DNA of 64,000 bases from Alteromonas sp. RKMC-009 (GTDB lineage Bacteria; Pseudomonadota; Gammaproteobacteria; Enterobacterales; Alteromonadaceae), in assembly GCF_003584565.2 (NCBI RefSeq), contig NZ_CP031010.1, forward strand, positions 1,178,001 through 1,242,000, read 5' to 3'. The position numbers and the translations under genes were made by a program. The first letter of the stretch is position 1; every line of letters starts with the position of its first letter. The notes under the pieces were generated by a model. The model was not told the DNA's origin. It searched no databases and worked only from the letters and a program-made list of their open reading frames with translations. Positions 1-64,000 of the stretch are shown here, in pieces.

Positions 1-936
1 GGTGATTTGTTTATTGATTGCAGTGGTTTTAAAGCACTATTGCTGAACGGGTTTTATAATGTTCCTATGGTGTGCAGGCGTGATCAGTTGTTTAATGATG
101 CTGCGCTGGCACTTCAGGTGCCTTATCGTGACGAAAATGCGCCGGTAGCTTCAGCAACCGTAGCAACGGCACAAAAGCACGGTTGGATTTGGGATATTGC
201 CTTGTCCGGCCGCCGGGGTATTGGCCATGTATTTTCCCGCCAGTACTGCTCGGCTGATCAGGCTCAGGATGCACTGATGCAGTATGTGAAAAATGACCCG
301 CATCTGGATGCATCAAAAGCAGAGCCCCGGTTAATCACCTTTGAACCCGGTCACCGTTCTGTGTTCTGGCACCGCAACTGTGTAGCCATTGGCGTGTCAG
401 CCGGATTCGTGGAGCCTCTTGAAGCAACGGCGCTGGTGCTGGTGGAAAAATCCGTTGAATGGATAAGCCACCAGTTTCCCCGTTGCCGCAATGCCATGAC
501 GGTACTGGCTAAACGGTATAATGAAATCACCCACAGCCGGTGGGAAGAGATCATCGACTTTATCAAGCTGCATTACGTGTTGTCGTCCCGGGATGACAGT
601 GAATACTGGCGTGCTCACCGCGATGCAGCCTCAGTGCCGCAAAGCCTGAAAGACTCTCTGGCATTGTGGCAAACCCAGCCGCCCTGGCTTTACGAGAGCG
701 ATCGCCGTCTGGAGCTGTTTTCCTCAGCCAGTAAGCAATACGTGCTGATGGGCATGCAATCTACATTCGGTGAGGCGTGTACAGGCCTGTCGCAACATGA
801 AATGCGGGTGGCGGATAAGGCTTTAAATGATGTGCGACGCTCGACAGAGCAATTGCTGAATGGCTTACCTACCAACCGCGAGTTTTTGTCACGGCTGGCA
901 GGCGCAGTTAAAAAGGACTGCAGGGCTAGCGCTTAG
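1..936 (+). CDS. Flavin-dependent tryptophan halogenase, C-terminal part (5' end outside window)
   Basis: The reading frame is open from base 1 (residues GDLFIDCSGF), so the start lies left of the window and about 310 C-terminal residues are seen. Family landmarks are the FIDCSGF segment after the substrate region, the tryptophan halogenase W-x-W-x-I signature in the form GWIWDIALSG, and the flavin-binding C-terminal motif NCVAIGVSAGFVEPLEAT. Such enzymes chlorinate or brominate indoles using FADH2. In Alteromonadales they commonly sit in TonB-receptor/polysaccharide loci rather than antibiotic clusters, so the substrate here is open. The N-terminal FAD motif and the catalytic Lys cannot be checked. 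The 3' end overlaps the convergent DUF3703 gene by 11 bp. Confidence 0.9.
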   Translation, partial: GDLFIDCSGFKALLLNGFYNVPMVCRRDQLFNDAALALQVPYRDENAPVASATVATAQKHGWIWDIALSGRRGIGHVFSRQYCSADQAQDALMQYVKNDPHLDASKAEPRLITFEPGHRSVFWHRNCVAIGVSAGFVEPLEATALVLVEKSVEWISHQFPRCRNAMTVLAKRYNEITHSRWEEIIDFIKLHYVLSSRDDSEYWRAHRDAASVPQSLKDSLALWQTQPPWLYESDRRLELFSSASKQYVLMGMQSTFGEACTGLSQHEMRVADKALNDVRRSTEQLLNGLPTNREFLSRLAGAVKKDCRASA

Positions 937-1285
937 CCCCCGCTATTTTTTCAGCCAGAGCCTTAGAAACAGGCATAGGTTTAAACGCACTGACGTTTCC
1001 ACCGCCGGTGTTTCCCGCCGGGACCAGACCTGCAAAGGTCTTCGTGGCGGCGCCGGTGATACGTATGATCTGAGCAATCACTTCGCGGATGTCGGTTCGC
1101 TGCCAGGCCCACAGCAACATCAGAATATGAACACGGGTATGCCAGTACGTTGAAAGCTGCCCCAGCACATGTGCATTTTCCAGATGCTTAAATGCACTTT
1201 GCCACTGCCCGTTAATTTGTAAAGACCGGGCCATGACCAGTTCGCGGCGAACAGGCATGGCGATGTTTTTTGTAAAATTTCCCAT
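926..1285 (-). CDS. DUF3703 family protein, last gene of metal efflux operon
   Basis: A 119-residue soluble protein that I recognise as DUF3703. The core reads HLENAHVLGQ, followed by HTRVHILMLLWAWQR, the His/Trp-rich signature of this family. No signal peptide or membrane helix is visible. It starts 23 bp after the stop of the Cu/Zn permease and shares its strand, so it is probably the third gene of a merR-permease-DUF3703 operon. DUF3703 genes recur beside metal transporters, but the biochemical role is not known. A metal-handling accessory role is inferred from context only. Confidence 0.75.
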   Translation of the reverse strand: MGNFTKNIAMPVRRELVMARSLQINGQWQSAFKHLENAHVLGQLSTYWHTRVHILMLLWAWQRTDIREVIAQIIRITGAATKTFAGLVPAGNTGGGNVSAFKPMPVSKALAEKIAGAKR

Positions 1286-1308
1286 GTGATGGCTTCCTGT
1301 TCAGTTTT

Positions 1309-2565
1309 TTAATGACAGCTGCTTTGCATATTATTGCCGGAAAACCACTTGTCCTTCGCTGCCTGCCAGCTGTTACGTACCATCAGTGCGCCGAGCACTA
1401 CCGCACACAATGCGTAAAAGGCATTTACTGTTTCGCCGTGATGGTGGGCTCCCTCACCGGTGGGGATAAAAGATTGCCAGTTAAATGCCTCCACCGCCGC
1501 ATTCAGCAGGTAACCCAAACCGATGCTGGCTGTGAGAATGCAGAACAAATAGATGATAAGAGAGCGGCGGCCGAGTTCGCGGCCAATCATGCCCATGGTA
1601 GAAATATTGGTTGCCGGACCTGCAAGCAAAAACACCAGGATCGCACCGGGTGACAGGCCTGCAGACAGGAACCCAACGGCAAGAGGTGTTGATGCCGTTG
1701 CACAGATATACATAGGGATCCCGATCAGCGCCATGACCAGCATAGCCAGAAAACCATCGCCCCATTGGGTCAGAAAAGATACCGGTACCCAGGTCTGAAT
1801 GGCTGCAGCCAGCGTAAGGCCAATGAGTAACCACATGGTGATATCTTCCAGTAGTTTACCTGTAGCGAACTGCCAGATTTGAACGACTTTATTCTCTTTT
1901 TCTGATTCGACCTGAGTTGAGCTGCAACAGGAAGACGTTTCTGCAGGTGCCGGTGTAGTGACTTTCGTGTCACAGCAACTATTTTGCGCTGCAGGCTTTT
2001 CACTGCTGCAACAGGATTTAACCGGCGCAACCACTTCCGCTTTTGAGGCACAACAAGACGATACCGGTTCCTGCACCGGTGCTTTACTGCTGCAGCAACT
2101 ATCCTGCTCAACCTTTCCCGGGGTAGCAGATGAAGAAGAAATGTCCTGTTCGTCTTTCACAAACCACTTCACCATTAAACCGGTATAAATGGCGCTGAAG
2201 ATGGCTGCAACAGGGCGAACCACAGCGAACACGGGGCCGAGCAGGGCGTAGGAAACCGATATTGAATCTACTCCTGTTTCCGGTGTGGAAACGAGAAAGG
2301 ATGCGGTGGCCGGCTTCGAAGCACCGCTTCTTCTTAATCCCAGTGCGGCGGGAATGACTCCGCATGAGCACAGTGGTAATGGTGCACCGATGAAGGCAGA
2401 TTTTATCACCGCCCCCACGCTGTTCTTACCCATATGTTTCTGCAACAAGCTCACGGGGACGAGCTCGTGCATTATGCCGGCAACCAGTAAGCCCATGAGT
2501 AACCACGGCGCTGATTCCATAAACAGACCAAAGAAATTGGTGAGTAATAGCGTGATATCGTTCAT
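1309..2565 (-). CDS. SO_0444-type Cu/Zn efflux permease (DUF318/ArsP superfamily)
   Basis: A 418-residue integral membrane permease. The N-terminal membrane half carries the PLPLCSCGVIP motif typical of the DUF318/ArsP superfamily. The C-terminal half again has several helices (for example GIPMYICATASTPLAVGF). A hydrophilic central loop (about residues 155-215) carries five vicinal Cys pairs at about 157, 171, 185, 197 and 213, within repeats such as DSCCSSK, SSCCASK and KSCCSSE. This is the mark of the SO_0444 Cu/Zn efflux group. I place the start at MNDITLLL, because that ATG overlaps the stop of the merR gene in an ATGA junction, which implies translational coupling. Export of Zn/Cu/Cd is inferred from family and regulator. 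Confidence 0.85.
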   Translation of the reverse strand: MNDITLLLTNFFGLFMESAPWLLMGLLVAGIMHELVPVSLLQKHMGKNSVGAVIKSAFIGAPLPLCSCGVIPAALGLRRSGASKPATASFLVSTPETGVDSISVSYALLGPVFAVVRPVAAIFSAIYTGLMVKWFVKDEQDISSSSATPGKVEQDSCCSSKAPVQEPVSSCCASKAEVVAPVKSCCSSEKPAAQNSCCDTKVTTPAPAETSSCCSSTQVESEKENKVVQIWQFATGKLLEDITMWLLIGLTLAAAIQTWVPVSFLTQWGDGFLAMLVMALIGIPMYICATASTPLAVGFLSAGLSPGAILVFLLAGPATNISTMGMIGRELGRRSLIIYLFCILTASIGLGYLLNAAVEAFNWQSFIPTGEGAHHHGETVNAFYALCAVVLGALMVRNSWQAAKDKWFSGNNMQSSCH

Positions 2566-2987
2566 AGCGGTTTTTCTGAGTCCAGTAGTTGTAGAATCGT
2601 GCAATGCTGAGCACTTTCAGGTCCGCCATCGCACAAATTATTCATTTGAAGCAGAGACTGACGGATTCGCTCAAGTTCATTAATTTTAGCAGTCACTTGC
2701 TGCAGCTTTTGTTCGGTGACTTTCTTTACCTCGCCACAGGTGTGGGTATCAGGATGCAGTTTCAGCTCCATGAGTTCGCTGATTTCATTCAGCGTGAAAC
2801 CCACCGTTTTGGTACGCTGAATAAACAAAAGCTTTTCCACGTCGTCTGCAGAATACAGGCGATAACCTGCATCAGAGCGTTCGGAAGGCGTTAGCAAACC
2901 CTTGCTCTCGTAAAAGCGAATGGTGTCGTTACTCAGGTCAGTCAGGCGGGCCAGTTCGCCTATTTTCAGCAAGTCTGATTTTTTCAT
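2562..2987 (-). CDS. MerR-family metal-responsive regulator (ZntR-like)
   Basis: A 141-residue regulator. The N-terminal winged helix reads KIGELARLTDLSNDTIRFYE, then comes a dimerisation helix, then a C-terminal metal loop. Cys84 lies in HTCGEVKK, with Cys119 and Cys129 in a CDGG...HC segment; these align with the zinc-ligand cysteines 79, 114 and 124 of E. coli ZntR. The second-site ligands Cys115 and His119 of ZntR appear as Asp120 and Glu124, so metal selectivity may differ (the three-Cys layout recalls CadR/PbrR). The start at MKKSDLLK is chosen because the MerR-type promoter lies directly upstream; an earlier GTG-like start would lie inside the promoter. It is coupled to the downstream permease by an ATGA overlap. 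Confidence 0.88.
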   Translation of the reverse strand: MKKSDLLKIGELARLTDLSNDTIRFYESKGLLTPSERSDAGYRLYSADDVEKLLFIQRTKTVGFTLNEISELMELKLHPDTHTCGEVKKVTEQKLQQVTAKINELERIRQSLLQMNNLCDGGPESAQHCTILQLLDSEKPL

Positions 2988-2994
2988 AGTGCTT

Positions 2995-3026
2995 ACTATA
3001 AACCCTGGAGTTAACTCCAGAGTCAA
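2995..3026 (-). promoter_or_regulatory. MerR-type promoter with 20-bp spacer and ZntR-like operator
   Basis: On the minus strand a -35 TTGACT (3026-3021) and a -10 TATAGT (3000-2995) are separated by exactly 20 bp. That is the over-long spacer that defines MerR-controlled promoters. The spacer contains a perfect 16-bp palindrome CTGGAGTTAACTCCAG (3005-3020), very close to the known ZntR operator CTGGAGTCGACTCCAG. Only seven bases separate the -10 from the merR ATG (2987), so the transcript should begin at or next to the start codon. Confidence 0.88.
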
Positions 3027-3165
3027 ATGTTTTTACATAAATATAGAAGCCGGATCAGCGTAGACGGGGATTTATAGATAACGGGAGGAAATTACACGAT
3101 TTACCGGCTGGCAATTTTACTTGCTTCGTTTAGTTTATCCGGACAGCGAATCCGTCTGTGATTCA

Positions 3166-3187
3166 ATCTATACAAAACTGTATAGAT
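3166..3187. promoter_or_regulatory. Inverted repeat upstream of PepSY-RR-HK operon
   Basis: Perfect 8-bp arms, ATCTATAC (3166-3173) and GTATAGAT (3180-3187), flank a 6-bp spacer about 79 bp upstream of the PepSY start codon. The site sits in the intergenic region between the divergent merR and PepSY genes. It looks like a regulator-binding site rather than a terminator, because it is AT-rich and lacks a T tract. The ligand is unknown; autoregulation by the adjacent response regulator is one option. Confidence 0.45.
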
Positions 3188-3265
3188 CCGGCAATGATGT
3201 CGCAATATGCAGTGTGGCAGTCTGTTAACTCCGGCACACCTTGTGTCATTAACAGGAGATATCCC

Positions 3266-3562
3266 ATGCAAAACGCAATTAAACATTTCATTATTCCGGC
3301 AACATTGATTTTAGCCAGCGCCGGTGCCAGCGCTGACAACGATGATATCCGCGCTTTCCATGAAGCAAAGATCACTCTGCAACAGGCCATTGAAGCGGCC
3401 GTAAAACATCATGGTGGCCAACCTTTTGAAGCATCTATTGATGACGACAGTTTCAGCCCTGCCTATGAAGTGTCTGTGGTTAAACGTAGCCGGGTATTTG
3501 ATATCAGAGTGGATGCACTCAGTGGTGAAGTTACAGGTATCAGAGAGGACTATGACGATTAA
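3266..3562 (+). CDS. Periplasmic PepSY-domain protein
   Basis: A 98-residue exported protein. A signal peptide (about residues 1-23, ending near ASAGASA/DN) is followed by a single PepSY-type domain with ITLQQAIEAAVKHHGG, a YEVSVVK strand and RVDALSGEVTGI. The start is set by a good ribosome site (AGGAG, 8 bases before the ATG). It stands 42 bp upstream of a response regulator and kinase. Small PepSY proteins in this position often accompany two-component systems for metals or envelope stress, but the ligand cannot be read from sequence. Confidence 0.75.
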   Translation: MQNAIKHFIIPATLILASAGASADNDDIRAFHEAKITLQQAIEAAVKHHGGQPFEASIDDDSFSPAYEVSVVKRSRVFDIRVDALSGEVTGIREDYDD

Positions 3563-3604
3563 GGCATGGCAAAACCATTTTTACAAACCCGCTAAGGAGG
3601 GCTG

Positions 3605-4285
3605 ATGCGCGTCTTACTTGCTGAAGACGATAAGGATACCGCCGCATTTATTGTGAGAGGTTTGCAGGAACATGGTCATGTGACTGACCATGTCACCTGC
3701 GGGCCCGATGCTCTGTTGTCAGGTATTGAACAGGAATACGATGTTATGGTATTCGACCGGATGATGCCCGGACTTGACGGGCTGTCTCTGTTAAAAAGTT
3801 TACGGGTAGCGGGAAATACCACGCCTGCCATATTTCTGACTGCGGTCAGCGGCATCCATGATCGTGTAGAGGGGCTGGCTGTGGCGGAAGATTATCTGGT
3901 AAAACCTTTTGCATTTGCTGAGTTATATGCCCGCCTTTGCAGTCTGACGCGCAGGCCCGTACTTAAAACTGAATCAACCGCACTGATGTGTGGTGATTTA
4001 GCAATGAATTTACTGACAAGAACCATTACCCGCGGGAAAAGAGCGCTGCAGCTTCAGCCCACAGAATTCAGGTTGCTGGAGTATTTCCTTCGTAATCAGG
4101 GGCAGGTTATTACCAGAACCATGTTGCTGGAATCCGTGTGGGATTTACACTTCGATCCAAAAACAAATGTTGTGGAAACTCATATCAGCCGGCTACGTGC
4201 CAAGTTAAACGATGGCAACGAGCCCTGCTTGCTGCGGACAGTCAGAGGTGCGGGGTATATTCTTGATAAACCGTCTGCTTCATAA
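3605..4285 (+). CDS. OmpR/PhoB-family response regulator
   Basis: A 226-residue regulator. The receiver domain (1-115) has the acidic pocket AEDD, the phospho-acceptor Asp in MVFDRMMPG and Lys in LVKPF. The winged-helix domain (about 125-222) contains LQPTEFRLLEYFLRNQGQVI and the C-terminal TVRGAGYIL. A strong AAGGAGG lies 5 bases before the ATG. One oddity is that the usual GLxxGAxDYLxKPF stretch is one residue short (GLAVAEDYLVKPF), as if a Gly codon were deleted in the beta4-alpha4 loop. The downstream kinase overlaps the 3' end, so the two are translationally coupled. The regulon is unknown. Confidence 0.9.
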   Translation: MRVLLAEDDKDTAAFIVRGLQEHGHVTDHVTCGPDALLSGIEQEYDVMVFDRMMPGLDGLSLLKSLRVAGNTTPAIFLTAVSGIHDRVEGLAVAEDYLVKPFAFAELYARLCSLTRRPVLKTESTALMCGDLAMNLLTRTITRGKRALQLQPTEFRLLEYFLRNQGQVITRTMLLESVWDLHFDPKTNVVETHISRLRAKLNDGNEPCLLRTVRGAGYILDKPSAS

Positions 4286-5603
4286 CAAAGGGTTCCGCCT
4301 TCTTATCATCACCACGGCGTGCTTCAGTCTTGCCTGTATCTTGTTGGGATTATTTATTTCTGTGCGGATGCAAAACACCCTGGAATCCCAAATCCGGACC
4401 CATATTTTGCAGGAAGCGCGCAGTTTACTTGTTGATTACGAACAGGACGGGCTACCGGAATTGCTGCATGATGTAAGGGAAAGGTTTGAGCTGCGGGATA
4501 TCGATAATTTGCTCCACGCGCTCAGAAGCCCTGACGGGAAAGTGCTGTTTGACAAAGATATTGTACATGAAAGGAGTAGTGAGGACTGGTATCACACCAG
4601 CCGTAATCCGGCGGTGCTTGTTAACGTCACCCGGTTAGAAAATGGTTATGCTCTGTTTGTCGGTGAACGGTTAACTGCCATCGACGATCTGAAGGTTTTG
4701 TTGCGAAACAATGTGTTGTTATTTCTCGGCTGTACGGTGCTTCTGAGCCTGGTAACAGGATTGCTTGTTACCCGTAATTTTATGGCCAGAGTTGATGAGG
4801 TCACCACGGCGACCCGCCTGGTTGGCCGGCATTCATTGTCAAACCGGCTTCCGGTTTCACCGGCGAATGATGATTTTGACCGGCTGGCGGTGGCAATAAA
4901 CGGAATGCTGGAAAGAATTGAAACGCTGGTGCATGAGATTCGTCACGTAACCAACAGTGTTGCACATGATTTACGTACGCCCTTATCGCGGGTAAGACAA
5001 GAACTTGAACTGCTGTCCGCCACAAGTGATAAAGACGCTGCCAGAATAGAACGTACTGTCTCTATGCTCGACGGTACGTTGAGTACGTTTACTGCCATGC
5101 TGCAACTGGCTGAGCTTGAATCGGATCCCGTTCCGCGACAACTTCAGACAGTTTCTTTGAGCAATCTTGTGACTAATATTGTGGACTTGTACAGGCCTGA
5201 TGCTGAGGAAAAGGGACAGACACTGCTGTTACAGGAAGGCCAGATCCCTGATATGCGTGGTGACCCGTCACTATTAAATCAGCTTATTGTTAATTTAGTC
5301 GAAAATGCCATTAGCTACAGTGGTGAAAACAGTACAGTCAGGATTGAACTGAGCAAAGATAATCATGACAACATTATTTTGAAAGTCAGTGATAATGGTC
5401 CCGGCGTATCTGTTAATGATGCAGAAAAATTGCTTCAGCCATTTTTCAGGGCTGACAGGAGCAGAACCACATCAGGCACAGGACTGGGCCTGAGTATTGT
5501 TAAGGCGATTGCCTCCTTGCACAACGGCGAAGTAAAACTTAACACCGCCGGGCAGGGGCTTGGAGTGGAAGTAACATTCAGGCGGCAATTTAATAGCGGG
5601 TGA
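4263..5603 (+). CDS. Two-component sensor histidine kinase
   Basis: A 446-residue kinase. A first membrane helix (LLIITTACFSLACILLGLF) is followed by a periplasmic sensor of about 110 residues, a second helix (VLLFLGCTVLLSLVTGLLV) and a HAMP domain. A HisKA box follows with the phospho-His in SVAHDLRTPLSRVRQ, then an HATPase with N box NQLIVNLVENAISYS, G1 DNGPGV and G2 GTGLGLSIVK. I chose the TTG at 4263, which overlaps the response regulator by 23 bp. An ATG at 4212 is also in frame, but it would add 17 residues that only mirror the regulator's coding sequence. It is the partner of the adjacent response regulator; the signal is unknown. Confidence 0.88.
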   Translation: MINRLLHNKGFRLLIITTACFSLACILLGLFISVRMQNTLESQIRTHILQEARSLLVDYEQDGLPELLHDVRERFELRDIDNLLHALRSPDGKVLFDKDIVHERSSEDWYHTSRNPAVLVNVTRLENGYALFVGERLTAIDDLKVLLRNNVLLFLGCTVLLSLVTGLLVTRNFMARVDEVTTATRLVGRHSLSNRLPVSPANDDFDRLAVAINGMLERIETLVHEIRHVTNSVAHDLRTPLSRVRQELELLSATSDKDAARIERTVSMLDGTLSTFTAMLQLAELESDPVPRQLQTVSLSNLVTNIVDLYRPDAEEKGQTLLLQEGQIPDMRGDPSLLNQLIVNLVENAISYSGENSTVRIELSKDNHDNIILKVSDNGPGVSVNDAEKLLQPFFRADRSRTTSGTGLGLSIVKAIASLHNGEVKLNTAGQGLGVEVTFRRQFNSG

Positions 5604-5622
5604 GTTTCCCTTCCATGTTCCA

Positions 5623-6480
5623 TCAGGATATTTGTACATACTGCTTCTTTAATTTTTCCGGCAGGTAAGCCATTGTCGTGTTGTAGCCGGTTTCGAATAG
5701 CGCTTCTTTGTCAGCGCCGTTGGCATCAAAGTCCACGGCGGAGACCTCTCCGGTATCAATCAAAATAGTGCGCTGCCAGAATTCAGCGTGTACGTACTCC
5801 CTTGCCAGTGCCGACATAAAAGTACGGATTAACAGCATGACATAAGTGGGCAGGGCGAAACGGGCTTTCTTCTTGCCCAGGTTCTCTTTTTTCTGACGGC
5901 TTTGCAAGCGGAAGCAGACCGAAGGGGTTCCGTCCTGCTGCCAGTCACGAAACAGTGCGTCCTCAGACAGTACCGCGCCGTCCACCAGTAATTTATCTTC
6001 GAATTGTTTGAAGGCAAAAATGAGGGGGATCGACATGGAAGCCCTTACTGCAGCGGAGACTTTCACATCCGGTGTTTCTGTCGCATTAAACAGCGCCGGA
6101 CCGCCGCCGTTCACATCTGTGGCCAGAATATGTAAAGGATAGTTGATGGTTGAAAAGGTGACGCCGTCGAGCTGCTCATCCAGCCATTGTTCGAAAATAT
6201 CTCCCGATGCCAGGCCGCCTTCACGTAACAGTCGCCACAAAGAAAAATCAGCAAACTGACGGAAGTCAGTATTCAGTGCCAGATGCTTCATTTCGGTTAC
6301 TGTGAAGCCCCGTGCGTACATTGCCGCAATGATAGAGCCGCCGGATACGCCCACAATAGTGTTGTGTTTTACGTTAAGGTCGTCGAGTGCCTGTAATATA
6401 CCTATGTGAGCAGGCAGCCGTGTACCGCCGCCGGATAAAATGGGAACGATTTGCTTGGGGAATATTCTGGATACAGACAT
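5623..6480 (-). CDS. Patatin-like phospholipase (RssA-like)
   Basis: A 285-residue cytosolic-looking hydrolase of the patatin family. It shows the oxyanion loop SGGGTRLPAHIG, the nucleophile elbow GVSGGS and the Asp of the Ser-Asp dyad in VDGAVLSED. The oxyanion motif departs slightly from the usual GGGxRG (Leu replaces the last Gly). No signal peptide is apparent. It is monocistronic, convergent with the kinase gene and upstream of the ABC-F gene on the same strand. Lipid acyl hydrolase activity is a family inference and the substrate is unknown. Confidence 0.85.
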   Translation of the reverse strand: MSVSRIFPKQIVPILSGGGTRLPAHIGILQALDDLNVKHNTIVGVSGGSIIAAMYARGFTVTEMKHLALNTDFRQFADFSLWRLLREGGLASGDIFEQWLDEQLDGVTFSTINYPLHILATDVNGGGPALFNATETPDVKVSAAVRASMSIPLIFAFKQFEDKLLVDGAVLSEDALFRDWQQDGTPSVCFRLQSRQKKENLGKKKARFALPTYVMLLIRTFMSALAREYVHAEFWQRTILIDTGEVSAVDFDANGADKEALFETGYNTTMAYLPEKLKKQYVQIS

Positions 6481-6581
6481 ACACCATCACCTTTTTCACC
6501 TTATACAAAGCATAGTTCAAGGTTGAAAAAGGCGACAGTTTCCGCTGTGTGATAAGCGCTTTTCAGTTATTAAATTTAATA

Positions 6582-8174
6582 CTAAACGGCAGCGCTGTGA
6601 GCGAGGAACTCTTCGTAGGTACCTTCGAAATGATTGATTTTCTGATCTTTAATTTCGATAACCTGGGTGGCCAGTGAAGAGACAAATTCACGGTCGTGGC
6701 TGACAAAAATTACAGTGCCGTCGTAGTTTGCCAGAGCATTATTCAGTGCCTCAATAGATTCCATATCAAGGTGGTTAGTAGGCTCGTCCATTACCAGTAC
6801 ATTGATATCCTGCAGCATTAACTTGCCAAACAACAGACGGTTTTTCTCACCACCGGAGCAAACACTCACTTTCTTATTGAAATCATCAGAGGTAAACAGC
6901 AAACGACCCAGCATGGCTTTAACCTGCAGATCATCATGCTTTGGTCCGCGCCACTGGCTCATCCATTCAAATAAAGTCAGATCGTTGGCAAAGTCACGGT
7001 TGCTGTCCTGAGGAACGTAACCTACTTCAGCGTTTTCTGCCCACTTTACCATGCCCTCATTGGCGTCCAGTTCGTTGATCAGACATTTCAGCAGGGTGGT
7101 TTTGCCGGCACCGTTTTCACCGATAATGGCCAGGCGGGCTCCCGCTTCTAAAAGCAAATTACCGTTACTGAAAAGTGGCAATTCAGGGAAGCCGTGCCCC
7201 AGGTCTTCAAGAGTAATCGCCAGACGGTGCAGCTTCTTGTGCTGTTTAAAAATGATGTATGGCTTACGGCGGCTGGACGCTTTAATCTCGTTCAGCTCAA
7301 TTTTCTCAAGACGCTTTGCCCGTGAAGTTGCCTGCTTGGCTTTTGAGGCGTTAGCTGAGAAGCGGGCTACGAAACTTTGCAGCTCTTCAATCTCTGCCTT
7401 TTTCTTATCATTTTCATGATGGAGCTGTTCCAGCGCAGCGGCAGCGGCTTCTGAGAAATCGTCATAGTTACCGGGATAAATACGTAATTCACCGTAATCA
7501 ATATCGGCCATGTGAGTACAGACGGAATTTAAGAAGTGACGATCGTGAGAAATAATGATCATCGTAGACTTACGCTTGTTGAGCTCTTCAGCCAGCCAGT
7601 TGATGGTGTAGATATCGAGGTTGTTAGTCGGTTCGTCCAGTAGCAGAATATCCGGATCGGCAAATAACGCCTGTGCCAGTAAAACACGAACTTTTTTACC
7701 CGGCGCGACTTCCTTCATCAGACCAAAGTGATAGTCTTCCTCAATGCCGGCAGCAATTAAGATATCTCCAGCACGGGCTTCGGCGGTATAACCATCCATT
7801 TCAGCAAAACGGGTTTCCAGATCGGCAACACGCATACCGTCTTCTTCACTCATGTCTGCTTTGCTGTAAATCTCGTCACGTTCCTGCTTCACTTCCCACA
7901 GTTCGTTATCTCCCATGATCACAGCATCAACCACCGACATTTCTTCGAAGGCGAATTGATCCTGATTCAGGATCCCTAGCTTAGTGCCCGGGGCGAGTGA
8001 TACATTCCCGGCGGAAGGGGTAAGCTTGCCGCTTAAAATTTTCATGAAGGTTGACTTACCACAGCCATTCGCGCCAATCAGGCCGTAGCGATTGCCGTTA
8101 CCGAACTTAGCGGAGATATTTTCGAACAAAGGCGCAGAGCCAAACTGCATGGTGATATTGGCGGTGGTGATCAC
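6582..8174 (-). CDS. ybiT: ABC-F family ATPase, YbiT-like
   Basis: A 530-residue duplicated ATPase without membrane segments, so an ABC-F ribosome-associated protein rather than a transporter. The first nucleotide domain has Walker [10 protein letters not shown] and Walker [13 protein letters not shown], with a degenerate signature ([11 protein letters not shown]) as in E. coli YbiT. The second has [20 protein letters not shown] and [13 protein letters not shown] charged linker (about 245-320) with [20 protein letters not shown] sequence joins them. The GTG start at 8174 gives an N-terminus matching YbiT ([20 protein letters not shown]). A further 43 in-frame upstream codons do not resemble the family. 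Confidence 0.9.
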
Positions 8175-8378
8175 AACAAATTCCCGGAAAACAAAAAAGA
8201 GGTACACGTGAGTGCATTCAAGGCCGCGCAATATAAAGAATCCTGCCGGCTGTGTCGAGGTTAAACTGGCTAAAAGTCGCGCAATAGCGCACCGGTGGGT
8301 CAATCTGTCACGAAGGTGACTGAAATGTTAAAAAAATGAGAATGCCATTGACCTTTATTTGACCGTGTCGTAATGTAA

Positions 8379-8392
8379 TGAAAGCGCTTTCA
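8379..8392. promoter_or_regulatory. LacI-family operator 1 upstream of GH16
   Basis: A perfect 14-bp palindrome, TGAAAGCGCTTTCA, with the central GCGC typical of LacI/CcpA-type operators. It lies about 170 bp upstream of the laminarinase gene. The same core recurs at 8453-8470 and twice between the GH3 and GH1 genes. Confidence 0.75.
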
Positions 8393-8452
8393 TAATCAGC
8401 GGGAATGGAATTCAATCGCGCTCAACTGAACAGTGCTTTCTTTTTGAGAAGA

Positions 8453-8470
8453 TTTGTAAGCGCTTACAAA
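8453..8470. promoter_or_regulatory. LacI-family operator 2 upstream of GH16
   Basis: An 18-bp perfect palindrome, TTTGTAAGCGCTTACAAA, 76 bp centre-to-centre from operator 1 and about 90 bp before the GH16 start codon. Two operators in one leader would allow looping repression by the LacI protein encoded at 25788-26798. Confidence 0.78.
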
Positions 8471-8559
8471 ATTAATTCGACCGCACAGACGGGACGAAAA
8501 CTAAAGACAAATTTCCGGCAACGCCTGCTTGCCGGAAGTTGAAAACAGGGCTGAACACA

Positions 8560-11226
8560 ATGACTAAAACATTTTTACAATTGTCGCGGCTGGCGGCCGC
8601 AATATCGGTCACAACCCTTGTGGGATGTGGCGGTGGCGCCACCACAAATACGGACGTGAATATTGTTGAGCCAACGGTACCAGTAACAGACTGGGAGTTG
8701 GTATGGAGTGATGATTTTGACGGGTCTTCTATTGACGGAAATAACTGGACTCATGAAGTCAATTGCGCCGGTGGTGGCAACAACGAATCCCAGTGCTACA
8801 CCGACAGTCCTGAAAATGCATTTGTCTCTGACGGCACGCTAAAAATTGTCGCGTTACCCGCCGCAGAAGGGGCGGAGAAGCCTTACACATCAGCCCGACT
8901 CGTTACACAGTACAAAGCAGACTTTAAATATGGCCGTTTTGAAATGCGCGCAAAGCTGCCCTCTGGTCAGGGAAGCTGGCCGGCATTCTGGATGATGCCT
9001 ACCGATTCTGTTTATGGTGGCTGGCCGCGAAGTGGTGAAATCGACATCATGGAAGCGGTTAATCTGAAAGCCATGGACGCCGACGGTAACCCGGAAGCAA
9101 ACATTCACGGTACCCTGCATTACGGCAGTGAGTGGCCGAATAACAAATACAGTGGTAAGGCCTATAAGTTACCGGACGGCGCTAATCCAGCTGACGATTT
9201 CCATACTTATGCGGTGGAATGGCAGGAAGGCGAAATTCGCTGGTATATGGATGATTACCTGTACGCCACACAGCGAAAGTCAACGGTGCGTTACAACAGC
9301 AAAGGCGAAGCGACCGGTCTGGCGCATCGTGGCTGGTATACCGAATACTTCGATCAAACCAGCGGCGAATTACAGAACTACTACACCAATGCACCCTTCG
9401 ATCAGGAGTTCTTCATGATCCTGAATCTGGCGGTGGGCGGCGACTGGCCATCTAACGTGAATGAGCTGGGTATCGACCCGGAAGCCTTCACGGAAGGACA
9501 AACGTACGAAATCGATTATGTGCATGTTTATCAATGTTCAACTAATCCGGATACCGGTAAAGGCTGTGAAACTGTGCGCCCCGGCTATGACTCTACAGAT
9601 GATGCTCTGGTAGAAGGTGAAGCGCCCATTCCTTCACCACCTTCCAGCGGTGTGGCACAGAACCTGACCATCTTTGGTGGTACCGATAATCCGAACTGGC
9701 CAGCATGGGACTGCTGTGGTGGCTCAACGCCTGCCATCGTCGACGATGCCGAAAAAGGTGACGTTTACGAATTCTCTATTGGCGCAACACCAACTGTAAT
9801 GGGGTTCGTCAGTCGCAGTACCTTTATTACCGATCCAAACGGTCAGGCAACCCCTTTTGACGGTGCGCCTATGGTGGAAACCGGCAGTGTAAAGTTTGAT
9901 TTGAAAGTCACGTCGCTGCCTTCTGAAGCCAGTGCTGCCTGGCTGTTCAAAATTGAAAGCTCAGAAGGGTCAACCGCTGTAGAGTTTCCACTGGCAACCG
10001 GCTACACGGGCCCGAATGAATCTGCCGGCGATATGCCGGAAGAGGGCGTGTGGGAAACTTATGAATTTCCGCTTTCCATGCTCGATGAAGCTGGCCTGGA
10101 TGTGAGCGCCATTGACGTCATTATGGTGTTCCCTGCCTGGGGCGCGGGTGACGGAGCAACTTACCGCCTGACCAACGTGGAAATTTCTGCAGAATCCAGC
10201 TACCCGGAACTGGTGATTTTTGAAGATGCTACAAACCCTAACTGGCCTATGTGGGACTGCTGCGGCGGCTCAACCCCTACAGAAGAAATGGATGACGATG
10301 CCCACGGCCTGACCGCTGAATTCCGTATCGGTGCCGAACCTACTGTAATGGGCTTTATTACCCGTCCCGCTGACGGTGGCGGTGACACCCCGTTCGACGC
10401 CACTGCACTGGCAGACGGCGGCCTGCTGCAGTTCGATATGCGTGTTGTGAGCTTGCCAAACGATGCCTCTGCAGCCTGGTTATTTAAGGTGGAATCTAAC
10501 GGTGCTTCTACGGCCATTGAATTACCCATCACAGAAAGTGTGGAAGGGGAAGCGCCGGTTGAAGGCGAGTGGCAAACCTACACCTTCCCCATTGCTGACC
10601 TGCAGGCCGGTGGTCTGGATATCAGTGCCATTGACGTGATCATGGTGTTCCCGGCCTGGGGCGCCGGTGAAGGTGCGGCATATCGTATCGACAATATGAA
10701 ACTCTATCACCCGGGTGCCGGTGCGGCAGCAGGTTTAACCCTTTTTGCTGATACCGCCGCTGACATGTGGAGCGTGTGGGATTGCTGTGGCGGTTCTACT
10801 CCGACAATAGAAGCCGATGATGATGCCCACGGTGACGTAGCCGAATTCCGTATCGGCGGTACCCCGACGGTAATGGGCTTCCTGGCAGATGATGAGGTGT
10901 CTTTCGATGCTACAGCACTTCTTACCACAGGCGCTGTCCGCTTTGAAATGAAAGTGACTTCCATGCCTGCTGACAGCACAGCGCCCTGGCTGTTTAAGAT
11001 TGAATCTACCGGTGCTGCCACTGCCGTTGAGTTGCCGCTGTCGGAAAGCCTTGAAGGCGTCGATCCGGTAGCCGGCGAATGGCAAACCTATACCTTCCCG
11101 CTGCAAACGCTGTCTGATCTTGGTCTCGATGTGTCAGACATCAACGTGGTGATGGTGTTCCCGGCATGGGGACAGGGTGACGGCGCGGTTTACCGCATCG
11201 ATAACGCAGAAATTGCAGCGCAATAA
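8560..11226 (+). CDS. GH16 laminarinase lipoprotein with three tandem C-terminal modules
   Basis: An 888-residue surface or periplasmic endo-beta-1,3-glucanase candidate. The lipobox is TLVGC, with Cys23 as the lipidated residue. The GH16 catalytic domain covers about 45-335 and carries the E-x-D-x-x-E active site as GEIDIMEAV (nucleophile about Glu160, acid/base about Glu165). After a Pro/Ser linker come three tandem modules of about 170-180 residues (9661-10200, 10204-10725, 10729-11223). Each begins with a W-DCCGGSTP motif and contains PTVMGF, AxWLFKxES and a VMVFPAWG segment. I read them as beta-sandwich, carbohydrate-binding-like domains, but I do not recognise the family. It is first in an operon with the TonB receptor 63 bp downstream, under two LacI operators. 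Confidence 0.88.
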   Translation: MTKTFLQLSRLAAAISVTTLVGCGGGATTNTDVNIVEPTVPVTDWELVWSDDFDGSSIDGNNWTHEVNCAGGGNNESQCYTDSPENAFVSDGTLKIVALPAAEGAEKPYTSARLVTQYKADFKYGRFEMRAKLPSGQGSWPAFWMMPTDSVYGGWPRSGEIDIMEAVNLKAMDADGNPEANIHGTLHYGSEWPNNKYSGKAYKLPDGANPADDFHTYAVEWQEGEIRWYMDDYLYATQRKSTVRYNSKGEATGLAHRGWYTEYFDQTSGELQNYYTNAPFDQEFFMILNLAVGGDWPSNVNELGIDPEAFTEGQTYEIDYVHVYQCSTNPDTGKGCETVRPGYDSTDDALVEGEAPIPSPPSSGVAQNLTIFGGTDNPNWPAWDCCGGSTPAIVDDAEKGDVYEFSIGATPTVMGFVSRSTFITDPNGQATPFDGAPMVETGSVKFDLKVTSLPSEASAAWLFKIESSEGSTAVEFPLATGYTGPNESAGDMPEEGVWETYEFPLSMLDEAGLDVSAIDVIMVFPAWGAGDGATYRLTNVEISAESSYPELVIFEDATNPNWPMWDCCGGSTPTEEMDDDAHGLTAEFRIGAEPTVMGFITRPADGGGDTPFDATALADGGLLQFDMRVVSLPNDASAAWLFKVESNGASTAIELPITESVEGEAPVEGEWQTYTFPIADLQAGGLDISAIDVIMVFPAWGAGEGAAYRIDNMKLYHPGAGAAAGLTLFADTAADMWSVWDCCGGSTPTIEADDDAHGDVAEFRIGGTPTVMGFLADDEVSFDATALLTTGAVRFEMKVTSMPADSTAPWLFKIESTGAATAVELPLSESLEGVDPVAGEWQTYTFPLQTLSDLGLDVSDINVVMVFPAWGQGDGAVYRIDNAEIAAQ

Positions 11227-11289
11227 CAAAGCCTCCGGCTAAGCCATACCGGCTCGCCGGAACAATTGATTATGATGAGTAGGTCAACT

Positions 11290-14232
11290 ATGAAAAACAA
11301 TACATTTAAAAAGACCCGGGTCGCCACATCAATGGCTTTGTTACTGGGTACAACAAGCATGTTCAGCGCGCAGGCACAGGAAGTTGAAGCCGCTGCTGAC
11401 GAAAGCATGGAAGTCATTCAGGTTAAGGGGATCCGCGGCTCACTGATGCGCTCTCAGGATCTGAAGCGCAATTCCAGCGGTGTCGTCGATGCCATTTCCG
11501 CCGAAGAACTGGGTAAATTTCCGGATACCAACCTTGCGGAAGCGTTACAGCGTATTACCGGTGTCACCATCAGCCGTGCAAACGGTGAAGGTAGTCAGAT
11601 CACCGTACGGGGTTTTGGCCCTGAATTTAACCTGATTACCCTGAATGGCCGTCAGATGCCGGGCACCGGCTTCACTCGCTCTTACGACTTACAGAACCTG
11701 TCTTCTGAAGGAGTAAAAACCCTGGAGCTGCAGAAAACTGCACGGGCGGAAAACCCCAGTGGTGGTCTTGGCGCAACGGTAAATATTCTGACTATGCGCC
11801 CAATGGATAATCCGGGTCAGCAATTCTCAGTGTCTGCTAAAGGCATTATGGACACCTCTAACGAGGAAGGCAGTGATATTACGCCTGAAGTGGCCGGCGT
11901 GTTCACAAACACCTTTGCTGACGATATGTTCGGTATCGGCATTTCGGTATCTCACCAGGAACGTGATTTCCGTCAGCAATCAGCCAGCATTCAGGGGTGG
12001 GTGCTTGTGCCCGACGAGGATTTACCCGAACTGGACCCATCCATGGTAGTGGATAACCGTTCTGTCATTACCGATGCGGCATTCTTTCCTAAAGATCTGA
12101 ACTTTGGCTTTGCCGATGTTCAGCGTGAACGTACCAATGCACAGGTCACGTTCCAGTTCCGCCCTACCGATAATTTCACGGCAACGGTGGATTACACCGC
12201 ATCAGACGCCGTCACCGGCACTAACAGCTTTGGTTGGGGGATTTGGAACAACTTCGGGCCGAATATTAATTCCTATGAACTGGACGAAAATGGCACTGCA
12301 TTGTATGCCGATATTGCCGGTGATGACGGTTCTGCTACAGCCAGCCGTAACACCACCGAGGTGAATGCCCGCTCTCTGGGTGTAAATCTTGAGTGGCAAA
12401 TCACTGATGATTGGGAAGTATCAGTGGATTATCACGACTCCTACAATCAGATTGATAATGGCAAGGACAAAGGGTTAGGCGGCAGTGGCCAGGTCATTCT
12501 TGGCTCCGATCAGCTGATTTCCAAAGTGTACGATTATCGGGAAGGTGATATTCCCAGCTATTACATCAATTGGAATAACGGCACCAACGAGCTGATGCCC
12601 GGTGAAATTGATTCTAACTTCAGTCAGTTTACCCGTAATCAGGGCCGTTCGGACATTGAACAGCTACAAATCGACAGTACCTGGTATAACTCGGTTTTTG
12701 ACAGCATTCCACTGGTGAAGGTCGACTTTGGTTATGCCCGTACCGAACAGTCGTTGGGGGCAACGGACGCATGGGGTGGATTACGTGGCGGCCCCGGCTT
12801 CAGTCCGTCCTATACTGAAATTTTCCCGGATAGCATGTTTACCCGCCATGATACCGGTGATTTCCTGGATGCATTCAGTGGCGGCGGTGATGCGCTGAAT
12901 CCTAATTATTTTTACACCTACAGCTTTGACGAAGCGATCACCCGGCAGTTGGCTTACCTTACGGCAGACGTGACCGGTGACAGCAACGTTTACTCCATCG
13001 ATCCGTTCTTTAATGCGCCAACGGTGAACTTTGTCGAAGAGATCACCGATTCTGTTTACGTACAGACAGAGTGGGATTTTGATATTGGTGAATTCTATGT
13101 GCAGGTAAATGCCGGTGTGCGCTACGAAGAAACTGAAGTGCCCAGTTCCGCGCAGGTGCGGGTGCCGACGCAGGTAAACTGGGTCGCACCTTCTGAGTGG
13201 ATCACTGAATATCAGTCGGAACTTATCCTGCAGGATTTCACCGGTGAATACGACATTCTGCTGCCCATGTTCGACATTAAAGTGGACGTAACAGAAGATG
13301 TCGTCGCCCGTTTCTCATGGGGTAAATCGATAACCCGTGCGCCTATTGGCTTGCTGCAAGGAGGCCGTGCATTTAGTGGCAGCCCCAAAATTGGTGCCCG
13401 TACCGCGTCTGAAGGTAACACCGGCCTGAAACCTTACGAGTCGCAAAACCTCGATTTGTCAGTGGAATGGTATTACAGCGAAGACAGCTATGCCTCCGTC
13501 GGCCTGTTCCGCAAGAAGGTGAGTGAGTATATCGAGACCACCGGGGGCGATCAGACCTTCGAAGGGCTGCGTGATATTTACCAGGGACCGCGGTGGAACG
13601 AAGCCGTTGCGGCTCTTGAAGCTGATGGTGTGCAGGCCACAGACAGTGCCATTTTCCAGTATTTTCAGGATAACGGCTACGCTAACGCAGAAGGTGTTGT
13701 TGAGCCAAACGCTGATGATCCACTGATCACCTGGCGTGTTACCAAGCCGCGTAACCTGCCGGATTCCCGCACTGTGGATGGTATTGAACTGGCCGTTCAG
13801 CATACTTTCGGTGAAACCGGCTTTGGGGTTGGAGTGAACGGTACGCTGGTTGACGGTGATGTGAAGTATGACCCCTATATTCTCGAAAGCGGTCAGAACC
13901 CGCTGGTGGGTATCGGTGATTCTGCCAACTTCCAGATGTTCTACGAAAAAGAAGCGTTGTCGGTAAAAGTGACTTATGCATGGCGTGCAGGCTATCTGCA
14001 GGGCATGGGACAGGCACAGGGTTCATCTGATGTACCACCAACACAGGCAGACTCTTTCGGTCAGTGGGACTTCAGCATCAACTACGATTTCAACGAACAT
14101 TTCACCGTGTTTGTTGAAGGCGTAAATGTAAATAACGAGACTGAACGTGGCTACGGCCGTTTTGAGGAACAATTCCTTTACGCCCATCAATATGGTCCGC
14201 GTTATACCCTCGGTGCCCGGTATACGTTCTGA
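11290..14232 (+). CDS. TonB-dependent receptor (Xanthomonas/Caulobacter-type), laminarin oligosaccharide uptake
   Basis: A 980-residue outer-membrane receptor. A signal peptide (ends near SAQAQ) is followed by a TonB box-like stretch (MEVIQVKG), the plug domain (DTNLAEALQRITGVTISR, VRGFGPEFNLITLNGR), a long 22-strand barrel, and a terminal aromatic strand ending YTLGARYTF. The N-terminal pattern IRGSLMRSQDLKRNSSGVVDAISAEELGKFPD is that of the TIGR01782 carbohydrate receptor subfamily. The start is taken at MKNNTFKK. Co-transcription with the GH16 gene and the terminator directly after it suggest a two-gene operon for binding and importing beta-glucan oligosaccharides. Confidence 0.9.
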   Translation: MKNNTFKKTRVATSMALLLGTTSMFSAQAQEVEAAADESMEVIQVKGIRGSLMRSQDLKRNSSGVVDAISAEELGKFPDTNLAEALQRITGVTISRANGEGSQITVRGFGPEFNLITLNGRQMPGTGFTRSYDLQNLSSEGVKTLELQKTARAENPSGGLGATVNILTMRPMDNPGQQFSVSAKGIMDTSNEEGSDITPEVAGVFTNTFADDMFGIGISVSHQERDFRQQSASIQGWVLVPDEDLPELDPSMVVDNRSVITDAAFFPKDLNFGFADVQRERTNAQVTFQFRPTDNFTATVDYTASDAVTGTNSFGWGIWNNFGPNINSYELDENGTALYADIAGDDGSATASRNTTEVNARSLGVNLEWQITDDWEVSVDYHDSYNQIDNGKDKGLGGSGQVILGSDQLISKVYDYREGDIPSYYINWNNGTNELMPGEIDSNFSQFTRNQGRSDIEQLQIDSTWYNSVFDSIPLVKVDFGYARTEQSLGATDAWGGLRGGPGFSPSYTEIFPDSMFTRHDTGDFLDAFSGGGDALNPNYFYTYSFDEAITRQLAYLTADVTGDSNVYSIDPFFNAPTVNFVEEITDSVYVQTEWDFDIGEFYVQVNAGVRYEETEVPSSAQVRVPTQVNWVAPSEWITEYQSELILQDFTGEYDILLPMFDIKVDVTEDVVARFSWGKSITRAPIGLLQGGRAFSGSPKIGARTASEGNTGLKPYESQNLDLSVEWYYSEDSYASVGLFRKKVSEYIETTGGDQTFEGLRDIYQGPRWNEAVAALEADGVQATDSAIFQYFQDNGYANAEGVVEPNADDPLITWRVTKPRNLPDSRTVDGIELAVQHTFGETGFGVGVNGTLVDGDVKYDPYILESGQNPLVGIGDSANFQMFYEKEALSVKVTYAWRAGYLQGMGQAQGSSDVPPTQADSFGQWDFSINYDFNEHFTVFVEGVNVNNETERGYGRFEEQFLYAHQYGPRYTLGARYTF

Positions 14233-14259
14233 TAAAAACAACAGGACCACATTTGTTCA

Positions 14260-14292
14260 GGCCGCATTGCATTTTGCTTTGCGGCCTTTTTT
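14260..14292 (+). terminator. Rho-independent terminator of GH16-TonB receptor operon
   Basis: A stem GGCCGCA (14260-14266) / TGCGGCC (14280-14286), a 13-base loop, then six T. It lies 28 bp after the receptor stop codon. Confidence 0.85.
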
Positions 14293-14307
14293 ATATGCAA
14301 AGCCTTT

Positions 14308-14814
14308 TCAGAATACTTCTCCGTTAGCGTCCATTTCGGTGAGATAAACCCTTACATCAAACTCTAACTGGTGGTAGTCCGGCTGCATATGGCGGCAAAG
14401 CTGGTAGAAGGCTTTGTTATGATCTTTTTCTTTAAGGTGAGCCAGTTCGTGCACCACTATCATATTCAAAAAGGGCTCAGGCGTATTTTTGAATAAATCG
14501 CTGACCCGCAGTTCGTTTTTACTTTTCAGCTTCCCGCCCTGATTTCTCGCTACATAGGAGTGCAACCCCAGCGCGTGATTCACGATATGAATTCTACCGT
14601 CGTAAACGACTTTGCTTAATGGCTGGGTTTTCTTCATGTAACGGTTTTTGATGTCCATGGCGTACTCACGCAAATCACGGTCATTGTTAATGTTGTGCAC
14701 GGACGGGTAACGGGAGCGGAGCCAGTCGCCCAACTGATTGTTGTCGATGAGGTGGCGGATCTGATCCTGAAGATGTTGAGGGTAATGAGATAAATAGGTC
14801 AGTGGCCGGGACAT
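14308..14814 (-). CDS. YgjP-like M48-type metallopeptidase (DUF45)
   Basis: A 168-residue protein with the zinc-binding signature HELAHLKEKDHNKAFY (HExxH plus a downstream His), characteristic of the YgjP/SprT-like DUF45 group. The start is set at MSRPLTYL; the 21 codons upstream in frame do not look coding. No signal sequence is seen. It is a single gene, convergent with the TonB receptor operon. The substrate is unknown; peptidase activity is inferred from the motif only. Confidence 0.85.
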   Translation of the reverse strand: MSRPLTYLSHYPQHLQDQIRHLIDNNQLGDWLRSRYPSVHNINNDRDLREYAMDIKNRYMKKTQPLSKVVYDGRIHIVNHALGLHSYVARNQGGKLKSKNELRVSDLFKNTPEPFLNMIVVHELAHLKEKDHNKAFYQLCRHMQPDYHQLEFDVRVYLTEMDANGEVF

Positions 14815-14999
14815 GATGAATGCATAAATAATAGTGTGGCGGTCAGTATACAACATGATTAACCGCACACCATGCATCCGGCTTTGATTATGCGGATCTG
14901 CGGCTGAATATTAAACCTTTGACAGGATTTTACTATGGATAGATGGAGCAGGAGTGAATGGATGGTAGACTGTGCGCCGGGCATTACGGGAAGCGACGT

Positions 15000-17369
15000 A
15001 TGAATTGGTTTAGTAAGGGGAAGGCGGCATTGATGCTGGCTGTTTTAATCGCCGGAGTGGCAATCTGGCAATGGTCTGCAGCAGAAGCGCCACTATTTGA
15101 TAACCCTGATACGGTTGCGGCGACGGAACCCTTACCGGCACAATTCTTTGAGCATGAGGTCAGCCCGGTTTTGACGAAGCGTTGCGTGGTATGTCACGCC
15201 TGCTACGACGCACCTTGTCAGCTTAAAATGACAGCGCCGGAAGGTATTGCCCGCGGAGCGAATAAAGAGAAGGTTTACGAAGGTACCCGCTTAACTGCTG
15301 CACAGCCAAACCGGTTATTTATCGATGCGCATTCTGAAGACGCCTGGCGCAAGCGTGGCTTCTTTTCTGTTTTACCTGATGAAGACAGCGACGTTGTACA
15401 GGAAACGCAAACCTCTGTGCTGGCGCAGATGCTGTTATTAAAGCGGGCCAATCCGCAACCTGATACCACCCACCTTGGAGACGGTTTCGATATCAGCTTA
15501 AACAGAGAGCAGCAATGTCCGACACTTGATGAAATGGGGCGTTATATTGCAGACCAGCCGCTTGGGGGCATGCCTTACGCGTTACCGGGCCTGAATGCTG
15601 AAGAAGAACTGACACTGCTAAGATGGCTGCAGCACAATGCACCCTTATCTGAATCTCCTTCGTTAGACGAAAAGACTGTCGCTAAAGTATCGGAGCTGGA
15701 AACGTGGCTGAATGCAGACAACAACAAAGCGAAATTGTCTGCGCGATATATTTATGAGCATCTGTTCACCACCCATTTGTACTTTGACGGCCTGAGTCCC
15801 GAAGGCGAAACACCACAGTTTTTTGATCTTGTGCGGTCAGCCACGCCGCCGGGTAAACCGCTTTCGGTCATCGCAACCCGCCGGCCCTTCGACGACCCCG
15901 GTGTTGAGCGGGTGTGGTACAGGCTCCAGCCTGTGTTCTCAACCATTGTCAGCAAAACCCATCAGCCGTATGTGATTGATGACGATTTACGGGCTAAATG
16001 GCAGGCCTGGTTTGTGGATGCAGAATTTGATGTGCCGGCATTACCCTCTTATAAACCGGATGTAGCGGCAAACCCTCTCACATCCTTCACTTTGTTACCG
16101 GTGAAAAGCCGGTACCGTTTCATGCTGGAGCGGGCACAAAATACCATCATGGGGTATATCAAAGGGCCCGTTTGCCGTGGTCAGGTAGCGCTGAATGTCA
16201 TCAATGATCGTTTCTGGGTGTTCTTTGTCGATCCGGAAGTGGCGGCTTCAGAGGAGCTTAATGAATTTTATGCCTCTCAACGGGAGAATCTGCATCTGCC
16301 GGCGGAAAAAGACAGTACTGCATTAGCAGTAAGCTGGGTGAAATACGCCCGTCGCCAGGGCGAATACATGCGTGCCAGAACAGCATTTCTTAATGAAGCG
16401 TTTAAGCAGGGTGAACACCTGAGTTTACAAAGTGTCTGGGCCGGCGACGGCAAAAATACTAACGCCAGTCTGACCGTATTTCGTCATTTCGACAACGCCA
16501 CCGTGGTGAAAGGTATGGTGGGTAAACCGCCGAAGACTGCATGGGTGATTGATTACGCACTGCTTGAGCGTATCCACTATTTGCTGGTGGCCGGATTTGA
16601 TGTGTATGGCAACTACGGCCATCAGTTGATGACAAGGCTCTACATGGATTTCCTGCGAATGGAAGGGGAATCGAATTTCCTGACATTACTGCCGCCTGAA
16701 ACCCGCCGTACCCAGTTAGCTGACTGGTATCAGCATGCCGGACCGGAACTGACAGATTACATTGAGGGTGATATCAACAGCTTTGAGCAGGACACCGGGA
16801 TTGAATATGACACCGGCAAACCCAAAGGGGAGTTGTACCGCCTTCTGGCCTCTTATCTCAAGGGTGTTCAGCCGGAGAATACAGGATTACACAGTGATGT
16901 ACTTAACGAAGAACAGCTTGCCGCGCTGGCTACCATAGACGAATTACCTGCTCAGCAAGCCACAATTATGCCGGAAATCACGATGATTATGGTGCGAAGT
17001 GACGAAAAACCGGAAGACTTCGACGTGTTCACTGTGCTGAGAAACAGCGCACACTTTAACGTAAGCAGCCTGTTTGAAGAAGATAAGAACCGTGACCACG
17101 CCAACGATTCACTGACACTGGTTCAGGGCTTTCTGGGCAGTTATCCTGATGTATTCTGGCAGGTTAATGCCTCAGATATTCCGCAGGTCGTAAAACAGTT
17201 GAGTAAAGTGAAAAACGAAAGTGACTATCAGCGTCTGTTAGATAAGGTGGGGGTACGCCGTACCAACCCTGAGTTCTGGTCATTCAGTGATGAGCTTATC
17301 AGATGGTCAGAAGCCCGTTATCCCGTTGACGGCGGTTTGCTGGATTACAACCGGTTAGAGGACCGGTAG
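15000..17369 (+). CDS. cti: Fatty acid cis/trans isomerase (periplasmic, haem-containing)
   Basis: A 789-residue exported enzyme with an N-terminal membrane or signal segment (AALMLAVLIAGVAIWQW). The cytochrome c-type haem motif CVVCH follows at about residue 65-70 within VLTKRCVVCHACYDAPCQ, the signature of Cti. These enzymes convert cis-unsaturated phospholipid acyl chains to trans without a double-bond shift, lowering membrane fluidity under solvent or heat stress. The length fits the family (about 760-800). The start MNWFSKGK has a GGAAG ribosome site. It is a single gene, ending 17 bp before convergent dgkA. Confidence 0.9.
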   Translation: MNWFSKGKAALMLAVLIAGVAIWQWSAAEAPLFDNPDTVAATEPLPAQFFEHEVSPVLTKRCVVCHACYDAPCQLKMTAPEGIARGANKEKVYEGTRLTAAQPNRLFIDAHSEDAWRKRGFFSVLPDEDSDVVQETQTSVLAQMLLLKRANPQPDTTHLGDGFDISLNREQQCPTLDEMGRYIADQPLGGMPYALPGLNAEEELTLLRWLQHNAPLSESPSLDEKTVAKVSELETWLNADNNKAKLSARYIYEHLFTTHLYFDGLSPEGETPQFFDLVRSATPPGKPLSVIATRRPFDDPGVERVWYRLQPVFSTIVSKTHQPYVIDDDLRAKWQAWFVDAEFDVPALPSYKPDVAANPLTSFTLLPVKSRYRFMLERAQNTIMGYIKGPVCRGQVALNVINDRFWVFFVDPEVAASEELNEFYASQRENLHLPAEKDSTALAVSWVKYARRQGEYMRARTAFLNEAFKQGEHLSLQSVWAGDGKNTNASLTVFRHFDNATVVKGMVGKPPKTAWVIDYALLERIHYLLVAGFDVYGNYGHQLMTRLYMDFLRMEGESNFLTLLPPETRRTQLADWYQHAGPELTDYIEGDINSFEQDTGIEYDTGKPKGELYRLLASYLKGVQPENTGLHSDVLNEEQLAALATIDELPAQQATIMPEITMIMVRSDEKPEDFDVFTVLRNSAHFNVSSLFEEDKNRDHANDSLTLVQGFLGSYPDVFWQVNASDIPQVVKQLSKVKNESDYQRLLDKVGVRRTNPEFWSFSDELIRWSEARYPVDGGLLDYNRLEDR

Positions 17370-17385
17370 GGGCATTGGCTGAATA

Positions 17386-17793
17386 TTATATCCAGCCAAT
17401 AAGCGTTACTCCCCATGCAACAGCAGCCATCGCAATTGCAACCATGACGGCTGCTGAAGCGAGATCTTTGGCGAGTCCGGACATTGGGTGTAACTCCAGT
17501 CCGATACGGTCAATGGTGACCTCAATGGCGGTATTAATAATCTCCGCAAACATGACGAACAGGACTGAAATCAGTAATAACCCTTTTTGCTGAATCGGAA
17601 TATCCCATGCTACCAATACAATAAGCGCGCCGGCCAGAAGCAGTAGCTCTTGTCTGAATGCCGCTTCATTCGTGGCTAGCCATTTGAGCGCTCGCCAGGA
17701 GTGACCGGCAGCAAGTATGATGCGTCGCATCCCGCCGGGCTTTTTCGTGTTATTGAAGTAAACAACATTGCTGGTAGATTTATTTACTGGCAT
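17386..17793 (-). CDS. dgkA: Diacylglycerol kinase
   Basis: A 135-residue integral membrane kinase. The family core LFVMFAEIINTAIEVTIDRI includes the catalytic Glu, and three predicted helices are visible. It is slightly longer at the N-terminus than E. coli DgkA (122). Its ATG overlaps the end of the eptA reading frame by 10 bp, so it is translationally linked to EptA. This makes biochemical sense: EptA transfers phosphoethanolamine from PE and leaves diacylglycerol, which DgkA phosphorylates back to phosphatidate. Confidence 0.92.
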   Translation of the reverse strand: MPVNKSTSNVVYFNNTKKPGGMRRIILAAGHSWRALKWLATNEAAFRQELLLLAGALIVLVAWDIPIQQKGLLLISVLFVMFAEIINTAIEVTIDRIGLELHPMSGLAKDLASAAVMVAIAMAAVAWGVTLIGWI

Positions 17794-18752
17794 GTGGCGA
17801 ATATATCCTGTTCAGATTGATAGGTAGTGCTGACAACGCCGGTTAAGCCCAGAAGCGTGTCATATAAATTATCCTGAGAATAAGGGCGATCTTTCAGTGA
17901 TTTTGCGCAACTTAACTTAGCCGTCATATCATCGCCGTTTCGCCAGTAAAGCATAGGGACGTGGGTTTGTTCTTCCGGCGCTAAACTGTAAGGAAAACCG
18001 TGAAGGTATAAGCCTTTTTCTCCCAATGATTCACCATGATCAGACAGGTAAAGCAACTGTGCGTTTTCCACGGCTTTAAGCTGCCCGATGATGTGACTTA
18101 AAACAAAGTCGGTATACAAAATGGTGTTGTCGTAGGTATTCGATAACTGCGTCATGTCGCAATTTTGAATATCGCTCCTCGCACAGTCAGGCGCGAAGCC
18201 GCTGAAGTCCCCGGGATACCGGCGATAGTAAGTCGGTCCGTGGGACCCTATCATATGCAAGACTATCAAACGCTTCTTCTGTGTGTTTTGTTTAAGCGTT
18301 GCCTCCAGCTGGTTAAGCAATATTGCATCCAGACAATAATCGCCGTCGCAGAAACGTTCATCCCGCGCCGGGTCGTAAGGGATTGTTTCAATGCGGCTGC
18401 AAACCCCTTTGCAGGTGCTGTTATTATCAATCCATGTCACTGAATAACCGGCTCGATGAATGATATCCAGAACATTGTCCTGGCTATGAGCTATACGGCT
18501 GTCATAGTTGTCCCGGCTTAAACGGGAAAACATACAGGGTACGCTTACGGCAGTTGCTGTTCCGCAGGAAGTAACCTGAGTAAAACTGACCACCTTCTCA
18601 TCTGATAACAGTGGGTTAGTATTTTTACTGTAGCCATTCAGACTAAAACGGTCAGCTCTGGCTGTTTCGCCCACCACCATGACGATAGTGTCGGGTAAGT
18701 CCCCGGTGTTTTCAGCAAGGGTGGGCTTACTGTCTAAAATACGATAGGGCAA
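17784..18752 (-). pseudogene. eptA: eptA 3' part: phosphoethanolamine transferase catalytic domain (frameshifted)
   Basis: 322 residues of the alkaline-phosphatase-fold catalytic domain of lipid A phosphoethanolamine transferase. The metal site VVGETARADRFSLNGY, the nucleophile Thr segment SCGTATAVSVPCMF and the SDHGESLG metal ligands are all intact. Continuous homology runs into the upstream membrane half, but the frame changes at a run of six C (minus strand). Adding one C restores a single 534-residue protein, close to E. coli EptA (547). The frame itself could start only at a TTG that lacks a membrane anchor. Sequencing error, phase variation or ribosomal slippage are all possible. Confidence 0.85.
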
Positions 18753-19387
18753 AGGGGGGATAAATAATTATCGCGCAGGTATTTGTAGCCAGCATCGTAG
18801 AAAGCGAGGGGCGTAATTTGTTTGATGATGTTCCGGTTGTTTCTGCCTACTGCCGCATAATCTTTATAAAAAAGAGCTGCGATCAGCGCAATCGCCACAA
18901 TGGCAATGCCGTTAATCATCAGAATATGTTTAATACTTTTACTGAACGCCGTTTTGATTTCCATATTACACAGTGCGAATACAGGCAAAATGCCCAGTAC
19001 GCAGAAGAACAAAACAAAGCTCGCGTTGAGATAAGAAAATGCTTCTCCTGAGTTCGTTTCTATCAGGTTTTGAATCATGCTTTTATCGAACAGCAGGCCG
19101 TATGCTGTCATGCCGTAAAATATCAGTGATGCAATAATGATGTGTAACGCGGAAATCATCCGCGGAAAAATTAACCCCCCGCTCAGAGTGGTAAAAAGTA
19201 TCAGCAGGCTGAACAGCAATACAGGAACCGTGGCCAGAAAGGCATAATCTTTTATGCTGTCAGGCGATACGGCTTGCCATACCGTGCTCAAAAAAGGAGC
19301 ATTAAAAAGCAGGGAAATAAGCAAGCAGGAAGACACAAGCGTTTGTGCCGGGGTCAGCTTAAATTTTAGTAAAGCGAAAATACGCAT
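18734..19387 (-). pseudogene. eptA: eptA 5' part: membrane domain of phosphoethanolamine transferase (frameshifted)
   Basis: 217 residues with five hydrophobic helices (for example TLVSSCLLISLLFNAPF, LLFSLLILFTTLSGG, FVLFFCVLGILPVFALC), then FYKDYAAVGRNNRNIIKQITP and YKYLRDNY. These are the typical EptA N-terminal membrane domain and linker. After the C6 run it reads five aberrant residues (CPIVF) and stops. It is the first gene of an eptA-dgkA operon, divergent from a PmrAB-like two-component system, with a PmrA-type box about 50 bp upstream of the ATG. Confidence 0.85.
18754..18759 (-). other. Homopolymer C6 tract at the eptA frameshift
   Basis: Six G on the plus strand (six C in the eptA sense strand), at the junction of the membrane and catalytic domains. 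The two frames are related by -1, equivalent to one missing C. Seven C would give an unbroken gene reading YLSPPLPYRILDSKP. Confidence 0.9.
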
Positions 19388-19436
19388 CCTGTGGGGGCCG
19401 GGTTAATCTTATTTCGCTGCATCTTAGGGCTGGATC

Positions 19437-19453
19437 CTTAAGAATGACTTAAG
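19437..19453. promoter_or_regulatory. PmrA-type box upstream of eptA
   Basis: A direct repeat CTTAAG-N5-CTTAAG (19437-19442 and 19448-19453), matching the known PmrA consensus YTTAAK-N5-YTTAAK with an 11-bp period. On the eptA strand a -10-like TAAGAT (19426-19421) lies 10 bp downstream, so the box would occupy the -35 position. Confidence 0.75.
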
Positions 19454-19517
19454 ACAGACTGATTGTTCTGGGGCCGTTATACAAATAAATATGTGCATAA
19501 AAAGCAAAGAGTTACAT

Positions 19518-19534
19518 CTTCAGCTAATCTTAAG
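19518..19534. promoter_or_regulatory. PmrA-type box upstream of pmrA-like regulator
   Basis: A near-perfect repeat CTTCAG-N5-CTTAAG (19518-19523, 19529-19534). It is followed 8 bp later by a TATACA -10-like hexamer (19543-19548) on the plus strand, 48 bp before the regulator start. This suggests positive autoregulation of the two-component pair. Confidence 0.65.
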
Positions 19535-19581
19535 TTTTCTGGTATACACTTCGACGATTTAGTTTTTAAAAGAGGTTGGCG

Positions 19582-20259
19582 ATGAGAGTATTGCTAATTG
19601 AAGATTCCGATGCGCTCAGACGTAATATTACCATCGGACTTAAAAAGTTAGGCTATGCCGTGGACAACGCTGCTACCGGAACGGATGGCCTGAACATGGC
19701 GCTTCTGGGCGAATATGACATCGTGATCCTTGATCTCATGTTGCCTCACCTCGACGGTATGGAAATTCTGACGGTATTAAGAAAGAAAAACATCGATACC
19801 CGGGTAATTATCCTGTCGGCCCGCTCCGGGCCTGACGATAAAGTTAACGGTATCATTGCCGGTGCTGATGATTATCTGGCAAAGCCGTTTTCCTTCGATG
19901 AATTATGTGCCCGTATGGTGAACCTGATGCGTCGGGGAAAGCTGGTTCACAGTGATGACAAAGTGGTGGTGGGAGACTTTACGTTAGATCTGCAAAGTAA
20001 GCTTTTACTGCTGAATCAAACGCCGGTAGATCTGACCCCCAACGAATACCGGATTGTGGAGTGCTTGTTTCACAATAAAAACCGCATAGTGACATCAGAG
20101 CGCCTGAGTGAGTCTATTGCCGGGAGTTATGACATGGTGTCTAAAAATGCCATTGAAGCCCATTTGTCTGCGGTAAGAAAGAAAGTGCGTAAACTGGGCG
20201 GCGAATTGCCGGTTAAAAATAAGCGGGGATTCGGCTATATGGTCGCTGAGGAACTATGA
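19582..20259 (+). CDS. pmrA: PmrA/BasR-like response regulator
   Basis: A 225-residue OmpR-family regulator. The receiver has IEDSDALR, the acceptor Asp in VILDLMLPHLDG and a complete GIIAGADDYLAKPFSF. The winged-helix domain includes LTPNEYRIVECLFHNKNRIV and a C-terminal KRGFGYMV. The ATG at 19582 follows GAGG; a TTG two codons earlier is less likely. The gene is divergent from eptA-dgkA, with paired PmrA boxes between, so assignment as the regulator of lipid A modification rests on context plus family. The stop overlaps the kinase ATG by 4 bp. Confidence 0.85.
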   Translation: MRVLLIEDSDALRRNITIGLKKLGYAVDNAATGTDGLNMALLGEYDIVILDLMLPHLDGMEILTVLRKKNIDTRVIILSARSGPDDKVNGIIAGADDYLAKPFSFDELCARMVNLMRRGKLVHSDDKVVVGDFTLDLQSKLLLLNQTPVDLTPNEYRIVECLFHNKNRIVTSERLSESIAGSYDMVSKNAIEAHLSAVRKKVRKLGGELPVKNKRGFGYMVAEEL

Positions 20260-21671
20260 TCTCTATTCGCAAAACACTCACCCGACGCTTATCTGTTGCT
20301 ATTTCATTGCTGATAGTCACTGCCTTGTTGATTACAGATATTGCTGTAGATGGTTGGGTAGAACGACAGTTCAATCATGCGGTACATGACAAAATTGGCC
20401 TGTTAGAAACGCTGGTCGATGAAGACACGACCGGCGTCGAATTTGAGTTCGCCGGTGAATACTATCCGGAATTTACCGGCACCAATGATCCTGAGTATTT
20501 TCAATTATGGTACGACGGAGAAACTTTCGAGAAGTCAGCCACACTGCACATGCACAGTATGAATGCCTTGCCATTTAAGGCGGTTCAGGAAGGCGAAACA
20601 GTACTGGAAGATATTGTTTTACCTGATGGCAGGAACGGGCGTATAGCTTACACCCGGTTCATTCCTCAAATCGATACCGAAAACAGAGAGGCCTATTTCG
20701 CCACAAAACAAAAAGGCGAGCGCAAACCGATGACACTGGCCTACGCGGTTTCGATTGAGCAATTACAGTATTCACTTTGGCTCATCGACGCCGCTTTCAT
20801 TCTGGCACTTATCATTGTTCCATTAACGGTGCGCTTTACCGTGAAAAACACGGTGGCATATGCATTAACCCCATTGGACGACTTTATTGGACAAATCCGC
20901 AATACGCGCTTAATCGATAACCCTCAACCGATGCAAATGAAAGTGCCGGTTGAAGAATTACTCCCGGTGGTTGAGAGCCTTAATTACTTTATTGCAGAAA
21001 ACAGTCGCCATTATCAACGGGAAAGAAGACTTACGTCTGATATTGCCCATGAGTTGAAAACCCCGGTGACTGAACTTATCACCATGGCTGAAATTGCGAC
21101 CCGCTTTCCCGATGATGAAGAGTTAGAAGCTCACTTTAAACCCGATGTCTTAACGATTGGTTTAAGGATGAAAAGTATCATCTCAGGGTTAATGATTTTA
21201 CACAAATACTCTAATCAGAAACTGGCTTGCGCAGACATTATCGATGTTTGCGATCTGCTTACAAAAGTGATTGATTCTGAGGGAAGTGGAAGGGTGCATC
21301 TGGTCTTTGATGAAGCTACAGATACAACTGTGAAAAGCAATTTATTTGCGCTGGAGTCCGTATGTACTAATCTGATTGCCAACGCATTACAGTACAGCCC
21401 GACTGACTCGCAAGTGACTTGTAATATTGAAAAGCTTACCGGTGATACTCTGGATGTTGTGGTAAGCAATACCATGCAAAAACCGGTGAGCGACGAAGAG
21501 TTGCAATTGATGTTCGAGCCTTTATGGCAACACGATCCCGCCCGTACTTCGACAGAAAACTTCGGCCTCGGACTGGCTATCGTCAAAACGCTTCTGAAAG
21601 CGGTGGATGCCGGCATTCGGGTGAGTGCTGATGGGGGCGATATCGCCTTTCGGGTTAGTTTGCCGGTGTAG
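20256..21671 (+). CDS. pmrB: PmrB-like sensor histidine kinase
   Basis: A 471-residue kinase. An N-terminal helix (SVAISLLIVTALLITDIAV) is followed by an acidic periplasmic domain of about 145 residues. That domain contains DEDTTGVEFEFAGEYYPEF and several Glu/Asp clusters that could sense cations or antimicrobial peptides. A second helix (AAFILALIIVPLTVRF) leads to a HisKA with SDIAHELKTPVTELITM and an HATPase with NLIANALQYS and FGLGLAIVK. Translation is coupled to the regulator by ATGA. The ligand (Fe3+, low pH, peptides) is inferred only from the PmrAB analogy. Confidence 0.83.
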   Translation: MISIRKTLTRRLSVAISLLIVTALLITDIAVDGWVERQFNHAVHDKIGLLETLVDEDTTGVEFEFAGEYYPEFTGTNDPEYFQLWYDGETFEKSATLHMHSMNALPFKAVQEGETVLEDIVLPDGRNGRIAYTRFIPQIDTENREAYFATKQKGERKPMTLAYAVSIEQLQYSLWLIDAAFILALIIVPLTVRFTVKNTVAYALTPLDDFIGQIRNTRLIDNPQPMQMKVPVEELLPVVESLNYFIAENSRHYQRERRLTSDIAHELKTPVTELITMAEIATRFPDDEELEAHFKPDVLTIGLRMKSIISGLMILHKYSNQKLACADIIDVCDLLTKVIDSEGSGRVHLVFDEATDTTVKSNLFALESVCTNLIANALQYSPTDSQVTCNIEKLTGDTLDVVVSNTMQKPVSDEELQLMFEPLWQHDPARTSTENFGLGLAIVKTLLKAVDAGIRVSADGGDIAFRVSLPV

Positions 21672-21758
21672 TGTCAAAGCCCGTCATACCAACTCGTTAT
21701 AACGGGCTGTTAACTAGTCATCCTACATGTTCAAGAGCGACAGTTTTGGGGTGCTAAA

Positions 21759-24263
21759 TTACTCACATGCAAGCACATCTACGTTTTCAGGGGCTTGCTG
21801 AATAAACACATCGGCAAGGCTTAACGTTCCGCTACCTGATGTGCGCAGGGCGAAGGCAGTTGTCAGTGTGTTTACGTCAGGTGAGGCGAAACATTTAAGG
21901 GGTAATGCCAGAGACTGCCAGCTGTTACCCTCAAAGTCCGACAGCGCCGGTGCGATATTGACGCCGGACGGGCAGGCTTCATCGCCGTCTTGCTGTTCAG
22001 AACACAAGGTAACGAGAACATCATCTGAAAAAGGTTGCGAGACATTGACACTGAAAACCAGCGCACGGTTTTCTGCATGCGCATTCGATGCAACTAATTC
22101 AGCTTTTTCAGTGCGCGTGAAAGCAACACCGGCCGGCGTCTTTCCATTGAAGGTGACGGTGATCGCATCTTCCTGTACCACTTTGTCGCTGGTGCGGTAA
22201 GTAATGCTGCCGAAGGATTCAGCGCTTGCGGCAACAGTTTTGCGTTCATTGTTTGAGGTAAGCTGTAACGACCATGGCGCGCGGACGCCGCCCTGTAAAA
22301 TGGCAACAGACTCTGCAGATTGTTGCTTAAGGCTTTCATCTTGTTCGTTCAGGTTGTCCGGCAGAACATTCTTGTCGCTGAAGGTTAAACCAAATCCATA
22401 GGGCAGGAGAGGGGCGTAATCATCATCTCCCACATTGGCTATCTGCAGGGGGGATGCCGGCCATGAGAAGGGCAGTTTACCTTTAAAATCAGCATCGCCG
22501 AATAATACCTCTGCCACAGCCGCACCTTCGGATCCCGGAAGCCAGGCGGCAACGAACGCATCCGAGGCATTCAGTTCAGCATTCACCCACATCGGCCTGC
22601 CAGAAATGAATACCGAAACCACAGGGATTCCGTCTTCTTTCAGTTTCTTCAGTAAGGCCAAATCTTTCTGATTACCTGGCTGGTAGGCGAGTGTTTCTCT
22701 GTCGCCTACACCTTCTGCATAGGGCTCTTCACCAAATACGACAATGGCCACATCGGGTTTGCTGCTATAGCTGCCATCAACCGATAAAGTGGCATTACCG
22801 CCAGCTTGCTTTGCGTACTGTGAAATACCATCAAATACCGACGTGCCACCAGGGAAATCGTCATTGGTATTGTTCGTCCCCTGCCAGGTAATTGTCCAGC
22901 CGCCGGATTGTTTGCCAATGTTGTCAGCCGCATCACCGGCCACCAGAATGTTCGCGCTTGCAGACAGCGGTAACAGGCTTTGTTTGTTTTTCAGTAAAAC
23001 CAGAGATTCCTTAACGGCCTGACGGGCGACTTTTCTGTGTTCTTCACTGCCAATCAGAGACTGTTTACCGGAAAGCGGGCGCTGGGCAGGGCTGGCTTTA
23101 TCAAAAAGTCCTGCCCGCATTTTTACCCGCAGAATGCGTCTTACCGCATCGTCTAAACGGGCGCTGCTGATGGTGCCGTCTTTCACCTGCGCCACTGTAT
23201 TGTGGTAAAGCGCTTTCCAGTCGGAAGGTACCATATAAATATCGAGGCCAGCGTTAATCGCCTGAGCGCAATTGTCGTTAGTGCAGCCTTTAATCTGACC
23301 ATGCCCGTTCCAGTCGCCCACCACAAAGCCGTCGAACCCCATGCGGTTTTTCAGCACGTCTGTCAGTAAGTATTCATGACCATGTAGTTTTTTGCCGTGC
23401 CAGCTGTTAAATGACGCCATCACCGATTGTGCGCCCGCAGTAAGGCCACCCACATAGCCCTGAGCGTGAATATCAAACAGGTCTTGTTCTGTTGCGATGT
23501 TGTCGCCCTGGTCGTCGCCTTTCACTGTGCCGCCATCACCAACGAAGTGTTTTACGGTACTGATCACCCGCTCGTCACCCAGGAAATCACCGGCATCAGC
23601 ATGGCCTTGCAGGCCTTTAACCACAGAAGCAGCATAGGCTTTTACAATTTCAGGATCTTCTGAGTAGCTTTCATAAGTGCGGCCCCAGCGGTCATCACGC
23701 ACAACGGCAACTGTTGGTGCAAATACCCAGTCGATCCCGGTGGCCATGACTTCCTGCGCCGTGATGTTAGCTATCTGTTCCATTAACTCAGGATTGTTGG
23801 CCGCGCCAAGGCCAATGTTGTGGGGAAACAGCGTGGCACCAATCACATTGTTGTGACCGTGTACCGCATCTGTTCCCCACATGGTTGGAATCGTTGAGCC
23901 GTCTTTACTGTCGTCAACAGAAGCCTGATACATGGCTTCTGCCAAATCTATCCATTCCTGCGGCGTTGCATGTTTATTACTGCCGGGAAATGAGCCTCCG
24001 CCGTTAAGATAAGAGCCAAAGCCGTATTGACGCATATCTTCCGGGGTAATACTGCCGATTTCAGGCTGGATCACCTGCGCGACTTTTTGCTCAACAGTCA
24101 TTGACGCTAACAAAGCAGACACTCTGTCTTCCGTCGCCTGGTCCGGTTTAACGGCCATATCCAGATGAGGCCAAACTGACGGGCTGTCTGCGTTATCTGT
24201 GGAAGAAACACAGGCTGTCAGCAGAACGGAGGCAACGACCGTTGAGAGCAAAGTCTTTCGCAT
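21759..24263 (-). CDS. GH3 exo-beta-glucanase lipoprotein (ExoP-like)
   Basis: An 834-residue glycoside hydrolase with a lipobox LLTAC (Cys18). The N-terminal GH3 barrel includes DRWGRTYESYSEDPEIV, KHFVGDGGT and the nucleophile Asp (about 317) in GFVVGDWNGHGQ. The GH3 C-domain carries VVVFGEEPYAEGVGDRE. A terminal region of about 180 residues resembles the galactose-binding-like ExoP domain. Length and layout match marine exo-1,3/1,4-beta-glucanases (ExoP, about 840). It should release glucose from laminarin oligosaccharides in the periplasm. It is divergent from GH1, with two LacI operators in the shared 150-bp promoter region. Confidence 0.9.
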   Translation of the reverse strand: MRKTLLSTVVASVLLTACVSSTDNADSPSVWPHLDMAVKPDQATEDRVSALLASMTVEQKVAQVIQPEIGSITPEDMRQYGFGSYLNGGGSFPGSNKHATPQEWIDLAEAMYQASVDDSKDGSTIPTMWGTDAVHGHNNVIGATLFPHNIGLGAANNPELMEQIANITAQEVMATGIDWVFAPTVAVVRDDRWGRTYESYSEDPEIVKAYAASVVKGLQGHADAGDFLGDERVISTVKHFVGDGGTVKGDDQGDNIATEQDLFDIHAQGYVGGLTAGAQSVMASFNSWHGKKLHGHEYLLTDVLKNRMGFDGFVVGDWNGHGQIKGCTNDNCAQAINAGLDIYMVPSDWKALYHNTVAQVKDGTISSARLDDAVRRILRVKMRAGLFDKASPAQRPLSGKQSLIGSEEHRKVARQAVKESLVLLKNKQSLLPLSASANILVAGDAADNIGKQSGGWTITWQGTNNTNDDFPGGTSVFDGISQYAKQAGGNATLSVDGSYSSKPDVAIVVFGEEPYAEGVGDRETLAYQPGNQKDLALLKKLKEDGIPVVSVFISGRPMWVNAELNASDAFVAAWLPGSEGAAVAEVLFGDADFKGKLPFSWPASPLQIANVGDDDYAPLLPYGFGLTFSDKNVLPDNLNEQDESLKQQSAESVAILQGGVRAPWSLQLTSNNERKTVAASAESFGSITYRTSDKVVQEDAITVTFNGKTPAGVAFTRTEKAELVASNAHAENRALVFSVNVSQPFSDDVLVTLCSEQQDGDEACPSGVNIAPALSDFEGNSWQSLALPLKCFASPDVNTLTTAFALRTSGSGTLSLADVFIQQAPENVDVLACE

Positions 24264-24288
24264 AATGTAAGAACCTTCATAGTTAGAT

Positions 24289-24315
24289 TTGAAAGCGCTT
24301 ACATTTTGTTATAAT
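24289..24315 (+). promoter_or_regulatory. Candidate GH1-lacI-MFS promoter
   Basis: -35 TTGAAA (24289-24294) and -10 TATAAT (24310-24315) are separated by 15 bp. The LacI operator at 24290 covers the -35, and the second operator at 24322 covers the expected start point, an arrangement suited to repression. Confidence 0.5.
24290..24303. promoter_or_regulatory. LacI-family operator between GH3 and GH1, site A
   Basis: TGAAAGCGCTTACA, the same core as the GH16 operators. It overlaps the -35 hexamer of the proposed plus-strand GH1 promoter. Confidence 0.78.
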
Positions 24316-24321
24316 GTTATT

Positions 24322-24335
24322 TGAAAGCGCTTACA
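24322..24335. promoter_or_regulatory. LacI-family operator between GH3 and GH1, site B
   Basis: A second copy of TGAAAGCGCTTACA, 32 bp (about three helical turns) from site A. The two sites lie on the same DNA face and can serve both divergent promoters. Confidence 0.78.
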
Positions 24336-24414
24336 TTTTTTCAAGATAATTACACGAAGCGTTAACAAGTTCAATCCTGAATAACGAAAACTGGTTTGCC
24401 TGCCGGGAACAGAC

Positions 24415-25746
24415 ATGAAAAAAATAGAGTTACCTGATGACAGCCCGATGCGGCATTGCGATTTCCTGTTTGGCGTTGCTACGTCCAGCTATCAGATTGA
24501 AGGTAGCAGGCATCAGCGGGATGATTGCATATGGGATCTTTTTTGCAGAAAGCCCGGTGCCATCAGCGATGGATCTGACGGCGATATTGCCTGCAGGCAT
24601 ATTGAAAAGTGGCGGGAAGATGCTGAACTCATTGCATCCCTCGGCGTGGATGCCTACCGGTTGTCTGTGTGCTGGCCCAGAGTTATCAATGATGAGGGAA
24701 CAGTGAATGAGGAGGGGCTGGCTTTTTACATTGAATTGGTCACCTGGCTGCACAACAGAGGGATTAAAGTCTTTGTTACCCTTTATCACTGGGATCTTCC
24801 GCAATGCCTTGAGGACAAAGGCGGGTGGTTAAATCGCGATACTGTCCGGGCGTTTGCCCGGTATGTTGACGTTGTTGCCAGCGCTCTGGGCGATAAGGTC
24901 TATGCCTGGGCTACCATCAATGAGCCTTTTTGTTCAGCTTATCTGGGATACGAAACCGGTGTGCATGCGCCGGGTATTACCGGTGTTAAAAATGGCAGAC
25001 AGGCAGCACACCATATATTAATGGCCCATGGTATAGGCATGAAAACCTTGCGAGCCCGCTGTCCCGACGGCATTCATGGCATTGTGTTGAATTTTTCTAC
25101 CTGTATTGCTGCGTCAGCGTCTGCTGATGACATAAGAGCTGCCATTCAGGCTGATGCCTATCACAACCAGTGGTATTTGCAGCCGGTGTTAACCGGTGAA
25201 TACCCGGATATACTGCTGTCACTGGCACCGGAAGAACGGCCTGAAATCCTGCCGGACGACATGGCATTAATCCGCCAACCGCTGGATTACCTGGGCGTCA
25301 ATTATTATTCGCCGACAGTATACCGGGATAATGGCAAAGGTAGCTTTATTGCGCAGCCACCCTGTGATGTACCGGTTACGGATATGGGATGGGAAATCCG
25401 GCCGGAAGCGTTCACTGAATTGCTGGTGTCGCTGCATCAGCGTTATCAACTGCCGCCGGTTTATATCACCGAAAACGGAGCCGCGATGCATGATATCCTG
25501 GTTAACGATCAGGTGCACGACGACGACCGCGTCGCCTATTTTCACACTCACTTAAATGCGGTGGATGAAGCTATGCGTCAGGGCGTGGATATACGCGGCT
25601 ATTTTGCCTGGTCACTGATGGACAATTTTGAATGGGCATTTGGCTACAGTAAGCGATTCGGACTGGTCTACACAGACTATGAATCCGGACAACGCATCAT
25701 CAAGCAAAGCGGATTTGCCTATAAAGAGTTGATAACCCGCAAATAA
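24415..25746 (+). CDS. GH1 beta-glucosidase (cytoplasmic)
   Basis: A 443-residue family 1 glycosidase with no signal peptide. The acid/base Glu170 is in ATINEPF and the nucleophile Glu353 in YITENG. The family signature FLFGVATSSYQIEG is near the N-terminus and NFEWAFGYSKRFGLVY near the C-terminus. It should hydrolyse beta-glucosides, probably cellobiose- or laminaribiose-type disaccharides, after uptake by the MFS porter encoded two genes downstream. It is first in the GH1-lacI-MFS operon and divergent from GH3. Confidence 0.92.
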   Translation: MKKIELPDDSPMRHCDFLFGVATSSYQIEGSRHQRDDCIWDLFCRKPGAISDGSDGDIACRHIEKWREDAELIASLGVDAYRLSVCWPRVINDEGTVNEEGLAFYIELVTWLHNRGIKVFVTLYHWDLPQCLEDKGGWLNRDTVRAFARYVDVVASALGDKVYAWATINEPFCSAYLGYETGVHAPGITGVKNGRQAAHHILMAHGIGMKTLRARCPDGIHGIVLNFSTCIAASASADDIRAAIQADAYHNQWYLQPVLTGEYPDILLSLAPEERPEILPDDMALIRQPLDYLGVNYYSPTVYRDNGKGSFIAQPPCDVPVTDMGWEIRPEAFTELLVSLHQRYQLPPVYITENGAAMHDILVNDQVHDDDRVAYFHTHLNAVDEAMRQGVDIRGYFAWSLMDNFEWAFGYSKRFGLVYTDYESGQRIIKQSGFAYKELITRK

Positions 25747-25787
25747 CCGGTAAATTGGTGACATGATGAAGGCGCAGTATTTTTATT

Positions 25788-26798
25788 ATGGCAACCATTT
25801 ACGAAGTTTCTAAAGCAGCAGGTGTTTCGCTGGCTACAGTGTCCCGGGTGATGAACGGCAATGCCAAAGTCAGTGACCGGACGCGACAAAAAGTCGTGGA
25901 TGCCATGGAGGCGTTAGGTTACAAGCCTAATGCTATCGCCCAGTCTTTAGCTTCAAACCGCACAAACAGTGTGGGTTTACTGGTGTCTGAACTGCACGGC
26001 TCCTATTTTGGTGATCTGATGAGCACCATAGAGCTGATCCTTAAAAAACACGGCAAGCACGTTATTATTACCGCGGGCCACGTAGATGAAAGCCGTGAAA
26101 CAGACGCCATCGATTTTCTGACCAGCCGGCGTTGTGACGCATTGATTGTCCATGCTGAAGCTGTGACTGATGACTATCTGATTTCCTTAAGCAAAACATC
26201 TGTACCGGTGGCGGTGGTGAACCGTAAAGTTAACGGTCTGGAAGATAAGTGTTTTGTCGCTGATAACGTGGATGGCGGTTATCTGGCAACAAAAGCGGTA
26301 CTGGACAAAGGTCACCGGAATATCGGCTACATCAGCGGACCGCTTTTCAAAACAGATGCCTCAGACCGGTTAACCGGACATAAAAAGGCGTTAGCAGAAG
26401 CGGGTATCAGTTTTGAGTCTTCACTGATGTTTGAGGGAGACTATCATGAGTCGTCAGGTCAGGAAGGGTTTGCCAGCCTGCTGGCTCAGCATCCTGATAT
26501 GACTGCACTGGTGTGCGCCAACGATGAGATGGCCTCAGGGGCAATGACCGCCGCCAGAGAAGCGGGTTTTGCTTTACCTGAACAGTTGTCGGTAGTGGGG
26601 TTTGATAACGCCATTTTCTGTCGCTATCTGTATCCCAAACTGACTACGGTAAGCAACCCGGTACGTGCCATGGGCGAAATGGCAGCGCACTGGGTGCTGG
26701 AACATGTTTACGACATCAAATGTCCTCAACCTGTCACGCATATTTTTGAGCCTGAACTAATCTTACGGGATTCGCTGGGACCGGCACCCCATGCTTAA
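25788..26798 (+). CDS. LacI-family transcriptional repressor of beta-glucan genes
   Basis: A 336-residue regulator. The N-terminal HTH ATIYEVSKAAGVSLATVSRVMNG is followed by the hinge helix with SLASNRTNSVGLL and a periplasmic-binding-protein-like sugar domain (LVCANDEMASGAM, VVGFDNAIF). It lies 41 bp after GH1 and overlaps the MFS gene by 8 bp. The four GCGC-centred palindromes near GH16, GH3 and GH1 are of the type bound by this family, so it probably regulates both loci. The inducer is unknown; a glucose disaccharide is likely. Confidence 0.92.
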   Translation: MATIYEVSKAAGVSLATVSRVMNGNAKVSDRTRQKVVDAMEALGYKPNAIAQSLASNRTNSVGLLVSELHGSYFGDLMSTIELILKKHGKHVIITAGHVDESRETDAIDFLTSRRCDALIVHAEAVTDDYLISLSKTSVPVAVVNRKVNGLEDKCFVADNVDGGYLATKAVLDKGHRNIGYISGPLFKTDASDRLTGHKKALAEAGISFESSLMFEGDYHESSGQEGFASLLAQHPDMTALVCANDEMASGAMTAAREAGFALPEQLSVVGFDNAIFCRYLYPKLTTVSNPVRAMGEMAAHWVLEHVYDIKCPQPVTHIFEPELILRDSLGPAPHA

Positions 26799-28347
26799 CA
26801 GGCTTTCTCCTTCGCTGCGTTACACACTCATTGTAGCGCTCGGCGGGTTCATTTTTGGCTTCGATGCCAGCGTGATTTCCGGCGCTATCGGTTTCATTGA
26901 TTTAGCCTTCGGGTTGTCAGACTGGCAGCAGGGGTTTGTTGTCAGCTCCCCCACACTGGGCGCATTGATAGCCATGTGCTGTGCCGGTGCGGTCAGTGAC
27001 GCTATTGGCAGGCGAAAAACCCTTATCATCATTGCTGCGCTGTATCTTGTTTCCGCCCTGGCTTCAGCCCTGTCGGTGAATTACTGGATGCTGGTAAGCG
27101 CCAGGTTTCTTGGCGGCATGGCATTTTGTTCACTGTTAATTGCCCCGGTGTATATCGCTGAAATCAGCGCACCGGAAAATCGCGGCAAAATGGTGTCAGT
27201 AAACCAGCTCAATATTGTCACGGGTCTGGCGCTTTCGTACTTCAGCAATTACGCCTTCCTTCAGCTCAGTGGCAGTGATGCGCAATGGGTCAGTGATCTT
27301 GGGATCAGTGACAACTGCTGGCGTTATATGTTGGGACTGGAAATGATACCGGCGGCCATATGGTTAGTGCTGTTGTTTAAAGTGCCCCGCAGTCCGCGCT
27401 GGCTCATGCTTAAAAATCGTCAGGCAGAAGCAGAACAGGTTGTCAGAAAACTGTTCAGTCATGAGCAGGCTGAAAGACAGCTCGCGGCTATGAGCCAGTT
27501 ATCAGAAAACAAACACTGGCGATGGCGGCAGCGGCTTGGATTTCTGGTTGCACCCCGTATGCGCTTTCCTCTCATTGTCGGATTAATACTGGGTGTGTCA
27601 CAACAAATCACCGGCATTAACGTGATTTTTTTCTACGCCCCGACCATTTTCGAGCATAGCGGAGTCGGCACCGATGCGGCTTTTATGCAGGCAATCTGGA
27701 TAGGGTTAATCAATATTGTTTTTACCATTATTGCTATGGTGACCATTGACCGTTGGGGCAGAAAACCCTTGCTTGTAACCGGACTCTGCGGAGTGATGCT
27801 GAGCATGGCAATCTGTAGCTGGGGCTTTAAGCAAGCCACTTATGAACTGAATTCTGTGGAAGTGGCTGAAATTTCACTTGGCGATCCGGCTCTGGCCTCA
27901 CAACTTGTGCCACTCACCGGCAAGGCATTTTCATCAGACGTGTCATTTAAGCAGTCTTTAATAAATGCACTGGGACAGGAACAATACAGTCAGCATCAGC
28001 GGGTTCTGTTAAGTAAGGGCATCAATATGAATGCACCAGTGGTTCTCTTTGGATTACTGGCGTTTGTGGCATCCTATGCCATGTCTTTAGGGCCTGTCAT
28101 GTGGGCCATGCTGGCAGAAATATTTCCTAATCAGAGCAGGGCCCTCGCCATCTCCGTGGTGGGCGTAGTTAACTCTCTCTCCAGCTTCCTGGTACAGTTT
28201 CTGTTTCCCTGGGAGCTGATGAATCTCGGTGCCGCCGTCACTTTTGCCTCCTACGGTATATTCGCGCTCATCAGTCTGGTGCTGGTGGTTAAACTGTTTC
28301 CGGAAACCAAAGGACGTTCGCTGGAGCAAATCTCTGAGGGATTGTAG
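26791..28347 (+). CDS. MFS sugar porter
   Basis: A 518-residue transporter of the sugar porter family. It shows GFIFGFDASVISGA in helix 1, the loop motif DAIGRRKTL, the PESPRW equivalent PRSPRWLM, QQITGINVIFFYAPTIFE in helix 7, DRWGRKPLL, and a terminal PETKGRSLEQI. It is longer than typical (about 470) because of a hydrophilic insertion of about 65 residues after the ninth helix (about residues 350-415). It is last in the GH1-lacI operon and most likely imports glucose or a beta-glucan disaccharide. Confidence 0.9.
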   Translation: MLNRLSPSLRYTLIVALGGFIFGFDASVISGAIGFIDLAFGLSDWQQGFVVSSPTLGALIAMCCAGAVSDAIGRRKTLIIIAALYLVSALASALSVNYWMLVSARFLGGMAFCSLLIAPVYIAEISAPENRGKMVSVNQLNIVTGLALSYFSNYAFLQLSGSDAQWVSDLGISDNCWRYMLGLEMIPAAIWLVLLFKVPRSPRWLMLKNRQAEAEQVVRKLFSHEQAERQLAAMSQLSENKHWRWRQRLGFLVAPRMRFPLIVGLILGVSQQITGINVIFFYAPTIFEHSGVGTDAAFMQAIWIGLINIVFTIIAMVTIDRWGRKPLLVTGLCGVMLSMAICSWGFKQATYELNSVEVAEISLGDPALASQLVPLTGKAFSSDVSFKQSLINALGQEQYSQHQRVLLSKGINMNAPVVLFGLLAFVASYAMSLGPVMWAMLAEIFPNQSRALAISVVGVVNSLSSFLVQFLFPWELMNLGAAVTFASYGIFALISLVLVVKLFPETKGRSLEQISEGL

Positions 28348-28509
28348 AGAAACCTCATGTGTGTGCAGGCCGGCATTAAGGACAGTTGCGAAAGCAAACT
28401 GAGATGGTAATTTTGCTCAAGAACCCGGTGAAATGGCAGAACTTATGTTGCCATTATCTGGTTAATTTTGATTGTTTCTCTGCATCACACCCTAAAAGAA
28501 AATTACTCT

Positions 28510-28704
28510 ATGAATCTGGCAAACCGGTATCTGAATTATGCATTCACTGGCATGACGTCAGTAATAATTGTACTCACGTTTTTCAAACCTCTCTGGTTTG
28601 TAGAGTACGAGGCATTCAGGATAGTTATCCTGATTGGAGGCGGCTTCCTGCCGGTATTGTATTGCCGGAAGTTGCTAAGGTTTAAGTCAAGTCGTCAAAC
28701 TTAG
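28510..28704 (+). CDS. Possible small membrane protein
   Basis: A 64-residue frame starting MNLANRYLNYAF, with two hydrophobic stretches (GMTSVIIVLTFF and IVILIGGGFLPVLY) and a basic tail. No family is recognised and the ribosome site is weak, so it may not be a gene. The rest of the 28348-28954 gap shows nothing else that I can support. Confidence 0.35.
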   Translation: MNLANRYLNYAFTGMTSVIIVLTFFKPLWFVEYEAFRIVILIGGGFLPVLYCRKLLRFKSSRQT

Positions 28705-28954
28705 CTCTGGTCTTTATCTTGCGGGAGGTGAAAGGTATGTGTAGCTTGTGCGTGCTGCTGGCTAAGGTTTAAACAACTGAAATACACTGGGGTGCAGGGT
28801 GAATTCAGGTTTATAGGCGGCCTTCACTACTTCAAGGTAATTTTTTCAGCAGTTGAAAAGCAAATCATTAGCATCAGGTGCGACACGGTTTGCTACGGCA
28901 GGCCGGTGTTCTTCGGTTAGCCAAATTCAATCAAATGCTTCTTTATAACCCTGT

Positions 28955-29302
28955 TTAGAAGTCATCTATCACTTCTGTGCTCGTTTTTCTGGCACTTTTA
29001 GGCAGCAGTGACAGCTTTTCTTCAATTTGCCTGACTTGCATAGTAAGTCGGCCAGGCTCTGCCTCAAACAGTGTTACACCGACGATTCTGGCTACCTCAA
29101 AAGTTGCTCCTATTTCGCATTTCGGATCTGCTTTTTCTATGCGGGAAAGCATGCCTCTGGAAATACCTGCGCGGTCTGCAACCTCCTGCGCACTCATCTT
29201 TTTCTCGAGTCTGGAGGCACGAATGAGCTTCGCCAACAATGTTAGCGCTTCTTCTGTGTTACGGGAGTAACTTCTGACAGTAGATTTTGGCATTTGCGTC
29301 AC
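28955..29302 (-). CDS. XRE-family HTH regulator, orphan HipB-like antitoxin
   Basis: A 115-residue protein (112 if the ATG at 29293 is used instead of the GTG). The helix-turn-helix MSAQEVADRAGISRGMLSRIEK is followed by a conserved HipB-like region (GATFEVARIVGVTLFE) and a charged tail. Close relatives are normally followed by a hipA kinase toxin. Here the downstream 600 bp hold no recognisable hipA, so the gene appears orphaned. It sits at the edge of the accessory stretch containing the Rhs fragment. Confidence 0.7.
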   Translation of the reverse strand: MTQMPKSTVRSYSRNTEEALTLLAKLIRASRLEKKMSAQEVADRAGISRGMLSRIEKADPKCEIGATFEVARIVGVTLFEAEPGRLTMQVRQIEEKLSLLPKSARKTSTEVIDDF

Positions 29303-29454
29303 ATATGAAACGTTGATGGGATTAATGTTCTATATGAAGCTCATTAAGGCTTAATTTGTCAAATTATCATTTGAGTGAGTTATAGAGTATATGGTGAATC
29401 TCTCAATTCATTATTGATACTGTCCACTTCCCCTTTAATGTTACAGCCAGTCAG

Positions 29455-31224
29455 TTGGGGAATGGCGTTCAGGAGGATGCATACTATCTGCCTGAAACCG
29501 GCTTAGCCGACCACATTCGCGCTAAAAAGGGTAATAGCTGGTTGCATCACATGAACTACTCGGCTGGTTACGATAATTTCGGCAATCTTATTGAAAGTAT
29601 GAACGTCATTACCGGTATGACGATGAATTATGAATACGATTCACTCCACAGGCTCGAAGGTAATACGATTTCGGGTTGGGGTAGTAGTGAAAGGATCAGT
29701 TACAGTTATGACGCTGTGGGTAATCTGCTCTCGAAATCTGATTATGCAGGTACATACCGTTATGGAAATGCAAACCGGAGTGCTGGCGGTAATGCCGGCA
29801 GCAATGCTGTTCGCCAAATAGTGAAAGGAAATAGTACAGTTAATTTCCTCTACGACAATATGGGGAACATGACATCAGGGGATGGGGTGTCACTAGTTTA
29901 TAATGCATACAGACAACCAGTACGCATTGTGAGAAACGGGACGACCTTTGATTTTACTTACGATGCAAATTTAGAAAGGGTCAAAGAAGTACGCAATGGC
30001 ATTACTACTTATGAGATAGATAAGGTATTTGAGAAAAGTTCTGACGGTAGCTGGTCGTTGTATATCGCAGATATTGCGGTATTAAAATATAGCAATAGTG
30101 ACGGGCATTCTATTTTCTACCGCCATAAAGACAGACTTGGCTCGGCCCTTACGTTTACCGATGAAAACGGCAATGTAAGCGGGCGCAGAGCATTTGATCC
30201 ATTTGGTAAGCCACGTGCAGAAAATGGCAGTAGCCTTTCCGTTCCCCGATTAACATTTTTAAATGATTCCGGTCAGGGCGGCCGCAGAGGCTTTACCGAT
30301 CACCGTCACCTTGATGAAGCTCAGCTTATTCATATGAACGGGCGGGTGTACGATTATAACCTTGGGCGGTTTATGTCGGTGGATCCTTTGATACACGAAG
30401 GGTCACAAGGTATTAACCCCTACAGCTACATCATGAACAACCCGTTGGCGGGAACAGATCCGACAGGTTATAAGCCGGAAGAGAAAACGGTCACTGTTAC
30501 CAAGGCTGGCAGCCGCATCAAACGCAAAGTAAAAGTGAGCGCAGAGTCTAATGGAGATGGTACTGCGACACTTTCATTCAGCGGTACTAATGGCGCAGCC
30601 GTCAACGCTGTAAAGAACTCAGTGGTAAACACGCTGTCTGGAGCTAGTTTTGAGGTTGCGGAAATTGGCTCACAAGGAGAAATAGCACGCAACGATCTAT
30701 CATCTAATAAAAACCAGCAAGTGAATCTTACCGGAGAAGAATCCGTTTCTTTGGATGGTGGAGGTAAACTTGTTGAGGATGAGACTCTTCCCGATTACCC
30801 TAACTTACCTAAAGAAGAAGAGTTTTGGGAAGTCGTGAATTCTGCCAGAAAAAATCTTAATGATACGGTTAAATTTATGAGGGAAAAAAATCCGGGGGCA
30901 GAATATGGAATAGCTATTTATAGAAATGAAGACGGCACCTATAGACATGGTAGAGCAAATACGGCGGTTCCTCATGGATATGATCACGGACTGTCAAAAT
31001 CGATACACTTGGTAGAACCACCGTTGCCAATAAAAGGAAACAACGCAGTATTAATCATGCTCTCCGCTAGAAAAAACGCTACTAGGCAAACTATTCTAGG
31101 TAGAAGTTATTTTTATAACCACTTATCAAGAGAAACTGAAACTCCAGTCTTTGTAAAAGGGAGTTATTTTACAAATGCTGCATATTTAACATTCGGAAAA
31201 GATCCGATGTTGAAAATACAATAG
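29455..31224 (+). CDS. Rhs-family C-terminal fragment with polymorphic toxin tip
   Basis: About 590 residues with the YD-repeat pattern (YDSLHRLEGN, YSYDAVGNLLSK, FLYDNMGNMTSGDG). The Rhs core end reads GRFMSVDPLI then NPYSYIMNNPLAGTDPTGY (about residues 320-350). A variable C-terminal domain of about 240 residues follows, AT-rich and unlike the core; part (YGIAIYRNEDGTYRHG) recalls DUF4329. Rhs homology continues upstream of the TTG to about 29434 (NVTASQLGNGV), with the frame open back to 29398, so this is the 3' end of a larger gene whose N-terminus is absent. It is either a displaced Rhs tip or a remnant. A probable immunity gene follows after 19 bp. Confidence 0.78.
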   Translation: MGNGVQEDAYYLPETGLADHIRAKKGNSWLHHMNYSAGYDNFGNLIESMNVITGMTMNYEYDSLHRLEGNTISGWGSSERISYSYDAVGNLLSKSDYAGTYRYGNANRSAGGNAGSNAVRQIVKGNSTVNFLYDNMGNMTSGDGVSLVYNAYRQPVRIVRNGTTFDFTYDANLERVKEVRNGITTYEIDKVFEKSSDGSWSLYIADIAVLKYSNSDGHSIFYRHKDRLGSALTFTDENGNVSGRRAFDPFGKPRAENGSSLSVPRLTFLNDSGQGGRRGFTDHRHLDEAQLIHMNGRVYDYNLGRFMSVDPLIHEGSQGINPYSYIMNNPLAGTDPTGYKPEEKTVTVTKAGSRIKRKVKVSAESNGDGTATLSFSGTNGAAVNAVKNSVVNTLSGASFEVAEIGSQGEIARNDLSSNKNQQVNLTGEESVSLDGGGKLVEDETLPDYPNLPKEEEFWEVVNSARKNLNDTVKFMREKNPGAEYGIAIYRNEDGTYRHGRANTAVPHGYDHGLSKSIHLVEPPLPIKGNNAVLIMLSARKNATRQTILGRSYFYNHLSRETETPVFVKGSYFTNAAYLTFGKDPMLKIQ

Positions 31225-31243
31225 CATGAGGTTTTAAATTTTT

Positions 31244-31717
31244 ATGATTAAAAGTCTTTTTTTACTTATCTTCGCGTTTTGGTCTTTCCATTCATTTGGT
31301 AAGTGTGCAGAAAGCCCGAGCTTTATAGATTCGGCAATTACCTTTGAGAAGAGTTTTAAAAATGTGAAATCTGTTAAATTCAAATATGACGATGGAAGAA
31401 ACATAGATGGAAAGGCTGAATTTGTAGAAGTGACTTCGACAACTTTCTTCGTAAGATACGAATTGGAGTTTGGCATGAAAGGAGCCTATCTTTTCGCCGT
31501 AGATTTAAACGAAAAAAAAGTTTTTTTCGCAAGTTTCATGGATGGAGCTGCTATCCCATTGAGTCTAGTTGAGGGCGAGCTTGATAGCGACCATTGTGCT
31601 ATAAAGTTTGCTGACTCTGATGCCTCATATACTTTAACCTATGGGGTTAAACCGACTATAACATTCGAAATGAAAAACCAGAACTCTGAGAAAGTTAAAA
31701 TTTTTTTTGACTACTGA
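31244..31717 (+). CDS. Putative exported immunity protein for the Rhs tip
   Basis: 157 residues with a signal peptide (MIKSLFLLIFAFWSFHSFGKC), then a beta-rich, charged domain with no family that I recognise. The gene is AT-rich like the toxin tip and lies 19 bp downstream of it on the same strand. That is the canonical position of an immunity gene in polymorphic toxin loci. If correct, the toxin acts in the periplasm or the immunity protein guards the envelope. The function is inferred from position only. Confidence 0.5.
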   Translation: MIKSLFLLIFAFWSFHSFGKCAESPSFIDSAITFEKSFKNVKSVKFKYDDGRNIDGKAEFVEVTSTTFFVRYELEFGMKGAYLFAVDLNEKKVFFASFMDGAAIPLSLVEGELDSDHCAIKFADSDASYTLTYGVKPTITFEMKNQNSEKVKIFFDY

Positions 31718-31759
31718 AAGACAGAATTGAACAATCAATTTTTGAGTTGATATTCGTAT

Positions 31760-31784
31760 CCCCGCCCACCCAGCGGGGCTTTTG
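31760..31784 (+). terminator. Terminator after the Rhs-immunity pair
   Basis: A stem CCCCGC (31760-31765) / GCGGGG (31773-31778) with a 7-base loop, followed by CTTTT, about 40 bp after the immunity stop. The following bases to 32100 contain a second GC hairpin (CCCGC-GTCG-GCGGG near 31837), but no gene that I can support. Confidence 0.6.
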
Positions 31785-32104
31785 TCGCCAAAGTGGTGGC
31801 AAGCATTATTGGAATCATTTCAGCTTGAAACCAAGTCCCGCGTCGGCGGGGTTTGCTATCAATTATATTAATTTAGGCCGCGATGCTAGTTGCGAGGCTT
31901 TCCCACAAAAATCATGGCTTTCGCCAAACGAAAAGACTTTCGGATCACCGAGTCAACATGCGTCCTTGCAGACAATAACGTGCATAATAGAAGACGTTAA
32001 TCTGTTACTGTACATGAATAGCCAGTGTGTAGTGGCATAGTGAATTTGGCCACTAAATTAGAGCTTTAATAATAACTGCATAGCAAAATCAAGTGGCAAT
32101 ATGG

Positions 32105-32136
32105 CAACAAAAAGCAGTGCGCCAGGCGCACTGCTT
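32105..32136 (-). terminator. Terminator of the minus-strand TonB receptor gene
   Basis: An 11-bp perfect stem AAGCAGTGCGC / GCGCACTGCTT (32112-32122, 32126-32136) with a 3-base loop. It is followed on the minus strand by a T-rich tail, just after the receptor stop codon. Confidence 0.85.
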
Positions 32137-32149
32137 CTCCATTCACTTT

Positions 32150-34921
32150 TTATAGTTCAAAAGACAGTCTCACATACGCCTGACGGCCTAATGGATCAGC
32201 GGCGGTAGACAGATACTTGGTGAAAAAGGCTGCCGGTGGTTCGCGATCGAACAGGTTCACGGCACCCATAGCAATCTGATATTGTTCGTTGCCGCCAAAG
32301 CGGAATGCGTACTGTGCATCAATCACCGTGGATGAACTGATCTGTCCCCATGGCGTAGTGTAATTCATCGGCAGGAACACGTCATCTTCCACACCATCAA
32401 TAAAGCGCATGGTGACGTTTGCGGAGTGGGCGTTGTGTAACCAGGATACCTGCATAGTGTCGCGATATTCCGGTGCAACAGAGCCAGGGTTGTTATCGTT
32501 TCTGCGTCCCACTACGTCATACACGGGTTGGTCCGGGCCCACCTGCACGGTGTACTCGTTAATCCAGGTCAGCGAGTTACTGATGCTGAGAATGTGACCA
32601 TCGATGATTTCTGTACGGTAATCCAGACGCCAGTCAATGCCGTTTGTTTCGGTTTTACCCGCATTGAAATATCCCACATTTACCGCCAGTAACCGGCCAT
32701 CAGCATCCCGAATCAAATCAGGCCCGTTTGGATCCCGCTCTATCACCTGAGTTGCTGTTTCTGCCGTTACCTGATTCTCAAACTCAAAGCTCCAGTAATC
32801 TATCGATGTGGTTAATTCATCTGTTACTGTCCAGGTCATGCCGATATTAACGTTAGTTGATTCTTCCGGCTCAAGGTCGGGATTGGCAATTGTATTGATT
32901 ACACGGAAAGTTCCGTTGTCATTCGGGTCCAGCGGATCAATAGTCTGGCTGACGCCGGAAGATGACTGATTCCCCACTGAGTGCGCCAGAGACGGTGCTC
33001 TGAAAGCGGTACTGGCAGAGAGTCTGAAGGTGAGGTCGTCGGTCGCACGCCAGTTAAGACCTAATTTCGGATCAGTAGTGGTGAAGCGCCCGTAGTCTTC
33101 ATAGCGCAACGCCAGTTGCATATCTAAATCCAGTGTCCAGGGCAGGAATAACTCTGCAAAGACAGCATCGATGGTCCGTGAGCCTTGTCCCGGAGACTGC
33201 TTGCCGGTAAAGCCCCAACGTCCGGCCTGCGTCGCCGCATCAACAGTAACTTTACGGGTTTCCTTTCTGGTTTGCCCGCCAATAGCCACACCAATCGTTC
33301 CGCCGGGTAAATCAAACCAGGAGCCGTTGGCAACAAATTCAATGATTTGATAAATCACTTCATCTGAAGAACGGCTGGGTTGCAACAGGTTGTAAAATAC
33401 GCGGTCGTCATGGTTAAGCTGATCTTTACCAAAAGGGCTGAACCAGACACAGTTTCCTTCACCGGCGGTTTCAGCACTACTTGGGTTGCCAAACGGATCT
33501 GTCTGGCAATCAGCGCCACCATAACCATTTAAAGCATTTTGCAACATTTGCAGATCAGTGTCCGGCTCTGTATTCAGTGCGCGCTCCTGACTCCACACCC
33601 CGCTGACTTCGTACTGCCAGTCAGAGAAGCCCAGCTCACCTTTCCCCCCTAATACTAAATGGGTACCGTCCACGTCAGATTCTGCGAGACGGTAATCCGC
33701 ATTAATTCCCAGCACACGGCCATTGAACTGGACATCAACGCCGAAAGGGTTATATGGGTTTTCTGCCGGGACAACAGGGGATCCCAGTGAGATGGGCATA
33801 CTGGCGACACCATAGCGATTACCTTCCTGCTTATAGAAGCGGCCTTCGAAGAACATCTCATGCTCATCATTTACAAGGTAATTGGCTGATGCATAGGTTA
33901 GCCAGGTCTTAGACTCTGGCATGATAGGGTTCATTTGCTGGTAGCTGAACTGGCAAGTGCCGTAAGGAAACGGATTGCTGCCAACATAAATGCCGCCGGT
34001 GCCTTCGGCGGTACAGTGCGGATCGGCCAGCGTCACTCTGTTGCTGCCTGTATCTGCTGAAATCTGGTCGTACAGGGCGGAATAGTTTACCGGTCCGTTT
34101 ACGCCGTTATCGATGATGACATCTGAACCGTCAGCGCCGACAGGGCGCTCTGTAAGTACGAAGTTGCCCGGCTGCGCTGTCCCTGAGGTGTTGTTAGTGG
34201 CTGTGACGGCGCGATCTGAATTCTGCAAATTTGATTTGTACTCGTAGCTGCTGGCAATCATGCCGTGAAACTTGTCGTTTCCGCCGCCCAGTTTAAATTG
34301 CAGCAAATTAGCCGGTGCGTTTTCAATCGCCGTATGTTGCCAGCTGGCCGTCACACCTTCGTAGCGGTCATCGGTTATGATGTTCATGGCGCCGGCTATG
34401 GCATCAGAACCATAAATGGCAGATGCGCCGTCCAGTACGGTTTCAATTCTTCCCACCGCGATAGTGGGAACTAAGGCCGCAAGGTTGGTGTAACTGTTCC
34501 GTTTAGCATCCATTTCCTGTGAAGAAACACGGTGTCCGTTAAGCAATACGAGCGTGGAAGAGGGGCCCAGGCCCCGCAAGTTAGCTGAACGGGTCTGACG
34601 GGATTCTGAGCCGCCGCCGGCGCGGTTATTTACGCCGCCCACACTGCCAGTGTTCGCTGTATTGTTTACAATAATATCGTCCACACCGGAAAAGCCGGAT
34701 TTGAGAATTTCTTCACTGCCGACAATCTGGATGGGTGATGACATGGAAGCCTGTGCATCGCGGGTCACATAACTACCGGTCACTCTGATGACTTCAACGT
34801 CTTTTTCTTCTTTGTCCTGAGCAAAAGCAGTTGTTGATGTAGCCGGGTTAAGCAGGGCGGCGAGAACGGCGAGTTGCAGCTTGCTTCTTAAGAGCGGATG
34901 CTTTTTTGATGTGCTGAACAT
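32150..34921 (-). CDS. TonB-dependent receptor of the esterase/CoA-transferase cluster
   Basis: A 923-residue outer-membrane receptor. A signal peptide (ends near TTAFAQ) is followed by VEVIRVTGSYV, a plug with SSPIQIVGSEEILKSGF and TLVLLNGHRVS, then a barrel ending DPLGRQAYVRLSFEL. The start at MFSTSKKH has AGGA about 9 bases upstream. It lies 239 bp downstream of the tannase-family gene on the same strand, so it may have its own promoter. The AT-rich gap carries a degenerate copy (TTTATACTATT, 35051-35061) of the motif found upstream of the other cluster genes. The ligand is presumably the ester that the cluster degrades. Confidence 0.88.
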   Translation of the reverse strand: MFSTSKKHPLLRSKLQLAVLAALLNPATSTTAFAQDKEEKDVEVIRVTGSYVTRDAQASMSSPIQIVGSEEILKSGFSGVDDIIVNNTANTGSVGGVNNRAGGGSESRQTRSANLRGLGPSSTLVLLNGHRVSSQEMDAKRNSYTNLAALVPTIAVGRIETVLDGASAIYGSDAIAGAMNIITDDRYEGVTASWQHTAIENAPANLLQFKLGGGNDKFHGMIASSYEYKSNLQNSDRAVTATNNTSGTAQPGNFVLTERPVGADGSDVIIDNGVNGPVNYSALYDQISADTGSNRVTLADPHCTAEGTGGIYVGSNPFPYGTCQFSYQQMNPIMPESKTWLTYASANYLVNDEHEMFFEGRFYKQEGNRYGVASMPISLGSPVVPAENPYNPFGVDVQFNGRVLGINADYRLAESDVDGTHLVLGGKGELGFSDWQYEVSGVWSQERALNTEPDTDLQMLQNALNGYGGADCQTDPFGNPSSAETAGEGNCVWFSPFGKDQLNHDDRVFYNLLQPSRSSDEVIYQIIEFVANGSWFDLPGGTIGVAIGGQTRKETRKVTVDAATQAGRWGFTGKQSPGQGSRTIDAVFAELFLPWTLDLDMQLALRYEDYGRFTTTDPKLGLNWRATDDLTFRLSASTAFRAPSLAHSVGNQSSSGVSQTIDPLDPNDNGTFRVINTIANPDLEPEESTNVNIGMTWTVTDELTTSIDYWSFEFENQVTAETATQVIERDPNGPDLIRDADGRLLAVNVGYFNAGKTETNGIDWRLDYRTEIIDGHILSISNSLTWINEYTVQVGPDQPVYDVVGRRNDNNPGSVAPEYRDTMQVSWLHNAHSANVTMRFIDGVEDDVFLPMNYTTPWGQISSSTVIDAQYAFRFGGNEQYQIAMGAVNLFDREPPAAFFTKYLSTAADPLGRQAYVRLSFEL

Positions 34922-35160
34922 GATGTATAGTCCTGAATCTGGTCGGACGGCAACCACTAATGCCGTCCTGTTTTATGTGTTTGCCAGCTCCCGGCTGGCA
35001 GTCCTTATCAGTTCTCATCACACCATGGTGATATCAATAAGTTAAATTGATTTATACTATTAATTAACAAAATTTTAATATGAATGGGTTTTAAGTTTTT
35101 GAAATATAATGATTTGGTGTCTAGGGGATCAGCTAAATTTTTCATCAGCCCATATAGACA

Positions 35161-36615
35161 TTATTTAAGTATGGTTTTGGCGGGGGCTAACTGAAAAGTC
35201 TCTTTTGATTTACCGTTTACCGGTGCGTGGATGACGCCGGGCTCTGTGCCGTGCTCAACCCACTGTTGCAGGGCAGGAAAAGCATCAAATTCGCTGATAA
35301 ACGGACCGCCGGCACAGTGAGACATGCCCGGCACTTCGTAATATCTGGCATTAAAAGACGCTCCGGTATCTGCCGCGGCTTCACGGAAATAGCGTGCCGT
35401 ATCGGCTGATGATACAACCGGGTCTGCCAGGCCATGATAAATAATGAGTTTTCCGCCTTGTTGCATGAAGGCAGACAAATCCGTTTCTGTGGCGTCGATA
35501 CGCGGGGAGAGAGCGTTGCTTGCCCGCTGATAATCTGTGTGCCAGTCAAATGTCCATGGATCCCATTCCGCCTGATCAAATGCCCACAAACGCCAGAAGT
35601 CTGCTCTGGCAGGTTGGGAAGGATTTTTCGGGTCGGCCATATAAGCGGCCCAGCCTGCACCTCCTGTGTATTCACTGCCGGGGGGAAAACCGGGATAGAT
35701 TTGCTCGCCGGTGACAGGATCGACCGGCCCCTGATAAATCTTTTGCAGGCGGGATAGTTTATCAGCGCTCAGGCATTGGGTATCAAGGTCATTTTGACAT
35801 TGCAAAACGGTGAGATCCGGCTTGCACGACTCTGTTCGCAGGATCACGCCCTTTGCCGGGCCAGATTCTTCGCCGCACTGCCGGGCAACGGTTCGGGACA
35901 GCAAAGCGAGATCCGGTTTGGTGATCACCGCTTCTCCCGTTTGTTTGTCATGAAATTGCTGAAAAAGCCACAGAAAGGCGGCATTAAGGGCGACGCGGTT
36001 GTTGCCCGGAGCCCCTGCCAGTACACCGTCAAAATCCTGCGGAAAATACTGAACACTGGCGAGAGCCTGATGGCCACCGGTGGAACATCCGGAAAAATAG
36101 CTGAACTGCGGTGCATCGCCATAGACATGTTCAATGAGGGTTTTACCTGTTTCACTTAATGCATGAACCGCATACCGTCCCCAGTAATCAATCCGTTCAG
36201 GTACGTCTGAGGCGAAACTTAAGTCGTCTCCGCGATGGCCTGTATTTGTAGCCCCCACAGCGAACCCTTTATTCAGAAATGCCGTCATGGCACTTTGGGC
36301 AATACTGTCGCTGTAACCCCCGTTTCCAAAGGCAATAAACCGGCCATTCCATTTATCCGGTGCGGGCAGCCAGGTGTATACCTCAATAAATGAACCGGCT
36401 GACCGGCTGAGCGTTGCAGGTCGCACCTGTGTGGTCACGCGGCAATGTTGCGCTTTAGTTTCAATGTGGCTGACAACGCCGTCTTCCGGCCCGGCTTGTT
36501 TGATAGCGTTGCAAAAGCCGGTCAGATCTTTTGCTGTTAATGTGTGAGAACTCAGAAGGCAAGTGGAAACTGCAAGTTGGCTCAGCAGTAACCGGATTAA
36601 GAACACCCGGCTCAT
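35161..36615 (-). CDS. Tannase/feruloyl esterase family hydrolase (exported)
   Basis: A 484-residue enzyme with a signal peptide (FLIRLLLSQLAVSTCLLSSHTLTA). The catalytic serine is in GCSTGGHQA, Asp in YHGLADPVVSS and His in MSHCAGG. The neighbouring Cys of the GCS and HC motifs make the CS-D-HC arrangement of the tannase/feruloyl esterase family. The start MSRVFLIR is chosen because its ATG overlaps the stop of the HMG-CoA-lyase gene (ATGA). It should cleave a carboxylic ester in the periplasm. Absence of ring-cleavage genes nearby argues against a simple gallate or ferulate pathway. Confidence 0.85.
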   Translation of the reverse strand: MSRVFLIRLLLSQLAVSTCLLSSHTLTAKDLTGFCNAIKQAGPEDGVVSHIETKAQHCRVTTQVRPATLSRSAGSFIEVYTWLPAPDKWNGRFIAFGNGGYSDSIAQSAMTAFLNKGFAVGATNTGHRGDDLSFASDVPERIDYWGRYAVHALSETGKTLIEHVYGDAPQFSYFSGCSTGGHQALASVQYFPQDFDGVLAGAPGNNRVALNAAFLWLFQQFHDKQTGEAVITKPDLALLSRTVARQCGEESGPAKGVILRTESCKPDLTVLQCQNDLDTQCLSADKLSRLQKIYQGPVDPVTGEQIYPGFPPGSEYTGGAGWAAYMADPKNPSQPARADFWRLWAFDQAEWDPWTFDWHTDYQRASNALSPRIDATETDLSAFMQQGGKLIIYHGLADPVVSSADTARYFREAAADTGASFNARYYEVPGMSHCAGGPFISEFDAFPALQQWVEHGTEPGVIHAPVNGKSKETFQLAPAKTILK

Positions 36616-37520
36616 TGTGCATTCTGCCTGTTCAGCATTGCCAGACCGGCGCGTGACGTAGTTTGTCGTCGCAGTGCCTTGTTTATCCATAATCCGGTTT
36701 CACTGAGTTTGAGTAAAGCGATGCCGTGGTTAAACCCTTCGCGGTCAAGCAGATAAACGAGATCCTCAGTGGCTACATTGCCTGTAGCGCCTTTTGCGTA
36801 AGGGCAACCGCCAATGCCGCCCACAGAGGCATCAAAGGTACGGATGCCTTCTTCCAGTGAAACATAAATGTTGGCAATGGCCTGCCCGTAAGTGTCGTGC
36901 ATGTGCATGGCAATTTTGTGTGGCGGTATGCTCTGTAACAGGGCTTTCAGTAAGTGCCTGATGCGCCCCGGCGTGCCGGTGCCGATGGTGTCACCTAATG
37001 ACACTTCAACACAGCCCATATCAAACAGCTTCTCTGTGACATCAATCACACTTGCGTGTGAAACGTCACCGTCATATGGGCAGCCCGCAATGCAGGATAC
37101 GTATCCCCGCACCGGTATGCCTGCTTGTTGCGCCGCACGGGTAACTTCTGCAAAACGGATCAGGCTGGTGGCAATATCGCAATTCAGGTTTTTACGGGAA
37201 AACCCTTCTGATGCTGAAGCGAATATAGCGACTTCATCTGCACCGGCACTCACTGCCTGCTCAAAGCCTTTCAGGTTAGGTGTGAGGGCTGAGTAAATCA
37301 CCCCGGCTTTCCGTGTTATACCTTCAAATACGGCAGGGGTATCCGCCATTTGCGGAACGCGGTCCGGGCGTACAAAACTGCCGGCCTCAATATGTGTTAA
37401 CCCGCATCCGGCAAGCTGGTCAATGAGCGTAATTTTCGTTTTCAGGGAAACCGGAAGCCGTTCGCTTTGCAGGCCATCTCTGGCACCCATTTCCACTATC
37501 TTAATATCGGTGTTCGTCAT
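36612..37520 (-). CDS. Hydroxymethylglutaryl-CoA lyase family enzyme
   Basis: A 302-residue DRE-TIM lyase. It shows VEMGARDGLQSE with the catalytic Arg-Asp, a metal site near MHMHDTYGQA, and the active-site Cys loop GGIGGCPYAKGATGNVATED, all as in HMG-CoA lyase. It splits HMG-CoA, or a close 3-hydroxy-3-alkylglutaryl-CoA, into acetoacetate (or a homologue) and acetyl-CoA. It is not next to leucine catabolism genes; its partners are a CoA-transferase and a carboxylate transporter. That suggests a free acid is activated and cleaved. It overlaps the tannase gene by 4 bp. Confidence 0.9.
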   Translation of the reverse strand: MTNTDIKIVEMGARDGLQSERLPVSLKTKITLIDQLAGCGLTHIEAGSFVRPDRVPQMADTPAVFEGITRKAGVIYSALTPNLKGFEQAVSAGADEVAIFASASEGFSRKNLNCDIATSLIRFAEVTRAAQQAGIPVRGYVSCIAGCPYDGDVSHASVIDVTEKLFDMGCVEVSLGDTIGTGTPGRIRHLLKALLQSIPPHKIAMHMHDTYGQAIANIYVSLEEGIRTFDASVGGIGGCPYAKGATGNVATEDLVYLLDREGFNHGIALLKLSETGLWINKALRRQTTSRAGLAMLNRQNAQ

Positions 37521-37541
37521 GTTTTTACCCTGTAACGACTT

Positions 37542-38819
37542 TTATAAGGGGATTACGCCAAGCAACACGGCTACCAGCGTCATGAATAACGACACGCCGG
37601 CCAGTAAGGGCAGGGCGTAGCGCTGATGATCTGCCAGACTGATTTGCGTAAGACCAATAAGCAGGAACGTTGCCGGTGTTAACGGGCTCACCGGAAATCC
37701 GGTGGTCATTTGCCCCAGCAGCGCACCGTGTGCCACGCTGACAGCAGGCAGGCCCGATTCAGCAGCAATGCCTGCCAGTACCGGCATAATGCCGAAGTAA
37801 AAAGAGTCCGGATCAAACAACAGGCTCAGGGGCATGGATAATACGGCGACCACAAGAGGCATGTTTCCGGTTAATGCCTCAGGTAACAAGGTACTGCCAC
37901 TTGATGCCATGGCATCCAGCATGCCTGAGTGCTTCAGTACGCCGGTAAAACATCCGGCAGCAAAGAGTATGCTGACCATCATGAATACCGGCGCAGCGTG
38001 GTTATCGATGGTTCTTTTCTGTGCTTCCTGAGAAGGGGCATTAATCAGCAAAGCGGCCAGCGCACCGCCGGTAAATGCCACAACAGGGGGGAGCAGACTG
38101 GCGACGATAGTGCTTATAACAATGACTATAAGCGCAATGTTGATGAACCATTTTACGTCTTCCCGGCGCGTTTGCTGCGCTGAAGTGATGGACGTATCTG
38201 TAATCGCAGTTTGTTTCAGCCGTTCTTTATGGCCCATCCAGTAAGCAATCAGGAGCACGAAAGCAAAGCCACTGAGATGGACCGGCAGAACGGGCGCGTA
38301 CAGCTCCATAACCGGTACGTCGAGGGCGGCGGCTGCACGGATGGTAGGGCCACCCCAGGGAAGCATATTGTTGACACCTGCCGACATCGCTACCAGTGCT
38401 GCCAGCTTTTTGCGCTCAATGTTCAGTGCATCAAAAACCGGTAATACCGCAGGTATCACAATTAAAAAGGTACTGGCGCCGGAGCCGTCAAGATGCACCA
38501 GGGCGGTAATCAGCACGACACCGGTGAACAGTTTCCTGGGGTCGCTGCCACACACTTTCAGCACGCCGTTGATAAAGGGCGTAAACACATGGTTGTCGTT
38601 CATGATGCCGAAAAACAAAATGGCAAACATGAACATGACCGCCACCGGGGCAATAGCGGTGATCCCCTGAACCATATAGCCGGGCACCGCCATACCTTCG
38701 CCGGCTATCAGCGCGCCGGCAACCGGAATAGCAACAAGGGCAACCAGCGGGGAGAGACGTTTGCTGACGATGGCCAGCAACACGGTCACAATGGTCAGAA
38801 AGCCGGTGAGCGCTAACAT
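37542..38819 (-). CDS. CitMHS-family carboxylate transporter
   Basis: A 425-residue protein with about 11-12 hydrophobic helices and the family signatures LVHLDGSGASTFLIVIP and NNMLPWGGPTIRAAAAL of the citrate-Mg2+:H+ symporter group. It sits 6 bp after the beta-lactamase-fold hydrolase and 21 bp before the lyase gene, on the same strand. The substrate is probably a di- or tricarboxylate released by the periplasmic esterases; citrate itself is possible but does not explain the neighbours. Confidence 0.85.
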   Translation of the reverse strand: MLALTGFLTIVTVLLAIVSKRLSPLVALVAIPVAGALIAGEGMAVPGYMVQGITAIAPVAVMFMFAILFFGIMNDNHVFTPFINGVLKVCGSDPRKLFTGVVLITALVHLDGSGASTFLIVIPAVLPVFDALNIERKKLAALVAMSAGVNNMLPWGGPTIRAAAALDVPVMELYAPVLPVHLSGFAFVLLIAYWMGHKERLKQTAITDTSITSAQQTRREDVKWFINIALIVIVISTIVASLLPPVVAFTGGALAALLINAPSQEAQKRTIDNHAAPVFMMVSILFAAGCFTGVLKHSGMLDAMASSGSTLLPEALTGNMPLVVAVLSMPLSLLFDPDSFYFGIMPVLAGIAAESGLPAVSVAHGALLGQMTTGFPVSPLTPATFLLIGLTQISLADHQRYALPLLAGVSLFMTLVAVLLGVIPL

Positions 38820-38825
38820 AGGCTG

Positions 38826-40112
38826 TTAACGGGCTTCTGCGGCAGTCGCTTCAATCAGGTACTGACGAAACGGGACCTGTTTAGCGAAGGGAGGCGGCGT
38901 GATGACCTGCGTCATAAAAACCACCAGGCTTTGGGTTTCGGGGTTGACCCAGAACACGGTATTGCCGGAACCTGCCCAGCCGAAAGACCCGTCGGGCATA
39001 AAGTTTTCAGCTTCAGTGTCCGGTGATCCAATCGCAAAGCCATATCCGAACGCCATCGGGGCGTCGTTACCAAATTCTTCAATGGTGATCCGTGGCGCAA
39101 ATAAGGCATCCACAGACGCTTCGCTTAACAGCCGCTTACCGTTATAAACACCTTTATTTGCCAGCATAGTAGCAAATGCCACGTAATCAGATGCGGTGCC
39201 GGCCAGTGCACCGCCGCCATCGAGTAAGCGGTTTGCATCTTTGTAATCGGTATTTTGTGCCGTTTCTATGACCTTCAGACCATTCTCAGTCATCAGATAA
39301 TTGGTCACAAACCGGTTGAGATCGTCACCGGTGACAAAAAAGCCGGTGTTGTTCATACCAAGAGGTGTAAACAGGTTGTTCTCAAGCCAGCTATCCAGCC
39401 GCTCGCCGGAAACGGTTTCAATAATTTTACCCAGCAGGGTAGTGGAATAGCTGTAGTCAAACGTTTCGCCCGGCTGGCTTAACAGCGGGGCTGCGGCAAG
39501 GCGTTCAGCCAGCTCCGTGAGATTACGCGCCGGCGCACCGTCTGTTGGCAGTGTGCCAACGGGGGTATCACGCTTCACGCCATATTTCCGGTAATACTGG
39601 TGAACCGGTGTGTTGCCGGTAAAGTGATAGGTAATACCGGATTTATGGGCCAGCAGGTCATCAATTGTCATTTGCCGCTTTACCGGCTCCGTGACCATGT
39701 TCTCAAGGTCGCCGGACACGTAAACCTGTGAGTCTTTGAAGGCTGGCAGATACTTGCTGACCGGATCGGACACCTGCAATTTGCCCTGCTCCTGCAGCAT
39801 CATAATGCCCACACTGGTAATGGGTTTGGACATAGAATAAAGACGAAAAAGGGTATCATCCGTCATCGCCGTTTTGCTGCCAGTATCCTGATACCCGTTC
39901 ACATAATGATAAACCGGCTTGCCCTGCTCAATAATTGTGGTGACTGAGCCCGGCATGGTGCCGTTTTCAACCAGCGTATCTAATTTGGCAGACAATGCCG
40001 CAAACCTTTGGTCATCCTCTGCAGCAGGCGTTGCACATTCGCTAAGCGAAGCAAAAGTAAAAAGCGCAGCCGCACCGAGAATGTATGATTTTGCCTGAAT
40101 GTTGAAACTCAT
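38826..40112 (-). CDS. Serine hydrolase, beta-lactamase/class C esterase fold (exported)
   Basis: A 428-residue protein with a signal peptide (YILGAAALFTFASLSECA). The SxxK motif is SMSK in LYSMSKPITSVG, the Tyr motif YSYST stands in the YxN position, and GWAGSGNTVFW is near the C-terminus, matching the EstB/LACTB-type hydrolases of the beta-lactamase superfamily. It probably acts as a periplasmic esterase alongside the tannase-family enzyme rather than as a resistance gene, given its catabolic operon. The start overlaps the CoA-transferase stop by 4 bp. Confidence 0.85.
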   Translation of the reverse strand: MSFNIQAKSYILGAAALFTFASLSECATPAAEDDQRFAALSAKLDTLVENGTMPGSVTTIIEQGKPVYHYVNGYQDTGSKTAMTDDTLFRLYSMSKPITSVGIMMLQEQGKLQVSDPVSKYLPAFKDSQVYVSGDLENMVTEPVKRQMTIDDLLAHKSGITYHFTGNTPVHQYYRKYGVKRDTPVGTLPTDGAPARNLTELAERLAAAPLLSQPGETFDYSYSTTLLGKIIETVSGERLDSWLENNLFTPLGMNNTGFFVTGDDLNRFVTNYLMTENGLKVIETAQNTDYKDANRLLDGGGALAGTASDYVAFATMLANKGVYNGKRLLSEASVDALFAPRITIEEFGNDAPMAFGYGFAIGSPDTEAENFMPDGSFGWAGSGNTVFWVNPETQSLVVFMTQVITPPPFAKQVPFRQYLIEATAAEAR

Positions 40113-41314
40113 TTTTCACTCCGTTCAGTGCTGAATATGATGTTCTTTTTCTGTAACTCATCGATAGCGTCGTGGCTGTAGCCTAACGCTTCAAGAATGC
40201 TCACCGTATGCTGGCCGGGTAGCGGTGGTGGTAAATCGTCTGTGACTTCCCCGTCAACATTGAAAGGTTTGCCGGGTTGCCGTAAGCGGCCTTCAGAGGG
40301 GTGTTCGTATTCATTGAAAAAGCGGATTGATGACAGGTGCGGGTCATGAAGTAAGCTATCAATGTTGTTCACCGGAGCAAACGGGACGTCAATTTCAGTC
40401 AGTGCGGTGACCCATTCTTCCGTGGTGCGTGCGGGAGTGGCTTCACTGACAATTTTATACAGCGATCCCACGTTTTCGCTCCGCTTTACCGGATCGGTCA
40501 CCGTGGCGTGCTCTGTCATATCTTCGCGTCCAATCAGGCGGAAGAAGCGTTGCCAGTGACGTGTGCTGTAGGGCAAAATACTGATGTAGCCGTTTGACGT
40601 AGGAAAGGGTTTACGGTAAGGCGAATTCAGCCTTTCATAACCGGTGCCGCCGAGAGGCGGTACAAAGGTTTCGCCGGCCAGTTGTTCTGTCATCAGAAAT
40701 GACACCATGCCTTCAAACATGGGCGCTTCAATGCAGGTGCCCTCGTTATGTTTCAGGCGGTGAACCACGCCTGCCAGTACCGACATGGCCAGATGCATAC
40801 CACCCACTTTGTCGCAAATAATAGTGGGAATAAAACGGGGCTGACCGTCAGATGTGCGGTTTAGATAGGCAATGCCGCTTTCCGCCTGAATAATGTCATC
40901 GTAAGCGGGTTTGTGGGCATACGCGCCGCTTTGACCGTAGCCGGGCGCAAAGCAGTACACAATTTTATCGTTAATCTTTTTTACCGCCGGGTAGTCGATA
41001 CCGAGACGCTCTGCGGTAGCCGTACGCATGTTGTGAACTACCACATCGGCTTCTGCGATCAGCTTTTGAAGTATTTCCTGTCCGCCCTCACTTTTTAGAT
41101 CCAGAGCGATGGTTTTTTTATTGCGGTTACAGTTAATGAAGCCCGCGCCCATTTCCGCTGAACGGCCGGGTCTGACGGTTCTGAATAAGTCCCCGGTGAT
41201 GTTCTCTACCTTGATAACGTCTGCACCAAAATCACCAAGGAATTGCGTTGCATAGGGCCCTAAAACGATGGTCGTCAAATCAAGGACCTTGATCCCGTTG
41301 AGCAACGAAAACAT
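40109..41314 (-). CDS. CaiB/BaiF class III CoA-transferase
   Basis: A 401-residue enzyme. The N-terminal signature IKVLDLTTIVLGPYATQFLGDFGADVIKVE is followed by NRNKKTIALDLKSEGG, AYDDIIQAESG and a probable catalytic Asp in ICDKVGGMHLA. This family transfers CoA between carboxylic acids. A human member (SUGCT) uses succinyl-CoA and 3-hydroxy-3-methylglutarate, which would fit the HMG-CoA-lyase-type gene downstream. It is first gene of the main minus-strand operon. A copy of the cluster's shared motif lies 68 bp upstream of its ATG. Confidence 0.9.
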   Translation of the reverse strand: MFSLLNGIKVLDLTTIVLGPYATQFLGDFGADVIKVENITGDLFRTVRPGRSAEMGAGFINCNRNKKTIALDLKSEGGQEILQKLIAEADVVVHNMRTATAERLGIDYPAVKKINDKIVYCFAPGYGQSGAYAHKPAYDDIIQAESGIAYLNRTSDGQPRFIPTIICDKVGGMHLAMSVLAGVVHRLKHNEGTCIEAPMFEGMVSFLMTEQLAGETFVPPLGGTGYERLNSPYRKPFPTSNGYISILPYSTRHWQRFFRLIGREDMTEHATVTDPVKRSENVGSLYKIVSEATPARTTEEWVTALTEIDVPFAPVNNIDSLLHDPHLSSIRFFNEYEHPSEGRLRQPGKPFNVDGEVTDDLPPPLPGQHTVSILEALGYSHDAIDELQKKNIIFSTERSEK

Positions 41315-41381
41315 AGATTCTCCTCAGATAGGCCGGCAGGATGGAAGGGTAACGTGCCGGCTACTTTATTTTTACAAGTTG

Positions 41382-41408
41382 TTCATACTATGCGGAATCG
41401 TTATCTAT
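41382..41408. promoter_or_regulatory. Shared cluster motif, copy 1 (candidate LysR site)
   Basis: TTCATACTATG-N8-TTATCTAT, identical in sequence and spacing to 42577-42603. The core CATA-C-TATG is an inverted repeat. It lies in the 174-bp gap before the CoA-transferase gene. Confidence 0.65.
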
Positions 41409-41488
41409 CAGGCAAATCAATTAATTCTATAATTCAATATTGAAAATTTATTAATTGACCGGGGCCTTGTCAGCCCCGCTGCCGGAAT

Positions 41489-42490
41489 TTATTGAAAGTC
41501 TTTAGCGTCGAGATTGAAGAAGCGCACTGCGTTATTAAACAGAATGTCGCGTTTTTGCTGTTCAGTGAGGTAGTCAGCATCCTTAATGACATTGATAGAG
41601 GTTTCCATCAGGCCCGGCCAGATCAACAAGTCGGTTCCGTACAAAATACGGCGGCCAAATCCTGCTGTCACCAGACGTTCGATGTAGCGGTTTACTTCGG
41701 CCAGCGGGTAACTCCAGATCATACCGGCAATGTCCACATACACGTATGCGTGTGCGCCCATCAGTGCAATCATGGCATCGTCCATAGGATAGCCGGCGTG
41801 CATCACCCATATTTTCAATTTCGGGTGACGGGCAAGCATGTCTTCCAGTTCGAAGGGGTTACCCAGTGAAGCGCGGTAATCGGGTGAGGTAATATTTGCC
41901 ATACCATTGCCCCCGGTGCCCATGTGAATAGCTACGGGGATCTTTAACTCTTCAGCAATGGCAAAGTACGGATCCAGTGACATATCAGAAGGCGACATAC
42001 CGCGGTACTGGGGCGCTACTTCACCAACAACCTTGTAAAATCCACTCTCAAGGGCCGTTCTGAATTCATCCGGTGACATATCATCAGTAAGACTCAATGC
42101 CATACCCAGTGAAGGGATCACTCTGTCCGGTGCAGCCTTGTGCATGGCCCGTAATACATCATCATCGCCACTGGCCACCATGGTGACGTTCAGCCTTTGT
42201 GCTTCGCTGATGGCTTTTGCAATGTAGTCTTCAGTGGATGTAGCTGACGCCAGCGGTTGCTCACAGTTTGTGTTCATAAATGAAGGCGGTGCCTGATGGG
42301 GATCGCCGCCCGGCATATCGGTAAGGAACCAGGGACACATGGGGCCGGCTTTGCCATTTACCTGCATGGCATGCACGTGCACGTCGATAACAGGCAAAGG
42401 CTTATCCGCCGCGGTGGCAGGCGTCAGTGCGCCGGCCATCCACAGACCCGTTGTTAAACACAGTGCTTTGCAAGGAAGAGGTAACGGCAT
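41489..42490 (-). CDS. Exported amidohydrolase-family metalloenzyme (Amidohydro_2)
   Basis: A 333-residue TIM-barrel hydrolase with a signal peptide (CLTTGLWMAGALTPATAA). Metal ligands are visible: HxH in VIDVHVHA, His in VAIHMGTGG and VMHAGYP, and Asp in ILYGTDLLI. The family includes ACMSD/resorcylate decarboxylases and lactonases such as LigI. Export is unusual for the decarboxylases and fits a periplasmic lactonase or hydrolase better. It is separated from the CoA-transferase by 174 bp and divergent from the LysR gene, with a cluster motif in both gaps. Confidence 0.82.
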   Translation of the reverse strand: MPLPLPCKALCLTTGLWMAGALTPATAADKPLPVIDVHVHAMQVNGKAGPMCPWFLTDMPGGDPHQAPPSFMNTNCEQPLASATSTEDYIAKAISEAQRLNVTMVASGDDDVLRAMHKAAPDRVIPSLGMALSLTDDMSPDEFRTALESGFYKVVGEVAPQYRGMSPSDMSLDPYFAIAEELKIPVAIHMGTGGNGMANITSPDYRASLGNPFELEDMLARHPKLKIWVMHAGYPMDDAMIALMGAHAYVYVDIAGMIWSYPLAEVNRYIERLVTAGFGRRILYGTDLLIWPGLMETSINVIKDADYLTEQQKRDILFNNAVRFFNLDAKDFQ

Positions 42491-42576
42491 GGTATGATCC
42501 TTTTTGATGTTGGTTGATCCGGAGCTGAAGTTCAGAAATCAAATTAACCTTTTTTAGATTAAAAGTTTACATTTTA

Positions 42577-42603
42577 TTCATACTATGATTTTCTATTATC
42601 TAT
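42577..42603. promoter_or_regulatory. Shared cluster motif, copy 2 (candidate LysR site)
   Basis: TTCATACTATG-N8-TTATCTAT in the AT-rich divergent region between the amidohydrolase (87 bp to its ATG) and the LysR gene (61 bp to its GTG). It is the exact match of copy 1, so it probably binds the adjacent LysR protein. Confidence 0.68.
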
Positions 42604-42663
42604 AACTCCAATAAATAAATTGTATAAATCTATAATTTATTCTGATTAATCGGGCGTGCTCAC

Positions 42664-43554
42664 GTGGTCAACATTAAACATCTCAAAGCCTTCATTGCTC
42701 TTGCCACAGAACTTCACTTTACACGGGCCGCAGAACGGGTTTGCCTCACCCAGCCAGCGTTAAGCTCATTGATCCAACAGTTAGAACAGGATTTCGGGAT
42801 CCAGCTTGTAAGAAGACATACCCGTCAGGTCGAACTGACGCCCGCCGGAGAAGAATTTCGTGACACGGCAGAAAAGCTGGTGGCTGACTTTGAGCAGGCC
42901 ATTTACGACGTCAAGACTTACAAGTCCATAAAGCGGGGCAGGCTGGATATCGCGGTGCTGCCCTCAGTTTGCAGCTCTTTGCTGCCACGGGTGCTGAAAC
43001 GGTTTAACAGCGATTATCCGGATATCCGGTTAAACATTCAGGACTGCGCCGGACAGGAAATCATCAATGCGCTGAATGAAAAGCGGATTGATTTCGGCAT
43101 TTGTTATGCCCAGTCTGACAAAGAAGTGGAAGCATTGACCCTCATCAAAGATGCCATGGTAGTGGTGTGTTCTGATACACATACTCTGGCAAAGGAGAAA
43201 TCCGTCAAATGGGCACAACTGGCAAATCAGCCGGTCATTGCCATGAACAAGGGTACGACGATCCGGACCCTCATCGACAGCACAGCACTGGCTCAGGATA
43301 TGAAGCTGGATATTATTCTTGAACCCATGCAGATGACATCTGCTTTTGCCTATGCAGAAGCCGGTTTGGGCGTGGCAGTGTTACCCAGTTCAGGAGTCCC
43401 GGCACGCATGTCCCCGGGGTTGCGGGCAATCGAACTCACCCATCCGGTAGTGGAAAGAAATATTTCTTTACTCCGGCGTAGGGGGGTTGCCTTGTCTCCA
43501 GCAGGTAATATTTTAAAGCAGTATCTGATGGAGGCGGTTAAAGGGGCAGAATAG
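42664..43554 (+). CDS. LysR-family transcriptional regulator
   Basis: A 296-residue regulator with GTG start. The N-terminal HTH IKHLKAFIALATELHFTRAAERVCLTQPALSSLIQQLE is followed by an effector-binding domain (RGRLDIAVLPSVCSSLLPRVL, CYAQSDKEVEAL). It is divergent from the catabolic genes, as is usual for LysR proteins that activate a neighbouring pathway. The inducer is presumably a pathway acid or its CoA ester. Confidence 0.9.
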   Translation: MVNIKHLKAFIALATELHFTRAAERVCLTQPALSSLIQQLEQDFGIQLVRRHTRQVELTPAGEEFRDTAEKLVADFEQAIYDVKTYKSIKRGRLDIAVLPSVCSSLLPRVLKRFNSDYPDIRLNIQDCAGQEIINALNEKRIDFGICYAQSDKEVEALTLIKDAMVVVCSDTHTLAKEKSVKWAQLANQPVIAMNKGTTIRTLIDSTALAQDMKLDIILEPMQMTSAFAYAEAGLGVAVLPSSGVPARMSPGLRAIELTHPVVERNISLLRRRGVALSPAGNILKQYLMEAVKGAE

Positions 43555-43683
43555 TAACCTGACATGGCAAAATTTCATAAATGTGACCAGAATTAAGATA
43601 CTTAACGTCTGCTTTATATACCGATAAGAATTTTTGAAAGAGTTATATTACAGTGACATCGATAACAACAATGAGATCACGAC

Positions 43684-43905
43684 ATGAATATTTCCCAAAA
43701 CCTGAATACTCTGGACAGAAGTCTGCGGGGAGTGATTGGTGTGTTATTTACCGCCTTCGCTCTGTTCAACGGTAACATCATCGAAGAACCTGTCATCGAA
43801 GTCCTTATTGGTATATTCGGTTTTCTTAATCTTATTTCCCTGTTCACCGGATGGTGTCCTGTCTATCACGTAGCGGGGATCAGTACCCGTAACGGCGATC
43901 ACTAA
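43684..43905 (+). CDS. DUF2892 (YgaP-like) small membrane protein
   Basis: 73 residues: an N-terminal MNISQNLNTLDRSLRGVIGV segment, two short membrane helices and the family end FTGWCPVYHVAGIST. This matches DUF2892, the membrane part of rhodanese YgaP. No rhodanese domain is attached. It lies 18 bp before the GGDEF-EAL gene and may be co-transcribed. The function is unknown. Confidence 0.8.
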   Translation: MNISQNLNTLDRSLRGVIGVLFTAFALFNGNIIEEPVIEVLIGIFGFLNLISLFTGWCPVYHVAGISTRNGDH

Positions 43906-43923
43906 CTGACGGTTGCGTTATAG

Positions 43924-45849
43924 ATGGTACAACTCTCTGAGTTAACCAGAGACAAATCCTTCAGAACCAGGCTCATCCTTGCGTGTCTTGGTGTGTCGCT
44001 GTTTGTATCTGTCATATACGTCGTAGTGTCTTACCGGCTCACCGCAGAACTGGGCGTGGAAACCGGTTTGCAGGCGATGGAAAAAGAAGCCAACATCATT
44101 TTAAGTGAACTGGTTTCTAACAATGACGGACTCGCTGCCAGTGCAGCCTCTGTGGCGACTATGATCTACGGAGGAAACGAGGAAGAAGCTGGTATTTTTG
44201 CCCGTGTTAGCCGCGACGAAGGTATTTGGGTTTATGTTCGTGGATTGAAAGCCAGTCAGGCGGATGATTTTCGTCAGTACCTTGCAGATCACACTGATCT
44301 CGCCAGAGGCATGCTGGAGTTCGGTGATGAAAAATTTCTGTACATCCATGCTGAACGAAACGGTTATAAACTCGACCTCATTCAGACTACCACTTCTCTG
44401 GACCTCACCATGGCCATGGTGGCTAAGCGACTCTCCATTGTGTCTGTTGTTGTATTATGGATCGCCATCTGGCTCGCGCTGACGTTGTCGTCTTTTATTG
44501 CTAAACGGGTGCAACAAAAGAATGATGCACTGGCGAAAATTGCAACCCATGATGGCCTGACAGGATTTCCAAACCGCCGTTTTCTGGATGACTTACTGGA
44601 AACCTGTATAGATAACGCTTCCTCTTCTGCAGACAGTATGGATGAACCGGTCGCGGGGCAGGGTTGTTTATTCGTCATCGATCTGGATAAATTTAAAGAG
44701 GTAAATGACTCTTTTGGTCATGCTGCCGGTGACAAGTTGCTTGTTGAAATTGCCCTCAGATTGCATGGTGCATTAAGCAGCAATCAGGTACTGGTAAGGG
44801 TCGGCGGTGACGAATTTATAATTTGGGCACCCGGCCTTAATATTGATGAAGCTAAAGGGCTGGCAAAGTCTCTGGTGGAGCAATGCGATGCACCGGTGAT
44901 GATTAATAATCTGGCGATTAATACCGGTGCCAGCATTGGAATTGCCCATTATCCTACACACGCTGATTCCGGTGAAAGCTTAATCATTAACGCTGATACA
45001 GCGATGTACAAAGCTAAGCAACTGCGCTGTGGCTGGATGCTCTTTGACGAAAGCAATGCAGTTGATTATAAAAAACAGCTCAGATTACGCGCTGAACTGA
45101 CCGGTGCGCTGGAGCGGGAAGAGATCAAGCTTTACTATCAGCCAAAGGTCTCGCTGAAAGACGGAGATATTATCGGGGTAGAGGCGCTGGCACGCTGGCA
45201 TCATCCCATTGACGGGATACTGCCGCCGGGAGCATTTATCGATTTGATTGAGCATAGCGGCCGGGTACAGGAGTTTGGCCGTTATATTATCTGTCAAAGT
45301 ATTAAGCAACTGGCGGCGTGGCGCTCACAGCAGATTGAACTTCCGCTGGCATTGAATTTGTCCCCCTATAACTTGCTGGACCCCGGTCTTGTGGACTTCA
45401 TTGCAGGCACATTGGAACAGTTTGATGTGCCTGCCAGTTTGCTGGAAATTGAGCTCACAGAAAGCGAAACCAGCATGAATATCGAAAGTATTCAAAGTCG
45501 TCTGGATGCCCTAAAAGTATTGGGCGTCACGCTGACCATCGATGACTTTGGTACAGGGATGAGCTCTCTGGCTTATATTGCCAACCTCAATGTGAATATT
45601 ATTAAAATTGACCGCGCGTTTATTTGCGACATGCTGACGAACGATAAACATCTGGCAATTGTTTCTACAGCACTCGCCTTATCAAAATCCTTTGGCTGTA
45701 AAATGGTTGCAGAGGGAATTGAAGACAAAGCGCAGGCAGAAAAACTGCTGGCAATGGGGTGTGACTATGGTCAGGGCTACCTGTTCTCCAAACCTGTAGA
45801 AAGCAATGCGATAACCGCACTGTACCTGAAAGGCGGTTCTCTGGTTTAA
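43924..45849 (+). CDS. Membrane GGDEF-EAL cyclic-di-GMP protein
   Basis: 641 residues. Helix 1 (about 17-38) and helix 2 (about 170-190) enclose a periplasmic sensor of about 130 residues. The GGDEF domain carries an intact active site GGDEF (294-298). The EAL domain carries EAL (420-422), and the second catalytic region TIDDFGTGMSSLAYI is also intact. Both diguanylate cyclase and phosphodiesterase activity are therefore possible. The ligand of the sensor region is unknown. Confidence 0.92.
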   Translation: MVQLSELTRDKSFRTRLILACLGVSLFVSVIYVVVSYRLTAELGVETGLQAMEKEANIILSELVSNNDGLAASAASVATMIYGGNEEEAGIFARVSRDEGIWVYVRGLKASQADDFRQYLADHTDLARGMLEFGDEKFLYIHAERNGYKLDLIQTTTSLDLTMAMVAKRLSIVSVVVLWIAIWLALTLSSFIAKRVQQKNDALAKIATHDGLTGFPNRRFLDDLLETCIDNASSSADSMDEPVAGQGCLFVIDLDKFKEVNDSFGHAAGDKLLVEIALRLHGALSSNQVLVRVGGDEFIIWAPGLNIDEAKGLAKSLVEQCDAPVMINNLAINTGASIGIAHYPTHADSGESLIINADTAMYKAKQLRCGWMLFDESNAVDYKKQLRLRAELTGALEREEIKLYYQPKVSLKDGDIIGVEALARWHHPIDGILPPGAFIDLIEHSGRVQEFGRYIICQSIKQLAAWRSQQIELPLALNLSPYNLLDPGLVDFIAGTLEQFDVPASLLEIELTESETSMNIESIQSRLDALKVLGVTLTIDDFGTGMSSLAYIANLNVNIIKIDRAFICDMLTNDKHLAIVSTALALSKSFGCKMVAEGIEDKAQAEKLLAMGCDYGQGYLFSKPVESNAITALYLKGGSLV

Positions 45850-46018
45850 CCTGTAATCTCTACACTCTTGCGGGAGGATATTTCTTCTCTGCAATCTCCT
45901 AACTTCCCTCTTTTTCATTCTAAGTTATTGATTTGAATGGGCGGCACTGGCTTTGCATCAGCTAACTCCGAATGACTATTCATTGTTCTCAAAAGACATA
46001 TCAATTCAGGAGGTCATT

Positions 46019-46783
46019 ATGATGAACACGAAGAAAACATTAGCTGCTGTATTTGTTACTGCAACTTTATCCAGTGTTGCCGGTGCCGCTGCAGCCAAAC
46101 AGGTTGAAACACAGACCGGTGCCATGCAGCCGGTGAAAATGGAAAATCAGCAACAGACCAACGCCCGTGACCGGATGAATAAAGCTGTGATGCAGGCTCA
46201 GGACTCCAACACCACAACGCGTCTGGCTGATATGCCGGACACTTGGATAACGCTCACTGGTGAAGTCACTGATGTGGATTCAAAGTTCTTCACGCTGGAT
46301 TACGGTGACGGCACCATTTTCGTAGAGCTTCATAATACTGACCTGGATGCACAGGCTTATGAAGAACTTGAAGGGAAAGATGTCATGGTAACCGCACAGC
46401 TGGATGATGGTTTATTTACTGACTCCCGAATCGTGGCACAAAGTGTCTTTGTGGACGAGCTGGAAACGACCTTTCTGGCTGACGATGTGGACCAGCACTC
46501 TGCAGATATGTATCTGAGCGCGGCAAACTCACTGGACGTGGATGACGAAGAAATGGTGCTGGTAGGTACAGTTCAGTCTATCGGTAAAAAAGCACTGCAG
46601 CTAAAAGTAGGCGACTCAACGCTAACTGTAGAGCTGGACGATCTTGATGACATGCCGTTGGATCAGGATGGCAAACTCACCTTGATTAAGGGCGAGCGGG
46701 TCCGCGTTACTGGCGAGATGGAAGAAGAATTCTTCAATACCTTCACCGTTGAGGCCGAAGGCCTGATGAAAATGAAAAGCTAA
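46019..46783 (+). CDS. Exported protein with two OB-fold-like repeats
   Basis: A 254-residue protein with a signal peptide (LAAVFVTATLSSVAGAAAA). It contains two similar beta-rich segments, WITLTGEVTDVDSKFFTLDYGDG and MVLVGTVQSIGKKALQLKVGD, each followed by an acidic strand and a KGERVRVTGE-type end. This looks like a duplicated bacterial OB-fold (NirD/YgiW-like). A perfect AGGAGGT lies 4 or 7 bases before two tandem ATG codons (46019, 46022). It is acidic and ends at a strong terminator. The function is unknown. Confidence 0.65.
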   Translation: MMNTKKTLAAVFVTATLSSVAGAAAAKQVETQTGAMQPVKMENQQQTNARDRMNKAVMQAQDSNTTTRLADMPDTWITLTGEVTDVDSKFFTLDYGDGTIFVELHNTDLDAQAYEELEGKDVMVTAQLDDGLFTDSRIVAQSVFVDELETTFLADDVDQHSADMYLSAANSLDVDDEEMVLVGTVQSIGKKALQLKVGDSTLTVELDDLDDMPLDQDGKLTLIKGERVRVTGEMEEEFFNTFTVEAEGLMKMKS

Positions 46784-46801
46784 TTTGATGAAACGTAAAG
46801 C

Positions 46802-46826
46802 GCCCGCCCTCCGGCGGGCTTTGTTT
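46802..46826 (+). terminator. Terminator after the OB-fold-like gene
   Basis: A stem GCCCGCC (46802-46808) / GGCGGGC (46813-46819) with a 4-base loop and TTTGTTTT tail, 18 bp after the stop. Confidence 0.88.
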
Positions 46827-46865
46827 TCTGTGAACGTTTGTAATCACCGCTGAGGAGAAACAATA

Positions 46866-47054
46866 GTGAATCCCATAGCCAATATGTCCGGACTGAAAAC
46901 GGCGATAGCCAATGGTGAAGAAGACAGAGTAAAGCAACTGCTGGCAGGACAAACGCTGGACGAGTTGCAAAAAAGCTATCTGATAGATCTTGCAGACCTC
47001 GCCGGTAATGAGTCAATTAAAACATTGCTTCAGGACGCCCCTGAAAAGCCTTGA
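46866..47054 (+). CDS. Small hypothetical protein (ankyrin-like helical)
   Basis: 62 residues with GTG start preceded by GAGGAG at proper distance. The sequence (MSGLKTAIANGEEDRVKQLL, then LIDLADLAGNESIKTLLQ) is helical and resembles a single ankyrin-type helix pair. It is bracketed by its own terminators (46802 and 47084), which supports a real gene. The function is unknown. Confidence 0.6.
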   Translation: MNPIANMSGLKTAIANGEEDRVKQLLAGQTLDELQKSYLIDLADLAGNESIKTLLQDAPEKP

Positions 47055-47083
47055 GCGATTACTTAACCTGTTATCTTTATCGG

Positions 47084-47114
47084 GCCAGTTATCCTTGGGG
47101 ATAGCTGGCTTTTT
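47084..47114 (+). terminator. Terminator after the small ORF
   Basis: A 10-bp stem GCCAGTTATC (47084-47093) / GATAGCTGGC (47100-47109) with one T-G wobble, a 6-base loop, then five T. Confidence 0.88.
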
Positions 47115-47294
47115 AGATCCCGATTAAACTTCGGGTTTCTAATCTTTAAAATCAATCTAAACAATCAATTTACTTCGTTTTATTCAAAAATAGTAATCGA
47201 CCATAATCTTCTTAACGGACAGAAACAGTCTCTACCTGAGCACTTAAATAAAAATCTGTCCATCACAATAGTGTCAGTTCAGAAGGATAATATT

Positions 47295-48782
47295 ATGAGT
47301 CAGTGTCCATTTTCGGGTAAGAACCCTCAATCTGTTACGTTAACCTCGGCTAACGGCGCGCCGGTTGCGAATGATAATCAGAGCCGCACTGCGGGTCGTC
47401 GCGGTCCGGTGACTTTCGACAATCACTACCTGTTTGAGAAGCTGGCTCATTTTAACCGCGAGCGTATTCCCGAGCGTGTTGTCCATGCCAGAGGCAGTGC
47501 AGCTTACGGCACCTTCACGCTGACCAACAGCCTGTCGGATTATACGATAGCTGATTTCCTGCAGCAGGAAGGTCAGCAAACACCGGTATTTCTGCGCTTT
47601 TCCACAGTAGGCGGCGGCCAGGATTCAAGTGATTATGCCCGTGATCCCCGTGGCTTTGCTGTGAAGTTTTACACAGAGCAGGGAAACTGGGATATGGTGG
47701 GCAATAATACGCCGGTATTCTTCTTACGGGACGGGATTAAATTCCCCGACTTCATCCACAGCCAGAAGAAAAATCCGCGGACGAATCTGCCTGATCCGCA
47801 GGCGGTTTACGAATTCTGGGCGAATAACCCGCAATCGTTGCACCAGTCCACCATTTTGATGTCTGACCGCGGGATCCCGTTATCATACCGTCATGTGAAC
47901 GGATACAGCTCCCATACTTTGAGTTTGTGGAACAGTAAAGGTGAGCGTTACTGGGTGAAATGGCACTTCAAAACTAATCAGGGGATTAAAACCCTGACCA
48001 CTGAAGAAGCTGCACAAATGCCGGCCTTCGGCGCACAGCAGGACCTGGTTGCCAGCATTGATAACGGTGACTTTCCATCCTGGACCGTGAAGGTGCAGAT
48101 CATGACGGAAGAGGAAGCCCGCAGCTACCACATAAATCCTTTTGATTTAACGAAAGTATGGCCACACAAAGACTTCCCGTTAAAGGAAATCGGGCAGCTT
48201 GAGCTGAACCGTAATGTTGACAACTACTTTGCAGAAACCGAGCAGGCGGCGTTTGCACCAAATAATTTAGTACCGGGGATTGGTGTATCGCCGGACAGAA
48301 TGTTACAGGCGCGCTTGCTGGCTTATCAGGATGCACACCGTTACCGCGTGGGCGCGAATGTGAATCAGATCCCTGTGAATGCGCCAAAATGCCCGGTGCA
48401 CAACTACCAGCGTGACGGTGCTTTTGCCGGTATTAACCCTGCACTGGCAAGCAGTGGTGCTAACTTCTATCCGAATAACCGCGCTATGGCCGGTGAGCCG
48501 GCAGAAGCTGTGCAATATGCAGAGCCACCCATGCCGCTGGAGCAGGATGCATGGCTGGACATTTACGATACGCAGGATGATGATAACTTTTCTCAGGCCG
48601 GTGAGCTGTACCGCATCATGAACGAATCGCAAAAGCAGCAACTGGTAAGCAATATTGCAGATGGTTTAAGTCAGGCAACTGCTGATGTGCAGGAAGCCAT
48701 GTTTGCACAATACGATGCCGCCGATGAAGACTACGGCCGCAGAGTAAAAGAAGCTGTGATGGTAAGACTAACTGCCGGCTAA
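47295..48782 (+). CDS. katA: Monofunctional haem catalase
   Basis: A 495-residue small-subunit catalase. The distal His64 is in RVVHARGSAAYG, the catalytic Asn is about 137 in WDMVGNNTPVFF, and the proximal Tyr is in the R-LLAYQDAHRYRVG segment. The start MSQCPFSG is set by AAGGA 7-8 bases upstream. It decomposes hydrogen peroxide in the cytoplasm. It is monocistronic. I did not find a convincing OxyR site in the 180 bp upstream. Confidence 0.93.
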   Translation: MSQCPFSGKNPQSVTLTSANGAPVANDNQSRTAGRRGPVTFDNHYLFEKLAHFNRERIPERVVHARGSAAYGTFTLTNSLSDYTIADFLQQEGQQTPVFLRFSTVGGGQDSSDYARDPRGFAVKFYTEQGNWDMVGNNTPVFFLRDGIKFPDFIHSQKKNPRTNLPDPQAVYEFWANNPQSLHQSTILMSDRGIPLSYRHVNGYSSHTLSLWNSKGERYWVKWHFKTNQGIKTLTTEEAAQMPAFGAQQDLVASIDNGDFPSWTVKVQIMTEEEARSYHINPFDLTKVWPHKDFPLKEIGQLELNRNVDNYFAETEQAAFAPNNLVPGIGVSPDRMLQARLLAYQDAHRYRVGANVNQIPVNAPKCPVHNYQRDGAFAGINPALASSGANFYPNNRAMAGEPAEAVQYAEPPMPLEQDAWLDIYDTQDDDNFSQAGELYRIMNESQKQQLVSNIADGLSQATADVQEAMFAQYDAADEDYGRRVKEAVMVRLTAG

Positions 48783-48800
48783 AAGCCGGTAATAAAAAGA

Positions 48801-48833
48801 AGGGCCGGTGAGGTAAGTCACCGGCCCTTTTTT
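48801..48833. terminator. Bidirectional terminator between katA and iorB-like gene
   Basis: A stem AGGGCCGGTG (48801-48810) / CACCGGCCCT (48819-48828), with T6 on the plus strand and a TCTTTTTATT tail on the minus strand. It serves both convergent genes. Confidence 0.9.
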
Positions 48834-48867
48834 ATCTCTGCAGTGAAGCTATTTTTGCAACCGGCGA

Positions 48868-51108
48868 CTAAGCCAGCACTTTAGCGCCCAGCGGTAACCT
48901 GCGAACTACTTTACCGGTTATGCTGCTGATGGCATTTAAGATAGCCGGAACGGCAGGCGGTACGCCGGGCTCTCCGATCCCCGTTGGCGGCTTCACGGAG
49001 TCAACCGTAAATACTTCCACTGCCGGTGCTTCATTGATGCGAAGAACCGGATAATTGTGGAAATTGCTCTGTGTTACCACACCGTCTTCCAGGGTGATTT
49101 CCTGTTTCAGGAATGACATGGCAAAACCGATCCCGCCCTCTACCTGTGTCGCCACATTGACCGGGTTAATTACCTGGCCGCAATCCACAGCGCAGTATAC
49201 CTTGTCTACTTTGTAGGTGTTGTCTGGACGCACTGTGACTTCCGCTACCTGAGCAACGATGGTGTTAAACGACTGACGTATGGCAATACCCCGCGCTCGC
49301 CTTTCGCCCTCTTTGCCCTGCGGAAGTGGCGTGTTCCAGCCGGATTTTTCAGCAACGAGATCCAGCACGTGTAAAAATTCAGGCGCATCAGCCAGTAATT
49401 TACGTCTGAACTGGTAAGGGTCCTGTCCGGTTTTAGCGGCAATTTCATCAATCAATACTTCGCCGACAAAGGCCGAGTGCGTATGGCCTACAGAGCGCAA
49501 CCACGAAACAGGCACATCACCTTTAACCAGGTGCTGCTCTACCAGCATGTTATTAATGGCGTAGGGCAGGCCGTGAGCACCTTCCATCAGCGTATGGTCA
49601 ACCTGCGTGGCCGGCATGGGGAAGAAACTTTGCCCTACAACACGCCAGCGCCAGGAAGCCACACTGCCATCGGCGTTAATCATGATTTTGTTGTTGTGTA
49701 CTGTCATCGGGCGATACTGCATGCCACCCATGTCTTCTTCCCGCAGCCACACCATTTTGATGGGCACGTGAAGCCCCTGCGCACGGGCAACTTTAGCAAT
49801 ACGGGCTGCTTCTATCACAAAGTCGCAGCTTGGGCCGGCACGGCGACCGAAACTGCCACCTGCATAAAGCTGGGTGATCTGCACTTTTTCAACCGGCAAA
49901 CCGGTCTCTTTGGCGATGGCTGCCTGGTCTGCGGTATGCCATTGTTCGCCATTCCACATATGACAGCTGTCTTCCTGAAGGTGAATCAATGCGTTCATCG
50001 GCTCCATTGCTGCGTGAGCCAGGTAAGGCAATTCAAACACCGCATCGATTTCATGACCGCCTTCAGGCACTTCAGCTAATTGCGGGCCGGTATTTGCCAC
50101 TTCAAGCCCGGGCGTCGCGGCCAGCTGTCTGTATTCTTCAAACAGGGCAGCGGTACCGGCGTGTGAACCTGTATTCCCGTCCCATTGAATATTCAGTGCA
50201 TCACGGCCTTTCTTCGCAATCCAGGTATTTTTAGCAAGCACAGCTACACCGCCCTGAATTACGTTGTCGCCGGGAATGTCCAGTACCGCAACGACACCCG
50301 GCACCGCCAGGGCCGGCGCTTTGTCTACGCTGGCTACTTTTGCGAATTTTCTTGGCGGGTGAGCAATGACGGCCACCAGCATATCCGGTAGTTTGATATC
50401 CTGAGTATAAACAGCCTTGCCGTTTACTTTTTCCGGCACGTCGACACGGCGCATGCCTTCCGCTTTTCCGATGCGCTGATACTCAGCCGGCTTTTTAAAC
50501 GTAAGTGTACCCGCATCAGGCACCGGTAACTCTGCAGCGGCATCGATAAAGGCACCGTAACCGGCACGCTTATTTGTTGCTTTGTGAATAACGATACCGT
50601 CTTCCACAACCAGTTCTTTAAACGGGACTTTCCACTCCAGGGCTGCTGCCTGAAGTAACATATGGCGTGCCGATGCTGCTGCGGTTCGCATTACATTCCA
50701 TGCTCCGGCCATAGCGGTACTGCCGCCGGTACCCTGCACATTAAAACCTACCGCCGCCAGCACCGGATTGCCGTATTTTTCTAAGTCGGCAGGGGAGCCT
50801 GTCACCTGCAGTTGCTCCGGTGTAATATGTAATTCTTCAGCCGCCAGTGTAGCAAGACCGGTAAAGGTACCCTGGCCCATTTCTATATAGCTGGAAATAA
50901 TCGTAACAAAGCCGTTTTTATCGATTTGAATAAACGCGTTGGGCATAAATACATCAGCCCCGGCGTTTTCTGCTGCCAGCGCAATCTGGCCTTTAAAGTT
51001 TACCGCCAGTGTCAATGCGCCCATGCCGGCCAGAAACTGCCTGCGGGTAATGGCAGCACCATGTTGCGCTGCTTCAGTTTGTTGCTGATGTTGAGGGTTA
51101 ATGATCAT
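48868..51108 (-). CDS. iorB: Molybdopterin subunit of xanthine dehydrogenase-family oxidoreductase (IorB-like)
   Basis: A 746-residue protein with a Tat signal (ITRRQFLAGMGALTLAV). The molybdopterin domain includes SSYIEMGQGTFTGLATLAAEEL, a GGSFGRRAGPSCDF loop and GEPGVPPAVPAILNAISSITG, with the catalytic Glu at GEPG. It pairs with the 2Fe-2S subunit through a TAATG overlap. This layout (IorA plus IorB, no FAD subunit) is typical of isoquinoline 1-oxidoreductase and periplasmic aldehyde oxidases. The substrate cannot be told. The start MIINPQHQQ is chosen from the overlap. Confidence 0.88.
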   Translation of the reverse strand: MIINPQHQQQTEAAQHGAAITRRQFLAGMGALTLAVNFKGQIALAAENAGADVFMPNAFIQIDKNGFVTIISSYIEMGQGTFTGLATLAAEELHITPEQLQVTGSPADLEKYGNPVLAAVGFNVQGTGGSTAMAGAWNVMRTAAASARHMLLQAAALEWKVPFKELVVEDGIVIHKATNKRAGYGAFIDAAAELPVPDAGTLTFKKPAEYQRIGKAEGMRRVDVPEKVNGKAVYTQDIKLPDMLVAVIAHPPRKFAKVASVDKAPALAVPGVVAVLDIPGDNVIQGGVAVLAKNTWIAKKGRDALNIQWDGNTGSHAGTAALFEEYRQLAATPGLEVANTGPQLAEVPEGGHEIDAVFELPYLAHAAMEPMNALIHLQEDSCHMWNGEQWHTADQAAIAKETGLPVEKVQITQLYAGGSFGRRAGPSCDFVIEAARIAKVARAQGLHVPIKMVWLREEDMGGMQYRPMTVHNNKIMINADGSVASWRWRVVGQSFFPMPATQVDHTLMEGAHGLPYAINNMLVEQHLVKGDVPVSWLRSVGHTHSAFVGEVLIDEIAAKTGQDPYQFRRKLLADAPEFLHVLDLVAEKSGWNTPLPQGKEGERRARGIAIRQSFNTIVAQVAEVTVRPDNTYKVDKVYCAVDCGQVINPVNVATQVEGGIGFAMSFLKQEITLEDGVVTQSNFHNYPVLRINEAPAVEVFTVDSVKPPTGIGEPGVPPAVPAILNAISSITGKVVRRLPLGAKVLA

Positions 51109-51566
51109 TATTTCAGCTCCCTTGCCGCACGGTGAATAGCGCTGCGGATCCGTGGATAGGCTGCGCAACGACAAATGTTTCCGCTCATGGCGGCATCAAT
51201 ATCATCATCCGTTGGCGCAGCTTTCTCTTTCAGTAACGCGACCGCAGACATGATTTGACCAGACTGGCAATAACCACATTGTGGCGCCTGCTCCTCTATC
51301 CAGGCAGCCTGAACAACTGCACCGATCCTGTCGGTTTCAGCGGCTTCAATGGTGGCGACAGCGGCTCCTTCCAAAGCCAGCATTGGAGTGACGCAGGATC
51401 TGACCGGCTTGCCATTTACGTGCACGGTACATGCACCGCACTGGGCCATACCGCACCCGAACTTTGTGCCGGTAAGCGCGATTTCATCTCGTAAATACCA
51501 CAACAGTGGCATTTGCTGGTCTCCGTCAAAGGTTTCGGGACGACCGTTTACGGTAAGCTTAATCAT
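51108..51566 (-). CDS. iorA: 2Fe-2S subunit of molybdenum hydroxylase (IorA-like)
   Basis: 152 residues with two 2Fe-2S clusters. A plant-type ferredoxin site reads [21 protein letters not shown] in outline, and the C-terminal helical cluster binds through CGYCQSG and [13 protein letters not shown]. It is first in the iorAB operon. No Tat signal is present, so it should be co-exported with IorB. The upstream gap 51567-51931 (365 bp) holds no gene and no promoter that I can defend. Confidence 0.92.
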
Positions 51567-51931
51567 GATATTTCCCTTGAAGCTGGCCTGTTCAGATTAC
51601 GGGTTTCAAAATGTTTGTATGCAGGGGGAAAGCGATTCTTCGTGGTGGCAGCATATGCATTGCGCTAATGCGTAATATGAATCTTTATATCCCTGACTGT
51701 AAAAGATAGCGCCAATTTGCTGAGAAGCGATAGTCTGATCCTGTGAAAGTATTGCCTGATCCTCCGGGCGTTTTTTAATTGTATACCCCGGGGAGTTCCG
51801 GCTCTTTCTAAGTAACTGTAACCCATCTATTTATTAAAAAGATTCATAGGTGCTATGCACAGCTTTTGAAAAACTTTGGCGGTGGTTTGGCGTAATCTGA
51901 ATAACCTTTCCAACATCAGGAACTCAGTTTT

Positions 51932-52411
51932 ATGCATACTTTTGCAACGTCATTCAGTGTGGTCTGTTTACTCGCTATTTCTTCATTGTCTTCAGCGCAA
52001 TCTCTTGAAGTCACGCAAAACGGTGAACAGCAGGCAATCACCGGCTCAGACAAGTTCTTCACCGGTACCAGCATCGTGAATCCGTATTTCAGTAACAAAG
52101 AAGCCGGTGTTTCCGGTGCCAGTGTCACTTTTGCGCCAGGTTCACGCTCGGCCTGGCACACCCATCCCAAAGGACAACGTCTCGTTGTTACTGAAGGTAC
52201 GGGATACGTTCAGGAATGGGGTAAAGAAAAGCAAACCATTAAGCCCGGCGATGTGGTCTGGACCCCGCCCGGTGTTAAACACTGGCACGGTGCTACGGAG
52301 CATTCCATGATGTCACATATCGCCATTCAGCAATTCGGTGATGGTAAAAATGTGGTGTGGATGGAAAAGGTCAGTGATGAGGAGTACCTGCAAATACCGG
52401 TTTCCCGATAG
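51932..52411 (+). CDS. Exported cupin-domain protein
   Basis: 159 residues with a signal peptide (FATSFSVVCLLAISSLSSAQS). A single cupin carries the metal ligands AWHTHPKGQ and a second motif with KHWHGATEHSMMSH. The pattern is that of the small cupins related to (R)-mandelonitrile lyase and carboxymuconolactone-associated proteins. No enzyme activity can be assigned. It ends 2 bp before the convergent piuC stop. Confidence 0.82.
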   Translation: MHTFATSFSVVCLLAISSLSSAQSLEVTQNGEQQAITGSDKFFTGTSIVNPYFSNKEAGVSGASVTFAPGSRSAWHTHPKGQRLVVTEGTGYVQEWGKEKQTIKPGDVVWTPPGVKHWHGATEHSMMSHIAIQQFGDGKNVVWMEKVSDEEYLQIPVSR

Positions 52412-52413
52412 AT

Positions 52414-53094
52414 TCAGAACACGGCGTTTTTGCGGATCAGGTTATGATAAACGTGATGCAGGCTGTCCAGTTGCTCACGTGATACCGTGTCGTTCGCGCT
52501 GAGCTGTTGAATGTTCTGATCCAGTTCAAAGAGGATTTCCCGCATCGGTGTGTCCGGAACCAGACTTTGCATCCAGGTGATAGCGGCCAGTCTCACACCT
52601 GAAGTGACCGGTGTTACCATATGTAAGCTGCCGGACGGATAGGTGACAGCATCACCGGCACGGGGTTTTACTTTTTGTTCGCCAAACTCTGTTTTTATGA
52701 GCAGTTCACCGCCTTCATATTCGTCCGGTTCTGACAGAAACAGTGTCATCGACATATCTGAACGCATTACATCCGGCGAGCGTGGCACGCGCATTACAGC
52801 GGCATCAACGTGCAAACCGTAAGTTTCTCCCTGTCCGTAGCGGTTAAAGCAGGGTGGGAAAATCTTTTGAGGTAACACGGCAGACACCAGCTTCGGATGC
52901 TCGCCATATCTGGCCAGCAACTGATTGGCTAACTGCCGTACCGTATCATTTTCCGGATCAGCCTGGGCATTGTCTTTTACTGCTGCAGACATGCCCATCG
53001 CTGTGCCTTTACCATCCAGCCACGGCACCTGACTGAGGTGCTGACGAAAAGTCTGCACTTCATCTTTTGACAGCAATTGCTCAATCAGGACCAT
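52414..53094 (-). CDS. piuC: PKHD-type Fe(II)/2-oxoglutarate hydroxylase, PiuC/YbiX-like
   Basis: A 226-residue dioxygenase. The HxD iron motif is in GLHVDAAVM, the distal His is in GSLHMVTPVTSGVR with the 2-oxoglutarate Arg, and PFR-type fold elements run throughout. It lies 9 bp downstream of the catecholate-type TonB receptor and so shares its Fur-controlled promoter. This is the common piuA-piuC pairing in proteobacteria. The exact substrate is unknown. Confidence 0.9.
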   Translation of the reverse strand: MVLIEQLLSKDEVQTFRQHLSQVPWLDGKGTAMGMSAAVKDNAQADPENDTVRQLANQLLARYGEHPKLVSAVLPQKIFPPCFNRYGQGETYGLHVDAAVMRVPRSPDVMRSDMSMTLFLSEPDEYEGGELLIKTEFGEQKVKPRAGDAVTYPSGSLHMVTPVTSGVRLAAITWMQSLVPDTPMREILFELDQNIQQLSANDTVSREQLDSLHHVYHNLIRKNAVF

Positions 53095-53103
53095 GATATT
53101 TCC

Positions 53104-55377
53104 TTAAAACTGGTAGGTTAATGTGGCGCGCAGTGACTGACGGTCACCGATGTACATAAACTTCGGTGCACGGTATGTAGAGGTATAATACTCTTTATCG
53201 AACACGTTACCAAAGTTCAGGCGTACGGTAATATCGTCAGTAAAGTTATAAAGAGCAAACAGGTTAACCAGGTTGTAGGACGGCACAACCGGACCGGAAG
53301 AACCTGTGTCAGGCTGACCACCTGTCATCTTGTCCTTATAAGTGAAGTCACCACCGAAAGCGAAATCTTCAGTTAACTGATAACGGGCCTGCGCATAAAA
53401 ACTCTTATTCGCAAACAGAGCCAGTGGCAAGCCTACGCTGTCAGGACTGGAGACCGACTCCAGGATTTCTGAATCCATAATGGCACCACTGATTTGAATA
53501 CTCAGGGCCTCTGTTACCTGACCATTTACCGCAACTTCAACCCCGGTCACTTCATGTTTACCGGTATTCAGTGAGCCTGTGACATCGTAACCACGACCGG
53601 CACCTTCCATCACATCGTCTTTAGTCAGTTTGAAAGCGGCGAGCTGAACAAACAGCGATTCGTCGTTCAGGGACATTTTTGTACCGATTTCCAGGTTTTC
53701 TACGGTTTCCGGATCGGCTGAGGCATTGCCGTCTGAATCGGTACACACACCACCGTATCCGCAGTTACCGCCAACATCAGATTCACCACCGTTGATGTTC
53801 GAAGCCGTGCCGTAAGAAGCATACAGATTCACATCGTCCATGGCCTCATAGACCAGGCCGAAGTGACCGTTAACCAGCGTATCAGAATAAGCAAAGTCTG
53901 CTGCACCACTGCGGCCAACCGTGCCGTTGCTGTAATCGTAAGAGTCGAAACGGATGCCGGCAAATACCATCAGTTCCTTGGTTACCTGCATGGTATCCAT
54001 TAATGACAATGCCGATACTTCATAATTGTAATCCGCCGTATAATCGCCTTCATAAGCGGCAGAACGGTCGATGACACTGTTCAGACCGGCTGCAGCATTA
54101 CCGCTGGCGTCCAGTCCGCAGAAGGTTTCGCTGACGCCGCCGCGGCCTGATGCCCAGCAGTTTGTTGTGGCAGCTGAACCGGTATCCGCATAGCGGCCGT
54201 TCAATACGGAGTAATCAGCATATTCGGCGCTGACCAAAAATTTGTGTTCTACAGAGCCGGTATCCAGATTGGCGAACAGATTCAGTTGCGTTGCGAAATG
54301 CTCTACATCCTGCCAGTTGGAATGTGTTCCGAAGGTGAAGGTTGTGTAGCCATTGGTGCCGTTTGTGGCGTCCTCTTCTGTGGCGTAACCTGTGGTACCT
54401 CCGGCGCTGGTGGCAAGATAGCCGTTATCCGTTTTACCGTAGCGGGTAATGCTGTAAATTTTCCAGTCATCATTCAGTTCATATTCAACCCGTAAGGTGC
54501 CGGATGTGGCTTCTGAAGTAAGGAAGTCACCGTTTTGCGCGTATACCGGAATATCTTCGATGATGACATCGTTTACGGCTGTGGAGCCCAGATCCGGTAC
54601 ATCTTCAGCTTTAAGATAATAGAAGTCCGCCCATACCTTGAGATCTGTAAGGTTATCGTACAGCCCTGAAATCAGCGCACCTTGTCTTTCACGCTCAGCA
54701 CCGTCACGTTTCGGCGCATCTTCCGTGGCTTTCATGATATTCACACGGGTAGCGAAGTTTTCGGTTTGCGGCGTGTTTACATCCACCGTGCCGCGCAGAT
54801 AGTTGTCAGTGCCTGCACCTACATCCACACGGCCGAAGTCGTAATCCAGAGAGGCTTTTTTAGTAATGCTGTTAATGGCACCGCCTGATGAGCCGCGACC
54901 GGCAAACGTTGAGCTGGGTCCCTTGGTAATTTCAATTTGTTCGACGGAGAAGCTTTCGCGGGTATTCATACCGGGGTCGCGTAAGCCGTCAACAAATACG
55001 TCTGAACGGGCTTCATGTCCGCGGATAATATAGCGGTCGCCGAAAGCGTTACCGTTTTCGCCGGTTCCCAGAGTAACACCAGCCTGAGTTGACAAGACTT
55101 CTTTAAGATCTGAACGGCCGGATTCTTCAATCTGGTCTTTTGTCAGTACAGTGATGGTGGCAGGGGTGTCTATCAGGTCGGCCAGACGACGGGCGTCACC
55201 TGAGCGTTTTACATTGTAAATCGAGTTGCGGACACCATGGATTTTGATCAGTTCGACCGCTTGTTGCTCTTTTTCTGCTGCGGTTTTCTCTGTTTTTGCT
55301 TCCTCTGCATGTGCTGCAGACACTGAAATTGCCAGCGCGGTTAATAAAGCGCCGGAGCCCAACTTATCGTATGCCAT
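53104..55377 (-). CDS. piuA: TonB-dependent siderophore receptor, PiuA/Fiu-like
   Basis: A 757-residue outer-membrane receptor. A signal peptide (ends near SAAHAEE) is followed by a plug with DTPATITVLTKDQIEESGRSDLKEVLSTQAGVTLGT in outline and RDPGMNTRESFSVEQIEITKGPSSTFAGRGSSGGAIN, the Fiu/PiuA pattern for catecholates. A barrel follows, ending RQSLRATLTYQF. A perfect 7-3-7 Fur-type palindrome lies 57 bp upstream of the ATG. Confidence 0.9.
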   Translation of the reverse strand: MAYDKLGSGALLTALAISVSAAHAEEAKTEKTAAEKEQQAVELIKIHGVRNSIYNVKRSGDARRLADLIDTPATITVLTKDQIEESGRSDLKEVLSTQAGVTLGTGENGNAFGDRYIIRGHEARSDVFVDGLRDPGMNTRESFSVEQIEITKGPSSTFAGRGSSGGAINSITKKASLDYDFGRVDVGAGTDNYLRGTVDVNTPQTENFATRVNIMKATEDAPKRDGAERERQGALISGLYDNLTDLKVWADFYYLKAEDVPDLGSTAVNDVIIEDIPVYAQNGDFLTSEATSGTLRVEYELNDDWKIYSITRYGKTDNGYLATSAGGTTGYATEEDATNGTNGYTTFTFGTHSNWQDVEHFATQLNLFANLDTGSVEHKFLVSAEYADYSVLNGRYADTGSAATTNCWASGRGGVSETFCGLDASGNAAAGLNSVIDRSAAYEGDYTADYNYEVSALSLMDTMQVTKELMVFAGIRFDSYDYSNGTVGRSGAADFAYSDTLVNGHFGLVYEAMDDVNLYASYGTASNINGGESDVGGNCGYGGVCTDSDGNASADPETVENLEIGTKMSLNDESLFVQLAAFKLTKDDVMEGAGRGYDVTGSLNTGKHEVTGVEVAVNGQVTEALSIQISGAIMDSEILESVSSPDSVGLPLALFANKSFYAQARYQLTEDFAFGGDFTYKDKMTGGQPDTGSSGPVVPSYNLVNLFALYNFTDDITVRLNFGNVFDKEYYTSTYRAPKFMYIGDRQSLRATLTYQF

Positions 55378-55434
55378 GGGTGTTCCTTGAATAATATTAG
55401 TTTATTGAGATGTGCGTTAGGGGTGGGAATGTAA

Positions 55435-55451
55435 ATGATAATAGTTATCAT
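55435..55451. promoter_or_regulatory. Fur box upstream of piuA-piuC
   Basis: ATGATAATAGTTATCAT, a perfect inverted repeat (7-3-7) close to the GATAATGATAATCATTATC consensus. It lies in the 235-bp region divergent to 55613-55849. Confidence 0.85.
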
Positions 55452-55612
55452 GTAAAGTTATGGGCTTTATAATTTTTCATTATTAGTTAATATTTCTTCC
55501 AGTAAGGTTTGTTGCCTGTCGATACATAACGGGTATGTGATGCGAATAAAAAAGGCTGTGATATAGTGTTTTACAAGGTAATGAAAACACTGTCTTTACG
55601 GGGAAAATATTA

Positions 55613-55849
55613 GTGACAAACCTTCATCAGCAGGCGCTGGACAAAGCCTCTCAGGGAAACTGGGACGGCGCACACGCGATTGTCGAAAATGAAAATGATG
55701 CATTGTCATGTTTAATTCACGGCTATCTGCACCGGGTAGAGGGCGATAAATTCAATGCCCGCTACTGGTACACCCGTGCCGGTGAGACGATGCCGTCAAA
55801 CAGTCTGGATGACGAGTTTGTCCGCCTATCCGAAATGGTAAACAGTTGA
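55613..55849 (+). CDS. Small conserved-type hypothetical protein (TPR-like)
   Basis: 78 residues with GTG start after a GGGG-rich leader. The sequence (DKASQGNWDGAHAIVENEND, then CLIHGYLHRVEGDKFNARYWYTRAGE) looks like one and a half helical TPR-like repeats. It is divergent from piuA and close to its Fur box. The function is unknown. Confidence 0.65.
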   Translation: MTNLHQQALDKASQGNWDGAHAIVENENDALSCLIHGYLHRVEGDKFNARYWYTRAGETMPSNSLDDEFVRLSEMVNS

Positions 55850-55916
55850 TTCACGCCGGTATCAGCTTCCGCTCCGGTACTCACAATTATGTCACTGACA
55901 ACACAAGGGATTTGAA

Positions 55917-56825
55917 TTGAGCTCATCACCATTTTTAATGCCAATGCTGCTTCTCATGATGACTGCCTTTTACACCCTTGCGGACGACGAAACTGCCGCT
56001 ACAGGCGACTCACCTAACCGCAACCTGACCGGTTTTGAGTCGCTTGATGAAAAGCAGCCATTGTGGGAAGTGGGTATTGGCGGCGGCATGATAGAAGTGC
56101 CGAATTACCCCGCATCCAAAGAGCGAAATTTTGTCGGACTTGCTGCACCGTATGCTATCTATCGCGGTGATATTTTTCGCATCGGCGGTGACGGCGGGGC
56201 ACGAGCTGTATTTCTGGAAAATGAAAGACTTGAACTGGACATGAGTTTCAGCGGCGCGTTCTCTGCCGACAGCGACGACAATACGGCGCGGGAAGGCATG
56301 CCAGAGCTGGATTATATGTTTGAGGCCGGTCCGCAGCTAATTTACAAAATACGGGATTTTTCATTCCAACGTGGTGGAAATGGCAGGCTCACCGGCAGAG
56401 TGCAGGCAAGGGCTGTATTTTCAACAGATCTTGGTGATTTGCATACCAGGGGTTATGTTTTTGAACCGACTTTACGCTATCAGCAGCGCGGCGTTTTTTT
56501 CGACAGTACCGGACTGAGTCTGGCATTCAGAATGACCTGGGCGACAGAAAAATTGCATGACTACTTTTATCAGGTAGATGAGGCATATGTTACATCGACA
56601 CGCCGTCAATTTAATGCCAAAGGTGGTTATCTGGGATCAGAAGTGTCGCTGGGATTGTCTTTTCCTGTTATGAATAAAGTTCGCGGGTTTCTTGGCACAT
56701 CTTTGCAATTCAATCAGGGGTCAGCCAATGAAGACAGCCCGCTGTATGAGAAAGATGTGACTTACAGTATAGGTGTTGGTTTTGTCTGGCGGGCCTGGGA
56801 GAGCGAGGCGAGATCCAACTGGTGA
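55917..56825 (+). CDS. MipA/OmpV-family outer membrane protein
   Basis: 302 residues. A short signal peptide (MPMLLLMMTAFYTLA) is followed by a beta-barrel pattern with WEVGIGGGMIEVPNYPASKERNFVGLAAPYAIYRG in outline and a final aromatic-rich strand YSIGVGFVWRAW. The TTG at 55917 has AAGGGA 6 bases upstream; an ATG at 55938 is an alternative. It sits just before the sulfotransferase and Dabb genes, with which it may form an operon. Confidence 0.85.
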   Translation: MSSSPFLMPMLLLMMTAFYTLADDETAATGDSPNRNLTGFESLDEKQPLWEVGIGGGMIEVPNYPASKERNFVGLAAPYAIYRGDIFRIGGDGGARAVFLENERLELDMSFSGAFSADSDDNTAREGMPELDYMFEAGPQLIYKIRDFSFQRGGNGRLTGRVQARAVFSTDLGDLHTRGYVFEPTLRYQQRGVFFDSTGLSLAFRMTWATEKLHDYFYQVDEAYVTSTRRQFNAKGGYLGSEVSLGLSFPVMNKVRGFLGTSLQFNQGSANEDSPLYEKDVTYSIGVGFVWRAWESEARSNW

Positions 56826-56873
56826 GTTTACGCATATTAACCTGTTCAGAATAATAAGCAGGACAACCCATTG

Positions 56874-57911
56874 ATGTTAGAAAATGTGAAAGCGCTTAAA
56901 CGTTATGTGTTAAGTGCGCCCGACAGGGTAAACGCATTGCGGGTGAATACCGCTGAAACTGTTGTCATTAACGGTTTCTGGCGTAGTGGTACTACGTGGT
57001 TACAGGAATTGGTCGCGGAAGGTTTGAATGCCAAACGGGTGTTTGAACCTTTGCAGGCCCGGTGCGGTTATATTCAGAAAGCCGTGCAGGGTATCGCACT
57101 TCCTGACCCGGGATATGCTTACATTAACGGTTTTATGCCTTATGCCACGACGGCACATACGCCGTCTCCGGCTATGAAAGCGCTTTTGCATCAGGCGCAA
57201 AAAGGCATACTGACTAATCCGTTTGTGTTGCGTGATCAAGCACTACTCGACCCGGGCAGGGCTTTTAAAAACCGGGTTGTAGTGAAGTATGTGAAAGGGG
57301 CATTAAGCCTGAAATATCTGAAAGATACTTATCAGTGCCCGGTCATTCATATTTATCGTGATCCCCGCGCCGTAATCTCTTCCATTAAAGCAAGAAAAAA
57401 CTGGGCTGAAGGTGCGTTTGAAAATTTTTCTCTTACCAACCATTTGCTTAATGTGAACGATGGCAGGGCTGATTACTTCAGCCGGTTCAGTGATGACATC
57501 CGTGCTATCGATAAAGCCGGAGATTTCGAGCGACTTACCGGCTATTATTTTCTTACGGAAAAATTTATCGAAGACAGCTTTGGTGGTGACTCTCTTCATT
57601 ACGTGCGGTTTGAAGAGCTGGCCAGAAATCCTGATTTAGAATTCCAGAAGATTGCCGGATATCTGAATTGTGATGACATTATAGTACCGGACTTTAAAAA
57701 GCCGTCTTCAACAGCTTACGTGCCTGATTCGACAAAGAAAATGGAGACCAGTAAAGTGACTTCCGGCTGGGCCGGTAAGCTTGGAGAGGCACAGTTACAG
57801 ACGATAGAAGATATTGCAGCAAAGTTTGCTATGACCCCGCGGTTAACCGGTCTGGCAGGCGAAAAAAACACGTCAGAACAATCAACCAGAGAGTATGCTG
57901 AGTCAAAATGA
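56874..57911 (+). CDS. Sulfotransferase family protein
   Basis: 345 residues with the 5'-phosphosulfate-binding loop NGFWRSGTTWLQELV and the 3'-phosphate motif IYRDPRAVISSIKARKNW. These are characteristic of PAPS-dependent sulfotransferases. No signal peptide is present. The ATG at 56874 follows AGGA; a TTG one codon earlier is also in frame. It overlaps the Dabb gene by 4 bp. The acceptor molecule (lipid, sugar or polysaccharide) is unknown. Confidence 0.85.
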   Translation: MLENVKALKRYVLSAPDRVNALRVNTAETVVINGFWRSGTTWLQELVAEGLNAKRVFEPLQARCGYIQKAVQGIALPDPGYAYINGFMPYATTAHTPSPAMKALLHQAQKGILTNPFVLRDQALLDPGRAFKNRVVVKYVKGALSLKYLKDTYQCPVIHIYRDPRAVISSIKARKNWAEGAFENFSLTNHLLNVNDGRADYFSRFSDDIRAIDKAGDFERLTGYYFLTEKFIEDSFGGDSLHYVRFEELARNPDLEFQKIAGYLNCDDIIVPDFKKPSSTAYVPDSTKKMETSKVTSGWAGKLGEAQLQTIEDIAAKFAMTPRLTGLAGEKNTSEQSTREYAESK

Positions 57912-58285
57912 AAATACGAATATTACTATGGTGTTTATTTATGTGCGCAACCTTTAACGCTAACGCAGATACGGAGTCACAAACCGTCAGACATATCGTT
58001 GTATTCAAATATACCGGCGATGCGAGTGCTGCGGATATTGATAAAGTCACCCGCGCGTTTGCTGAGCTAGAGCATAAAATCCCCGGTATTGAATCATTTG
58101 AGCACGGGGTGAATAACAGTCCTGAGGCGCTTAATAAAGGCTTTACGCATATTTATCAGCTCACCTTTACTGATGAAGCGGCACGGGATAATTATCTGCC
58201 TCACCCGGAACACAAGAAGTTCGGTGAGTTACTCGCTGAACTCGGCATTCTGGATGACGTCTTTGTGGTGGATTACGCGAAGTAA
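57908..58285 (+). CDS. Exported Dabb-domain (A/B barrel) protein
   Basis: 125 residues with a signal peptide (LLWCLFMCATFNANA). A Dabb fold follows with VRHIVVFKYTGDASAADID, the GIESFEHGVNN loop and DNYLPHPEHKKFGE. Dabb proteins are usually cytosolic or plant stress proteins, so export is less common. It is translationally coupled to the sulfotransferase, but no joint function is known. Confidence 0.85.
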   Translation: MKIRILLWCLFMCATFNANADTESQTVRHIVVFKYTGDASAADIDKVTRAFAELEHKIPGIESFEHGVNNSPEALNKGFTHIYQLTFTDEAARDNYLPHPEHKKFGELLAELGILDDVFVVDYAK

Positions 58286-58291
58286 ATTCTG

Positions 58292-58317
58292 TTCAGGCCG
58301 CCGGATGGCGGCCTGAA
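58292..58317. terminator. Hairpin between Dabb and DUF502 genes
   Basis: An 11-bp perfect stem TTCAGGCCGCC / GGCGGCCTGAA with loop GGAT, between convergent genes. There is no clear T tract on the plus strand, so termination is likely but not certain. Confidence 0.6.
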
Positions 58318-58337
58318 TCCGTTAACTAAAGGACGGA

Positions 58338-58913
58338 TTAACTGTCTTTTTCAATTGAATTACCCCCGGTTACCGCTATGCGCATGGCAGTTTCCACATC
58401 AATATCCAGTGGCGTAACTTTTTCCCTCGGTAAGTACAGCGTGTATCCACCAATCTGATAGCTCATGGGTAAATACACGGCTACTTTGTCCTCATCAGGA
58501 AATAACTTGTTGGCCACCTTATCGCTGGTCATAAAGCCAATTAACTTAATACCACCTTCCATTTCTACAGAAACCGCTTTTCTGCTGTCTTCGTCAGGCT
58601 TTACTTCAAACAGTTCTACTGCATCCTGCACGGCACCGAATAAGGTTTTTACTACCGGAACGCGGGCAAAAATGCGTTCACCTAACAAAATAACCCAGTT
58701 AAACAGATAGGCATTGATTAAAATGCCGACGGCAGTCAGGGCCAGAATGACTGTAACGACGCCCAGGCCCGGGAAGTAGTAATCTTCGGGAAGGAAAGGC
58801 GATAACAATGCTTCCGTGGTACTGACCAGCCAGACAAGAAAATAGATAGTAATGGCAAACGGCAGTATGGTGATCAGCCCTTTGACCGGTAATAAGATCA
58901 ATTTATTCAGCAT
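58338..58913 (-). CDS. DUF502 family membrane protein
   Basis: 191 residues. Two membrane helices (ITILPFAITIYFLVWLVS and VVTVILALTAVGILINAYLF) are followed by the family motif RVPVVKTLFGAVQDAVELF and an extracytoplasmic or cytoplasmic beta domain. It matches DUF502. The function is unknown. It is a single gene. Confidence 0.88.
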   Translation of the reverse strand: MLNKLILLPVKGLITILPFAITIYFLVWLVSTTEALLSPFLPEDYYFPGLGVVTVILALTAVGILINAYLFNWVILLGERIFARVPVVKTLFGAVQDAVELFEVKPDEDSRKAVSVEMEGGIKLIGFMTSDKVANKLFPDEDKVAVYLPMSYQIGGYTLYLPREKVTPLDIDVETAMRIAVTGGNSIEKDS

Positions 58914-59106
58914 TGTAACCCTTTTGGAAAATTAGCGGTGTAGTGTAGACCAGCATGGAAACTCAGAACAGAGCTGCCGGTGTTGAAATCAGCCCCGGAT
59001 GTCCGGTTTGATGATTCATGTCTGGCACGTTTTGCTCACCGTGGCATTATGAACACATACGGGACTAACCCCAATTCTACCTTCGTCATATCACTCAGGG
59101 ATCAAA

Positions 59107-59931
59107 ATGATAGATAAAGAACAGTTACACCAACTTGCCGGTATTTGCAAAGAAGCCTCTGACGCTGAAATCATGCCCCGTTTCAGACAACTACAAAACG
59201 GGCAGATAGAAGAAAAGCTAAGCCACCACGATCTCGTGACCGTAGCAGATAAGGCGACTGAAACGTTTATTCTTCAGCGACTCCGTGAACTGTTCCCCGA
59301 CGCGTTGCTGATTGGTGAGGAAAGTGTGTATGAGGACCCGGCAGCATTGGAACGGTTCGGTGATGCACCTCTCAGTTTTGTGCTCGACCCCATCGACGGG
59401 ACCTGGCATTACGCTAATGGTTCGGTGAACTTCGGCGTGATGCTGGGTATCGCCAGTCATGGCGAAATGATCGCTGCCATTATCTTTGAGCCTGTGACCG
59501 GCGACTATTTATGGGCTATCAAAGGGCAGGGGGCTTTTCAACGCATAAACAGTTCAGACGTTCCGTTAACCGCTAATCGCCACGGCACACTGCCACTTAC
59601 AGATACCATGGGATGTTATTCCTTCGGCGTCACGAAAGAGGAAGAGCGGGAACAAGCGGTGAAAGCCGTGATGAAAATGGGGCGGGTGATGGATTACCGC
59701 TGTGCGGCAGCAGAATATCGTTTGCTCAACACCGGCGCCGTCTCTTTCGTGTTATTCCAGAATAAGCTTAATTTGTGGGATCACGGCGCCGGATTACTCA
59801 TTACCAAAGAAGCCGGCGCAGTAGCGAGAATGATCGACGGCAGCGAGTACACACCGCAAATCACTGGCAAATTGCTGGTGGCGGAAAGCGAAGCCCGCTG
59901 GCAGGAAGTGGCGGGGTTGTTTGTAAAATAA
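59107..59931 (+). CDS. Inositol monophosphatase family phosphatase
   Basis: 274 residues. The family motifs are LIGEES, the metal-binding DPIDGTWHYANG (DPIDGTxN with a His replacing the Asn) and a C-terminal WDHGAGLLITKEAG. It hydrolyses a sugar or nucleotide phosphate with Mg2+; candidates include inositol phosphate and PAP (CysQ-like). The substrate cannot be fixed from sequence. It lies alone between DUF502 and the HTH-TPR gene. Confidence 0.85.
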   Translation: MIDKEQLHQLAGICKEASDAEIMPRFRQLQNGQIEEKLSHHDLVTVADKATETFILQRLRELFPDALLIGEESVYEDPAALERFGDAPLSFVLDPIDGTWHYANGSVNFGVMLGIASHGEMIAAIIFEPVTGDYLWAIKGQGAFQRINSSDVPLTANRHGTLPLTDTMGCYSFGVTKEEEREQAVKAVMKMGRVMDYRCAAAEYRLLNTGAVSFVLFQNKLNLWDHGAGLLITKEAGAVARMIDGSEYTPQITGKLLVAESEARWQEVAGLFVK

Positions 59932-60132
59932 GGATTATTCTCTTTTCAGCTTTTGTCATGTCCTATGATAATTCATTAGAGGCACTGCGAGTAAATACTT
60001 ATTTTTATTTTGAAGCGAAACAACACTATTTTCATGGCTATTTATTGTTCTGTCACGTGATCTCATGATAGTAAATTAATACTAAGTGGTGAGAAGTGCT
60101 GTACACCTGATGAAGGAACATTAGGAGTTGCT

Positions 60133-62136
60133 GTGAATAATTCTGAAAGTGGAAGAACCGGTGCAGACAATGCAGCAGGCAGGGAACGGGGTATTATTGC
60201 TTCGCAAGTTAAGTTGCACCAGGCCATGGCGAATGCCGGAATTCACTCTAAAACTGAACTCGCCCGCAAAATTCAGGATATTGAGGGACTGGATAAATTA
60301 CCCAGATCGCTTGTCAGCAGGGTATTCAGTCAACCGGTCGATCTGAAAAGTCTGGAGCGGGTAGCCAATGCGCTTTCTTGTCCGTCCTGGACTTTGTACT
60401 CTAGTGCAGAGGATTTGACAGATAAGGGCACTACGGCAGTACCTGCTCACGAACCGGACTCTACCTTGTCTGAAACGCGGGGCTTTCGGTGGAAGCCAAT
60501 GGTAATGTTTGGCATCATCGCTATTGCTTTGATGTCTGTTATTGCCTACCAGGTGCCTGAGCAAGGCGTTTCGCAAGAGTCTGATCTAATCCCTTCATCT
60601 GACGGTTTGTTTGATCACAATGTTGTTGCAGTGATGCCCATTGCTGGTGATGACAACGAATTGACTTACACACATATGCTGGAAGATGCTGTTGCCGGTG
60701 TCAGCGATTTCTTACCGGGGAGTGCATTTCGTTATAGCGCAGCGATGAGCCCGCCGTCGTTAATTTCAGAGCAGAAAGCAGAACTGGTTATTACCGGCGA
60801 ATTGATAGAAACAGGTAAGTTCGTCTTAATCCGGTTATCACTTTATGATGAAGACGGCATGTCTTATTTCTGGTCCGGTCACTTCAGTGCAACTTCCTCT
60901 CCCCTATATATCAGCCGGGCTATTAAGTCAGCTATTGAGAATGTTAATCAGGGGATCGCGAGCGCTGTTACACCTTCCTGGGAGGATTACAAGCTATATA
61001 CCGGCGGATTGAGTTATCTTGACGGGGAGCGAAATGAAGCGGTATTACTTAAGTTATCCGACATCTTGCACAGAGTATTGCGACAGGCCCCCGATTTTGC
61101 AGATGCTCATGCAACTTTGTGTAATGTGCTGGTACAGAAACATATTTTTAGCGGGGAGAAAAGTTATCTTCAGGAGGCTGACGAAGAATGCCAGCGCGCC
61201 AGAATACTAAATGATTCATCTCCTACAGTGTTAACCGCCAGTGCAGTACTCGCCCGAAAGGCAGGAGACCCGGAGGCGGCGGCTCAATACCTTGAGCAGT
61301 TATTTCTAATTGATCCTGACAACACCGCGGGACTACAACTGCTCGCAGAAGTCGAGGTGCAGCGTTTCCGGCAAACCGGTGACGAGCAATATATTAAATC
61401 TGCAGAGCTTGCGCTTATTAAGGCAATTGACCTGGACCCGCAGCAATGGAAGTTTCCGTTTACTTTGGCCCGGGTTTACTTTTTTACCGGTCAGGTTGAG
61501 AAAGCGATTTACTGGTCCGGAGAGGCAGTAAATGACTGGGAAGGTTTAGAAACGCTCACTAATCTGGGCACCTATCAGTTTTGTCACGGCGACCTGGCCA
61601 GTGCGAGAAATACCTATCAAAGCGCGCTGGTATTTTCACCGGACCATCCTGTGATTACATCAAACCTCGCAACACTCTACTACTACCTCGGGCAGTACGA
61701 AGATGCACTGAATTTTTATCAGCAACTTGAAAGCAAAGAGCCGCAGAAGACCGAACTTTATCAGTACTGGGTCAATGAGGCAGATACTTTTTATCATCTT
61801 GATAAAATCGACAAAGCCCGTGCGTTGTATCTGAAAAGTCTGGACTACCTTGATTCTGTGCTGGCAAAAGGTGAAGCGAATGATATGCAAAAAGCCGTAC
61901 GGATAAGCGTTTATGTGCGGCTGATTAAGATTGATGAAACGCTGGCGTCTCCGGCTTTAATTGCCTCACTAAAGAAAGAAGCGCTGGAGTTGGAAGATAA
62001 CCAGGACATGTTGACACGTTTTCATTTGAGCCTGAGCTGGTTGAATATGGGTGATGAAGCGCGGGCAATCCGCCTCAAGAAATCCATAGAGGGGAGTTGC
62101 CCGGGATTTGTTGCATCACCCGATTTTACAATCTGA
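60133..62136 (+). CDS. Membrane-anchored HTH-TPR protein
   Basis: 667 residues with GTG start after AGGAG. The N-terminal 90 residues (KLHQAMANAGIHSKTELARKI, then SLERVANALSCPSWTLY) look like an XRE-type helix-turn-helix domain. A single membrane helix follows (about 122-139, MVMFGIIAIALMSVIAY), then a periplasmic part with a VVAVMPIAGDDNELTYTHMLEDAV segment and about six TPR repeats (about 280-620). The topology matches ToxR/CadC-like one-component sensors, with XRE in place of OmpR. It overlaps the convergent cohesin-like gene by 11 bp. DNA targets are unknown. Confidence 0.72.
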   Translation: MNNSESGRTGADNAAGRERGIIASQVKLHQAMANAGIHSKTELARKIQDIEGLDKLPRSLVSRVFSQPVDLKSLERVANALSCPSWTLYSSAEDLTDKGTTAVPAHEPDSTLSETRGFRWKPMVMFGIIAIALMSVIAYQVPEQGVSQESDLIPSSDGLFDHNVVAVMPIAGDDNELTYTHMLEDAVAGVSDFLPGSAFRYSAAMSPPSLISEQKAELVITGELIETGKFVLIRLSLYDEDGMSYFWSGHFSATSSPLYISRAIKSAIENVNQGIASAVTPSWEDYKLYTGGLSYLDGERNEAVLLKLSDILHRVLRQAPDFADAHATLCNVLVQKHIFSGEKSYLQEADEECQRARILNDSSPTVLTASAVLARKAGDPEAAAQYLEQLFLIDPDNTAGLQLLAEVEVQRFRQTGDEQYIKSAELALIKAIDLDPQQWKFPFTLARVYFFTGQVEKAIYWSGEAVNDWEGLETLTNLGTYQFCHGDLASARNTYQSALVFSPDHPVITSNLATLYYYLGQYEDALNFYQQLESKEPQKTELYQYWVNEADTFYHLDKIDKARALYLKSLDYLDSVLAKGEANDMQKAVRISVYVRLIKIDETLASPALIASLKKEALELEDNQDMLTRFHLSLSWLNMGDEARAIRLKKSIEGSCPGFVASPDFTI

Positions 62137-62719
62137 GCAAGCGTTTTCTTAATGGCAGCAGGAGCAGGCTAAATAGCATCAAACCTGCAGCCGGTGGCGC
62201 AGGAACCGGCGTGGGTGTTGGTGGCACTGGTACACTCATTACATTAATGTCCGCGATGAAGCTGTTGGCAAGGTTCAGCGTAAAACCTAAATCATCGGAT
62301 AGTAGTACATCTGTGAACATCAACTGTCCGATCCCTTCACTGACAGCAGTAAATGTCAGTGAAGCAATTTGGAAAGCATCTGGTTGGCCGCTCAGATCCC
62401 AGTCCAGACTGACCGCAGAGAGATTTACCTCGCCATACGTATCTGAACTACCGTAAATAAATGTTCCGGTGCTATCCAAAGTGAAATCTACACTAAACAA
62501 ATCAGTAACAGGTTCATCAAAACTGAACGTAATATCCAGTCCGCCCAGATTCTCAGGGTTTAAGCCTGATATCCATACCGGTATATCGAGACTGTCACCT
62601 TCATACGCGGTATACAGATAATCCTGTCCCTGTTCACCAAAAGATAATACAGGCGCTGCTGTTGCCGTCGCAGAACCGATAACTAGCAGTAACGAAGATA
62701 CAATACATAAGTGTTTCAT
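62126..62719 (-). CDS. Exported cohesin-like domain protein with PEP-CTERM-type tail
   Basis: 197 residues. A signal peptide (IVSSLLLVIGSATATAAP) precedes a beta-sandwich of about 130 residues with cohesin features (EGDSLDIPVWISGLNPENLGG, later ASLTFTAVSEGIGQLMFTDV). A Pro-rich spacer then leads to a C-terminal VPAPPAAGLMLFSLLLLPLRKR, a PEP-CTERM-like sorting helix with Arg/Lys cluster. The start MKHLCIVS has AAGGA upstream. It lies 51 bp downstream of a dockerin-containing gene, on the same strand. Confidence 0.68.
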   Translation of the reverse strand: MKHLCIVSSLLLVIGSATATAAPVLSFGEQGQDYLYTAYEGDSLDIPVWISGLNPENLGGLDITFSFDEPVTDLFSVDFTLDSTGTFIYGSSDTYGEVNLSAVSLDWDLSGQPDAFQIASLTFTAVSEGIGQLMFTDVLLSDDLGFTLNLANSFIADINVMSVPVPPTPTPVPAPPAAGLMLFSLLLLPLRKRLLRL

Positions 62720-62770
62720 AGTCAATCCTTGTCTGATATTCGGGGGCCCCGCGGGCACCCCGTTAAAACA

Positions 62771-64000
62771 TTATTGTGGTGGTTGAACAGCACAGTTCGT
62801 AAAGGTGCACTGTAATACGCAGCCCCTTGCATCCAGTACGTTTATCACACCATCACCATTCAGGTCCGCAGGATCGTCAGGGCCGTTTGCCTGTGTATTC
62901 CTGCGGGCAAAAATCTTCATGATGTCGGTGGTATCGACTACATTATCACCATTTATATCGCACATCAGTGGCTCTTCGGCTTCAATTGTGATTAGTATTT
63001 CATCGGTATCACTGGCTGATCCATCACTTACCGTCAGGCTAAGAACGTAATCGCCGGGCAGAAGAGCAAAGAAGCCTGCTACCGGTGCGGTTGGCGTAGT
63101 GACTTGTATATTGCTGCCCGCAGGCTGACTGACAACCTGCCACAGATACGTCAATGGAGCCGGTGAAGCATCGGGGTCATAACTTGCTGAACCATCCAGT
63201 ACGATATTGCTTTGCACATCATGAGTCTGATCCGCGCCAGCAATAGCAACCGGAGATTCATTGGCAACTACTGTTACAGTCACGTTGTCTGCCGATGAAA
63301 TTTGTCCATTTACCAGTGTAAGACGCAGTACGTAGGCTCCGCTTGTATCCGGCATAAATGACGCAGCCAGTGTTCCGGAGCTGGCAATGTCATTGTTGTT
63401 AAGCACACTGCCTGAAGGAACCGAAACAAATTGCCAGTTAACAGAGAGCTCATCACAGGCACTGGTGTAAGTTGAACCTGTACCGTCGAGCTGAACAACT
63501 TCACCCGGGCCCGCTGTAGTATCAAATCCTGCTTCTGAATTCAGAGAACAAACTGGCAGCGCACCTACTAAAGTAGTCGCAGCTATACTGTTTTCCAGTT
63601 CTCCGTCGTTGACCGTCAGCCACACAGTGAAATTACCGTCTATGTCAGGTACAAAGCTGGCTGTTGCTAAGCCCGGATTGGTTATATCTGCGTCAGTCAG
63701 TCCGCTGGCTGCGGGGATGCTACCGAAGGACCAGGCATAACTCAGCGGGGAAGGGCCATTGTCAGGATCGTAGCTGTCGTTGCCATACAACACTATGGTT
63801 TCGCCAACCAGAACTTCAAGGGGAAGGGACGAGAGTGCAACAGGCGCAACATTCTCATTAACCACGGTCAGGGTAACAGTGTCTGCCACACTATCGGTCT
63901 CACCATCGTTGACAACCAGAGCTATCACATAAGTGCCTTCAATATCTGCTGTGAAGCTGGTAATGACTGAAGCAGATGAATCGATACCCGCATAGCTGCC
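62771..64000 (-). CDS. PKD-like repeat protein with C-terminal type I dockerin (5' end outside window)
   Basis: About 409 C-terminal residues are visible; the frame is open to the window edge. Three full PKD/Ig-like repeats and one partial repeat are seen (marks such as GNDSYDPDNGPSPLSYAWSF and DGSASYDPDASPAPLTYLWQ). A terminal dockerin follows with two calcium loops, DINGDNVVDTTD and DLNGDGVINVLD. A Cys-rich tail (RGCVLQCTFTNC) follows the second loop. It is upstream of, and co-oriented with, the cohesin-like gene, so a dockerin-cohesin interaction is possible. A surface-exposed or secreted location is likely. Confidence 0.8.
   Translation of the reverse strand, partial: GSYAGIDSSASVITSFTADIEGTYVIALVVNDGETDSVADTVTLTVVNENVAPVALSSLPLEVLVGETIVLYGNDSYDPDNGPSPLSYAWSFGSIPAASGLTDADITNPGLATASFVPDIDGNFTVWLTVNDGELENSIAATTLVGALPVCSLNSEAGFDTTAGPGEVVQLDGTGSTYTSACDELSVNWQFVSVPSGSVLNNNDIASSGTLAASFMPDTSGAYVLRLTLVNGQISSADNVTVTVVANESPVAIAGADQTHDVQSNIVLDGSASYDPDASPAPLTYLWQVVSQPAGSNIQVTTPTAPVAGFFALLPGDYVLSLTVSDGSASDTDEILITIEAEEPLMCDINGDNVVDTTDIMKIFARRNTQANGPDDPADLNGDGVINVLDARGCVLQCTFTNCAVQPPQ

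Follow-up and report, generated by a model that had tools for sequence, protein, structure and literature searches.

The window, a 64,000-nt stretch of Alteromonas sp. RKMC-009 (assembly GCF_003584565.2, contig NZ_CP031010.1, positions 1,178,001-1,242,000, forward strand), carries an eight-gene cluster that we read, with a probability of roughly 0.57, as a probably LysR-controlled regulon for the use of esterified 3-hydroxy-3-methylglutarate (HMG). To judge from the protein families, HMG is the most likely acid. All eight ORFs were found at 32150-43554 by ORF and Pfam scan, and Pfam backed every named family, the weakest named match being the Plug domain of the receptor (9.9e-12). Both the presence of the eight genes and the names given to them are confirmed (Table 1).

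Table 1. Features of the cluster in window coordinates, with the main evidence for each.
Feature	Coordinates	Strand	Evidence
TonB-dependent outer-membrane receptor (TBDT), likely ester importer	32150..34957	-	Pfam barrel and Plug; homologues at other loci
Conserved stretch upstream of TBDT, perhaps its own promoter/operator	35033..35070	-	By-eye likeness in relatives
Exported tannase/feruloyl-esterase-family hydrolase	35161..36615	-	Pfam Tannase (PF07519), 275 bits; ATGA overlap with lyase
HMG-CoA-lyase-type enzyme, paralogue of leucine-pathway lyase	36612..37520	-	NF004283, 430.4 bits vs cut-off 246; residues kept
CitMHS-family permease, citrate-like acid	37542..38819	-	TIGR00784, 336.6 bits vs cut-off 259.7
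Beta-lactamase-fold (family VIII-like) esterase, probably exported	38826..40112	-	Pfam Beta-lactamase; relatives 4ivi, 7pp3
Class III (CaiB/BaiF) CoA-transferase	40109..41314	-	Pfam CoA_transf_3 (PF02515), 345 bits; nearest solved SUGCT 9br6
Promoter element upstream of CoA-transferase operon	41371..41392	-	0-mismatch site, final pattern
Exported Amidohydro_2 metal hydrolase, accessory	41489..42490	-	Pfam; at 2/4 loci
Promoter element upstream of amidohydrolase, in LysR intergenic region	42566..42587	-	Second 0-mismatch site
Divergent LysR-type regulator	42664..43554	+	Pfam HTH_1 and LysR_substrate; 63-77% identical in relatives

According to the ORF coordinates, the five genes from the CoA-transferase to the tannase are tightly packed: the CoA-transferase and esterase overlap by 4 nt, as do the lyase and tannase, and gaps of 6 nt and 21 nt separate esterase from permease and permease from lyase. 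The amidohydrolase lies 174 nt from the CoA-transferase and the tannase 203 nt from the receptor. The tannase probably starts at 36615 rather than at the listed 36690, with its ATGA overlapping the lyase stop, and by eye a signal-peptide-like stretch follows this start. A common promoter element stands upstream of the exported amidohydrolase and of the CoA-transferase operon; full matches to the final pattern number two in the 5.01 Mb genome, both at the cluster, and the copy before the CoA-transferase differs by one mismatch from the first version of the pattern. By eye, a similar stretch to the one upstream of the window receptor also precedes the receptor in A. pelagimontana and in an Alteromonadaceae MAG. 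The divergent regulator, found at the three other Alteromonadaceae loci, probably controls the regulon.

Within the genus, the CoA-transferase is present in 4 of 59 genomes. The proposed comparison of gene neighbourhoods bore out the CoA-transferase/lyase/CitMHS core, which together with the LysR regulator and the beta-lactamase-fold esterase is retained at all four Alteromonadaceae loci (the window, A. confluentis, A. pelagimontana and the MAG), the lyase each time lying within a tight operon. The tannase and TonB receptor occur at three of the four loci, and the amidohydrolase, found at two, is accessory. Three further Alteromonadaceae genomes show the same linkage, which chance alone therefore does not explain.

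The window lyase is identical to the human HMG-CoA lyase at 158/289 positions and to the Pseudomonas aeruginosa enzyme 2ftp at 156/289. In a gapless alignment it keeps human R41, D42, E72, H233, H235, C266 and N275, which we take to be the catalytic and metal residues. Its membership in the TIM-barrel HMG-CoA lyase family, with the corresponding predicted activity, is thereby supported. Elsewhere in the genome, a liu-type leucine cluster, whose other members were named from gene order and best matches mostly below curated cut-offs, holds its own lyase (453 bits against a cut-off of 246) that is 48-50% identical to the window enzyme. By sequence, the window lyase is an extra copy beside that of the leucine pathway.

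Asp168 of the CoA-transferase, presumably the catalytic Asp of class III enzymes, was invariant in 36 of 36 alignment rows. The best solved relative by sequence is the likewise class III SUGCT (succinate-hydroxymethylglutarate CoA-transferase), which the original prediction had cited as known to form HMG-CoA. It counts against the HMG route that the window protein scored 185.4 bits against a cut-off of 750 for the curated SUGCT-type (succinate-glutarate CoA-transferase) family NF052585; SUGCT is thus an analogy, not a family assignment. The lyase-linked CoA-transferases fall in two separate clades.

The tannase can be aligned with solved enzymes across its Ser, Asp and His segments, the CSTGG and HCAGG stretches among them. 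The "beta-lactamase-fold hydrolase" matches Pfam Beta-lactamase; its closest solved relatives are a carboxylesterase (4ivi) and an esterase (7pp3), and at 58 bits it lies far under the class C beta-lactamase cut-off of 415 (NF033085). An export signal was recognised on it by eye. Homologues of the receptor are 80% identical at two other Alteromonadaceae loci and 52-54% identical at two alphaproteobacterial loci. GH3 glycosidase and carboxylesterase genes were also observed beside alphaproteobacterial relatives of the locus, a hint at glycosides. Those amidohydrolase relatives that bear organism names are Bacteroidota proteins (64-69% identity), and the nearest structures to its predicted fold are a mix of decarboxylases, phosphotriesterases, lactonases and hydrolases, which speaks neither for nor against a lactone as its substrate.

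In the proposed route, the outer-membrane receptor would carry the ester inward, and the exported tannase-family and beta-lactamase-fold enzymes would hydrolyse it. The CitMHS permease would then import free HMG, a citrate analogue in which a methyl group replaces the central carboxylate, and the class III CoA-transferase would convert it to HMG-CoA. This product would have to be the (S) form, since PMC6689899 describes the TIM-barrel enzymes of the HMG-CoA lyase family as lyases of (S)-HMG-CoA. The lyase, as its family and residues suggest, would cleave HMG-CoA to acetyl-CoA and acetoacetate. A 3-oxoacid CoA-transferase encoded elsewhere in the genome, with subunits A and B both above cut-off, could then activate the acetoacetate in trans. 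The original prediction of a catabolic route for an HMG ester is supported in its core of uptake, CoA transfer and HMG-CoA-lyase-type cleavage, which is backed by the linkage, the intact lyase site, the separate leucine lyase and the Ruegeria operon described below. The ester itself is an inference with which the receptor and the pair of exported esterase-type enzymes agree, but at the A. confluentis locus no tannase or receptor resembling those of the window was found.

The Ruegeria locus L017 encodes an IclR regulator, a TRAP transporter, a CoA-transferase 55% identical to that of the window, a 3-hydroxybutyrate dehydrogenase (373.7 bits against a cut-off of 307), a family I CoA-transferase (PF01144; 384 bits with the FadX model, below its cut-off of 750), an HMG-CoA lyase (456 bits against 246) and a hydratase. 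Lyase and hydratase are 64% and 63% identical, respectively, to copies in the liu-type region of the same genome. In a second genome of the genus, CoA-transferase, lyase and LysR genes adjoin. The operon's gene content, which fits an acetoacetate product, lends independent support to the HMG route; what counts against it is the hydratase, with which 3-methylglutaconate could equally be the acid.

The leucine (liu) pathway ends with a lyase of the same family and, we infer, the same reaction, but in the window HMG-CoA would come from the free acid by CoA transfer and be cleaved by a separate paralogue. The itaconate degradation cluster (Ict, Ich, Ccl) likewise combines a CoA-transferase with a lyase yielding acetyl-CoA; it includes a hydratase and a CitE-type lyase, neither of which was found among the ten window proteins scanned, the window lyase being of the HMG-CoA type. 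The fumonisin degradation cluster resembles the window in that a receptor, a secreted esterase and uptake of a carboxylate serve the use of an ester, with a different esterase and acid.

More tentatively, and with some doubt, the cluster may be a regulon for HMG-acylated natural products, in which HMG esters (possibly glycosides) enter through a TonB receptor whose specificity is conserved, exported esterases free HMG and the CoA-transferase/HMG-CoA-lyase pair feeds central metabolism, the system having arisen separately in Alteromonas and Ruegeria. Among the matches listed in the open-licence literature, judged by titles and abstract openings, no description of a bacterial HMG-catabolic locus appeared. 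If true, the HMG reading would give bacteria a route for free or ester-bound HMG apart from leucine and mevalonate metabolism, assign roles to one subfamily each of CoA-transferases and CitMHS permeases, and point to HMG esters as a marine nutrient.

We consider it unlikely that the acid is a different short 3-hydroxy acid, for instance citramalate, whose cleavage would yield acetyl-CoA and pyruvate, or else a longer 3-hydroxy-3-alkylglutarate; chemistry and gene order would be the same in either case. Longer analogues are likewise substrates of HMG-CoA lyases of the P. aeruginosa type. PMC6689899 describes a CitE-type lyase that acts on HMG-CoA as well as on citramalyl-CoA, which makes close analogues of HMG conceivable. 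The family and kept residues of the window lyase argue for HMG instead, and the Ruegeria 3-hydroxybutyrate dehydrogenase and family I CoA-transferase fit acetoacetate as product, not pyruvate.

It counts against the HMG route that no lyase was nearby at 9 of the 15 loci read (CoA-transferase at least 50% identical), although several stretches, e.g. L014 and L016, end at contig ends. Two of the nine lie in genomes, L011 and L013, where a search with the window lyase, which did not extend to the other gammaproteobacterial genomes, found no match at E<=1e-20; each has three PF00682 matches, all in 519-602 aa frames. It is nevertheless rather improbable that the CoA-transferase/esterase/permease/receptor set is meant for some other small dicarboxylate, perhaps the case in alphaproteobacterial loci, and that Alteromonas gained the lyase later for a related acid or a minor step. 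In favour of this rival, and against the HMG route, L009 and L010 have the CoA-transferase, esterase, permease, tannase and receptor with no lyase at the locus. Furthermore, the residue preceding the catalytic Asp is Cys at 6/6 lyase-linked loci and Ala at 9/9 without lyase, rows that are related to one another, with four further rows of unknown context also Cys; this difference may mark different substrates. Against the rival stand the tight-operon lyase at four Alteromonadaceae loci and the 35-37% identical lyase-type genes elsewhere in the L009 and L010 genomes (one tested passes the cut-off, 298 vs 246), which would allow cleavage in trans there. In favour of the HMG route, 6 of the 14 CoA-transferase clusters P0122-P0135 agree with an HMG-CoA-lyase match in the length of the longest contig, two of the six being loci already counted.

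An aryl-ester (tannin or feruloyl-like) locus, with the aromatic part as main nutrient and the lyase branch secondary, is very unlikely despite the tannase-family esterase in the cluster. The statement that ring-cleavage genes are absent holds for the eight genes by Pfam, but not for the genome, where a catechol dioxygenase, a ring-hydroxylating dioxygenase and another tannase-family gene lie 32-52 kb past the window end. Moreover, one of the four loci yielded no tannase, while CoA-transferase, esterase, permease and lyase are all present there. Least probable of all is a set of neighbours without joint function: some relatives lack the amidohydrolase and some the tannase/receptor pair, but the 4-nt overlaps, the conserved order and the common promoter element speak for a joint one.

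All eight genes named in the original prediction were confirmed in the window by ORF calls and Pfam matches, and the locus is conserved, patchily distributed and catabolic. The minus strand carries, in order, the amidohydrolase, class III (CaiB/BaiF) CoA-transferase, beta-lactamase-fold esterase, CitMHS permease, HMG-CoA-lyase-type enzyme, tannase and TonB-dependent receptor genes, from which the LysR gene diverges. The five genes from CoA-transferase to tannase form a tight block, with a 4 nt overlap, gaps of 6 nt and 21 nt and another 4 nt overlap. The nearest solved structures of the esterase are the carboxylesterase 4ivi and the esterase 7pp3; its class C beta-lactamase score was far under the curated cut-off.

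Positions of the locus, its surroundings and related regions
Feature	Sequence	Position	Remark
Eight-gene locus	window	32150-43554	
Tannase gene start	window	36615	better placed here
Amidohydrolase gene	window	41489-42490	minus strand
GH16, GH3 and GH1 enzymes, LacI regulator, sugar transporter	window	8539-28347	resembling a beta-glucan utilisation region
589-aa ORF, then 157-aa ORF	window	29455-31717	weak RHS-repeat match in the former; no Pfam family matched by the latter
Molybdenum hydroxylase-type large and 2Fe-2S subunits	window	48868-51566	
Similar molybdenum hydroxylase-type large subunit	L007	2346-4634	flanks the A. confluentis locus
GH3 glycosidase and carboxylesterase genes	L009	4902-8703	adjoin LysR gene; alphaproteobacterial relative
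GH3 glycosidase and carboxylesterase genes	L010	152-4032	adjoin LysR gene; alphaproteobacterial relative
Catechol dioxygenase, ring-hydroxylating dioxygenase, another tannase-family gene, family I CoA-transferase pair	G000:C1, contig of the window genome (L103, L104)	~1273884-1294291	32-52 kb past window end

The acid of the locus is most likely 3-hydroxy-3-methylglutarate (HMG). The lyase scored 430 bits against an HMG-CoA lyase cut-off of 246, and is identical to the human enzyme at 158 of 289 residues and to P. aeruginosa 2ftp at 156 of 289. R14, D15, E45, H206, H208, C239 and N248 are retained in the alignment, corresponding to the catalytic and metal residues R41, D42, E72, H233, H235, C266 and N275 of the human enzyme. 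Since a leucine-pathway (liu-type) cluster elsewhere in the genome has its own lyase (453 bits, 48-50% identical), the locus lyase is an extra copy. In that cluster the thiolase exceeded the cut-off of a broad thiolase model, as did the biotin subunit of the carboxylase with a biotin-carboxylase model; for the dehydrogenase, carboxyltransferase and hydratase, related models matched with scores under the cut-offs. A 3-oxoacid CoA-transferase pair, also elsewhere in the genome, exceeded both cut-offs (328.6 vs 243.55 and 248.3 vs 128.5 bits).

At E<=1e-80 the CoA-transferase was found in four of 59 genomes of the genus; the window's own genome was the single carrier among 196 sampled family genomes at E<=1e-60 and among 394 sampled order genomes at E<=1e-80. 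The other genus carriers are A. confluentis (L007), A. pelagimontana (L053) and an Alteromonadaceae MAG (L008). The neighbourhood comparison proposed in the original prediction showed all four loci to have kept LysR, CoA-transferase, esterase, permease and lyase. Three have the tannase and the receptor, neither of which was found at L007, and two (window and L007) have the amidohydrolase. The window receptor shares 80% identity with those of L008 and L053, against 47-51% for the tannase, which, judged from sequence, may mean that conservation is stronger for the imported compound.

A Ruegeria locus (L017) combines an IclR regulator, a TRAP transporter and a CoA-transferase 55% identical to that of the window with a hydratase, an HMG-CoA lyase and a 3-hydroxybutyrate dehydrogenase, the last two over their cut-offs, and a family I CoA-transferase (PF01144) whose FadX score was under its cut-off. 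The hydratase would also allow 3-methylglutaconate as the acid. The acetoacetate-type enzymes are consistent with HMG-CoA cleavage and not with that of citramalyl-CoA. A separate liu-type region of the same genome encodes its own lyase and hydratase, with 64% and 63% identity to those of the locus. CoA-transferase, lyase and LysR lie side by side in another genome of this genus (L093); in a further one (L094), the CoA-transferase is 49% identical and the lyase does not accompany it. Lyase-linked CoA-transferases fall into two separate clades of the tree.

HMG is citrate with a methyl group replacing the central carboxylate, and CitMHS permeases, going by the family name, carry citrate-like acids. 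As citrate itself would need neither CoA transfer nor the lyase of this locus, HMG is favoured over it. HMG esters occur among plant flavonoids and lignans. Free HMG has been reported in the bacterium Acinetobacter baylyi, where the authors discuss its possible derivation from the CoA ester (PMC4213383).

A lyase lies nearby in six of the 15 loci read whose CoA-transferase is at least 50% identical (window, L007-L017, L023, L053 and L093). L009 and L010 hold GH3 and carboxylesterase genes, LysR, CoA-transferase, esterase, receptor, permease and tannase without a lyase; the L009 genome has a lyase-type gene elsewhere, over the HMG-CoA lyase cut-off. In the L011 and L013 genomes, MAGs of unstated completeness, a search with the lyase found nothing at E<=1e-20. 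The residue before the catalytic Asp of the CoA-transferase is Cys in 6/6 lyase-linked rows and Ala in 9/9 others, although these rows are related and hence not independent, and P0140, P0145, P0151 and P0240, CoA-transferase rows of unknown context, also have Cys. Given this split and the missing lyases, the acid used probably differs between members of the CoA-transferase family. In the proteobacterial MAGs L011, L013 and L014, a tannase-family gene lies upstream of a 53-56% identical CoA-transferase.

The exported amidohydrolase has organism-named relatives in Bacteroidota (64-69% identity), and closer ones exist. No solved relative was found by sequence. The barrel of its predicted model (mean pLDDT 80.2) is common to decarboxylases, phosphotriesterases, lactonases and uncharacterised hydrolases, with similar scores. 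The LysR-amidohydrolase and amidohydrolase-CoA-transferase intergenic regions are alike at 62/96 positions, against 48/96 for the closest other stretch of the window, which suggests that the amidohydrolase was inserted between LysR and the operon together with a promoter copy. The element CATAGTATKAAYAANNTGTAAA has two full matches in the whole genome, both at the locus, and four places with 3 mismatches; the reversed control gave two places within 3 mismatches. Because these sites, along with related ones, went into building CATAGTATKAAYAANNTGTAAA, the fit at them carries no independent weight; the absence of the pattern elsewhere does. LysR would presumably bind this element, which is also present in relatives and is weaker ahead of the L007 CoA-transferase. 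The stretch upstream of the receptor is conserved and differs from it.

The large hydroxylase subunit beside both loci suggests that the window and A. confluentis may share a chromosomal position. The A. confluentis locus is also adjoined by LacI, transporter and GH3 genes.
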